Virus record (IMG/VR): IMGVR_UViG_3300027861_002235 | Span: 1 to 35,701 of that record | Source of the DNA: a virus | Length of the DNA stretch: 35,701 nucleotides | Strand: one strand, 5' to 3' | The notes under the pieces: generated by a model | The model's input: only the letters and a program-made list of their open reading frames with translations | Databases searched by the model: none | What the model was told of the DNA's origin: nothing | Position numbers and translations under genes: made by a program | Shown: positions 1 through 35,701 of the stretch, one piece after another | Position numbering within the stretch: position 1 is the first letter of the stretch | Layout of the letters: every line of letters begins with the position of its first letter

Positions 1-1
1 T

Positions 2-178
2 GACGGTCATTATCCAGCCAGTATCTCTGATTGCGAGGTTGTTGGGATTAACGGTGATTGTGGTGTTTATTGTCCTGTATTCATGTCGGGTATATGCGAT
101 AATGTCGGAGAAGACGAAAAAGAATGGAAAGATAGAATTAAGAGCGAATATGGAGATGGAGAAGAAGCTGATGAATAG
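2..178 (+). CDS. C-terminal fragment of an unknown acidic protein (5' cut by window)
   Basis: The reading frame is open from the window edge to a TAG at 176-178 and gives 58 residues ending in an acidic tail (GDGEEADE). I prefer this frame to the neighbouring open frame ending at 224. Its codons show the G-first bias of real coding sequence, and the product is a mixed, soluble-looking sequence with four Cys (DCEVV, GDCGVYC, GICD). The stretch looks less AT-rich than what follows. I do not recognise a family, and the start lies outside the window. The 57 bases between this stop and the next gene hold no other convincing ORF. Confidence 0.5.
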   Translation, partial: DGHYPASISDCEVVGINGDCGVYCPVFMSGICDNVGEDEKEWKDRIKSEYGDGEEADE

Positions 179-221
179 CTGGACTTATACGGACTACGGG
201 AATAACTGTAAAAATAACAAA

Positions 222-238
222 TAACCTAAAATAATATG
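222..238 (+). repeat. Three-frame-stop gene joint, copy 1
   Basis: The 17-mer TAACCTAAAATAATATG has TAA at offsets 0, 5 and 10, which are three different frames, and ends in the ATG of the next gene. It is identical to the copies at 442-458 and 721-737. Here it supplies the start of the gene at 236. Confidence 0.75.
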
Positions 239-454
239 TTCATAAGAAAAAAGAAACTACTACAACAAATAGATAAGATGATTAAACATTACGAATCAGA
301 AGCTAGTGCTTACCGATGGATTGAAGAACAAGACTTTTCAGAAATACCTTTTTACTCAACAGAGATGTTCACTAATCAAGAAGAAATAAAGGATAAAAAA
401 ATCGGGGCAAAAACTTCATTATACCTTTTAAAAGATAAACTTAACCTAAAATAA
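236..454 (+). CDS. Unknown 72-aa accessory protein
   Basis: A 72-residue, charged, probably soluble helical protein starting at the ATG of a three-frame-stop joint and ending within the next joint copy (TAA at 452-454). It begins with a basic stretch (RKKKLLQQ) and has an aromatic and acidic middle (YRWIEEQDF). No Cys pairs, signal peptide or membrane segment is seen. It is the first of three small genes in a row (236, 456, 735) that are separated only by copies of the same joint. I do not recognise the family; it is a typical phage accessory ORF of unknown role. Confidence 0.6.
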   Translation: MFIRKKKLLQQIDKMIKHYESEASAYRWIEEQDFSEIPFYSTEMFTNQEEIKDKKIGAKTSLYLLKDKLNLK

Positions 455-458
455 TATG
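442..458 (+). repeat. Three-frame-stop gene joint, copy 2
   Basis: Identical to the copy at 222-238. The upstream gene uses the TAA at offset 10 (452-454) and the downstream gene starts at the embedded ATG (456). Confidence 0.75.
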
Positions 459-728
459 GATAATTTAAGAGAAACAATTATTAAAGCAAACCCATCACGT
501 TCAAACCTTAATAAGAAATCTATTAAAAACTTTGGGAAAGACCCAACTATTACAGATGTGTTAATAGCATTCAGAGAGACTTTAAATAAAGAGTGTAGTG
601 TTGTGTTCACGAATAAACATGTTGTTGATTTTATATACAAAAAATGGGATTTAGATAATGACTCGCTCTCATGGCATAAAGAAAACAAACCCGAGACTAT
701 AAAATACTTAACCAGCTTAATAACCTAA
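456..728 (+). CDS. Unknown 90-aa accessory protein
   Basis: A 90-residue protein rich in Lys, Asn and Thr, starting one base after the previous stop and ending on the offset-5 TAA of the third joint copy. The middle contains a hydrophobic patch (TDVLIAFRETL) and the C-terminal half an aromatic patch (YKKWDLDNDSLSWH), so a small folded domain is plausible. No known motif, membrane span or metal site is visible. Gene spacing implies co-transcription and possibly translational coupling with both neighbours. The function is unknown. Confidence 0.55.
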   Translation: MDNLRETIIKANPSRSNLNKKSIKNFGKDPTITDVLIAFRETLNKECSVVFTNKHVVDFIYKKWDLDNDSLSWHKENKPETIKYLTSLIT

Positions 729-737
729 AATAATATG
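721..737 (+). repeat. Three-frame-stop gene joint, copy 3
   Basis: Identical to copies 1 and 2. The upstream gene stops at the offset-5 TAA (726-728) and the next gene starts at the embedded ATG (735). Confidence 0.75.
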
Positions 738-947
738 AACAAAAAAAAACTAAAAACTATTAGTAAAAACTTAAAACATATTCCGAGGTATCTTTCAACT
801 TGGCTTTTTGGCGGAAACTGGGAATATGGATGGAATCCGAGCCTTATAGGTAGAATTAAAAAGTACCACGAAGAGTCTTGGTTTCGCACACATAGTTTAT
901 GGCGATTTATTAAACCCACAATAAAAAACTGGATTAACATAAAATAA
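735..947 (+). CDS. Unknown basic 70-aa protein, Trp-rich
   Basis: A 70-residue, strongly basic protein with a Lys-rich N-terminus (NKKKLKTISKNLK) and a Trp-rich centre and end (STWLFGGNWEYGWNP, SWFRTHSLWRF). It starts from the ATG of joint copy 3 and ends at 947 inside a one-mismatch copy of the joint. The charge and aromatic content could suit nucleic acid or membrane-surface binding, but that is only inference. No family recognised. Confidence 0.55.
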   Translation: MNKKKLKTISKNLKHIPRYLSTWLFGGNWEYGWNPSLIGRIKKYHEESWFRTHSLWRFIKPTIKNWINIK

Positions 948-951
948 TATG
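935..951 (+). repeat. Three-frame-stop gene joint, copy 4 (one mismatch)
   Basis: TAACATAAAATAATATG differs from copies 1-3 at one base and keeps TAA in all three frames. The upstream gene uses the offset-10 TAA (945-947); the next gene starts at 949. Confidence 0.7.
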
Positions 952-1614
952 AATAAACAAGGGCTAATAAGAATAAAAAGAACAATACAAATGATTGAAG
1001 AGCCAGAATTAACTTTAGCAGATCATTCAATAATATCACTAATAGAAGCCCTCCTAGAAGAAGACAAAGAGGAACTGACAAAAAAATATGATGATACGAT
1101 AGTGTCTTTGTGTCCACATTGTCTTTGTGGTACTCATACCATAATAAATGAAAATAAGATTGGAGATTTCTGTGGTAAGTGTGGTAAAGATAAATCTAAG
1201 GAAAAGGAAAAGGAAAAACCCCAACACAAACCAACAAAGGAGAATTTGGGTTTTGAATTACGTTATAATGGAATCATAGTTAAGCCTCTATATCTTGCTC
1301 TTGCTTTCAAAGCCTATAAAAACAACAACTGGTTTCCAACAAGAGAATTAGCAGAAAAACAAAGAGATAAAAACCAAGCTATTGCAAGAGTAAAAGAATA
1401 CATAGCAGAAAACTTTGGAGTGTTTGAGCCTGATTGGGGTGATGAAGATGAATGGAAGTATGAATTTGGGTATAGCCATGCAAGGGATATTTTAGAAGAA
1501 GGTGCTATCAATACATTTAAATATTACTCTCCAATAGGTTATTTAAAGTCAGAAAATAATGCAAAGCAACTAATGAAAGACTGTAAAGAAGACTTAGAAA
1601 CTATTTATAAATAA
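949..1614 (+). CDS. Unknown 221-aa protein with a zinc-ribbon-like insert
   Basis: The N-terminal ~50 residues are a charged helical region. They are followed by a zinc-ribbon-like pair, CPHCLC at about residues 55-60 and CGKCGKDK at about 75-82. A Lys/Glu linker (KEKEKEKPQ) comes next, then a C-terminal domain of about 120 residues with aromatic and acidic patches (PDWGDEDEWKYEFGY). The four cysteines in two CxxC knuckles suggest structural zinc binding; DNA or protein contact is inference. It starts from the ATG of joint copy 4. I do not recognise the C-terminal domain. Confidence 0.65.
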   Translation: MNKQGLIRIKRTIQMIEEPELTLADHSIISLIEALLEEDKEELTKKYDDTIVSLCPHCLCGTHTIINENKIGDFCGKCGKDKSKEKEKEKPQHKPTKENLGFELRYNGIIVKPLYLALAFKAYKNNNWFPTRELAEKQRDKNQAIARVKEYIAENFGVFEPDWGDEDEWKYEFGYSHARDILEEGAINTFKYYSPIGYLKSENNAKQLMKDCKEDLETIYK

Positions 1615-1616
1615 AT

Positions 1617-1737
1617 ATGGAAAAAGGATTAAAAAAAAGCAATCGCAATAATATTTGCATCCTGTATGTATTTTGGTTTTAAATATGATAGTCCAATTGC
1701 ATTTTTAGGGGCAATTATTGCATTTTTTAATATATAA
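1617..1737 (+). pseudogene. Small membrane protein broken by a frameshift at an A8 run (or slippage-expressed)
   Basis: ATG at 1617 has the usual ATATG context but runs into TAA after 21 codons. If one A of the A8 run (1631-1638) is skipped, the frame continues as a hydrophobic peptide (AIAIIFASCMYFGF, then AFLGAIIAFFNI) to TAA at 1735-1737. That gives about 39 residues with two likely membrane segments. The restored product is far more protein-like than the in-frame one. It could be a decayed gene, a homopolymer sequencing error, or a gene read by slippage on the A run. The next gene starts 14 bases later. Confidence 0.45.
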
Positions 1738-1751
1738 ATAAAAAAAAATTT

Positions 1752-2186
1752 ATGGAAATTATTATCAATGGAGTTGAGGTTATCAACTCAAACATTAAAA
1801 AAGATAATTCATATGTAGTATTCGGAACTTCTTTGAAGAACTTTGTTACTATAACAGAATTAGCAAGTCAAGAAAATTATTTATTGATTAATATTGTTGG
1901 AGCAGAAGGTGAAGTCTTGGAGGGTTTCATTTATTCAGGTGATTTCAAAACAAGTCAATCTGAAGACAGAGAACCTAATTTTAAATTCAGAATTAATTTT
2001 GGAGAAATAGAAAAAATTAAAGTAGCTGAATTAGCAACTCTATCTGGAGAAATTATTGACTTGAGAATAGAATTAGGATCAAAGACAATAAAAAAGATAA
2101 AAGGTATTGGTAAAGAAGAAGATAAAATGATCTCAGAAAAACAAGATGAGTTTATAGAAAATAAATTTTATAACGATGAAGATTAA
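1752..2186 (+). CDS. Unknown 144-aa protein
   Basis: A 144-residue protein. The first ~115 residues alternate hydrophobic and polar positions, typical of beta-rich folds (MEIIINGVEVI, NYLLINIVGAEGEV, IDLRIELG). A charged helical tail follows (GKEEDKMISEKQ). The ATG follows an A-rich leader without SD. The 3' end overlaps the RusA-like gene by 11 bases, so the two are probably co-translated and may act together in DNA metabolism; this is inference. No family recognised. Confidence 0.6.
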   Translation: MEIIINGVEVINSNIKKDNSYVVFGTSLKNFVTITELASQENYLLINIVGAEGEVLEGFIYSGDFKTSQSEDREPNFKFRINFGEIEKIKVAELATLSGEIIDLRIELGSKTIKKIKGIGKEEDKMISEKQDEFIENKFYNDED

Positions 2187-2535
2187 AATTAACGACAAAT
2201 GCTTATTATGGAATCAAGTTATTAAAGAACTTGGTAGGAGTTGGGGTGGAAAAAAGAAGATGTTTGATTTATCAAAAGAAATGACTCATTGGGCTATATA
2301 TCAAACTCCAAATACAAAGCTAATCAGAGGAAGGGTTGATATTTTTGTCACAGCAAGATATAAAACTAAACATAGAAGAGATTCGGATGGTGTATGTACA
2401 AAGGCTATCATAGACACATTAGTGACTGATGGTATTTTAATTGATGATTGTACTAAATATGTCAGAAGAGTGTCTACTGAGGCTCAAATTGGATGTGATA
2501 AAGATGAGATTATTATTGAATTAAAAAAAATATGA
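2176..2535 (+). CDS. rusA: RusA-like Holliday junction resolvase
   Basis: A 119-residue protein, the usual RusA length. The RusA signature is visible: DSD at residues 69-71, Lys76 and Asp80, followed by GILIDD with Asp90 and Asp91. In the family these acidic residues bind divalent metal and cut four-way junctions symmetrically. In phages this resolves recombination and replication branches before packaging. It overlaps the upstream gene by 11 bases and the next microORF by an ATGA. The call rests on motif spacing and length. Confidence 0.75.
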   Translation: MKIKINDKCLLWNQVIKELGRSWGGKKKMFDLSKEMTHWAIYQTPNTKLIRGRVDIFVTARYKTKHRRDSDGVCTKAIIDTLVTDGILIDDCTKYVRRVSTEAQIGCDKDEIIIELKKI

Positions 2536-2594
2536 AAAAAGTAATAAATTTAATAAAAGATTTAATAAAAGATTTTTTTTATTTTGAGTGGTAA
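2532..2594 (+). CDS. Possible 20-aa amphipathic microprotein
   Basis: ATG overlaps the RusA stop as ATGA and has the common ATATG context. The 20-residue product (MKKVINLIKDLIKDFFYFEW) would form an amphipathic helix with a repeated IKDLIKDF pattern. Nothing else supports expression, and the AT-rich sequence makes chance ORFs likely. Confidence 0.25.
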   Translation: MKKVINLIKDLIKDFFYFEW

Positions 2595-2648
2595 TAATAT
2601 TGGTTTTATACTTGATTAAAAATTATTAATGTGTTATTGTTAAAATAT

Positions 2649-3077
2649 ATGAATATGAAAAAACTAAGAAGTTTATTTTGTGATGGAGTAATATTATCAA
2701 ATATAGGTTTAGCATTTATCAGTTTTCTTAAAATTATAACAACTGGTGGTGCTGTTGAGAATTATACTATTATTGTAACTTCGATTGCATGTGCAATGTT
2801 AGTTAGCATGTATCATGGATTACTTGTTAGTAAAGATGAAATATCAGAGCTTGCTAATAAATCAATAGAAATGTCAAGAACATTAACTAATTTTAATAAA
2901 GATTTTTTTGATGTTTATGCTAGAACAGGAAAAGATTTAGACAGAATTACACATAAGATATCTAAGGACAAAAAAGTTAATATAGAAAAAATAAATAAAG
3001 AGTTATTGAAGATTACAAAAGAAGCTTCAACTAATGTAGAGGAAATTATTAAAAAAATGGGTAAAGTAGAGTTTTAA
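2649..3077 (+). CDS. Membrane-anchored coiled-coil protein, 142 aa
   Basis: I start at the ATG at 2649 (ATATATG context) rather than the upstream GTG at 2631. The N-terminus carries two hydrophobic stretches: about residues 12-30 (GVILSNIGLAFISFLKII) and 40-58 (YTIIVTSIACAMLVSMYHG). Together they look like a membrane hairpin. The remaining ~80 residues are charged and helical, consistent with a coiled coil in the cytoplasm. The gene meets the next one as TAATG. No lysis or transport family is recognised. Confidence 0.6.
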   Translation: MNMKKLRSLFCDGVILSNIGLAFISFLKIITTGGAVENYTIIVTSIACAMLVSMYHGLLVSKDEISELANKSIEMSRTLTNFNKDFFDVYARTGKDLDRITHKISKDKKVNIEKINKELLKITKEASTNVEEIIKKMGKVEF

Positions 3078-3379
3078 TGATTGGTAAATTGATTAAAATA
3101 AGTGAAATCAAGAATGGTAGTATGGGCAAATACCAATGGTTGCACTTCAAAATGAAAGACAATACTGTAATGAAAACATGGGTTTATCATAGCCATAAGA
3201 ATTATGATAGAATGTGGAAAATGATTATAAATATAGGAATTGGATGTAGATTAAAAAATTTGCAAAAAATGAATAAAGAATTAATTAATCCTAACAGTGA
3301 TATGATTATCATTCCAGTTGACATGGAAGATGATGATATAATTGAGGTTAATAATTCTGAACCACCTATTAAAACTTAG
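3077..3379 (+). CDS. Unknown 100-aa protein
   Basis: The ATG overlaps the previous stop (TAATG), which indicates translational coupling. The 100-residue product has a compact N-terminal part with several Trp and Met (KYQWLHFKMKDN, YDRMWKMIINIGIG) and an acidic C-terminus (DMEDDDIIEVNNSEP). It resembles a small beta-type domain with an acidic tail. No catalytic motif or membrane segment is seen. The 73 bases after it hold no gene. Confidence 0.55.
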   Translation: MIGKLIKISEIKNGSMGKYQWLHFKMKDNTVMKTWVYHSHKNYDRMWKMIINIGIGCRLKNLQKMNKELINPNSDMIIIPVDMEDDDIIEVNNSEPPIKT

Positions 3380-3452
3380 TTAAATTATCGTATTCAAAAA
3401 TAGTAAATTAAGAGGAAAGTAGTAGGTGGTTTAGAGGTATTAATTTAAAAAT

Positions 3453-3677
3453 ATGAATAAATTTATTGAAGAATCTGACCCTAAATCTAAACAATTGATT
3501 AAATTTAAGATAAAGTATCTAAAAGAGGAAATTGATAACTCCGATGATAGTGCTAGAAAGGAAAAATTAAATAAAGAAATTGATAAACTAGAAACTAGAT
3601 TAGGCTCAATAGAATATATAAAAAGACCTAATTTATCAGATAGTGAGAAGAAGAGGGTAGATTATTTTCAAAATTAA
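3453..3677 (+). CDS. Unknown 74-aa helical protein
   Basis: A 74-residue, highly charged protein with heptad-like Leu and Ile spacing (LKEEIDNSDDSARKEKLN, then IDKLETRLG), suggesting a short coiled-coil hairpin. The start has the AAATATG context. It lies 10 bases before a zinc-binding ORF. No family recognised. Confidence 0.5.
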   Translation: MNKFIEESDPKSKQLIKFKIKYLKEEIDNSDDSARKEKLNKEIDKLETRLGSIEYIKRPNLSDSEKKRVDYFQN

Positions 3678-3687
3678 ATAAAAAAAT

Positions 3688-3927
3688 ATGATTGAGGAAA
3701 ATATTAAGCCTTGGTCAAGAAAGTATAAAGGATGTAAAGTATGTAATACTAGCAAAATTTCTCATAGACAAGAAGGATTTTGTTTGCTTTGTTGGGGTAA
3801 GGAAAGATATAGGAGGGAAAAAGAAAAATATAAAGAATACAATAAAAAATATTGGGAAAAAAATAAAGAAAAACTAAAGAAAAAAAATAAAGATTATTAT
3901 TTAAGAAAAAAATATGAAAATAGTTAA
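3688..3927 (+). CDS. Zinc-binding basic protein, likely an HNH-endonuclease-type N-terminal piece
   Basis: 79 residues. The N-terminal half has two Cys pairs (GCKVC at 15-19 and FCLLCW at 31-36), a probable zinc knuckle. The C-terminal half is a Lys/Tyr-rich helix with repeats of the type YKEYNKKYWEKNKEKLKKK. Such a knuckle plus Lys/Tyr repeat arrangement is common in phage homing-type HNH proteins, but no HNH catalytic segment follows. This could therefore be a remnant or a stand-alone DNA-binding protein. The last 14 bases overlap the QueE start. Confidence 0.5.
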   Translation: MIEENIKPWSRKYKGCKVCNTSKISHRQEGFCLLCWGKERYRREKEKYKEYNKKYWEKNKEKLKKKNKDYYLRKKYENS

Positions 3928-4612
3928 GATGGAGAATGGCTCTCCTGAAATATATAAAGCTGTACAAGGTGAAGGATTATCACTTGGTATGGCTTGTATT
4001 TTTGTAAGATTTTTTGGATGCACTTTGGATTGTACTTGGTGTGATACTGACTATAGTAAGAGAGGAGAGTTTATTGACATGGAGAAAATTGACGTGGCAA
4101 AGAAAATTTTAGAAGAAACAAACGGAGGCAAGATAAAAAGAATAATTTTCACAGGTGGTGAGCCAACATTATATCAAAATGATATATTGAGTATAATGAA
4201 AGAATTAAAAAAGGTAGACTCAGATTGGTATTTTGAGGTGGAAACAAATGGAACAGTTGAATTCAATAATGAATTTTTAACAAAAATAGATAGAATTAAT
4301 TGTAGTCCTAAATTGAGTGATTCTGGAAATGTTATTCAAAAAAGATATAAACCAGATGTTCTAACTCAAATAGCTGATATTGGTAGCTTTAAATTTGTTA
4401 CAGATGGAAATGATGACGAAATAAAAGAAATTAAAAAAATAATTAAAGAATGTAAAATTCCTGAAACTTCAATTATGTTAATGCCTAAAGGTGATAATAG
4501 TGCTGAAGTTGTAAAAAATTCAAGAAAAATAATTGATATTGTAGTCGAAGAGGGCTGGAAGGTAACAACTCGATTGCATATTTTATTATTTGAAAAGAAA
4601 AGAGGAGTTTAA
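3914..4612 (+). CDS. queE: QueE, 7-carboxy-7-deazaguanine synthase (radical SAM)
   Basis: A 232-residue radical SAM enzyme. The cluster motif CxxxCxxC is at Cys36, Cys40 and Cys43 (GCTLDCTWCDTDY). The QueE N-terminal signature YKAVQGEG is at 14-21, FTGGEP at 79-84, and a C-terminal TRLHILLF segment is present. QueE converts 6-carboxy-tetrahydropterin (the QueD product) to 7-carboxy-7-deazaguanine, using SAM and a 4Fe-4S cluster. It opens a block with QueD, FolE and QueC and so gives the phage the whole route from GTP to preQ0. The start at 3914 (AAAATATG) is well supported. Confidence 0.93.
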   Translation: MKIVKMENGSPEIYKAVQGEGLSLGMACIFVRFFGCTLDCTWCDTDYSKRGEFIDMEKIDVAKKILEETNGGKIKRIIFTGGEPTLYQNDILSIMKELKKVDSDWYFEVETNGTVEFNNEFLTKIDRINCSPKLSDSGNVIQKRYKPDVLTQIADIGSFKFVTDGNDDEIKEIKKIIKECKIPETSIMLMPKGDNSAEVVKNSRKIIDIVVEEGWKVTTRLHILLFEKKRGV

Positions 4613-4626
4613 CTTAAAATAATATG
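4610..4626 (+). repeat. Three-frame-stop gene joint, copy 5 (one mismatch)
   Basis: TAACTTAAAATAATATG keeps TAA in all three frames. queE uses the offset-0 TAA (4610-4612) and queD starts at the embedded ATG (4624). The copy lies 3.7 kb from the other four. Confidence 0.65.
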
Positions 4627-4965
4627 TATAAATTAAAATTAAAACATCATTTTGATTCATCTCATAAACTAGAATTAGACTATAAAAGTCCTTGTCAAAA
4701 TACTCATGGTCATAGATGGGAGGTAATAATTACAATAACAACGTATAAATTAAATAAAAATGGAATGGTTATTGATTTTAAACATCTAAAAGAAATAGTC
4801 AATGAATTGGATCATAAATGTTTAAATGAAGAATTAGACTTTAATCCGACTGCTGAAAATATTTCAGAATATTTATATGAAAAGATAAGTAAATTAGGTG
4901 AGTTATATAATGTTAAAGTAGAAATTTATGAAAGTCCAGAGGCTTCAATAACTTATTCAATATAA
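4624..4965 (+). CDS. queD: QueD, 6-carboxy-5,6,7,8-tetrahydropterin synthase
   Basis: A 113-residue T-fold protein of normal QueD size. Zinc ligands are visible as His14 (FDSSHKL) and His28/His30 (NTHGH). The catalytic Cys is Cys24 in SPCQNTHGH. The Asp-His pair DHKCLN is at 63-68, PTAENISEYL at 75-84, and the substrate-binding Glu in IYESPEASI near 103. It converts 7,8-dihydroneopterin triphosphate (from FolE) to 6-carboxytetrahydropterin for QueE. It starts from the ATG of the three-frame-stop joint directly after queE. Confidence 0.93.
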   Translation: MYKLKLKHHFDSSHKLELDYKSPCQNTHGHRWEVIITITTYKLNKNGMVIDFKHLKEIVNELDHKCLNEELDFNPTAENISEYLYEKISKLGELYNVKVEIYESPEASITYSI

Positions 4966-4969
4966 AAGC

Positions 4970-5122
4970 ATGGAAGTAATCTATAGCTTTATAACAGGCT
5001 TAATAGTAGGAGGCATATTTACACTATTAAAATTTCCAATTCCAGCACCACCAACATTATCAGGTATTGCGGGAATAGTTGGAATTTTCGTAGGGTATTT
5101 ATTAATTAAATTAATAAAATAA
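4970..5122 (+). CDS. XapX-like membrane microprotein, 50 aa
   Basis: A 50-residue protein starting at ATG 4970, 4 bases after queD, and ending 2 bases before the folE fusion. It has two hydrophobic helices (FITGLIVGGIFTLL; GIAGIVGIFVGYLLI) joined by KFPIPAPPTLS. The G-rich first helix, the PxPAPP turn and the GxxGxxxGxxL second helix fit the XapX (DUF1427) family, whose role is not established. Its place between queD and folE suggests a link to pterin or deazapurine metabolism or transport, but that is inference. Confidence 0.7.
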   Translation: MEVIYSFITGLIVGGIFTLLKFPIPAPPTLSGIAGIVGIFVGYLLIKLIK

Positions 5123-5124
5123 AT

Positions 5125-6048
5125 ATGCAAATAACATTCGAGAAGATTTCTACTGATAGCAAAAAATTAGCAGAAGAGATAAAAGCAATTGGTAAGAAAT
5201 ATGATGCGGTATTTGGTATACCAGCAGGGGGATTATTAACAGGACATATTTGTTCTGAAATATTAGAAATACCTCAATTAAGTTTATCTGAGTATAATGA
5301 GCAAAAAGGAACTAAAAAGATTTTAATAGTTGATGATTTAATTGATAGTGGTAGTACAATTAAAAAATTTCAAGAAGGAACTGGATATGATGTAGTAGTT
5401 GTTTATAAAAAAGAGAGTAGTCCAAATGATATAGCTCTTTATTATTGGGAAGAGTTACCAAATGAATGGATAGATTTTCCTCATGAAAAAAGCGAAACAG
5501 GAATTGAAGAACATTTAGTTAGAATAATGGAATATATTGGTGAAGATGCTGGTCGTGTTGGATTAGTAGATACTCCAAAAAGAGTAGCTAAAATGTATAA
5601 AGAGATTTTCAGAGGATATGATGAATCTCAAAAACCAAAAATAACTATATTTGATAACAATGATGATGGAATAACATATGATCAAATGATTACTGATAAA
5701 GGTGATTATTATTCACATTGTGAGCATCATATGGTTCCGTTCTTTGGTGACTATTATTTTGCTTATATTCCAGATAAAAAGATTTTAGGGTTAAGCAAGG
5801 TTGCTAGAATAGTTGATTTCTATTCAGCAAAATTACAAATTCAAGAGAGATTAGTAACTCAAATTGTTGATGAAATTGAAAAAGCTGTAAAGCCTAAAGG
5901 AATTGCTTTGGTTATGAAAGGCGAACATCTTTGTAAGACAATGAGGGGGGTAAAGAAAAAAGGAGTAATGACGACTTCTGATCTAAGGGGTGTGTTTAAG
6001 GATAAACCAGAAGTAAGAGACGAATTTTTAAAATTAATTAACTTATAA
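5125..6048 (+). CDS. folE: Phosphoribosyltransferase-GTP cyclohydrolase I fusion (PRTase-FolE)
   Basis: 307 residues in two domains. Residues 1 to about 120 are a type I phosphoribosyltransferase, with GIPAGGLLTG at 31-40 and the PRPP-loop motif ILIVDDLIDSGST at 66-78. The end, NEWIDFPHE, recalls the WxxFPWE end of xanthine-guanine PRTases. Residues ~125-307 are GTP cyclohydrolase I, with zinc ligands Cys199 and His202 (SHCEHHMVPFFG) and Cys270 (GEHLCKTMRGV), and SKVARIVDFYS at 224-234. FolE makes dihydroneopterin triphosphate for QueD. The PRTase may recycle guanine or another purine base to nucleotide to feed GTP; its substrate is not determined by the sequence. Confidence 0.88.
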   Translation: MQITFEKISTDSKKLAEEIKAIGKKYDAVFGIPAGGLLTGHICSEILEIPQLSLSEYNEQKGTKKILIVDDLIDSGSTIKKFQEGTGYDVVVVYKKESSPNDIALYYWEELPNEWIDFPHEKSETGIEEHLVRIMEYIGEDAGRVGLVDTPKRVAKMYKEIFRGYDESQKPKITIFDNNDDGITYDQMITDKGDYYSHCEHHMVPFFGDYYFAYIPDKKILGLSKVARIVDFYSAKLQIQERLVTQIVDEIEKAVKPKGIALVMKGEHLCKTMRGVKKKGVMTTSDLRGVFKDKPEVRDEFLKLINL

Positions 6049-6055
6049 TAAAAAT

Positions 6056-6715
6056 ATGAAAAGCGTAACAGTTTTGTCTGGGGGCATGGATTCTACTACT
6101 TTATTGTATAAAGCAATAAAAGATGGTGATGAAGTAACATCAGTATTATCTTTTGATTATGGTCAGCGTCATAAGAGAGAACTCGAAATGGCAAAGAAAA
6201 CATGTGAGAAATTAGGACTATCACATAAGATTATAGACTTAACATCTGTAAGTCAGGTAATGAAAAATTCATCATTAACCGATGATATTGAAGTTCCTGA
6301 AGGGCATTATGCAGATGAAACTATGAAGGCAACAGTTGTTCCTAATAGAAATATGATTATGCTATCTATTGCTATTGCGGAAGCTGTATCAACTGGAGCG
6401 TCAAGGGTTTATTATGGAGCACATTCTGGTGATCATGATATTTATCCTGACTGTCGAAAGGAATTTGTGGAGGCGATGGATAAAGTTTCAAGAATTTCTA
6501 ATTATGAAGAAGTAGAAGTAGTTGCTCCTTTCATTGATATGGATAAAGGAGATATCGCTATTCTTGGAAAAGAATTAAATGTAGATTATTCATTAACATT
6601 AACTTGTTACAATGGGGCGGAAGAAGCTTGTGGAAAGTGTGGGTCTTGCGTTGAAAGGCTTGAAGCATTTGAAAAAGCCGGTATCTCAGATCCAATTAAA
6701 TATAAAAATAAATGA
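6056..6715 (+). CDS. queC: QueC, 7-cyano-7-deazaguanine (preQ0) synthase
   Basis: 219 residues, normal for QueC. The PP-loop SGGMDS is at 8-13, FDYGQRH at 33-39, VPNRNM at 95-100, and the C-terminal zinc site uses Cys184, Cys192, Cys195 and Cys198 (TCYNGAEEACGKCGSC). The enzyme converts 7-carboxy-7-deazaguanine to preQ0 with ATP and ammonia. No glutamine-amidotransferase domain is fused, as it would be in Gat-QueC, and no QueF reductase is seen in the window. preQ0 is therefore the expected end product here. The TGA stop overlaps the DpdA ATG as ATGA. Confidence 0.94.
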   Translation: MKSVTVLSGGMDSTTLLYKAIKDGDEVTSVLSFDYGQRHKRELEMAKKTCEKLGLSHKIIDLTSVSQVMKNSSLTDDIEVPEGHYADETMKATVVPNRNMIMLSIAIAEAVSTGASRVYYGAHSGDHDIYPDCRKEFVEAMDKVSRISNYEEVEVVAPFIDMDKGDIAILGKELNVDYSLTLTCYNGAEEACGKCGSCVERLEAFEKAGISDPIKYKNK

Positions 6716-7536
6716 ATTTATATATAGCGGGGAATGGAGTCACTGATGATAAAATGGAAGAATATAAGAAAAAAACATATTTACGAAAAGATAAGTTATA
6801 TTTATTGAATTCTTATTTAGAGATTAAGAATAAGAAAAATTTAGATAAAAGATATTTTAATTATCGCTATGATAAGGATCAATTCTTTTTAGATTCAGGT
6901 GCTTTTACTGCTTTCACCCAAGGAAAAGTGATACATATTGATGATTATATTGATTTTATAAAAAAAAATGAAAATGAAATTACACTGTATGCTTCGTTGG
7001 ATGTTATTGGTGATTATGAAAAAAGTCGTGTTAATCAGGAATATATGGAATCCAAGGGATTAAATCCTCTTCCAACTTTTCACGCAGGAAGTCCATTGGA
7101 AGAATTAGAACGAATGGTTGAAAAATATGATTATATTGCACTTGGGGGATTAGTCCCATTGGCTTTGGATAGAAAGAGAATGAAAGCATGGCTGGATAAG
7201 TGCTGGAAGGTTATTTTTAACAACACAATTAAGAAGAATAAACCATTAACAAAAATACATGGCTTTGGTGTGAATGCTCTTTGGGCTTGGGAAAGATATC
7301 CATTTTATAGTGTAGATGCAACAAGTTGGGTAACTGGATCAAAGTTTAGAAGAACAGTCAGATTTAATAATGGTAAAATGACTACCTCAAAAAAAGATAA
7401 ATCGAGGAATCTTGATACGATAAATTTATATACTAAGGAGTATTATCATTTAAATCTTCAAAATATAGATGAATATTACAAATCTTCAAATTATGTCACT
7501 AATCTTTGGAAAAAAAGAGGTATAATTTGGGAATAA
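6712..7536 (+). CDS. dpdA: DpdA-like DNA/tRNA guanine transglycosylase
   Basis: A 274-residue TIM-barrel protein with TGT-superfamily landmarks: LDSGAF at 60-65 (compare DSGGF of TGT), SLDVIGD at 95-101, IALGGLV at 142-148, KIHGFGV at 181-187 and VDATSW at 201-206. Asp61 and Asp202 are the candidate catalytic Asp residues. It lacks the long C-terminal zinc domain of bacterial tRNA TGT, and the motifs fit the phage DpdA group, which exchanges guanine in DNA for a 7-deazaguanine. ATGA coupling to queC supports a shared pathway. Whether it acts on DNA or on the phage tRNAs cannot be settled from sequence, but DNA is the better guess. Confidence 0.82.
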   Translation: MNLYIAGNGVTDDKMEEYKKKTYLRKDKLYLLNSYLEIKNKKNLDKRYFNYRYDKDQFFLDSGAFTAFTQGKVIHIDDYIDFIKKNENEITLYASLDVIGDYEKSRVNQEYMESKGLNPLPTFHAGSPLEELERMVEKYDYIALGGLVPLALDRKRMKAWLDKCWKVIFNNTIKKNKPLTKIHGFGVNALWAWERYPFYSVDATSWVTGSKFRRTVRFNNGKMTTSKKDKSRNLDTINLYTKEYYHLNLQNIDEYYKSSNYVTNLWKKRGIIWE

Positions 7537-7550
7537 TTATTATAAAAAAT

Positions 7551-8228
7551 ATGGAAATTAACACAAATAATAAAGTTGTAGATATAAATTCACTACAACC
7601 TAATGAATACAATCCTAAAATAAACTATAGGGATAATGAGGACAATAAGAAAGAATTTGAAAAGCTAAAGGAAAGTTTAAAATTAGCAGGTCAAATTCAA
7701 CCTGTTATCGTAAGAGAAGTTGAGAATGAAGGAAACGTGTGGTATGAAATAGTAAATGGTTATCATAGATGGGAAGCAATGAGAGAAATGGGATATGAAA
7801 AAGTGGAAATTAAAAATTTAGGAAAGATTGATTTCGATACAGCAGTATCAAGAGCATTACTAACAGAAGATATTAAAGTGCCAATCGACTCACTTGAATT
7901 AGCAGGGTTGATGAAAGATTTAGTTACAGATGAGAAACCTGCTGGATATTGGGCTGAGTTACTACCATATGATCAAGAGCTAATTGAAAGTAAATTAGAA
8001 TTATTGGATTTTGATTTTAATGAATATGACGATAAAGGTGATAGTGATTCAGAATCAAATTTAAATTATACATTCAAATTCAAGAACAAGGAAGAACTAG
8101 CTAAGGTTAAGGCATTTTTTAGTACATACGAGAAGGATGAACAATCAGATGTATTATATAATATGGTATTTCCAGGTGAAATAAATGAAGATGCTAATAT
8201 TAGCGAAGATGAAGAAGAAAATAACTAA
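7551..8228 (+). CDS. ParB/Srx-domain protein, possible DpdB-like partner
   Basis: I start at ATG 7551 (AAATATG), not at the upstream ATG at 7506, which lies inside dpdA. The 225-residue protein has a ParB/sulfiredoxin-type N-domain: LQPNEYNPK near 14-22, LKLAGQIQPVIVRE near 43-56, and the phosphate-binding motif NGYHRWEAMREMG near 69-81. The rest is acidic, ending in EDEEENN. ParB-type domains bind or hydrolyse nucleotides. In the bacterial dpd clusters a ParB-like DpdB works with DpdA in inserting preQ0 into DNA, so adjacency to dpdA is suggestive. The alternative is a terminase-adjacent phage ParB-like protein of unknown role. Confidence 0.75.
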   Translation: MEINTNNKVVDINSLQPNEYNPKINYRDNEDNKKEFEKLKESLKLAGQIQPVIVREVENEGNVWYEIVNGYHRWEAMREMGYEKVEIKNLGKIDFDTAVSRALLTEDIKVPIDSLELAGLMKDLVTDEKPAGYWAELLPYDQELIESKLELLDFDFNEYDDKGDSDSESNLNYTFKFKNKEELAKVKAFFSTYEKDEQSDVLYNMVFPGEINEDANISEDEEENN

Positions 8229-8258
8229 GATGTTCTAGTAAGAACTAAAAAATAACAT

Positions 8259-8798
8259 ATGGAAGAAGAAATAATTAAAAAAATAGGATTTGATAAATTA
8301 GGCACTAAAGAAATCACAGCCATTGAGTTAAGGTACTTAGGTAATTCAAGAGAGGATGTATCAGACAAGACTGGAATTAAAATTGCTACACTTGATGAGT
8401 GGTTTCAGAAGAGGGGAAGATTATGTATTCCTTATGCTGAATATACTAGTTATATGAACTCCAAGAGAAGTGAAAAGATATTAGATAAAATAATTGAAAC
8501 AGATGAGAACATATTAGCTATGACGACAAATATGATGAGAGGTGTTGGTAAGAATTTAAAAGAACCAACATATTTAAAAGGATTGACAATAGCAGATTTT
8601 GAAAGAGCTTGGAAGATACAAAGGATAATGACAGGAAAGCCAGTCAATTATGAGAAACAAGACATTGAGGCAACTATAACCGATACTGATAAAATCATTG
8701 AAAAACTAGGACTAACTTCTAAAGATTTTGAAGATGAAAATTTCGAGCGAACAACAAGAAAAATTAGCAAATTACTTGAAAGCGACACAAGTGTATAA
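8259..8798 (+). CDS. terS: Terminase small subunit-like DNA-binding protein
   Basis: 179 residues directly upstream of and overlapping the large terminase. The N-terminal ~50 residues contain a helix-turn-helix-like segment (NSREDVSDKTGIKIATLDEW). The middle is helical and could oligomerise; the C-terminus (residues ~140-179) is charged and may contact the large subunit. Position, size and the HTH support a small terminase that recognises the packaging site. The sequence motifs alone are weak, so a different DNA-binding protein is possible. Confidence 0.6.
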   Translation: MEEEIIKKIGFDKLGTKEITAIELRYLGNSREDVSDKTGIKIATLDEWFQKRGRLCIPYAEYTSYMNSKRSEKILDKIIETDENILAMTTNMMRGVGKNLKEPTYLKGLTIADFERAWKIQRIMTGKPVNYEKQDIEATITDTDKIIEKLGLTSKDFEDENFERTTRKISKLLESDTSV

Positions 8799-10311
8799 AG
8801 AAGGAAGGAAATTATTATGGAATGATGATTATTTTACATGGGTAAAAGATAATTGGTATAGTAGGGGAGAAAAATTAGATTTTGATGACCATAAATATCT
8901 AATTGATGTATATAAAGACCAAAGTCCTTTTTTAGCTTTTATGAAGTCAGCACAAGTTGGTGCTACTGAACGATTTATTACTGAGACTATTTGGCTACCA
9001 GATCAAAACAATGAGAATAGTATTTACTTCTTTCCTAGTGGTGGTACTGTTTCTGATTTGGTGCAAGAAAGAATTGACGAACCATTTAATTCATCTCCTT
9101 ATCTATCAAGAGTTTCAGGTAGATCAAAGAAAATGATGGGTAAACAAGCAGATAAAGTAGGACTAAAAAGAATGAGTAAAGGGTTTGCTTATTTTAGAAG
9201 TGGTGGTTCGACTAGACAGATTACATCAGTAGCAGGTGATATGATTATAGTTGATGAAGTTGACCGTATTGACCCTAAGATGATTTCTTATTTTGATAAA
9301 CGTCTTGAGCATAGTAAGAGAAAATGGCAAAGATGGGCTTCAACTCCGACTATTCCTAATTTTGGTATACATAAGATATTTCTTGATACTGACCAAAAGC
9401 ATTATCATGTTAAATGTAATCATTGTAATGATTGGCAAGCATTGGATTTTTTTATCAATGTGGATAAGGAAAATGAGATAATATTCTGTTCTAAATGTAA
9501 GAAATCTATAATTCCTTGGCAATTAGAAGGACAATGGATTCCTAAATACCCTGAAAAAGAGAAAAAAGGCTTCTTCTTAACGCAATTATACTCTCCACGG
9601 CTAAATCTCCATAAAATGATAGAAGACAGCGAGAGAAGCTCTGAATGGGAAATACAGCAGTTCTATAATCAGAATTTAGGATTACCATATGAGCCAAAGG
9701 GTGCAAAATTAACTGATACTGATATTAATAATTGTATAGGGTCACATAGTCAACCACAGCACAGCAATAAAGATTATGTATATATGGGAGTTGATGTTGG
9801 AAAAAGATTGCATTATATAGTAAGAACAAAAGATATAATAGTAGGGATTGGATCAGTTGGAACATTTGAAGAGTTAGCTGATGTATTTAAAATGTTTAAT
9901 GTTAGAGGAGTGGTTCTTGATGCTTTACCAGAAACAAGAAAGGTAACTGAATTTGCTAGAAAGTTTACAAAGAGAGTTAAAATGAATTACTACACAGGAA
10001 TGGCAGAAATGAGCGATGCTAAAAAGTATTGGAAAGTTGATGGAGTTAAAGTTAATTCAAATAGAACAATAGGATTAGATAATGTCTTTGCAGAATTTAA
10101 ACAGAGTGAAGTTGGTTTACCTGTTAATATAGACACAGAGTTCAGAGGTCATTTAAAGTCTACAATAAGAGTTATTGAAGAAGGTAAGTCAGGACAAATG
10201 AATGTGAAGTATATTGAAACTAGTGATGATCATTATCTTCATGCCTGTAATTATGCTAAATTAGCAGTTAATATATTTAATGTGGCTACGCCAGAAGTAT
10301 TTGTTTTATGA
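8734..10311 (+). CDS. terL: Terminase large subunit, lambda GpA-like
   Basis: The ATG at 8734 gives 525 residues and overlaps the small subunit by 65 bases; a TTG at 8728 is a possible alternative. The ATPase domain has the GpA-type Walker A variant KSAQVGATE at 71-79 and Walker B MIIVDEVD at 170-177. A Cys4 zinc insertion (KCNHC, FCSKC) lies near residues 227-255. The nuclease domain begins near YVYMGVDVGKR, around residue 350. The protein translocates and cuts concatemeric DNA at the portal. The GpA-like class often goes with cos-type packaging, but end type is not shown here. The portal gene lies 15.7 kb away. Confidence 0.9.
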   Translation: MKISSEQQEKLANYLKATQVYKEGRKLLWNDDYFTWVKDNWYSRGEKLDFDDHKYLIDVYKDQSPFLAFMKSAQVGATERFITETIWLPDQNNENSIYFFPSGGTVSDLVQERIDEPFNSSPYLSRVSGRSKKMMGKQADKVGLKRMSKGFAYFRSGGSTRQITSVAGDMIIVDEVDRIDPKMISYFDKRLEHSKRKWQRWASTPTIPNFGIHKIFLDTDQKHYHVKCNHCNDWQALDFFINVDKENEIIFCSKCKKSIIPWQLEGQWIPKYPEKEKKGFFLTQLYSPRLNLHKMIEDSERSSEWEIQQFYNQNLGLPYEPKGAKLTDTDINNCIGSHSQPQHSNKDYVYMGVDVGKRLHYIVRTKDIIVGIGSVGTFEELADVFKMFNVRGVVLDALPETRKVTEFARKFTKRVKMNYYTGMAEMSDAKKYWKVDGVKVNSNRTIGLDNVFAEFKQSEVGLPVNIDTEFRGHLKSTIRVIEEGKSGQMNVKYIETSDDHYLHACNYAKLAVNIFNVATPEVFVL

Positions 10312-10439
10312 GTAGAAAAAAATATAATTGTAAATATTGTAATAAGAGACATGACATTGGAGAGAAGTGTCCTAACAAAAGAAGTGAGTCTTTTATAGCG
10401 TTTGAAAAAAAATATCCAGATAAATATGGTATGAGATAA
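10308..10439 (+). CDS. 43-aa Cys-rich zinc-knuckle microprotein
   Basis: ATG overlaps the terminase stop as ATGA. The 43-residue basic product carries CKYCNKRHDIGEKC, i.e. two Cys two residues apart, then His and a further Cys, a likely zinc knuckle. Such a segment looks like the N-terminal zinc part of phage HNH proteins that often sit next to terminases, but no HNH core follows. It is either a remnant or an independent microprotein. Confidence 0.5.
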   Translation: MSRKKYNCKYCNKRHDIGEKCPNKRSESFIAFEKKYPDKYGMR

Positions 10440-10467
10440 TTGACAGCTATCATATATGTGTTATTAT
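10440..10467 (+). promoter_or_regulatory. Sigma70-like promoter, possibly giving a leaderless mRNA
   Basis: TTGACA (10440-10445), a 16-base spacer, then TATTAT (10462-10467). The expected transcription start, about 7 bases downstream, coincides with the ATG at 10474, so the transcript could begin at the start codon. The match is by eye only, in AT-rich DNA. Confidence 0.4.
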
Positions 10468-10473
10468 TAAAAT

Positions 10474-10743
10474 ATGAATATATTACAAAAAGGAAAATTA
10501 AAAAAAGGAATCTTAGAATTAGCTAAGTCTATTAAAGATAAGAATGACTGCCAGTATGAATGGTTTAATTCTGGGGTTGAGACTGGTAGCACTTACACTA
10601 AACACCATCTTGATGATCATAATATGTTCTATACACCAGAAGAACCAACTCTAAAAATGAGAATGGACGGACATTTTACTTGTGATTCAGTAGATCCGTC
10701 ATTAAAATCAATAAGTATAAGAGTAAGTGGTGTCACTGATTAA
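10474..10743 (+). CDS. Unknown 89-aa protein with a shared N-terminal helix
   Basis: 89 residues. Residues 8-22 form a basic helix, KLKKGILELAKSIKD, that is closely paralleled at the N-termini of the proteins starting at 16351 and 17149. The remainder (HHLDDHNMFYTPEEP, then KSISIRVSGVTD) looks like a small His- and Asp-rich beta domain. No known family is recognised. A candidate promoter lies immediately upstream. Confidence 0.55.
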   Translation: MNILQKGKLKKGILELAKSIKDKNDCQYEWFNSGVETGSTYTKHHLDDHNMFYTPEEPTLKMRMDGHFTCDSVDPSLKSISIRVSGVTD

Positions 10744-10763
10744 TTAATGAATAATATAAACCT

Positions 10764-11048
10764 ATGTCAGAAGAAAAAAATGAAATAAAAATTAAAGATA
10801 ATATCCAATCAAGTGAATATGCAAACTCAATCAAGATTGGAAGAACTAAATCAGACGAATTTAACTTTGTATTCATGACAGTGTTTGGGCAAGGAGATGA
10901 TAGAAATGGAAAGGTAACAAGTAAGGTAACTGTTAATAGAACAACATTTGAAAGAATGACGGCTATAATGAATCAAATGAAAGATAAAATTAGTGAAGCA
11001 GAAAAACATGAAGAAGAAGAAAAAAAAGAAAAACAAATCAAAAATTAA
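10764..11048 (+). CDS. DUF3467-like small protein
   Basis: 94 residues. The core SSEYANSIKIG, then DEFNFVFMTVFGQG, then VTVNRTTFERM and a helix of about 20 residues follow the layout of DUF3467 proteins: YAN start, DF-F strand, Gly-Gln turn, then helix after a beta strand. The C-terminus is a Lys/Glu tail. Family members are small and of unknown function, found in bacteria and phages. The match is from memory of the pattern and is moderate. It overlaps the small ORF at 11008. Confidence 0.5.
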   Translation: MSEEKNEIKIKDNIQSSEYANSIKIGRTKSDEFNFVFMTVFGQGDDRNGKVTSKVTVNRTTFERMTAIMNQMKDKISEAEKHEEEEKKEKQIKN

Positions 11049-11133
11049 TAATAATATATATCATATTGAACTTGGCTGTATTAAAAAAGATGATGGCAAT
11101 ATTGAATTATTAGAAATTAGTTTGTGTAAATAA
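11008..11133 (+). CDS. Possible 41-aa Lys-rich microprotein
   Basis: ATG at 11008 lies inside the previous gene in another frame and opens 41 codons to TAA at 11131. The start is a poly-Lys run produced by the A-rich strand. The second half (NIYHIELGCIKKDDGNIELL) is more protein-like and lies in the intergenic part. The start may be wrong; the ORF is uncertain. Confidence 0.3.
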   Translation: MKKKKKKKNKSKINNNIYHIELGCIKKDDGNIELLEISLCK

Positions 11134-11155
11134 TAATATTAAATTGTATAAAAGT

Positions 11156-11722
11156 ATGAAGAAAATTGACGAAAAGATGTTAGATGAAAATGTAAAAACA
11201 TCTATTAATAACAAAAAGAAAGGTATATTTTTTATAAATTCTAATTTTACTGATGAATTATTGGAATATTTATTCTTAGATGTTCAAAATGCACTTAATG
11301 ATAATAATATAAAAGAAATTACTTTTTATATTAATAGTAATGGGGGAGAGGTTACAACTCTACTTCCTTTATATGATTTAATTAAAGCAACGGAAAAAAA
11401 TGTAAAGACAGTAGTATTAGGAAAAGCATTTAGTGCTGGGGCAATGCTATTATTATCTGGTACAAAAGGAAAAAGATATGCTTATGAAAACTCTGTAATA
11501 CTATTACATGAAGTAGCTACTAATTTTGGATATAATAAGAATAGTCAAACACAAGAAGATGCTAAATTCATGAATGACATAAATCTTAGATTAAGAGCAA
11601 TGGTTGGAGTGAATTCAAAAATGACTTCAGATCAATTAGATAAATATTTTAATTCAAATAAAGATATTTATATCACAGCAAAGCAAGCATTGAGATTTGG
11701 AATAATTGACAAAATAGTGTAG
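11156..11722 (+). CDS. clpP: ClpP-like serine protease
   Basis: I start at ATG 11156 rather than TTG 11144. The 188-residue protein has the ClpP catalytic triad: Ser93 in GKAFSAGAMLL, His118 in ILLHEV and Asp170 in NKDIYITAKQALRFGIID. SNGGEV (61-66) matches the ClpP SPGG turn. ClpP-type proteases form ring tetradecamers that degrade proteins delivered by Clp ATPases. In some phages a ClpP-like protein matures the prohead, but a separate HK97-type prohead protease is encoded at 32619. This one is therefore more likely to alter host or phage protein turnover; that is inference. Confidence 0.85.
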   Translation: MKKIDEKMLDENVKTSINNKKKGIFFINSNFTDELLEYLFLDVQNALNDNNIKEITFYINSNGGEVTTLLPLYDLIKATEKNVKTVVLGKAFSAGAMLLLSGTKGKRYAYENSVILLHEVATNFGYNKNSQTQEDAKFMNDINLRLRAMVGVNSKMTSDQLDKYFNSNKDIYITAKQALRFGIIDKIV

Positions 11723-11776
11723 AATAAAAATATAGGTATATAGTTTAGTAAAGTCAAGTTTAGTTCATTAAAAGTT

Positions 11777-12124
11777 ATGTCAAAGTTAAGTAAAGAAGAA
11801 GTCTCTGATAGTTTTGAAGAGGCTCTTGAGAATGGCGAAGTAACTGATGCCGTAGGTGAAAAAATGTCTAAAGATGATTTTATGACATTAGACCCTAAAA
11901 AAGTTACAGAAACAATATTTCAAGTTTTATCAAATAGTAGAAAAAGATTAGAAGGAAGGCTCTTAACAATCATAGATGCAACATCAGATAAAGAAAGGGC
12001 TAAATATATTAAAGATTTAATTAAAAGTGAAATTAGATCTGAATCAAGTAATAATCTAGTAATTCTTTCGGAATGTTTCGATGACAACCTTGGTTTATCA
12101 CCTGAAGAAAGAGATAATAAATAA
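11777..12124 (+). CDS. Unknown acidic 115-aa protein
   Basis: 115 residues, acidic at both ends (EEVSDSFEEALENGE; SPEERDNK), with a helical core of mixed charge (TIFQVLSNSRKRLEGRLL). It has no Cys pairs or membrane segment. It lies after the ClpP-like gene with a 54-base gap and before an RNA-rich stretch. A link to the protease, for example as adaptor or substrate, is only suggested by adjacency. No family recognised. Confidence 0.55.
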   Translation: MSKLSKEEVSDSFEEALENGEVTDAVGEKMSKDDFMTLDPKKVTETIFQVLSNSRKRLEGRLLTIIDATSDKERAKYIKDLIKSEIRSESSNNLVILSECFDDNLGLSPEERDNK

Positions 12125-12155
12125 ATAAAACTAATTCGTTGACTTTACTAATTTA

Positions 12156-12228
12156 TATATTCTACCCTCTATCTAACGATAGAGTGGTTTCAAACGCTTC
12201 TAACTCGTTGGGTTAGGGGTAGAGTATA
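12156..12228 (+). ncRNA. Three-way-junction RNA candidate upstream of a membrane microprotein
   Basis: A 12-bp closing stem joins 12156-12167 with 12217-12228, with one G-U pair. Inside are a 7-bp hairpin (12167-12173 with 12178-12184; base 12167 is shared with the closing stem) and a 5-bp hairpin (12200-12204 with 12212-12216, loop of 7). The 15-base joining strand is TGGTTTCAAACGCTT. The loop TCGTT of the second hairpin is complementary to AACGA at 12175-12179. It ends 8 bases before the ATG at 12237, so it may be a cis-acting leader or riboswitch-like element. It matches no class I know. Confidence 0.5.
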
Positions 12229-12236
12229 TTAATTAT

Positions 12237-12341
12237 ATGTTAGTAGAAATAGATATAGATATAATCGACCACGTACCTCTAATCATTTTATTTGTGATTA
12301 TGTTTTGGAGTTTTATACAAATATTAATATCAGATGATTAA
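12237..12341 (+). CDS. 34-aa single-span membrane microprotein
   Basis: ATG in the ATATG context opens 34 codons. The acidic N-terminus (LVEIDIDIIDH) is followed by a hydrophobic helix (VPLIILFVIMFWSFIQILI) and SDD. This is a short one-span membrane peptide of the size seen among phage regulatory or lysis microproteins. No family is recognised. It lies directly after the structured RNA and 14 bases before tRNA-Met. Confidence 0.45.
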   Translation: MLVEIDIDIIDHVPLIILFVIMFWSFIQILISDD

Positions 12342-12355
12342 ATATGATAATATAA

Positions 12356-12427
12356 TACGGGGTGGAGCAGTGGTAGCTCGTTAGACTCATAATCTAAAGG
12401 TCGTTGGTTCAAATCCATCTCCCGTAA
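12356..12427 (+). tRNA. tRNA-Met (CAT)
   Basis: 72 bases. Acceptor stem TACGGGG/TCCCGTA, D-arm GAGC/GCTC, anticodon stem TTAGA/TCTAA with loop CTCATAA (CAT), and T-arm loop TTCAAAT. The T-stem has one T-T mismatch. The CCA end is not encoded. CAT could be elongator Met or, if the C is modified to lysidine, Ile for ATA codons, which would suit this AT-rich genome. Confidence 0.9.
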
Positions 12428-12560
12428 CAAGTTAAATAAAAATAATTATATTGACGAATATAATTTAATGAAATCCAATCAAGACTCGCCATCTTCTTGG
12501 TAAAACTATTAATACTTAATCATAAATTGGCGTAATGCAATAAAATAGTAAGTTCTATAT

Positions 12561-12845
12561 ATGAGCAAGAAAAGAAACAATTCACTTAACTCTAAATCTA
12601 AGTTGAATAAGGAGTTGAAAGATTACCAACAACACAAACAAAGTAAAAAGGGATTGGGTTATATAGAAGAAGATGAAGTGAAACATTCTTCAAAAAAGAA
12701 AAAAAAGAAAACAAAAAAAGCAGATCATAAACATAAATACGAATATAAATCAGAGGAAGAGTTTGGGTTCGGGCTTAAATGTGTGACAAAGGAATATAAA
12801 TGCAAGCACTGTGATAAAAAAATACACAAAATCACTACTCTTTAA
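12561..12845 (+). CDS. Lys-rich 94-aa protein with a C-terminal Cys/His motif
   Basis: A very basic 94-residue protein. Residues 1-60 are low-complexity and Lys/Ser-rich (HSSKKKKKKTKKADHKHK), probably disordered and able to bind nucleic acid. The C-terminal part, GLKCVTKEYKCKHCDKKIHK, has Cys and His spacing that could bind one zinc. The ATG is in the ATATG context. The 133 bases before it, after tRNA-Met, hold only a weak 5-bp stem (12487-12491 with 12528-12532). No family recognised. Confidence 0.55.
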   Translation: MSKKRNNSLNSKSKLNKELKDYQQHKQSKKGLGYIEEDEVKHSSKKKKKKTKKADHKHKYEYKSEEEFGFGLKCVTKEYKCKHCDKKIHKITTL

Positions 12846-12909
12846 AATAGAGATTAATTTTAAAAGATACAAGCGTAACTTATTTAGTCTTATCAACTAA
12901 ATATATACG

Positions 12910-12967
12910 AAAGGCATAGCAGTCCAATGGACAATTATACACATACTAATTTTTTGCTTGTGCCTTT
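12910..12967 (+). ncRNA. Structured intergenic element, imperfect hairpin
   Basis: AAAGGCA (12910-12916) pairs with TGCCTTT (12961-12967). Inside, GTCC (12922-12925) pairs with GGAC (12929-12932), and a T6 run lies near 12950. It sits between the basic protein and a terminator-like element, with no ORF. It may be part of an untranslated RNA; support is modest. Confidence 0.3.
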
Positions 12968-12990
12968 TGAGATTAATTGTTGTTTAAAAC

Positions 12991-13059
12991 CTACCGAAAG
13001 GTAGCATAGTTTTTACCTGTAGGATAAAGTCTGCCTCCTATCTTTATCCTGTAGGTTTT
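12991..13059 (+). terminator. Terminator-like double hairpin before the deacetylase gene
   Basis: A GNRA-type hairpin CTACC-GAAA-GGTAG (12991-13004) is followed by a 15-bp hairpin (13015-13029 with 13042-13056, two G-U pairs) and TTTTA. AAAACCTAC at 12987-12995 can instead pair with GTAGGTTTT at 13051-13059, so two competing folds exist. That is the layout of an attenuator for the gene at 13082. Confidence 0.55.
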
Positions 13060-13081
13060 AGATAATAATTAAAATTGTATA

Positions 13082-13678
13082 ATGAAAATTGTATCAAGTT
13101 GGGATGATGGTTCTGGATGGGATATGAGATTACTTGATTTATTAAAGAAGTATAAGATTCAAGGCACATTTTATATACCAACAATAAATGATCTAAGCAC
13201 TATAGAAATAAATAGTATACACGAAGAAGGCTTTCAGATTGGAGGTCATACTATTAGTCATCCAGAGGACTTAAAAAGGCTGTCATACGAACAACAATTA
13301 AACGAAATACAAGGTAATAAAGAATATCTAGAGGAGCTTATCGGAGATGAGGTTACTTCTTTTTGCTACCCAGGTGGAAAATATAATGAAGCTACAATGG
13401 GTATAGTCGAGAAGGTTGGATTTAGAGAAGCTAGAACAACAATGGTTGGCTCTATAAGTGAACCTGAAAATAGATTTAGAAGACATACTACTGTTCATGT
13501 GTATAATGGAAGACCTGAATACAAAGGAAAAACATGGCAAGAGTATGGTTGGGAAAAGTTTTTAGAGGCAGATAGAGTAGACGGGTATTTTCACATTTGG
13601 GGACATTCATTGGAAATAGAACATCATAATGAATGGAAAAATCTAGAAGAATTTTTTAGAAAAATATATGATTACTAA
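13082..13678 (+). CDS. NodB-type polysaccharide deacetylase
   Basis: A 198-residue carbohydrate esterase 4-like protein. The metal triad is visible: Asp8-Asp9 in SWDDG, then His56 and His60 in GGHTISHP. Motif 3 is FCYPGGKYNE and the C-terminal HIWGHSLEI provides a late His. Family members remove N-acetyl groups from chitin-like, peptidoglycan or poly-GlcNAc chains. There is no signal peptide, so it acts inside the cell, perhaps on a sugar intermediate of the downstream glycosyltransferase cluster. It overlaps the next gene by 11 bases. Confidence 0.85.
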   Translation: MKIVSSWDDGSGWDMRLLDLLKKYKIQGTFYIPTINDLSTIEINSIHEEGFQIGGHTISHPEDLKRLSYEQQLNEIQGNKEYLEELIGDEVTSFCYPGGKYNEATMGIVEKVGFREARTTMVGSISEPENRFRRHTTVHVYNGRPEYKGKTWQEYGWEKFLEADRVDGYFHIWGHSLEIEHHNEWKNLEEFFRKIYDY

Positions 13679-13949
13679 AATAAGTAATGTAAAAATAATT
13701 GAAGCGAGTGATAAGAAAGGATTAGTTGCCTTGGCATCTATTGTAATCAATGATTCATTTTATCTTGGATCAATTGGTATTTATATAGCATTAAAAGGTG
13801 GATACAAAGGATACAGATTAACCTTTCCTACAAAAAAATTAAAGGATGATAATGATATAAAATTATTCTTTCCTATTAATATTTCCTTAACGAATACTAT
13901 GAATAGGGCAATAATTAATGAATATCTATTTACAATTAAGAATAAGTAA
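13668..13949 (+). CDS. SpoVG-like protein
   Basis: 93 residues resembling SpoVG: a TKISNVKIIEA start, a VALASIVINDSFYL strand pair, GYRLTFPTKKL in place of the family fPskk turn, IKLFFPIN matching the AhPIN segment, and a C-terminal helix (AIINEYLFTI). SpoVG proteins bind nucleic acid and act as regulators in Firmicutes and other bacteria; phages carry related genes. The start overlaps the deacetylase by 11 bases and the stop is followed 1 base later by a glycosyltransferase start, so it is part of the same operon. Confidence 0.65.
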   Translation: MITKISNVKIIEASDKKGLVALASIVINDSFYLGSIGIYIALKGGYKGYRLTFPTKKLKDDNDIKLFFPINISLTNTMNRAIINEYLFTIKNK

Positions 13950-13950
13950 T

Positions 13951-14841
13951 ATGAAGGTATATTTACCTAACTCAAGTAAACAATCATTAGGTGGTGGTTG
14001 GACATTTAGAAGAAATCTAGTTAAAGGCTCTAAAGAATTATTTGAAGTTGTCGATGATTGGAAAGAATGTGACATAGCTTTAATTAGTGGAGTTACGATG
14101 GTTACAAGAGATGAAATGCAAGCAATAAAAGAAGCAGGAAAGAAAATAGTTCTCCGTGTTGATAATATGCCAAAGGATTCAAGAAATAGAGGAACAGCAT
14201 TTAGTAGAATGAAAGACTTTTCCAAGATGGCAGATTATATTATATTTCAAAGTAAATGGGCAATGGATTATGTAGGTTATTGGATAAAGAATACAGTGGA
14301 AGCAGAAGCAATGAATACTATTGGTAAATACTCTATAATCTTTAATGGTGTTGATACTGAATACTTTTACTTTGAAGATAATCCAAGACAAAGACCAGAG
14401 AATTACTTATATGTTCAATACAATAGAGATGAGAACAAAAGACCAACGGAAGCATTTTATAATTTTGCAATGAAATCAAGATTTATAACAAATGCAAAAT
14501 TAAGTATAGTTGGGAATTTTAGTCCTGAAACTATTAATTATAATTTTGATTTCTTTAACAATGAATTAGTTAGTTATCAAGGAGTCTTTAATGATCCAAT
14601 GGAAATGGGAAATGAAATGAGAAGAAATAAGTATTTATTATTTCCAGCATTTGCAGACGCTAGTCCTAATACAGTTGGAGAAGCATTGGCATGTGGAATG
14701 ATTCCAAAAGCTACAAATAAAGTAGGTGGAACAAAAGAGGTGATTCAATATCTTTTATCACATAAACAAAAAACTGGTAGTACATATTCGATACAAAATA
14801 TGGCTTATCAATATAATGAAGTATTTAAAAAATTAATTTAA
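13951..14841 (+). CDS. Glycosyltransferase, GT4-like
   Basis: I start at ATG 13951 (AATATG), not at 13918 inside the previous gene. The 296-residue GT-B protein begins with a glycine-rich donor-side loop (GGGWTFRRN), has IIFNGVDTEYF as the inter-domain segment, and a C-terminal GT4 donor-site motif, FADASPNTVGEALACGM, with the conserved Glu of the E-x7-E region. It should transfer a nucleotide-activated sugar. The acceptor is unknown: phage protein, DNA base or cell glycan. It shares a dense operon with a deacetylase and a SpoVG-like gene. Confidence 0.8.
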   Translation: MKVYLPNSSKQSLGGGWTFRRNLVKGSKELFEVVDDWKECDIALISGVTMVTRDEMQAIKEAGKKIVLRVDNMPKDSRNRGTAFSRMKDFSKMADYIIFQSKWAMDYVGYWIKNTVEAEAMNTIGKYSIIFNGVDTEYFYFEDNPRQRPENYLYVQYNRDENKRPTEAFYNFAMKSRFITNAKLSIVGNFSPETINYNFDFFNNELVSYQGVFNDPMEMGNEMRRNKYLLFPAFADASPNTVGEALACGMIPKATNKVGGTKEVIQYLLSHKQKTGSTYSIQNMAYQYNEVFKKLI

Positions 14842-14846
14842 AAAAT

Positions 14847-15218
14847 ATGGACAACAATATAAAAAAAGAAACAATGGAAAAACTTTTGAGTGATTTATAT
14901 GCTGATTATTTAAAACACAAATCAGTGATTCATTATTTAAAAGTTAAACATTTTGATGAGATCAAGGAAGATCTAGATGAGGTAAGAAAAAATCTAGCAG
15001 ATGTTAGAACAAAAGCAGAAGATGAAAAAATAAGTGAAGAAGAGACTAAGGAATGTGCTATTAAAATTGCTGAACTTGAAGGCAGAATTGATTTATGTGA
15101 ACAAAAAAGAGAAGAGGTTAGATTAGCTGAAGGAAGAATTGAGGAAACTATTAAGCACTACAATTATATAAAAAATCTTCACAGTGAAGGGGTTTATAAT
15201 AATAGTAAATTGGATTAA
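14847..15218 (+). CDS. Coiled-coil protein, 123 aa
   Basis: 123 residues, almost entirely charged helix with heptad-like Leu/Ile positions (DEVRKNLADVRTKAED; IAELEGRIDLCEQK), predicted to form a long coiled coil. It starts 5 bases after the glycosyltransferase with AAATATG. There is no metal or catalytic motif. It could be a scaffold or structural helper. The 130 bases after it contain a palindrome and a promoter-like site. Confidence 0.55.
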   Translation: MDNNIKKETMEKLLSDLYADYLKHKSVIHYLKVKHFDEIKEDLDEVRKNLADVRTKAEDEKISEEETKECAIKIAELEGRIDLCEQKREEVRLAEGRIEETIKHYNYIKNLHSEGVYNNSKLD

Positions 15219-15262
15219 TTTTAAGAAGTTCTTTACAATTAAAATAAATTATTTGTTTTTTC

Positions 15263-15276
15263 CTTTAATATTAAAG
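15263..15276. promoter_or_regulatory. Perfect 14-bp palindrome
   Basis: CTTTAATATTAAAG, flanked by T and A runs (15255-15281), lies 13 bases upstream of a promoter-like site. It could be a dimeric repressor site or a weak bidirectional terminator. Confidence 0.3.
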
Positions 15277-15288
15277 AAAAAATAGGTC

Positions 15289-15317
15289 TTGATTTATTAT
15301 TAAATATAATATATAAT
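15289..15317 (+). promoter_or_regulatory. Sigma70-like promoter of the repeat-protein gene
   Basis: TTGATT (15289-15294), a 17-base spacer, then TATAAT (15312-15317), followed by an AT-only leader to the ATG at 15349. It is the best-spaced promoter seen, but the region is almost pure A/T. Confidence 0.45.
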
Positions 15318-15348
15318 ATATATATAATAAATAATATAAATAAAAACT

Positions 15349-15912
15349 ATGAAAAAAGCATTAACAAGAAATAATAAAGAATTATATTATCTTGATAAAA
15401 AAGGAAAAAAAATAAATGGAGTTCATAAAAATATCACTGGTAATCCTTCCCGTATTTATGGTGATGTTACTAATATCTATGGTGATACTTCCCGTATTCA
15501 TGGTGATATTTCTAATCTTATTGGTAATGTTTTTCATATCTATGGTGATGTTTCTAATATCTATGGTGATGTTTCTAATATTTATGGTGGTGTTTCTGAT
15601 ATATCTGGTGATGTTTCTGATATATCTGGTAATGTTTCTAATATCTCTGGTGATGTTTCTAATATCTCTAGTAATGTTTCTGATATATCTGGTAATGTTT
15701 CTAATATATCTGGTGATATTACTGGTATCTCTGGTGATGTTTCTAATATTTATGGTGGTGTTATTAATATTTATGGAGGTGTTTCTAATATCTCTGGTGA
15801 TGTTTCAGGTGTCTCTGGTGGTGTTTCTAATATATCTGGTGATTTAGATGAATGTGAGATAACACAAGAGGATAGAAAAAATGGCATTGATATAAATACT
15901 TTAATTAACTAA
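15349..15912 (+). CDS. Heptapeptide-repeat (beta-solenoid-like) protein
   Basis: 187 residues. A basic, Tyr-containing N-cap (residues 1-29) is followed by about 20 tandem heptads of the form [YS]G[DGN]V[ST][ND]I (residues 30-169), for example YGDVSNI and SGNVSNI. The C-cap is DECEITQEDRKNGIDINTLI. The regular Gly at position 2 and Ile/Val at positions 4 and 7 fit a narrow beta-solenoid. Similar G-D-V-S repeat proteins with this type of C-cap occur in phage and bacterial genomes with no assigned role. DNA mimicry or a structural rod are possible, not shown. The gene has its own candidate promoter. Confidence 0.7.
   Translation: MKKALTRNNKELYYLDKKGKKINGVHKNITGNPSRIYGDVTNIYGDTSRIHGDISNLIGNVFHIYGDVSNIYGDVSNIYGGVSDISGDVSDISGNVSNISGDVSNISSNVSDISGNVSNISGDITGISGDVSNIYGGVINIYGGVSNISGDVSGVSGGVSNISGDLDECEITQEDRKNGIDINTLIN
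15436..15855 (+). repeat. About 20 degenerate 21-bp tandem units within the solenoid gene
   Basis: Units resemble tctggtgatgtttctaatat. Each codes for one heptad, and they vary mainly at codons 1 and 3. The array is a candidate for unit gain and loss by slippage. It is coding and lacks unique spacers, so it is not CRISPR. Confidence 0.8.
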
Positions 15913-15923
15913 TATAAATAACA

Positions 15924-16346
15924 ATGTTAGAAAAAATGTATGAAGAGTTTACTGCTAATATCTTACCAAAAATAGCAGAAGGGTTAGTAATCACAAAGGA
16001 TTATTTCTTGGAATTTTTTAGTAGGTATATCAAATACTTATTGATTATTGATTCAATTTATTTATTAGTTAATATTATAGTATTTATAACATGTCTGATT
16101 ATCTTTGTGAAAACCACAAAATGGTGTAATAACTTTAATGAAGATGAAGAAGGGGAGACTTTTGATAGGTCAGGAAGTAGGATATTGATATTTATACTAG
16201 GTGCATTAATCACTCCAGGATTTATACTTTTTTCTTTTATTGCTATTCTTGTTTATAGCGAAAAAGTAGTAAAGGATATATATATTCCAGAAATTAGAAT
16301 ATATGAAGAATATCAAGACATGAAGATTGTTAATAATAATAAATAA
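15924..16346 (+). CDS. Membrane protein, 140 aa
   Basis: 140 residues with two or three hydrophobic segments: residues ~38-62 (YLLIIDSIYLLVNIIVFITC and following) and ~90-112 (RILIFILGALITPGFILFSF and following). An acidic loop lies between them (NFNEDEEGETFDRSG) and a charged tail follows. It may alter the host envelope or act in lysis or exclusion; no family is recognised. It sits between the solenoid protein and a duplicated-domain protein. Confidence 0.6.
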   Translation: MLEKMYEEFTANILPKIAEGLVITKDYFLEFFSRYIKYLLIIDSIYLLVNIIVFITCLIIFVKTTKWCNNFNEDEEGETFDRSGSRILIFILGALITPGFILFSFIAILVYSEKVVKDIYIPEIRIYEEYQDMKIVNNNK

Positions 16347-16350
16347 TAAT

Positions 16351-16899
16351 ATGGACTTCAATAATATTGATAAGGAAAAATTCAAAGAAGGAGTAATTGA
16401 ACTAGCAAAAAGAGTTAAAAGCGAAGCTATTAAAGTGGATAAGCCAATGACTGAACTACAATTCGAAAATCTTAAAGTTGGAGATAAATTTAAATTCTTA
16501 GAATCTCGTATAGCATATACTCCTTTTGGAAAAGGATTTATAGCTACAATAACAAGTGTATCAACTGAAAAAGAAGGTTATTGTGACGTTACATTTGAAG
16601 ATAATTGTACTATATGGCACGTAACTAAAAGAAATCATGATAAGTTAAGTTTAGTGGAAAAGAAAATAGAAAAGAAACCAATGACTAAATTACAATTCAA
16701 TAATATTAAAGTTGGAGATAAAGTTGAATTCCTAGTAGATAGGGTATCAAGTACTCCTTATAAAAAGGGATTTGTAGCTACAGTAAAGTCTAGAGTAGTA
16801 AATGGTGAGTGTCTTTATATCGAATTCCATGAAGATGGTCATACCTGGAACTTAATTACAGATCATTGCAATTTATTAAGTTTAGTAGAAAAAAACTAG
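16351..16899 (+). CDS. Duplicated-domain protein with the shared N-terminal helix, 182 aa
   Basis: I start at ATG 16351 (AATATG), not at TTG 16327. Residues 10-24 form a helix, KFKEGVIELAKRVKS, parallel to those at 10474 and 17149. Two tandem repeats follow, residues 31-104 and 109-181. Each has KPMT-LQF-N-KVGDK near its start, a TP-GKGF-AT core and an L-SLVEK end. The VGDK and GKGF turns suggest a small beta-barrel (SH3- or KOW-like), which is inference. The stop codon lies inside tRNA-Asn. Confidence 0.6.
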   Translation: MDFNNIDKEKFKEGVIELAKRVKSEAIKVDKPMTELQFENLKVGDKFKFLESRIAYTPFGKGFIATITSVSTEKEGYCDVTFEDNCTIWHVTKRNHDKLSLVEKKIEKKPMTKLQFNNIKVGDKVEFLVDRVSSTPYKKGFVATVKSRVVNGECLYIEFHEDGHTWNLITDHCNLLSLVEKN

Positions 16900-16967
16900 A
16901 GTAGCATAATTGGTAATGCACCACCCTGTTAAGGTGAACAATATAGGTTCGAGTCCTATCTTTAGTG
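16895..16967 (+). tRNA. tRNA-Asn (GTT)
   Basis: 73 bases. Acceptor stem ACTAGAG/CTTTAGT, D-arm GCAT/ATGC, anticodon loop CTGTTAA (GTT), T-arm ATAGG-TTCGAGT-CCTAT, discriminator G. One C-A mismatch closes the anticodon stem. The first 5 bases overlap the end of the preceding CDS. G34 of this tRNA is a normal queuosine position. Confidence 0.9.
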
Positions 16968-16988
16968 CTTATAATTTATAATAAAGAT

Positions 16989-17156
16989 ATGGGAGATATA
17001 TCAAATATGATGATGACTGGGGTTATGTGTGCAATGTGTGGTGAGTTTTTAGATTGCGAGCAATGTGCAGATATGGAAATACCTATGTATTGCTGTAATT
17101 TATGTGCAGAAAAGGCAGGAACTAATAAAGATCAAGTTTGTAATCATTATGAATAA
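16989..17156 (+). CDS. Small zinc-finger protein, 55 aa
   Basis: I start at ATG 16989 (GATATG). The 55-residue product has CAMCGEFLDCEQC, then IPMYCCNLCAEKAG. This is the small phage zinc-finger layout in which a CxxCG knuckle is paired with a PxYCxxxCA knuckle, so one or two zinc ions are likely. It lies 21 bases after tRNA-Asn and overlaps the next gene by 8 bases. A nucleic-acid or protein adaptor role is inferred. Confidence 0.65.
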   Translation: MGDISNMMMTGVMCAMCGEFLDCEQCADMEIPMYCCNLCAEKAGTNKDQVCNHYE

Positions 17157-17760
17157 AGAAATACAGAAACAATTGAAAAAAGGGATTGAAAAAATAGTAA
17201 AAGATGTGAATAAGATAAAGATTAAACCTGAGCCATCATTTCCTTTTTATCCATTCAATGAGGAGACAGTGAGAGCTAGGAATACAACAAAGAGAGTAGT
17301 AAAGGATAATAAGGCATTGGTTCAATATCCTAATCGTTGCGCTCGTGGTACTAGCACTCTTACTTATTATGCTGCTGGTAGCATTGTAACTAAAAAAACG
17401 TATTATTATTGTGGATATGTAGCTATTCCTAATGAAAAATTGCCAATAGAGTGGAAAAATGAAGACTTGTACGCAGATGATCTTCATAGATTAAATATTT
17501 ATGGTGGTTTAAATTATTGTGATTACCAAGAAGAATACACAGTATTTGGATTTGATTGTAATCATTACGGAGATGATGAACGTAAAGAATTACAAGATGA
17601 AAAATTTGTATTTAGATTAGTAGACCAAATGGAATATTGTATATTAGAATATGCGAAACAATATGACAAATGGAAGAAATCTTATAATCTCGGAAGATTA
17701 ATAATTATAAAATCAATAAATTCACATAGCACGAGTAAATTCCATGACAAATCATTTTAA
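17149..17760 (+). CDS. Conserved phage protein of unknown function, 203 aa
   Basis: I start at ATG 17149; the longer upstream frame runs inside the zinc-finger gene. Residues 3-23 form a basic helix (KEIQKQLKKGIEKIVKDVNK) similar to those at 10474 and 16351. The core contains CGYVAIPNEKLP, NIYGGLNYCD and VFGFDCNHYGDDE, a pattern I recall from uncharacterised phage proteins (GYVAxP, HGGLTY, GFDCxHxGD). The conserved Cys, His and Asp residues could bind metal. No function is established. Confidence 0.6.
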   Translation: MNKEIQKQLKKGIEKIVKDVNKIKIKPEPSFPFYPFNEETVRARNTTKRVVKDNKALVQYPNRCARGTSTLTYYAAGSIVTKKTYYYCGYVAIPNEKLPIEWKNEDLYADDLHRLNIYGGLNYCDYQEEYTVFGFDCNHYGDDERKELQDEKFVFRLVDQMEYCILEYAKQYDKWKKSYNLGRLIIIKSINSHSTSKFHDKSF

Positions 17761-17764
17761 AAAT

Positions 17765-18013
17765 ATGAAAAAAGACGAAGCAACAGAAAATAAAATAAAA
17801 GAAGCATACTTTAATTTATTCTTAGAAGCAATTAAAGAGTGTTTTAAACCTTTTACTTATAGAGAATATATAAGTGAAGAAAGAATGATAACGATAAAGA
17901 GAAGAAGGATGGATTTTGCAAATGGAGATGGCGTGAAGTTGTGGTGTGATGCTTCAGATAATTTTGAATATAATAAGTTAAAAAATTTAATTCATAAACA
18001 TAATAAAATATAA
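17765..18013 (+). CDS. Unknown basic 82-aa protein
   Basis: I start at ATG 17765 (AAATATG), 4 bases after the previous stop, not at 17744. The 82-residue helical, charged product has an aromatic middle (FLEAIKECFKPFTYREY) and a C-terminal DGVKLWCDASDN segment. No family or motif recognised; it is part of a run of closely spaced small genes. Confidence 0.5.
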   Translation: MKKDEATENKIKEAYFNLFLEAIKECFKPFTYREYISEERMITIKRRRMDFANGDGVKLWCDASDNFEYNKLKNLIHKHNKI

Positions 18014-18014
18014 T

Positions 18015-18224
18015 ATGAAAGATAAAACAACATCAGCATTATTAGCTTTTATCCTAGGAGGCTTTGGAGTGCATAAATTTTATCTAGGAAAAACAGGAAT
18101 GGGATTACTGTATTTAGTATTTTCATTAACATATATCCCTGCCATAGTGGCTTTCATTGAATCATTGGTATTATTCTCAATGACTGAAAAGGATTTTAAT
18201 AAGAAATATAATAGTAAAAAATAA
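18015..18224 (+). CDS. TM2-domain membrane protein
   Basis: 69 residues matching the TM2 domain: KTTSALLAFILGGFGVHKFY, then LGKTGMGLLYLVFS and a second membrane helix ending IESLVLF, with a short charged tail. The GGFGxHxFYLG motif between and around the two helices is the family hallmark. TM2 proteins occur widely in bacteria and some phages. Their role is unclear. It starts 1 base after the previous stop. Confidence 0.85.
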   Translation: MKDKTTSALLAFILGGFGVHKFYLGKTGMGLLYLVFSLTYIPAIVAFIESLVLFSMTEKDFNKKYNSKK

Positions 18225-18228
18225 ATAT

Positions 18229-18816
18229 ATGGCTTCATTAAGTCGTGAACAACTTGAAAAATGGTTAAGAACTGTTGATGTGAAAGTTGATAATGTTTTA
18301 GATATTGGCGGAAGTCAAAATCCAATCAATAAAAGAGTTAAAAGTTGGGAAGTAAAAGAATCTCTAATATTAGATTTACCAGAACCACATGAAGGATCAC
18401 CTAAACCAGATATTGAATGTGATCTAAATAAATTGGATGAATGTACTCCAGAATATAAATATCCAGAAGGTTTAAGAGATTGGGCTGATATATCTTTTTG
18501 TATAGAGGTCAGTGAATATTGGTATAATCCATTACAGGCATTAAAAAATATAAATTATTTTATGAAGTCTGGGGGAGTTTTATATATTAGCTTTCATTTT
18601 ATATATCCAGTACATAATCCAAAAGGATTAGACTACCTAAGATATACACCTAATGGAGCTGAAAAGATATTAGAAGAAGCAGGATTCAAAGTAGAAGAAA
18701 TCATAAACAGAGAAGGAGATGGATTTGGTGTGATATATGATATGAATAGAATGAGAGGGCGTAAAGATTATAATCAAAGGATACAAGGCTCATTAATCAA
18801 AGCAATCAAAAAATAA
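18229..18816 (+). CDS. SAM-dependent methyltransferase-like protein, 195 aa
   Basis: The protein has VDNVLDIGGSQNP as motif I (SAM loop). Acidic strand ends follow (LILDLPEPHE; DIECDLNKLDE), then CIEVSEYWYNPLQALKNINY and the SGGVLYISFHF strand, as in class I methyltransferases of the Methyltransf_11 type. The substrate is unknown. It lies in the sugar-modification cluster, so methylation of a sugar or glycan is plausible. Right after its stop comes the SD-bearing cassette. Confidence 0.7.
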   Translation: MASLSREQLEKWLRTVDVKVDNVLDIGGSQNPINKRVKSWEVKESLILDLPEPHEGSPKPDIECDLNKLDECTPEYKYPEGLRDWADISFCIEVSEYWYNPLQALKNINYFMKSGGVLYISFHFIYPVHNPKGLDYLRYTPNGAEKILEEAGFKVEEIINREGDGFGVIYDMNRMRGRKDYNQRIQGSLIKAIKK

Positions 18817-18821
18817 GGAGG
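18815..18821 (+). promoter_or_regulatory. Strong Shine-Dalgarno site before a TTG start
   Basis: AAGGAGG, 7 bases before TTG at 18829. Nearly all other genes in the window lack such a site, and it justifies the TTG start. Confidence 0.75.
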
Positions 18822-18828
18822 GAAAAAA

Positions 18829-19002
18829 TTGGCAGAGATAGAATTGGTTTGTCCAAAATGTTCAAGTGATGATATTGCATCCGTTAAAAGAGATAATGGT
18901 TCTGGGATGATAACTAGTATCATTGCATTTTGTAAGAAGTGTGGACATTGTTTTAGTAAACCATGTTATTATAAAAAGGAGGATAGTAATGAAGAAAAGT
19001 AA
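18829..19002 (+). CDS. Zinc-ribbon protein with TTG start, 57 aa
   Basis: The TTG start is supported by the AAGGAGG site 7 bases upstream. The 57-residue product begins MAEIELVCPKCSSDD and has FCKKCGHCFSKPC later: two CxxC knuckles 26 residues apart, i.e. a zinc ribbon. It overlaps the next gene by 14 bases. SD-driven initiation and a TTG start set it apart from its neighbours and suggest that the pair came from an SD-using phage or host such as a Firmicute. The function is unknown. Confidence 0.7.
   Translation: MAEIELVCPKCSSDDIASVKRDNGSGMITSIIAFCKKCGHCFSKPCYYKKEDSNEEK
18976..18983 (+). promoter_or_regulatory. Shine-Dalgarno site
   Basis: AAGGAGGA, about 5-6 bases before ATG 18989. It decides the start of the second SD-type gene against the in-frame ATG at 18923. 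Confidence 0.7.
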
Positions 19003-19198
19003 AACAATATTGATATTGGATGAAGGTGATTTTAAGGTTCTTCTTTCTGGGTTACGAAAATCATTAACTGGCATAACAATAGAGTATGCGGCTAGATTTG
19101 AAACCGAAGAAGAGTTGATTGCAGTTAGTAGAGTTAAAAAAGTTTTAATCAACATGAAGAGGATTAAGGCTGACAAAAAGGAAAAAGTAAAAAAGTAA
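18989..19198 (+). CDS. Unknown 69-aa charged protein (SD-type cassette)
   Basis: ATG 18989 follows a strong SD. The 69-residue product has a strand-like start (KTILILDEGDFKVLLSGL), a Thr/Ile core (SLTGITIEYAARFETEEE) and a basic C-terminal helix (INMKRIKADKKEKVKK). It overlaps the zinc-ribbon gene by 14 bases and is followed by a hairpin terminator. It is probably a helical DNA- or protein-binding protein. No family is recognised. Confidence 0.65.
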   Translation: MKKSKTILILDEGDFKVLLSGLRKSLTGITIEYAARFETEEELIAVSRVKKVLINMKRIKADKKEKVKK

Positions 19199-19210
19199 GA
19201 AAGAAAAAGA

Positions 19211-19243
19211 TTGACAGGGGAGGAATAAATTCTCCCTTGTCAA
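19211..19243. terminator. 12-bp hairpin terminator
   Basis: TTGACAGGGGAG pairs with CTCCCTTGTCAA (one G-U pair) around a 9-base loop. It is followed by an A/T-rich tail without a clean T run. It closes the SD-type cassette and lies 16 bases before tRNA-His. Confidence 0.6.
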
Positions 19244-19259
19244 AATTATTTATTGCGAT

Positions 19260-19330
19260 GTGGTTATAGTTCAATGGTAGAGCATCGGCTTGTGGTGCCG
19301 ACAATTGGAGTCCAAATCTCCATAGCCACC
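19260..19330 (+). tRNA. tRNA-His (GTG)
   Basis: 71 bases. Acceptor stem GTGGTTA/TAGCCAC, D-arm GTTC/GAGC, anticodon arm TCGGC-TTGTGGT-GCCGA (GTG), T-arm TGGAG/CTCCA with loop TCCAAAT. C73 is present, but the base at -1 is T rather than the usual encoded G, and the T-loop has C where T55 is expected. CCA is not encoded. G34 is a queuosine site. Confidence 0.88.
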
Positions 19331-19357
19331 CCCTAGTAAATAATTGAATATTGATTA

Positions 19358-19453
19358 CTGGCGAATGTGGGTTTCACGTAGGGAGTCTAGTAAGTGTAAT
19401 ATTTATACTGAGGGATTCACCTTTATAGTATACGGAAAATCACCTCTCGCCAG
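19358..19453 (+). ncRNA. Structured RNA candidate A downstream of tRNA-His
   Basis: CTGGCGA (19358-19364) pairs with TCGCCAG (19447-19453). Inside are AGTGTAA-TAT-TTATACT and a GAGG/GATT-AATC/CCTC stem. No ORF lies here; tRNA-His to 19763 is a 430-base gene-free stretch. It could be an untranslated phage RNA or a processing structure. It matches no class I know. Confidence 0.4.
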
Positions 19454-19475
19454 CAATTAGTATTTAATTCTTTAT

Positions 19476-19575
19476 AAAAAGTTGGGTATTAATTATTCAA
19501 TAAAGTAGAATCATGGGGACGATATTCTACCATTCGGGATAGTTAGTGGGGTATTTATTTACTCCCTAGCTTTTT
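19476..19575 (+). ncRNA. Structured RNA candidate B
   Basis: AAAAAGTTGGG (19476-19486) pairs with CCCTAGCTTTTT (19564-19575, one bulge). It encloses the 7-bp hairpin GTAGAAT/ATTCTAC (19505-19511 with 19524-19530). It ends in T5 followed by ACAAAG. It directly follows candidate A in the same gene-free region. Confidence 0.4.
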
Positions 19576-19656
19576 ACAAAGAATTTATGTTTGATAAACT
19601 TGGAATATGTTGTAAATTGGTATTTTTCCAATTTTTTATACTGAATTTATTAATAT

Positions 19657-19685
19657 TAGTGATAGATAATAAGAATTTATCACTA
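19657..19685. promoter_or_regulatory. 8-bp inverted repeat upstream of the gene at 19763
   Basis: TAGTGATA (19657-19664) and TATCACTA (19678-19685), separated by 13 A/T-rich bases. It could be an operator or a weak hairpin. Nothing else is seen between 19576 and 19762. Confidence 0.3.
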
Positions 19686-19762
19686 TCATTATTAATAATG
19701 TATCAATTTATATTATTGTGTTACCTACGTTATAAATATAATAAATATGTTAAAGATTAATT

Positions 19763-20017
19763 ATGTATGCAGGAATATCTTTTACAAAAAAAGAAAGAGA
19801 CTATATCAATAAATTGTGGACTGGAAGTGGTTTTACTTCTTCTAGTACTACCGACACTAAAGGAGAATCCCATTGGGTTAGCATTACTGTTAATGGCGAT
19901 ATTTATTGTAATAATCCATATCCTGAAAAAGAGGAAGAGAAAAAAGAAAAAGTGCAATTGCGGTTGCCAGGAAATTACAGATTACGAGACTTTAATGAGA
20001 AAATAAAAAAAATATAA
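19763..20017 (+). CDS. Unknown 84-aa protein
   Basis: 84 residues. A folded-looking N-terminal part (MYAGISFTKKERDYINKLW; HWVSITVNGDIYCNNPYP) is followed by a Lys/Glu tail and a basic end (QLRLPGNYRLRDFNEKIKK). It is the first gene after the RNA-rich gap. The ATG at 19763 is the first in frame; an overlapping ORF from 19767 is a shadow. No family recognised. Confidence 0.5.
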   Translation: MYAGISFTKKERDYINKLWTGSGFTSSSTTDTKGESHWVSITVNGDIYCNNPYPEKEEEKKEKVQLRLPGNYRLRDFNEKIKKI

Positions 20018-20018
20018 T

Positions 20019-20198
20019 ATGCAATCTTTCATACTGTTTTCAGTAATTTTTTGGACTATAATATTAATACTTATTAAATGTAGGTATGTTCTTGGCGGAA
20101 AGACAATTTTAAAACCAAAAGCAATAATATTTATAACAATGTTCTTTGTGATTGCTGTTTATATAGGTCTATACATAAGTACTAAAAAATATGAATAA
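20019..20198 (+). CDS. Two-span membrane protein, 59 aa
   Basis: ATG 20019 (AATATG) lies 1 base after the previous stop. The 59 residues contain two hydrophobic helices (FILFSVIFWTIILILI; AIIFITMFFVIAVYIGLYI) joined by a basic loop (KCRYVLGGKTILKPK). It overlaps the next gene by 8 bases. It is a small integral membrane protein of unknown role. Confidence 0.6.
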   Translation: MQSFILFSVIFWTIILILIKCRYVLGGKTILKPKAIIFITMFFVIAVYIGLYISTKKYE

Positions 20199-20676
20199 AG
20201 AAGTTAACATTAATCTTGGGAGTGGCAGATTGATAATTAAAGGCTACATCAATATAGATAAAACACAGATCATTGACGGTAGAGGCAATAAAACTGTAGA
20301 CATTTTATTGGATATTGAAAAAGAAAAATTACCATTTGAGGATAATTCAGTAGACAGAATAAAAGTTGATAATGTGCTAGAACATGTAGATGAATTAGAA
20401 TTTGTCTTAAATGAGTGTCATAGAGTATTAAAAAAAGACGGAGTGATAACTGGTATTGTTCCAAAAGCTGGAACTGAATTGGATTTCTCTGATCCAACAC
20501 ATAAAAGGCATTTCACTAGAAGAACATTCAGTTATTTTACAGGAGAGAGTCTTTCACATAAAGATAAACCAGCTCATCCTAAGTATGCTGATTATGGATT
20601 CAAGCCTTGGATTCAAAATGATCTTCAAATACAAGAAAATGATCTAATACACTTTATAATGTCACCTAGAAAATAA
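20191..20676 (+). CDS. Class I SAM methyltransferase, 161 aa
   Basis: Motif I is degenerate but visible as NINLGSGRLIIKGYINID. The middle has LPFEDNSVDRIKVDNVLEHV, then LNECHRVLKKDGVITGIVP, the Methyltransf_11-type segment seen in sugar and lipid methyltransferases near polysaccharide clusters. A His-rich FSDPTHKRHFTRRTF follows. It is short for the fold but otherwise intact. It is probably coupled with the next methyltransferase (10 bases on). The substrate is unknown. Confidence 0.8.
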   Translation: MNKEVNINLGSGRLIIKGYINIDKTQIIDGRGNKTVDILLDIEKEKLPFEDNSVDRIKVDNVLEHVDELEFVLNECHRVLKKDGVITGIVPKAGTELDFSDPTHKRHFTRRTFSYFTGESLSHKDKPAHPKYADYGFKPWIQNDLQIQENDLIHFIMSPRK

Positions 20677-20686
20677 ATTTAAAAAT

Positions 20687-21238
20687 ATGTTAAACAATAA
20701 AGAATTTTACGAAAGTATAATGCCAATAGAGCAAAAAATAGTTGATTACTATAAGTCTTTATGTCATGAGAATAAATTTGAAAATGTTTTAGAAATTGGA
20801 AGTGGTTGGGGATTATTTACTAGAAGCGTAATGGAGGGTTGCGATGCAAAGATAACCACAATAGATAAAATAAATGACTTAGAGACTTTTCAAAAAAATA
20901 CAGCAGGATATGAAAAAAGAATAAAGCGAGTGATTGGATCATCTAGTGAAAAATTGCCTGGACTAATATCATTGGGAAATAAATATGATTTAATCTATGT
21001 AGATGGTGATCACGGATATGATGGAGTCGTAGAGGATTTAGAGAAAGTAAAAAAATTAATATTACCGAATACTATTATTATATTAGATGATGTTTTTCAT
21101 AAAAATAATTGGAAACCATATAAAGATGGATTTGATTATGGAGTAGCTAAGGCAATGTGGGAATTTGTTAATGAGAATAATTTTAGTAAGGTAGAGATTA
21201 TTAACATAGGACATGGAGTAGTTAAAATTAATATTTAA
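20687..21238 (+). CDS. Class I SAM methyltransferase, Methyltransf_24-like, 183 aa
   Basis: ENVLEIGSGWGLFTRSVME is the SAM loop. A late YDLIYVDGDHGYDGVVEDL and IIILDDVFHKNNW segment matches Methyltransf_24 and cephalosporin-hydroxylase-like proteins, in which the DGDH motif lies near the active site. Such enzymes often occur in glycan clusters. It lies between another methyltransferase and a sulfotransferase-like gene. The exact substrate cannot be given. Confidence 0.8.
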   Translation: MLNNKEFYESIMPIEQKIVDYYKSLCHENKFENVLEIGSGWGLFTRSVMEGCDAKITTIDKINDLETFQKNTAGYEKRIKRVIGSSSEKLPGLISLGNKYDLIYVDGDHGYDGVVEDLEKVKKLILPNTIIILDDVFHKNNWKPYKDGFDYGVAKAMWEFVNENNFSKVEIINIGHGVVKINI

Positions 21239-21243
21239 TCTAT

Positions 21244-21846
21244 ATGAGAGTCGTACTAATTACACAACAAGGGAGTGGAAGTAATCTATTAAGGAGTTTG
21301 CTTAATAGTCATTCTGATATATTTTTCGCAAATGAAATTCTTACAAAGTCAGAAGAATATCAAAATTATCAAAAGAAATATTCTATTGATGCTCCTAAAA
21401 AATATATAAATAATTTCTTTAATAAAGATAGACCTGAAAAAGTAATTGGATTTGATTTAAAATATAACAATATATCTCCAGAGCCTCAGATATTAGATTA
21501 TTTAAAAGAAAATAAAGATATTGTAGTTATCCATTTATATAGATGTAAAGGTAGAACTTTTATGAGAGATATGAATGAAAAGAATAAAGCGACTTTATCC
21601 TATGGACAATTTCAAGAACATTTAAAATGGATGAATAAATGGCAAGAGTTAATTGAAAAAGAATTCAATATTGAGGGTAGAAAATATATACGTATTAATT
21701 ACGAGGAAATGACTAGGGGTTATGAGATAGAAGAATTACCTCATTATCTAAATGAAGAGTTATGTAAATTCTTAAAAGTAGACAATGTTAAATTAACTAA
21801 GTCTAAAGAACAGGTTAGAGAGAATAAACTTAAAATGAGATATTAA
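21244..21846 (+). CDS. Sulfotransferase-like protein
   Basis: 200 residues. QQGSGSNLLRSLLNSHSDIF at residues ~8-27 is the PAPS phosphosulfate loop seen in carbohydrate sulfotransferases and Stf0-type proteins. DIVVIHLYRCKGRTFMRDM near residue 100 resembles the 3'-phosphate-binding segment, with Arg in place of the usual Arg-Asn pair. KYIRINYEEM follows, as in the family. It may sulfate a sugar built by the neighbouring enzymes, using host PAPS. The call rests on two motifs; a kinase-like P-loop is less likely. Confidence 0.65.
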   Translation: MRVVLITQQGSGSNLLRSLLNSHSDIFFANEILTKSEEYQNYQKKYSIDAPKKYINNFFNKDRPEKVIGFDLKYNNISPEPQILDYLKENKDIVVIHLYRCKGRTFMRDMNEKNKATLSYGQFQEHLKWMNKWQELIEKEFNIEGRKYIRINYEEMTRGYEIEELPHYLNEELCKFLKVDNVKLTKSKEQVRENKLKMRY

Positions 21847-21865
21847 TAAAATAAGAATATAATCT

Positions 21866-23491
21866 ATGAAAATTCTATTAGTGCCTGACGTTCCAAATTG
21901 GGCTATTGGACAGTTGGCTAATAAAAAAGTAAAATACAATCCTCATCTTGATATAAAAATACATTGCGTACACCCAAGAGATGCAGGTGAAAAATCAAAA
22001 CAAAAAGAATTTATAGATATAGTAAATAGTTTTGACCCAGATATAATTCACTTTGAATATTTTAGAAGTTGTAGTCAATTACTAGATGCTTTACCAGAAT
22101 TGAAATCAAGGAAAATACTTTTAACTCATCACAACCAAAAAGATAGAGCATTAGGAACAATGGATTGGTTTCAAAATGGAGTTGATTATATTTCATGTTT
22201 TACTAATAAATGTAAAGAGAAATTAGTTGATAAATATGGTCAACCTGAAAAATTTATCAAAGTTATTAATCATGGAATTGATCTAGGTGAATTTGAATAT
22301 TCAGATAAAGAACCAGAAGAAAAAACAGTAGGATATGTTGGTAGAATTGTTCCGTGGAAAGGATTAAAAGAAATAGCAAGAGCATGTAAGGAGTTAGGAT
22401 ATAAAGTACAATTTATGGGAAAGCAAGATAAGATTGGATATTGGAAAGAGATATTAGACGAAGGGTTAGAAGATGTAATAGACATGAGTTTTTATGATGT
22501 GCCTGATGAGGAGAGAAAAGAAGCTTATAATAATATGACTATTTATTGCGGTAATAGTGAAGATGGTTTAGAAGAAGGTCCATTGGGATATTTAGAAGCT
22601 ATGGCATCAGGAGTTCCAGTTGTTACAACATTATCAGGAGTCGCAAGAGATATAGCAAGAGACGGGGAAAATGCTTCAGTTGTTCCATTTAATGATTATG
22701 AAAAATTAAAAGAATCTATTAAGACATTAATGGAGGACGAAGGATTGAGAAAGAAATTAAGAAAAGGTGGTTGGGAAACTGTTAAAAATATGTCAGATGA
22801 AAGAATGGCGTATCAATACAGTAATCTTTATTATGAAATAAATGGACAAGGGCAAGACTTAGCATCCATTATTTTACCTTTCACTTCTAGCAGAATAATG
22901 CAAGTAAATGACTTATTAGGAGCTATTGAAAAACAAAGTTATGAAAATATTGAAGTCATACTAGCAAATGATAGTAGCGAAGACTTGAGTGAGATGATAG
23001 ACACATGGCGAAAAACCTATAAAATGCCCCTTAAATACGTTAGAACTAACAATGATGGCTATGGACTCGCACAAGCCAGAAATATGGCTTCTATCGAAGC
23101 TGAGGGCGAATATCTAGTGTTCTTAGATAGTAGATTAAAGCCAGAAGAAGATGTAGTTGAAATGTTCGTTAATTCATTGGCTTCAAGTGGTTCAAAAGTT
23201 TGGATATTTGGAGAAAAAGGGGGAAAGAAAGCAACGTTCGTTGAAAATTTTAGTGCAGTCAGAAGAGAAGATTATTTTACCTTTGGAATGTGTAATGAGC
23301 GAATAGATGGATATGGAGGAATGAGTCAAGATATTAGAACAAGATGGGGTAATCAAGGTGGATCATTTGTTTATGCAGAAGACATAACTTGTGAGCAAAT
23401 TAAAAAAGCAAGTAAGGATAGCAAAAGGAGAAAGGAAATATCAGACATGAAACTTAAACTTTATAAAATGTATAAAAATGATGCAAGGTAA
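21866..23491 (+). CDS. GT4-GT2 fused glycosyltransferase
   Basis: 541 residues. Residues 1 to about 325 are a GT-B enzyme: NHGIDLGEFEYS, then VGYVGRIVPWKGLKE and the donor motif EEGPLGYLEAMASGVPVVTT. Residues ~332-480 are a GT-A family 2 domain: ASIILPFTSSRIMQV, VILANDSSEDLSEM and LAQARNMASIEAEGEYLVFL. The metal motif reads DSR near residue 421 where GT2 enzymes normally have a D-x-D, so the second domain may be inactive or altered. It could build a disaccharide in one protein. It shares its operon with methyl- and sulfotransferases. Confidence 0.8.
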   Translation: MKILLVPDVPNWAIGQLANKKVKYNPHLDIKIHCVHPRDAGEKSKQKEFIDIVNSFDPDIIHFEYFRSCSQLLDALPELKSRKILLTHHNQKDRALGTMDWFQNGVDYISCFTNKCKEKLVDKYGQPEKFIKVINHGIDLGEFEYSDKEPEEKTVGYVGRIVPWKGLKEIARACKELGYKVQFMGKQDKIGYWKEILDEGLEDVIDMSFYDVPDEERKEAYNNMTIYCGNSEDGLEEGPLGYLEAMASGVPVVTTLSGVARDIARDGENASVVPFNDYEKLKESIKTLMEDEGLRKKLRKGGWETVKNMSDERMAYQYSNLYYEINGQGQDLASIILPFTSSRIMQVNDLLGAIEKQSYENIEVILANDSSEDLSEMIDTWRKTYKMPLKYVRTNNDGYGLAQARNMASIEAEGEYLVFLDSRLKPEEDVVEMFVNSLASSGSKVWIFGEKGGKKATFVENFSAVRREDYFTFGMCNERIDGYGGMSQDIRTRWGNQGGSFVYAEDITCEQIKKASKDSKRRKEISDMKLKLYKMYKNDAR

Positions 23492-23523
23492 TAATTGATA
23501 ATAAAAGAATTAAATAAAAATGT

Positions 23524-24573
23524 ATGAATAAAACAAGAATATTTAATCATGTATGGCATTTAGGTCATCAGTACAGCTTAGCTCAAATTCCCGATACTGA
23601 ATTATATTGGCTAAACACTCCAAGAAGAACTTTCAGTTCAATGCCTAGAGGTCCATTAGAGAATTACAAAAACTTTAAAGAGTATGTTCCTTATTATGAG
23701 TCTGGAAAATATGACGTAGCAATTCTTCACTTAGATCAACAATGCTTAGAAGAGCAATTATGGGATAGAGGTAAAGGAAGTTTATTTAAAGAATTGAATG
23801 AAGTTGTAACTGATATTCCAAAGATCGTTATAATGCACGGTACTCCTTATTATCCTGAAATGTTTGGTTGTGATATTAAAAAGGAAAATTATGAAGCACT
23901 TGGGATGGAGGAAGGAAGTATTGGAATGAGTAGCGAATTAATAAATAAATTCAAAGAAGCAGTTAAAGATTGTGATAAGATTATTTTTAATAGCCATACA
24001 GCTCAAAGACAATGGGGATTCGCAAAAGATCCAAGAGCTAAAACAATTATTCATGGGCTAGATGAAAACGAATGGTTTGATTTACCTAAAGAGCCAAGAG
24101 TAGTTACAATGATTAGCCCAGGTGGATTAGATTTATATTATGATAGAACTTTCTTAAAGGCAGTAAAAGAAGAATTGGCTGAAAGAGGAATAGAACATTG
24201 TCATATTACAGTTGATCAAAGATTTAGTAATTGGGATGAGTACAGAACTTTTCTTGGTTCAAGTCTACTTTATTTTAATCCAACAAGGGAAAGTCCAATG
24301 CCTAGAAGTAGAACAGAAGCAATGCTTTCTGGTTGCTGTGTTATCACTACTTTAAATCAAGATGCAGAAACATTTATTGAAGATGGTGTTAATGGCTATA
24401 AGGCAGTAAGAAATCCACAATACATTGCTGATCTAGTAGAAGGTCTTATTAATAATTATAAAAAAGCCGTTGAAATTGGGCAAAAAGGAAAAGAAACTGC
24501 TTTGAAATTGTTTAACCATGATAGATATATGAAAGACTGGAGAGAGACAATAGATGAAGTATTAAATAAATAA
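23524..24573 (+). CDS. Glycosyltransferase, GT-B type, 349 aa
   Basis: The N-domain starts RIFNHVWHLGHQYSLAQIPD and has IPKIVIMHGTPYYPE. The C-domain has SSLLYFNPTRESPMPRSRTE, then AMLSGCCVITTLNQDAETFI and EDGVNGYK, the GT4-like donor site with Glu in RTEAML. It resembles phage- and bacteria-encoded GT-B proteins of unknown acceptor. Intact length supports activity. It is the third glycosyltransferase-like gene in the region. Confidence 0.8.
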   Translation: MNKTRIFNHVWHLGHQYSLAQIPDTELYWLNTPRRTFSSMPRGPLENYKNFKEYVPYYESGKYDVAILHLDQQCLEEQLWDRGKGSLFKELNEVVTDIPKIVIMHGTPYYPEMFGCDIKKENYEALGMEEGSIGMSSELINKFKEAVKDCDKIIFNSHTAQRQWGFAKDPRAKTIIHGLDENEWFDLPKEPRVVTMISPGGLDLYYDRTFLKAVKEELAERGIEHCHITVDQRFSNWDEYRTFLGSSLLYFNPTRESPMPRSRTEAMLSGCCVITTLNQDAETFIEDGVNGYKAVRNPQYIADLVEGLINNYKKAVEIGQKGKETALKLFNHDRYMKDWRETIDEVLNK

Positions 24574-24581
24574 TTTAAAAT

Positions 24582-24731
24582 ATGTTAAATAGAAAAGATT
24601 ACACTACATTAATATCATTATTGAAATCGCTTAAAGCATCTGAAGCAATAGATTGGAATGAAGAATATGAATCAATGGTGGATAAATTAGCAAATTGTAA
24701 AATTGAATTAATCAAAAAAGATAATCAATAA
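24582..24731 (+). CDS. Unknown 49-aa helical protein
   Basis: ATG 24582 (AAATATG), 8 bases after the previous stop. 49 residues in two short helices (RKDYTTLISLLKSLKASEA; EYESMVDKLANCKIELIK). The compact helical hairpin resembles small phage proteins that bind others; no family is recognised. The next gene begins 10 bases later. Confidence 0.55.
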   Translation: MLNRKDYTTLISLLKSLKASEAIDWNEEYESMVDKLANCKIELIKKDNQ

Positions 24732-24741
24732 ATTAAATTAT

Positions 24742-25614
24742 ATGAGTAAAAAAATTGGAATTCAAACTTTTGAAAAATTTGAAGGAAGAAAAGGAATTGG
24801 CAGTAGTCGAATAAGAGCAAGGTGGATTGCTAATCATTGGGAAGATGCTGAAATTTATAAGAGTGGTCAAAAATACGATATAATGATTTATCAGAAATGT
24901 TATTGGATAGATCATGCAAAAAATTTCGATGGAATAAAGATATTGGATTTATGTGATCCAGATTGGCTACATTGGGCTTATAGAGTAAAAGAAATGATTG
25001 ACTTATGTGATGCAGTTACAACTAGCACTGAAGCATTAGCTGAGTCTATAAGAAAGTTTACAGATAAACCAGTAGTATGTATTCCAGATAGACTTGATTT
25101 AGATGAGTTTAAAAATAAGAAAATACATTGTGGTAGAGCGAAGACAGCATTATGGTATGGCTATTCTAACAATGCTACCCTACTTTATCCTGTTATTAAT
25201 TATTTAATTAAACATAATTTAAATTTAATAGTTTTATCTGATAAGCAAGTACAGATACAAAGAGATCAAGCAGAGAAAATTAAAGTAGATTTTTATAAAT
25301 ATAATGAAGAGACTGCTAATAATAATATTATCAAAGGTGACTTCGTTATTAATCCGAAAAGTAAGAGTGGGAAATGGAAGTACAAAAGTAACAATAAAAC
25401 AATAACAGCATTAGCATTAGGAGTTCCTGTAGTTGAAACACCTAAAGATATAGAAAGATTTTTAGATCCAGATGAAAGAAATAAAGAAATTAATGACAAG
25501 ACGGAAAACATAAGGAAGGAATATGATGTTAAAAATAGTATTAAACAATATAATGATTTAATAGATGAAATTAAAAAATCTAAAAAAATTAATACTGAGG
25601 AAAATCCTAGTTAG
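24742..25614 (+). CDS. Glycosyltransferase-like protein, 290 aa
   Basis: A GT-B-like fold by pattern: GIGSSRIRARWIANHW at the N-terminus, KILDLCDPDWLHW, then DAVTTSTEALAESIRKF, which is the usual second-strand segment of GT-B N-domains. CIPDRLDLDEFKN is the inter-domain loop, and TITALALGVPVVETPKDIER is the donor-side segment. No E-x7-E motif is clear, so the donor site is divergent. It ends the sugar cluster. The next gene overlaps only if its upstream start at 25565 is used. Confidence 0.7.
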   Translation: MSKKIGIQTFEKFEGRKGIGSSRIRARWIANHWEDAEIYKSGQKYDIMIYQKCYWIDHAKNFDGIKILDLCDPDWLHWAYRVKEMIDLCDAVTTSTEALAESIRKFTDKPVVCIPDRLDLDEFKNKKIHCGRAKTALWYGYSNNATLLYPVINYLIKHNLNLIVLSDKQVQIQRDQAEKIKVDFYKYNEETANNNIIKGDFVINPKSKSGKWKYKSNNKTITALALGVPVVETPKDIERFLDPDERNKEINDKTENIRKEYDVKNSIKQYNDLIDEIKKSKKINTEENPS

Positions 25615-25657
25615 CAATAAATTAATATTATTTAATCAACTTATTAAATACTTCAAA

Positions 25658-25843
25658 ATGCCTAAAGATATTTTTATCTGGCATTGTGCAAGAGGCAGGT
25701 GTGGTGCGATCATAACAAAGACGAATAAACCTTTTCTTGATGATAAAATTTATTGGTGTAAAAGATGTAATACAAAATTTACTCAAAGAGAAGTTTTAAA
25801 ACATAATAAAAAAAACATATTAAGATTTGTGAACTCATTATAA
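25658..25843 (+). CDS. Zinc-ribbon protein, 61 aa
   Basis: I prefer ATG 25658 over 25565, which would overlap the glycosyltransferase by 50 bases. The 61 residues contain HCARGRCGAII, then YWCKRCNTKFTQ, a four-Cys zinc ribbon with spacing C-x4-C and C-x2-C, and a basic tail. It may bind DNA or RNA. It ends 1 base before the promoter-like site at 25845. Confidence 0.55.
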   Translation: MPKDIFIWHCARGRCGAIITKTNKPFLDDKIYWCKRCNTKFTQREVLKHNKKNILRFVNSL

Positions 25844-25844
25844 T

Positions 25845-25873
25845 TTGCATTTATTTTACAAAAATGCTATAGT
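25845..25873 (+). promoter_or_regulatory. Sigma70-like promoter of a short leader unit
   Basis: TTGCAT (25845-25850), a 17-base spacer, then TATAGT (25868-25873). The predicted start is near 25880 and the unit ends at the terminator at 25935-25996. Confidence 0.45.
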
Positions 25874-25879
25874 GATAAT

Positions 25880-25996
25880 AACATTTCAATATTTGGTGGA
25901 AATTCCTCTAGCTTCTACGGGACTAGAAGAGAACAAGTACCAAAGCTTACGAGCTGAATACTATATATTCAGTTTACAAGCTTTGGTACTTTTTTT
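25880..25996 (+). ncRNA. Candidate small RNA or attenuator leader before the head operon
   Basis: About 115 bases between a promoter-like site and a strong terminator, with no ORF of note. It contains the hairpin CTTCTA-CGGGAC-TAGAAG and, further on, the terminator stem. It could be a stand-alone small RNA or a leader whose read-through controls the head genes starting at 26023. Coordinates of the 5' end are estimated from the promoter. Confidence 0.5.
25935..25996 (+). terminator. Strong rho-independent terminator
   Basis: AAGTACCAAAGCTT (25935-25948) pairs perfectly over 14 bp with AAGCTTTGGTACTT (25978-25991), followed by a T run to 25996. The loop holds its own 7-bp hairpin (25954-25960 with 25966-25972). 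Confidence 0.85.
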
Positions 25997-26022
25997 ATTA
26001 TAAATGCTAATATTAGTGAAAT

Positions 26023-27783
26023 ATGGGACTCAAAAATAAAATCAAAAATATATTCGGAGGTAAGAAAGCACAAAGTAGCACCAAAAGAAAAAACCCAACA
26101 GGGTATGAAGTTGCAAGTTATGGAGAGTATGCTTTGTCCACAGGTAGCAAGGCTAATTATTTAGAAGCTATGAAAGGATGGGTCTTCGCTTGTGTAAATG
26201 CAATCTCGGATGAAGTCGGAAGCATCCAATTAAAACTATATAAAAAAGAAAGTAATGGTGACATTGTTGAAGTTACTGACCATAAAGCACTTGATGTGCT
26301 ATATAAAGTAAATAACTTTACTACAAAATTTGACCATTTTTGGCTAACTCAAGCCTATTTAGAATTAGCTGGTGAATCTCCTTGGTTTGTTGAAAAGGAT
26401 AAAGATAATGAACCATCAGCAATTTACTTTTTGAGACCTGATAAAATAACACCTGTACCTGATAAGGATCAGGTTATTTCTGGTTATAAATATAGAATAG
26501 ATTCAAAAAATGAGATTACTTTAAATGTTGATGAAGTAATATTTTTAAAAAATCCTAATCCTGCTAATCCTTTTAGAGGTAAGGGTACACTAGAAAATGC
26601 ACTTTTAACATATGATATTGATGAGAGTGCTGAATTATGGAACTTTAAATTCTTCAAAAACTCTGCTAGACCTGACATGATTATGACTATTAAAGATATG
26701 GAGAGTTTAGAGCCAGAACAACAAGATAAATTAAAAAAGAGTATCAGGGAAGCTCACCAAGGACTAGATAAGAGCCATAATTTAATGGTTCTTTTTGGCG
26801 ATATGTTATTGGAGAAATTTGGAACAAGTCATACTGATATGGACTTCATGAATCAACAAGGTTTTACTAGGGACAAGCTATTATCAATTTTTAGAGTGCC
26901 TAAGAGTGTTATAGCATTAACTGAAGGAGTAAACTTTGCAAGTTCTAAGACGAGTATATATACTTTCAGCAGATTTACAATAAAACCTAAAATGGAAAGA
27001 ATTATTCAGCAATTAAATGAATTTTATTTGCCGATGTTTAATGATACTGAGAATATGTTCCTCGATTATGAAAGTCCAGTTCCAGAAGATATGGAAGAAA
27101 AATTAAAAATACAAGAAACAGGAGTAAAAAATGGTTGGTTGACCATAAATGAGGTTAGAAGTCAAGAAGGGCTTGAACCATTGGAAGGATTTGATGTTCC
27201 TTATATGCCATTAAATCTATATCCAGTTGGAGGTGATACTCTACCAGAGATGCCACCTGAAGGAGAGGAAGAGCCAAGTAAAGAAGAGGCAGAGCCTAAA
27301 GAAGCTGATGAGAAAACAAAGAAAGTCAAAAAGAAAGGATACCACAATATAGAAAGATTGCGACAGATGAAAGCTAGAAATATGACTTACTTCAATCTCG
27401 AAGATAAGATCAAGGAGGTTGAAGCGAATATAAAGAAAAAAATAAATGAAGAAATTACTAAAAGTAAAAAAAATAAAAAGAAAATTGATTCAAAAGAACT
27501 TGAATTAATAAAGAAAAAGATTAAAGAAGAAGCTGGACTTGATAAGGTTAAGGAATCAAAGAAGAGAGAAGAGAAGATAAAAATAGTTATTATTAAGGAT
27601 GATAGATTAAAGAAAGAGTACACGGAGAAGATGAAAAAAATAGATGAAAGATTAAAACATGTTAAAAAACTTGAAGGTGATAAGATAATTGAAAAGAAAA
27701 GTGCGGTAGAAGAAACTAAAAAGTTACGTGAATTGAGGAGAAAATTAATTTCAGATTATAATTCTAGACAAAATGAAAGCTAA
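26023..27783 (+). CDS. Portal protein, HK97-like, with long C-terminal extension
   Basis: 586 residues. The core (1 to ~400) has GWVFACVNAISDEVGSIQLK, WFVEKDKDNEPSAIYFLRPD, FRGKGTLENALLTYD and FRVPKSVIALTEGVNFASSK, the usual run of HK97-type portals, which form the dodecameric DNA channel at one capsid vertex. Residues 405-586 are a Glu/Pro linker followed by about 150 residues of Lys/Glu-rich helix, not part of the standard ~420-residue portal. This tail may be an extra coiled coil inside the capsid or a scaffold contact. It overlaps the gp7-like gene by 11 bases. Confidence 0.9.
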   Translation: MGLKNKIKNIFGGKKAQSSTKRKNPTGYEVASYGEYALSTGSKANYLEAMKGWVFACVNAISDEVGSIQLKLYKKESNGDIVEVTDHKALDVLYKVNNFTTKFDHFWLTQAYLELAGESPWFVEKDKDNEPSAIYFLRPDKITPVPDKDQVISGYKYRIDSKNEITLNVDEVIFLKNPNPANPFRGKGTLENALLTYDIDESAELWNFKFFKNSARPDMIMTIKDMESLEPEQQDKLKKSIREAHQGLDKSHNLMVLFGDMLLEKFGTSHTDMDFMNQQGFTRDKLLSIFRVPKSVIALTEGVNFASSKTSIYTFSRFTIKPKMERIIQQLNEFYLPMFNDTENMFLDYESPVPEDMEEKLKIQETGVKNGWLTINEVRSQEGLEPLEGFDVPYMPLNLYPVGGDTLPEMPPEGEEEPSKEEAEPKEADEKTKKVKKKGYHNIERLRQMKARNMTYFNLEDKIKEVEANIKKKINEEITKSKKNKKKIDSKELELIKKKIKEEAGLDKVKESKKREEKIKIVIIKDDRLKKEYTEKMKKIDERLKHVKKLEGDKIIEKKSAVEETKKLRELRRKLISDYNSRQNES

Positions 27784-29611
27784 TGTTTTACAAAAAATAA
27801 GATCAGCGATTAATAAGAGATTGGTAAGACTCACCCCTTTTCAGAAATTTCATTATTGGAAGGTGAAGAATAGATATTTTAGAAAGTTCTATGGGATGGT
27901 TGAAAACAGGAATAGGGAATATTTTAAAGAACAGTATGAAGTTATAATAGAGAAATTAAAAAAACAAACAGTACAATCAAAAAGTATAACAAAAAAGAGT
28001 GATGTTGATTGGCATAAAATTCAATTAAATTCAAAGGCTGAAAATGCAAGGATGAGGAAAGAGATATTACCAGTAATGGAACAATTATACGAAGAATCAA
28101 AAGCAGGAACATTACAATTAATTGGAGTTGAATTGCCAGATGCTTTTACTGCAATGAGTGATATTGAAAAAGAGATATTAGATAATGAATTAACAACAGT
28201 ATATTCTGGAGTTAGTAAGACTACTAATAAGCTAATAAAAAATCAATTAATTGAAGGAATAGGATTGGATGAAGGTTACCATGAATTGGCTACTAGGATT
28301 AGAAATGTCTTTACAAATGCAACGCAATATAGAGCAAGGATGATAGCAGTTACAGAAACAGCTCGTGTGAATTCAACAGCAAATGAAAGTGCAATGGCAC
28401 AAAGTGGTGTTGTAGTTGGCAAAGAATGGACTGTTGAGCCTGGAGCTTGTCCTATATGTCTTGATTTAAGAGGAGAGAAGGTTCCATTAGGTGAAAGTTT
28501 TAGTACAGTAGATAATCCTCCTGCTCATCCCAATTGTTTTGATAAGTACACAGAAGTTTATACTGATAACGGATGGAAATTTTTTAAAGATTTAGACGAG
28601 AATGATAAGATATGGTCATTAAAACCAAACAATCTTACCAGTGAATTTGTTAAATATAAAAATTTTGTTAAATATAAGGCAGATAAAATAGTTGAATATT
28701 CAGGGAGATCTTTTAATCTAGCTAATACTTTAAATCATAACCAATTTGTTAAATTTAGAATTAAAAATAAAGGAAGAAAAGATGCTGGATATTTTAAATT
28801 AATTCAAGAAGATGAATTACCAAATAATGATTTTTCATTTTATTCTGGAATTAATTGGCTTGGTAAAAATACTGAATTTATTAGAATAGGTAGACATAAT
28901 ATTGATGCAGTTAGTTATTGTAGATTTATGGGTTGGTATTTGTCAGAAGGAAGTGCGGTTAAAAGAGGAGAGAAGTGGTATCAAATAAGTATTTCTCAAA
29001 AAAAATACAAAGACATGGTGATAGAAGATTTAAATAGATTACCAATAAAAATACAAATAGGTAAGGAGACTATAAGTTTTAATGACTTGGATTTTGGAAA
29101 ATATCTTTTAAAATTCGGGAAAAGTAATGAAAAATTTGTTCCAAAAGAAATAAAGAAGATGAGTAAAGAATTAATTGAGCAATTTTTAGAAACGTATTTA
29201 TTAGGCGATGGTAGTTATAAAGAAGGTAAGATTTGGAAGGGATTTAAATTTAGTGGTCAAGGAAGTTATTTTACATCTTCTAAAAGAATGGCTGATGATA
29301 TAGGTGAATTGATTATGAAGATTGGAAAGAAACCTTCATTTAAATTATCGAAATGTAAAGGTAAAAAAATTAAATTTAAAAATGGCGAATATAAAATAAA
29401 TAATAATATTTGGAAGATTTCAGAATGTAAGAATGTTAATACTGATAGAAATAGGTTGAAAAAGGAAATAAGAGATTATGATGATTATGTTTATGATGTG
29501 GAGTTAGAAAGAAATCATATATTATTAGTTAGGAGGAATGGAAAAGTTGTTTGGTCTGGGAATTGCCGTTGCGATATTACTCCAGTTTTTACAAAAGAAG
29601 AGTTAGATTAA
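27773..29611 (+). CDS. SPP1 gp7-like minor head protein interrupted by an intein
   Basis: 612 residues as translated, about 269 after removal of the intein at residues 255-597. The N-extein has the head-morphogenesis layout: basic helices (FHYWKVKNRYFRKFYGMVEN), then RARMIAVTETARVNSTANE and GACPICLDLRGEKVPLGE. It ends in PPAHPN, and the C-extein is CRCDITPVFTKEEL. Joined, they give the family-typical HPNCRCD motif, which shows exact insertion in the most conserved point. gp7-type proteins sit on the portal and aid DNA packaging or ejection. Confidence 0.9.
   Translation: MKANVLQKIRSAINKRLVRLTPFQKFHYWKVKNRYFRKFYGMVENRNREYFKEQYEVIIEKLKKQTVQSKSITKKSDVDWHKIQLNSKAENARMRKEILPVMEQLYEESKAGTLQLIGVELPDAFTAMSDIEKEILDNELTTVYSGVSKTTNKLIKNQLIEGIGLDEGYHELATRIRNVFTNATQYRARMIAVTETARVNSTANESAMAQSGVVVGKEWTVEPGACPICLDLRGEKVPLGESFSTVDNPPAHPNCFDKYTEVYTDNGWKFFKDLDENDKIWSLKPNNLTSEFVKYKNFVKYKADKIVEYSGRSFNLANTLNHNQFVKFRIKNKGRKDAGYFKLIQEDELPNNDFSFYSGINWLGKNTEFIRIGRHNIDAVSYCRFMGWYLSEGSAVKRGEKWYQISISQKKYKDMVIEDLNRLPIKIQIGKETISFNDLDFGKYLLKFGKSNEKFVPKEIKKMSKELIEQFLETYLLGDGSYKEGKIWKGFKFSGQGSYFTSSKRMADDIGELIMKIGKKPSFKLSKCKGKKIKFKNGEYKINNNIWKISECKNVNTDRNRLKKEIRDYDDYVYDVELERNHILLVRRNGKVVWSGNCRCDITPVFTKEELD
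28535..29563 (+). mobile_element. LAGLIDADG intein (343 aa) in the gp7-like gene
   Basis: It starts at Cys255 (CFDKYTEVYTDNGWK, block A). TLNH supplies the block B His. The endonuclease part has two LAGLIDADG motifs: FMGWYLSEGS at residues 385-394 and YLLGDGSY at 475-482. The C-end is YDVELERNHILLVR, then VVWSGN before Cys598. N-terminal Cys, terminal Asn and +1 Cys fit class 1 splicing. The penultimate residue is Gly instead of the usual His, a known tolerated variation. The excision rebuilds HPNCRCD. Homing activity looks intact by motif only. Confidence 0.93.
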
Positions 29612-29614
29612 TAT

Positions 29615-31075
29615 ATGAGTGATACAAATAAAATAAAAAATATAATAGATGAGATAGATGAGGAATTGAAAGATGATAGTAAACCAGAAATGGAAATGCC
29701 GAAAAGTCTAAAAACTTCTATTGAGATTTTAGATATATTAACTAGTGGCTCTAATGATAATGATAAAAATTTTAAAGAAATAAAATCACTTGTTAAGGAT
29801 ATAAAAGATGGATTTTCAGTTGAGAGTATTAATTTATTAGAAAAGAAATTGGGAAGTATAATTGATGGATTAAAAGATATTGATAAAAAGAGTAAGGATT
29901 CTGAAATAATTAATAAATTACATGATGTTAAAAATGCTATTGAAGAAATTAAAATTCCAGAAGAAGTTAAAGTTACTAATCAGAACGAAGAAGTTTCTAT
30001 TAAAAACTTTCCAGAGACTCAAGAAGTGTATGTTAAAAATCTACCAAAACAAAAAGAAAAGATTAGCATTGACAACTTACCAGAAATACAAAAGGTAGAG
30101 GTAATTAATTCTCCAGAAGTTAAAGATCCGCAAAATGTTATTGTAAAGAATGAAGTTAAAGTACAAGAGCCAGTTTGGTATAAGAAGCCTTGGAAAATGA
30201 GTACATTTTTTAATAAATTAGAGGAGTTGTGGAAGACTTATCAAAGAAAGGGATTGGAAAGAATAACTACTAGTACATATGAAATTGAAGCTGACAAGCA
30301 TAAAAATCCGAAAGAAGCATTAGCAGTAAAATTAGTTGATAAAGATGGAGAGTTCATTGATAAATTAACTCCAAATGTAACAGTACAAGCACCTGCTTAT
30401 GGTGGTGGAAGTGGTAATGGAGCTACTAAGATTAAAAATTCAAGTGGTGATATTATTAATCCAGCAACGAAAGAAAATCAGATTAATGGAGATCAAAAAT
30501 CACAACTAGTTGATACAAGTGGAAGAATTGCAACAGTAATCGAGAACTCAGACCAAGTAGCTCCTCTAGGATATATGTCAGGATTATCAGTAGTAGACCA
30601 AGATCTATCTGCATTGTACGCAGGACGTGCATTTAGAAGTGAGAAGTTCGTTTGTTTAGATATAAACGAGACTAAAGACTTTCTATCAATAACATATGAT
30701 GGACCGACACAAATACACCTTATTATTGATGTGAAAAGTACGGCAGAAACAGAATATCAGGTTTATTTAGAGCCTACAGTAACAGATAACGGAGACTTGG
30801 TTAGACAAGCACCAAGAAACCCACATATTCAGTTTATTGGAGGCTATGAACCAACATACACTATATATGAGAACTCAACTATAACAAACGATGGACTGAG
30901 TATTAGAACTGAGGAATGGGGGAATGGTAGCAAAAATGGAGGAAAGAATAATCTATTAAAAACAATTCTAAGCCCTAACCAAAAATTACTGTTTAGAGTT
31001 AAGTCGCTAGTAAATGGGAACTGTATAACTTTCTTAGCTCTATGGGAAGAGTGGCAACAAGAAGACCCAGTATAA
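29615..31075 (+). CDS. Probable head/structural protein with V-x-N-[FL]-P repeats, 486 aa
   Basis: The N-terminal ~110 residues are charged coiled coil. Residues ~115-185 contain strand-turn repeats (VSIKNFPETQEVYV; ISIDNLPEIQKVEV), a pattern of the VxNFPxTQxV type seen in phage virion proteins. The C-terminal ~180 residues are beta-rich (SEKFVCLDINETKDFLSI) and could be a decoration or fibre domain. It lies between the minor head gene and a second beta-rich protein. Codon use shifts around residue 305 (position ~30530): more GAC, AAC and CTA afterwards, suggesting a mosaic gene. Confidence 0.6.
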   Translation: MSDTNKIKNIIDEIDEELKDDSKPEMEMPKSLKTSIEILDILTSGSNDNDKNFKEIKSLVKDIKDGFSVESINLLEKKLGSIIDGLKDIDKKSKDSEIINKLHDVKNAIEEIKIPEEVKVTNQNEEVSIKNFPETQEVYVKNLPKQKEKISIDNLPEIQKVEVINSPEVKDPQNVIVKNEVKVQEPVWYKKPWKMSTFFNKLEELWKTYQRKGLERITTSTYEIEADKHKNPKEALAVKLVDKDGEFIDKLTPNVTVQAPAYGGGSGNGATKIKNSSGDIINPATKENQINGDQKSQLVDTSGRIATVIENSDQVAPLGYMSGLSVVDQDLSALYAGRAFRSEKFVCLDINETKDFLSITYDGPTQIHLIIDVKSTAETEYQVYLEPTVTDNGDLVRQAPRNPHIQFIGGYEPTYTIYENSTITNDGLSIRTEEWGNGSKNGGKNNLLKTILSPNQKLLFRVKSLVNGNCITFLALWEEWQQEDPV

Positions 31076-31091
31076 TAAATAAACTCAAAAT

Positions 31092-32165
31092 ATGGCATCA
31101 AATAATATATATAAAGTATACAGCGAAGAGCTAACATCTGGAAATAGTCCAGTAACGCTTGATGTTTCTGATGACTTAACTGCTAAAGCTGGTGATGGAA
31201 AAATGTATTATGGCAATAGTGGTATTCTACAGAACAATGGCAACTACGACCTACAGATTGAGATTAGTATGGACGGTGTTACTTTCGGCGAAGCACAAGT
31301 TCTGCGTTCCAGAGAAGTCGAAAGACTAAAGAACAGTAGTTTTAAATCTATAAGGTTAACACACCTAGGAGATGACACGGGCTATACAATAAAAGCATAT
31401 AGTAAAGGCGTAGGGGATGTAGATTTATTATCTGGCTCAACTAATATCAGAGACATTGATGACAACACTGAACCGCAAGACTTATTATTCGCAGAAAGTC
31501 TAAGTCAATTCACTACAGCTGCCGACACTACAGCTAGTACAACTACTACACTAGAATATGATTTTACTGCAACAGCAGGACATGGTTTAGTAAATGGAGA
31601 CCAAATATTACTTATAACTACTGATAGATCATTTAGAGCATATGTAACTAATGTAGTCGCTAACGTAATAACAGTAGATACTCCTATAGACTTTGTATTC
31701 CCGTCTGGTTCTATTGGTTTAGTTATTAATACCAACATGGCAGTTGATGGTAGTGCTACTCCTCGTATATTTAAAGTACAGGCAGGTGCTACTCCAGTGC
31801 TTATTAGAAGAATAGTAATATCAATAACTGATGGCAGTTCCATGGATGACTCTAAGTTTGGTGGGATTCCAGCCTTAGGAAAAGGACTGGTTTTTAGGAT
31901 AGTTAATAGTTTCCAGAAATCTATATTCAACTTTAAATCTAATGACGATTTTAAACTATGGGCTGGACCTTCAGACCTTGTTTATTCGGACAAATCTCCA
32001 GCTGGTGTGTACGGAGTAGGAACTAGATTGACTTTTGCAGGTAAAGAAAAACATGGAACAGTATTAAAACTAAGTGGGACTGACGAATTGCAATTTGTAG
32101 TGCAGGACGATTTGACAGACTTAGCGACATTAATATGTTCCGCACAAGGTAATAAATTTAGTTAA
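31092..32165 (+). CDS. Beta-rich virion-like protein, 357 aa
   Basis: 357 residues, largely beta by pattern (KMYYGNSGILQNNGNYDLQI; VNGDQILLITTDRSFRAYV), with Thr/Ala-rich linkers. It could be a head decoration or fibre protein; no family is recognised. Its base use (many GAC, TAC and CTA codons) matches the second half of the upstream gene and differs from most of the window, so both may have arrived together. It lies in the head operon before a small membrane protein. Confidence 0.5.
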   Translation: MASNNIYKVYSEELTSGNSPVTLDVSDDLTAKAGDGKMYYGNSGILQNNGNYDLQIEISMDGVTFGEAQVLRSREVERLKNSSFKSIRLTHLGDDTGYTIKAYSKGVGDVDLLSGSTNIRDIDDNTEPQDLLFAESLSQFTTAADTTASTTTTLEYDFTATAGHGLVNGDQILLITTDRSFRAYVTNVVANVITVDTPIDFVFPSGSIGLVINTNMAVDGSATPRIFKVQAGATPVLIRRIVISITDGSSMDDSKFGGIPALGKGLVFRIVNSFQKSIFNFKSNDDFKLWAGPSDLVYSDKSPAGVYGVGTRLTFAGKEKHGTVLKLSGTDELQFVVQDDLTDLATLICSAQGNKFS

Positions 32166-32169
32166 AAAT

Positions 32170-32559
32170 ATGAACAATAGTGATGATTTACAAAATAGAA
32201 TAGATAAAATTGACCCAGAAGCGAGAATGGAGATTTTTAAAATGGGTGCAGAATATATGAAAAAAGAAATTCCAAAACATGAAGCACCGTCAAAAGAGAC
32301 AAAAGAGATGATAAAAGATTTAGAGAGTAAGATGGTGACTAAAGAAATATTTAAATTAATGTTTGATGATTTAACTAAATTAATTAAATTAAAATTTGAT
32401 AATAATGAAAAAGGTCATAAGGCTATAGAAACTCAAACTAAATTAACAAACGGAAGAGTTTCTAAGTTGGAGAGTTGGCAAATAAAAATGATAACAGTTG
32501 GAACTACAATATCTGTAATGTTCACAATCGCATTATCAATAATCGGATTAGTAAAATAA
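32170..32559 (+). CDS. Coiled-coil protein with C-terminal membrane anchor, 129 aa
   Basis: 129 residues. About 100 residues of charged helix with heptad spacing (KEIFKLMFDDLTKLIKLKFD; QTKLTNGRVSKLESWQ) precede a single hydrophobic C-terminal segment (MFTIALSIIGLV). The layout is like XhlA-type hemolysin or holin-partner proteins and other tail-anchored phage proteins. It is unexpected inside the head module, between a virion-like gene and the prohead protease. The role is uncertain. Confidence 0.5.
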   Translation: MNNSDDLQNRIDKIDPEARMEIFKMGAEYMKKEIPKHEAPSKETKEMIKDLESKMVTKEIFKLMFDDLTKLIKLKFDNNEKGHKAIETQTKLTNGRVSKLESWQIKMITVGTTISVMFTIALSIIGLVK

Positions 32560-32618
32560 TAATATATATAATCACATACCAAGGCAGTAATGCCTATTAA
32601 TAAATCAATAATAAAAAT

Positions 32619-33716
32619 ATGAAAATAAAGCATTTACAGGCTACTACTACTATGAAAGGTGGCAAACTGCTTGCAATAGCTTCTACTCAGAATGAAGATA
32701 GAGTTGGCGATGCACTAGACATGAAGGATTGGGATTTGTCTAAATTTAAAGCTAATCCTGTTCTACAAGCTGGACATGACTATAGACCAGAATTTACTAT
32801 TGGCATTGCTAAGAACATGAGAGTAGAAGGTAAACAATTAGTTTTTGAGCCTGAATTTCACGACTTAACACAGTTAGCTCGTGATATTAAAGCCATGTAT
32901 ACATCTGATCCTGCTATTTTAAAAGCGTGGTCAGTAGGATTTATCCCAAAAGAATTGAAAGAAGGTGATAATGCAAAACATGAATTGTTAGAAGTTTCAG
33001 CCGTTGCTGTTCCTGCTAATGCAGAGTGTCTTACTATCGCTAAAGGATATGGGAATGAAGAAGCTAGTAAAGTTAAAGAATGGATTGGAAATGAAGTTGA
33101 AGAAAAAGAAGAGGAAGAGGTAGAAGAAAAAGAGGAGAAAGAAGAAGAGAAAGTAGAAGAAAAAAGTATTGAAAAGAAAGAGAATGAAGAAGTAACTGAA
33201 ACAGTTAATGATGAACTAGATGAAGCACAGGCTAGAAAACAAAAGTGGGATAATTTTGATCAGGTAGATAGTATTATGTATGCCTTTTATAAGGTTTATA
33301 TGCAAAAAGAAATTCCAGTTGAAGATTTTGATAATTTACTAAAAGAAGCTATTGGATTACTAGGTAATTTAACAGGTGCTACTGAAAAGAAATTTGAGAG
33401 TGAATTATTGAAAGATTTTGATGGAAAATTATCTGAAGTAACGAAAGAAGTTGAGGATGGAAAGATGGATACTGTTGTAGAGGCTGTCGAGGAACTTAAA
33501 AAGAGTGTATCACAAAATAACGATACAATTATCGCTCTTGGGGAAACTATTAAAGAAACCCAAGCCAAAAAGGCGAAAGGTGATGATGGTGTTAAAAGTC
33601 GAGAACCAAAGGAGGTAAAAGGACAGAAAAGCATTAGTGGCGACACTGTCGTATTACGTGCTTTGCAAAAAATTGCTAAAGAAGCAAATAAAGGGCTTCA
33701 TAAAATTAAAAAATAA
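32619..33716 (+). CDS. HK97-type prohead protease with acidic C-terminal extension
   Basis: 365 residues. The protease part (1 to ~145) has PVLQAGHDYRPEFTIGIAKN with the catalytic His, LKAWSVGFIPKEL with the catalytic Ser, and LLEVSAVAVPANAECL at its end, as in the HK97/U35 family. It cleaves the capsid delta domain and itself during head maturation. The remaining ~220 residues are Glu/Lys-rich coiled coil (EEKEEKEEEKVEEKS) and may serve as an internal scaffold fused to the protease. A separate ClpP-like protease is at 11156. The major capsid gene follows. Confidence 0.85.
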   Translation: MKIKHLQATTTMKGGKLLAIASTQNEDRVGDALDMKDWDLSKFKANPVLQAGHDYRPEFTIGIAKNMRVEGKQLVFEPEFHDLTQLARDIKAMYTSDPAILKAWSVGFIPKELKEGDNAKHELLEVSAVAVPANAECLTIAKGYGNEEASKVKEWIGNEVEEKEEEEVEEKEEKEEEKVEEKSIEKKENEEVTETVNDELDEAQARKQKWDNFDQVDSIMYAFYKVYMQKEIPVEDFDNLLKEAIGLLGNLTGATEKKFESELLKDFDGKLSEVTKEVEDGKMDTVVEAVEELKKSVSQNNDTIIALGETIKETQAKKAKGDDGVKSREPKEVKGQKSISGDTVVLRALQKIAKEANKGLHKIKK

Positions 33717-33768
33717 TTATAAATTAGTTTGCAATTTCTAGTTACACTAGATTTAATTAAAAAAACAT

Positions 33769-35019
33769 ATGAAAAAGATTGTTAAAATTAACGGGAAGAC
33801 ATATATTGTCGACCTTGACACACAAAAAATGGAAGAGGTTGAAGGCGATGAGTCTGAAACTGAAACCGTTGAAGAAACTGTTGAAGAAGAGACTGTTGAA
33901 GAAACCAAAGAGGAAGAAGCAACAGAATCAGAAGATGACGTTGAAGAAAAAGTTGACGAAGCTGCAGAAAAAATCATGAAGTCTTTAGGTATTGACGCAT
34001 TGAAGAAAGAGATGAAAGCTCTATCTACAAAAGTTGAGACTAAGGGTACTGATTCTAAATATTCTGCTCTAGTTGATTTTGAAAAGTTGATGAACAAAAG
34101 TGTTAGTGAGATGACATCTAAGGAAAAGATTGTAGGATTTTTCCAAGGGATGGTTCAAAGTAATACTGCTGTTTTAAAAGCTCTTTCAGAAGGTACTGCC
34201 GCTGATGGTGGTTATCTATTTCCAGATGAATTTCGTGCTGAAATCATCAGAGATATTGCTGATACACCTCACATGAGAAATGAGGTTACTATTATTCCTA
34301 TGAAGAGAGATGTGATGAATATCCCAACTCTTGAATCAGGACCACAAATCACATGGACTGCTGAGAACGCTACTAAATCAACAACTACATCTCATTTCAA
34401 TCAAAAGACTTTGACTGTTAAGAAAATGGCAGCTATTCTATATGCTTCAGACGAATTGATTGAAGATTCAACTGAAATTGATATTGTTCAATTTATTATC
34501 GGTTTATTTTCAGAAGCAATTGGTACTGAAGAAGATAGGGTAATTACTAGAGGTAATGGCTCAACAGAGCCTACTGGTCTATCTACTGCTACAATCGGTT
34601 CAGTTACATGTTCTGGTAATCTTGATTTTGACGACATGATTAATGTCGAATTCTTACTACCTGGTAAATATCATACAAATGCTAAATACTTCGTACATAG
34701 AAACAACATTAAAGAGTTAAGAAAACTCCAAGATACAACTGGAAGATATATCTGGATGGATCCTGTAGCTCCTGGACAACCTGCTACTTTCCACGGATAC
34801 CCAGTTATCGAAAACAACCACCTTTCAGAATCTGAAATTTATTTCGGTGATCTGAAAAAGGCTTATTGGCTAGGTGATCGAAAGTCAATGACTGTTAAAA
34901 TATCTAACGATACTGAAACAGCATTTACTAAAGATCAAACAGCTATTAGAGTTGTTTCTCGTATTGCTGGTAATGTAGTTCTTGAAGCTGCTGTTAAGAA
35001 AATTATTTCTATTCCTTAG
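33769..35019 (+). CDS. Major capsid protein, HK97 fold
   Basis: 416 residues. Residues 1 to ~115 are an acidic, Glu-rich delta-like scaffold domain (ESETETVEETVEEETVEETK). The capsid fold begins near SEGTAADGGYLFPDEFRAEI and continues with ITWTAENATKSTTTSHFNQK, LYASDELIEDSTEIDIVQFI and RVITRGNGSTEPTGLSTA, all typical of HK97-like capsid proteins. The prohead protease probably removes the N-terminal part; the cut site is not visible. A terminator hairpin follows the gene, so capsid transcripts may be partly separate from downstream genes. Confidence 0.92.
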   Translation: MKKIVKINGKTYIVDLDTQKMEEVEGDESETETVEETVEEETVEETKEEEATESEDDVEEKVDEAAEKIMKSLGIDALKKEMKALSTKVETKGTDSKYSALVDFEKLMNKSVSEMTSKEKIVGFFQGMVQSNTAVLKALSEGTAADGGYLFPDEFRAEIIRDIADTPHMRNEVTIIPMKRDVMNIPTLESGPQITWTAENATKSTTTSHFNQKTLTVKKMAAILYASDELIEDSTEIDIVQFIIGLFSEAIGTEEDRVITRGNGSTEPTGLSTATIGSVTCSGNLDFDDMINVEFLLPGKYHTNAKYFVHRNNIKELRKLQDTTGRYIWMDPVAPGQPATFHGYPVIENNHLSESEIYFGDLKKAYWLGDRKSMTVKISNDTETAFTKDQTAIRVVSRIAGNVVLEAAVKKIISIP

Positions 35020-35064
35020 TAAGTAATTACTAGAATATTAATTAATATTTCTTAGTTTGGAATT

Positions 35065-35092
35065 GGGCTGATTAGCCTTTCATCAGCCCTTT
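35065..35092 (+). terminator. Hairpin terminator after the capsid gene
   Basis: GGGCTGAT (35065-35072) pairs with ATCAGCCC (35082-35089) around a 9-base loop, followed by only TTTCC. It is probably a partial terminator that sets a higher level of capsid mRNA than of downstream genes. Confidence 0.65.
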
Positions 35093-35113
35093 CCAGATTA
35101 ACATAGAAAATAT

Positions 35114-35293
35114 ATGGAAAAAATATATATTTTAAAATCCAAAGATGGTTATGAATCAGGAGAAATAATTTTAGTTGACGAGAGACTTGCTAATATACTT
35201 ATTAAAAAGGGTATAGCCAGAAAAGTGTCAGCTAAGGATTATTTAGTTAAACCGTTATTTGGTATATCAAAGGCATTTAATAAATTTACATAA
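35114..35293 (+). CDS. Small post-capsid protein, 59 aa
   Basis: 59 residues starting at ATG 35114 (ATATATG). The sequence KSKDGYESGEIILVDERLAN, then ILIKKGIARKV resembles the short proteins after many HK97-type capsid genes: a Gly turn, a Val-Asp strand, then an Ala-containing helix ending in G-[IV]-A. They may be capsid or connector accessories; the role is not established. It lies 21 bases after the capsid terminator. Confidence 0.6.
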   Translation: MEKIYILKSKDGYESGEIILVDERLANILIKKGIARKVSAKDYLVKPLFGISKAFNKFT

Positions 35294-35297
35294 AAAT

Positions 35298-35701
35298 ATG
35301 AGCAAAGAAAAACAAAGCATAAAGGGCTTTTTCAGAGTTCAAATAACTGATGATAAAGGAGTTGTTAGCGGTGATACTGGTTGGAAACAAAATCAAGTTA
35401 CTAATCTTGGAATTCAAGACTATGTAGTTGATTGGTTGGTAGGTGATACCGATAATGGTAAATCTATCACACATATGGCTCTTGGATCTGGTGGAGCGCC
35501 TGCTTCAAATGATACTTCACTTACAGGTGAGGTTGAAAAGAGACAGTCTGTTTCTACTTCAATTGTTGCAAGTAGAACTGCACAATTTACAGCTCAGTTT
35601 GCGAGTTCTGATTCATTTGTAACTAATACTCAAAACGTTAGTAATGTTGGATTGTTTAATACATCAAGTGGTGGAACAATTTTCTCTGGTAACACATATG
35701 C
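35298..35701 (+). CDS. Phage structural protein, tail- or fibre-like, 3' cut by window
   Basis: ATG 35298 (AAATATG) opens a frame that runs off the window after 134 codons. The sequence QVTNLGIQDYVVDWLVGDTD, ITHMALGSGGAPASNDTSLT and NVSNVGLFNTSSGGTIFSGN follows a known phage virion pattern, in which an ALGxG segment, a D-T-x-L and a late VGLFN strand define a beta domain found in tail fibres and related structures. Function beyond this is unknown. It is partial. Confidence 0.6.
   Translation, partial: MSKEKQSIKGFFRVQITDDKGVVSGDTGWKQNQVTNLGIQDYVVDWLVGDTDNGKSITHMALGSGGAPASNDTSLTGEVEKRQSVSTSIVASRTAQFTAQFASSDSFVTNTQNVSNVGLFNTSSGGTIFSGNTY

Follow-up and report, generated by a model that had tools for sequence, protein, structure and literature searches.

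Base exchange is the established mechanism of TGT and has been proposed for DpdA; exchange of the TGT type is reversible, and guanine competes in it. The closest described systems are the 7-deazaguanine DNA modification clusters of phages such as 9g, CAjan and nt-1, which carry queE, queD, folE, queC and dpdA, and in which DpdA is taken most likely to exchange bases as TGT does (Hutinet 2019, PMC6884629). About 25-27% of the dG in phage 9g DNA is replaced, as quoted in a further paper (PMC8265664), so that much guanine would be freed. In the papers found here, neither the fate of the guanine ejected by the transglycosylase nor the supply for guanine replacement on a large scale is addressed, and the accounts of 7-deazaguanine phages do not mention a phosphoribosyltransferase (PRTase).

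The window analyzed here, a stretch of 35,701 nucleotides, is a 35.7-kb virus record and thus a viral (phage) contig. It contains the same five genes, and in it folE is joined to a PRTase domain, as follows.

3914 to 4612, plus strand: queE (phrog_2076, E=1.5e-47)
4624 to 4965, plus strand: queD (6-carboxytetrahydropterin synthase), short, 113 aa (PF01242, E=4e-30; TIGR03367, E=2.5e-25, slightly below cutoff)
5125 to 5493, plus strand: PRTase domain, compact and XGPRT-like, residues 1-123 (PF00156, PHROG 8995, NCBIfam NF006613; AlphaFold2 model)
5494 to 6048, plus strand: FolE (GTP cyclohydrolase I) domain, residues 124-307 (PF01227, E=4e-59; TIGR00063, above cutoff; Z 22.5)
6056 to 6715, plus strand: queC (preQ0 synthase; PF06508, E=8.5e-70; TIGR00364, above cutoff)
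6712 to 7536, plus strand: dpdA-like DNA guanine transglycosylase (phrog_887, E=3e-52)

The fusion ORF (5125-6048, plus strand) starts with ATG and encodes 307 aa within a stop-to-stop frame of 5110-6045. The gene order is queE, queD, PRT-folE, queC and the dpdA-like gene; next come a gene resembling ParB and that of the large terminase. By profile matches, the preQ0 set of folE, queD, queE and queC is complete in the window. DpdA is identified through phrog_887; the bacterial-type NCBIfam DpdA model matches the product at E=2e-3, below its cutoff. There is thus a strong case that this is a phage 7-deazaguanine DNA modification cluster and that PRT-FolE belongs to its pathway; the virus probably replaces guanines of its genome with a modified base. 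The original prediction had overlooked this context, which gives its idea of purine salvage a concrete source of free guanine, namely DpdA exchange. Between queD and PRT-folE lies an ORF for a 50-aa membrane microprotein (4970-5122) that resembles DUF1427 (E=4e-5, below cutoff) and has relatives in the corresponding clusters of two other loci, L025 and L046.

We propose that the fusion is a two-domain enzyme of the phage 7-deazaguanine pathway that returns guanine freed by DpdA to GMP and GTP for use by FolE, a reading we hold with about even confidence. The functional residues of its two domains are located as follows.

5320 to 5358, plus strand: PRPP loop ILIVDDLIDSGST, residues 66-78; D74 falls at the position of the catalytic Asp in Gpt
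5467 to 5487, plus strand: WIDFPHE, residues 115-121, purine-binding segment, aligned with Gpt WIEQPWD
5719 to 5730, plus strand: zinc motif C199-E-H-H202, invariant in 55 of 55 fusions
5932 to 5934, plus strand: third zinc ligand C270, invariant in 55 of 55 fusions

The C-terminal domain is, by sequence and model, a complete GTP cyclohydrolase I, and its activity is predicted from the family. It scores 199 bits against a cutoff of 27 for GTP_cyclohydroI (PF01227) and 194.5 bits against 181.6 for TIGR00063, and the three zinc ligands named in the original prediction (C199, H202 and C270) are all present. It differs from ordinary FolE in its N-terminal PRTase and in that it would serve the phage preQ0 pathway rather than folate. 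In another locus (L020:4555-5976), an intein-like insertion splits the FolE frame right at the zinc motif, immediately ahead of CEHH.

The N-terminal domain was recognized by Pribosyltran (PF00156; E=1.3e-6, 28.2 bits, cutoff 26.3), by PHROG 8995, 'phosphoribosyl transferase' (residues 3-123, E=2.6e-8), and by the NCBIfam xanthine PRTase model NF006613 (residues 2-123, E=4.9e-11). The last match, at 42.4 bits, does not reach the curated cutoff of 138, and we therefore call the domain XGPRT-like rather than XGPRT. Like Gpt (XGPRT), it has the common fold, a PRPP loop with three Asp residues, a Lys, and a purine segment of the form WI.x.P[W/H][D/E]. Conservation was counted in an alignment of 55 diverse fusions. 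The PRPP loop is intact, as had been predicted: D70, D71, G76 and T78 are invariant, and the catalytic Asp D74, whose counterpart in 6-oxopurine PRTases (HGPRT, XGPRT) contacts purine N7, is kept in 53. The purine-stacking W115 and E121 occur in all 55 and the purine-pocket Lys, K96, in 47. Distinct differences from Gpt, besides the score and the FolE partner, are found at two sites. At the PPi-loop Arg position, Arg is kept in 41 of 55 fusions and is Ala34 in the window protein; the spacing from GG to DD, which holds the flexible active-site loop, is 20-34 residues in the fusions and 33 in the window, as against 48 in Gpt. From its residues and context, the domain is likely to turn free guanine and PRPP into GMP.

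An AlphaFold2 model built on the alignment of 55 fusions (mean pLDDT 95) resolves into two clear domains linked by a short joint, and supersedes a middling model from five sequences (pLDDT 73). Superposition gives its PRTase half Z 16-17 against XGPRT and HGXPRT, and its FolE half Z 22.5 against solved FolE. Profiles and model thus agree with the original prediction of a PRTase fused N-terminally to FolE, and the likeness of its WIDFPHE end to XGPRT is borne out by the alignment with Gpt. Distances of the PRTase and FolE domains co-vary across the fusions (Mantel r 0.63, against 0.18 at most in shuffles), as expected for a joint that had long been inherited.

The main rival to guanine recycling is that the PRTase domain has lost catalysis and controls FolE as a sensor of guanine, GMP or PRPP. 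PurR-type proteins reuse the PRTase fold in a parallel manner. A reduced flexible loop and a PPi-loop residue that varies would suit a sensor, as would a direct joint with the enzyme that opens the pathway, and PyrR regulators also match the model, with Z about 12.7. Against this, the catalytic Asp and the Lys are kept in most fusions, and PRTases encoded by separate genes, described below, adjoin GMP reductase, a dNMP kinase-folE pair or queE and so are not always joined to FolE. On balance we regard a sensor as rather unlikely.

When related sequences were collected, fused PRTase-FolE proteins were found in 79 loci. Of these, 39 span 12 kb or more; queD and queE are present in all 39 and dpdA in 37. 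Matches spanning 80% or more of the protein's length were also found in 28 records of cultured phages, mainly Queuovirinae, at 32-38% identity. For example, the folE genes of the Queuovirinae NP1, PaMx25 and VpKK5 and that of Sphingomonas phage MMDA13 have the identical fusion and pathway, at only this level of identity to the window. Where the fused proteins of cultured phages are annotated, it is only as GTP cyclohydrolase, and many such annotations would be corrected. Recurrence in 79 loci and in cultured genomes rules out frameshift, misassembly or chance as the origin of the fusion. The original prediction had not recognized the architecture as a standard one. It is common in phages; in the literature searched there is no mention of a PRTase-FolE fusion or of a PRTase with these clusters, and our claim of novelty is limited to that scope. 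A cellular architecture was also considered and rejected: among the best 80 FolE loci of bacterial and archaeal genomes there was one fusion, in a Planctomycete MAG contig (L122:4959-11118) with ParB-, DpdA-, QueD-, QueE-, PRT-FolE- and terminase-like ORFs. Because ParB-, QueD-, QueE- and terminase-like ORFs adjoin it, this sole match outside virus collections is probably phage-derived, either a prophage or a stray phage.

A PRTase, fused or separate, was present in 31 of 58 viral loci with both queE and folE (19 fused, 12 as a separate gene), a prevalence that is biased upward since the queE loci were picked by similarity to queries taken partly from fused loci. It was found in 3 of 22 queE loci without folE and in none of 36 random viral loci. 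No PRTase was found in the remaining 27 queE-folE loci, and where no PRTase lay next to the locus, a search of the rest of the record, made for 32 loci, detected one in a single record only. The FolE of Alteromonas phage R7M lacks a PRTase, yet it branches inside a fused clade of the FolE tree; the domain is thus dispensable and has probably been lost at times. Counted on well-supported branches of that tree, the fused state must have changed 12 times or more, and gains are not distinguishable from losses among these changes.

Separate PRTase genes were located at several positions near the pathway. Directly upstream of folE, one is found in Flavobacterium phage immuto and another in L037, where the two frames overlap by 4 bases. 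In L012 the gene lies between queE and queC, in Pseudomonas phage Callisto it adjoins queE, and in Brevundimonas phage MaInes it is directly downstream of folE, which is itself preceded by a dNMP kinase gene. Six contigs of large marine phages have the order folE, GMP reductase (guaC), PRTase, queE. The cassette at L245:1773-5530 consists of folE, GMP reductase, an XGPRT-like gene and a purine-type permease, then queE; its GMP reductase and PRTase are conserved in L225, L228, L250, L252 and L265, and three of the six contigs also carry a permease homologous to the Xan_ur_permease-type protein of L245. The placement of a PRTase beside GMP reductase, in some cases with a permease, points to guanine as the substrate and, most simply, GMP as the product. 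In L041 (6562-7359), between folE and queC, a degenerate PRTase (ARDG, VDNTIRTGHT) is joined to a HAD-like domain.

These marine cassettes also bear on a second alternative, in which the PRTase serves general purine salvage, making GTP or dGTP from whatever guanine, xanthine or hypoxanthine the infected cell contains and having no particular tie to DpdA. The GMP reductase and purine-type permease would fit such a role, and no dpdA was found in the large marine phages with phrog_887, phrog_7068 or the immuto protein as query, of which phrog_887 matched no control either. General salvage would account poorly for fusion specifically to FolE and for the near-constant presence of dpdA in the longer fused loci, and we consider it distinctly unlikely. 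That the PRTase uses a 7-deazapurine base (preQ0 or a relative) to make nucleotides for incorporation by polymerase, an alternative raised in the original prediction and consistent with its presence in 7-deazaguanine clusters, is very improbable, since exchange by DpdA, encoded in 37 of the 39 fused loci of 12 kb or more, makes such nucleotides unnecessary, the N7-contacting Asp persists in 53 of the 55 fusions although preQ0 and its relatives bear a substituted carbon at position 7, and GMP reductase neighbours imply GMP.

The preferred reading is recycling of the guanine released by DpdA, which we infer to proceed as follows. FolE would carry out the first step, from GTP toward preQ0, in which C8 of the purine departs as formate. 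DpdA would then exchange guanine in DNA for the deazaguanine, releasing one guanine per modified base, and the PRTase domain would combine the released guanine with PRPP to give GMP. Host or phage kinases would raise GMP to GTP, which would re-enter FolE and refill its pool. Fusion would keep both capacities in a fixed ratio, with one GTP entering for each guanine released; taking up guanine would also clear an inhibitory, competing product and pull the reversible exchange forward. We suggest more tentatively that these steps form a closed loop, from ejected guanine through GMP, GTP and preQ0 to DNA, in which guanine removal also drives the exchange toward completion. The suggestion in the original prediction that a salvaged purine could be channelled to GMP and GTP for FolE stands as plausible feeding; direct transfer within the protein itself is impossible, because GMP needs two kinase steps to become GTP.

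Recycling is supported by the window cluster, dpdA in the fused loci, the kept active-site residues and the separate linked PRTases, as well as by the enrichment of PRTase in queE-folE loci and the co-variation of the two domains. It is weakened by a flexible loop that is largely missing, by the Ala at the PPi-loop Arg position of the window protein, by the absence of PRTase from 27 of 58 queE-folE loci and from R7M, and by the large marine phages, in which three queries found no dpdA. Hosts generally have guanine salvage enzymes of their own, which weakens it further. A PRTase that recurs, whether in fusion or as a neighbouring gene, would fill a gap in the pathway and would make the question of the by-product directly testable.

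Several other features of the window were noted. Two of its three tRNAs are Asn-GTT and His-GTG (16895-16968 and 19260-19332); GUN anticodons are targets of queuosine modification. The region from the terminase to a portal-like gene (26023-27783) contains, at 13082-25614, genes for a polysaccharide deacetylase, two glycosyltransferases and methyltransferases, together with a weak sulfotransferase-like gene. A protein composed of short repeats (SGDVSNIYGDVSNI) is encoded at 15349-15912, and a head-morphogenesis-like protein at 27773-29611 has an intein-like insertion, with junctions at HPNC/FDKYTEV and VVWSGN/CRCD.
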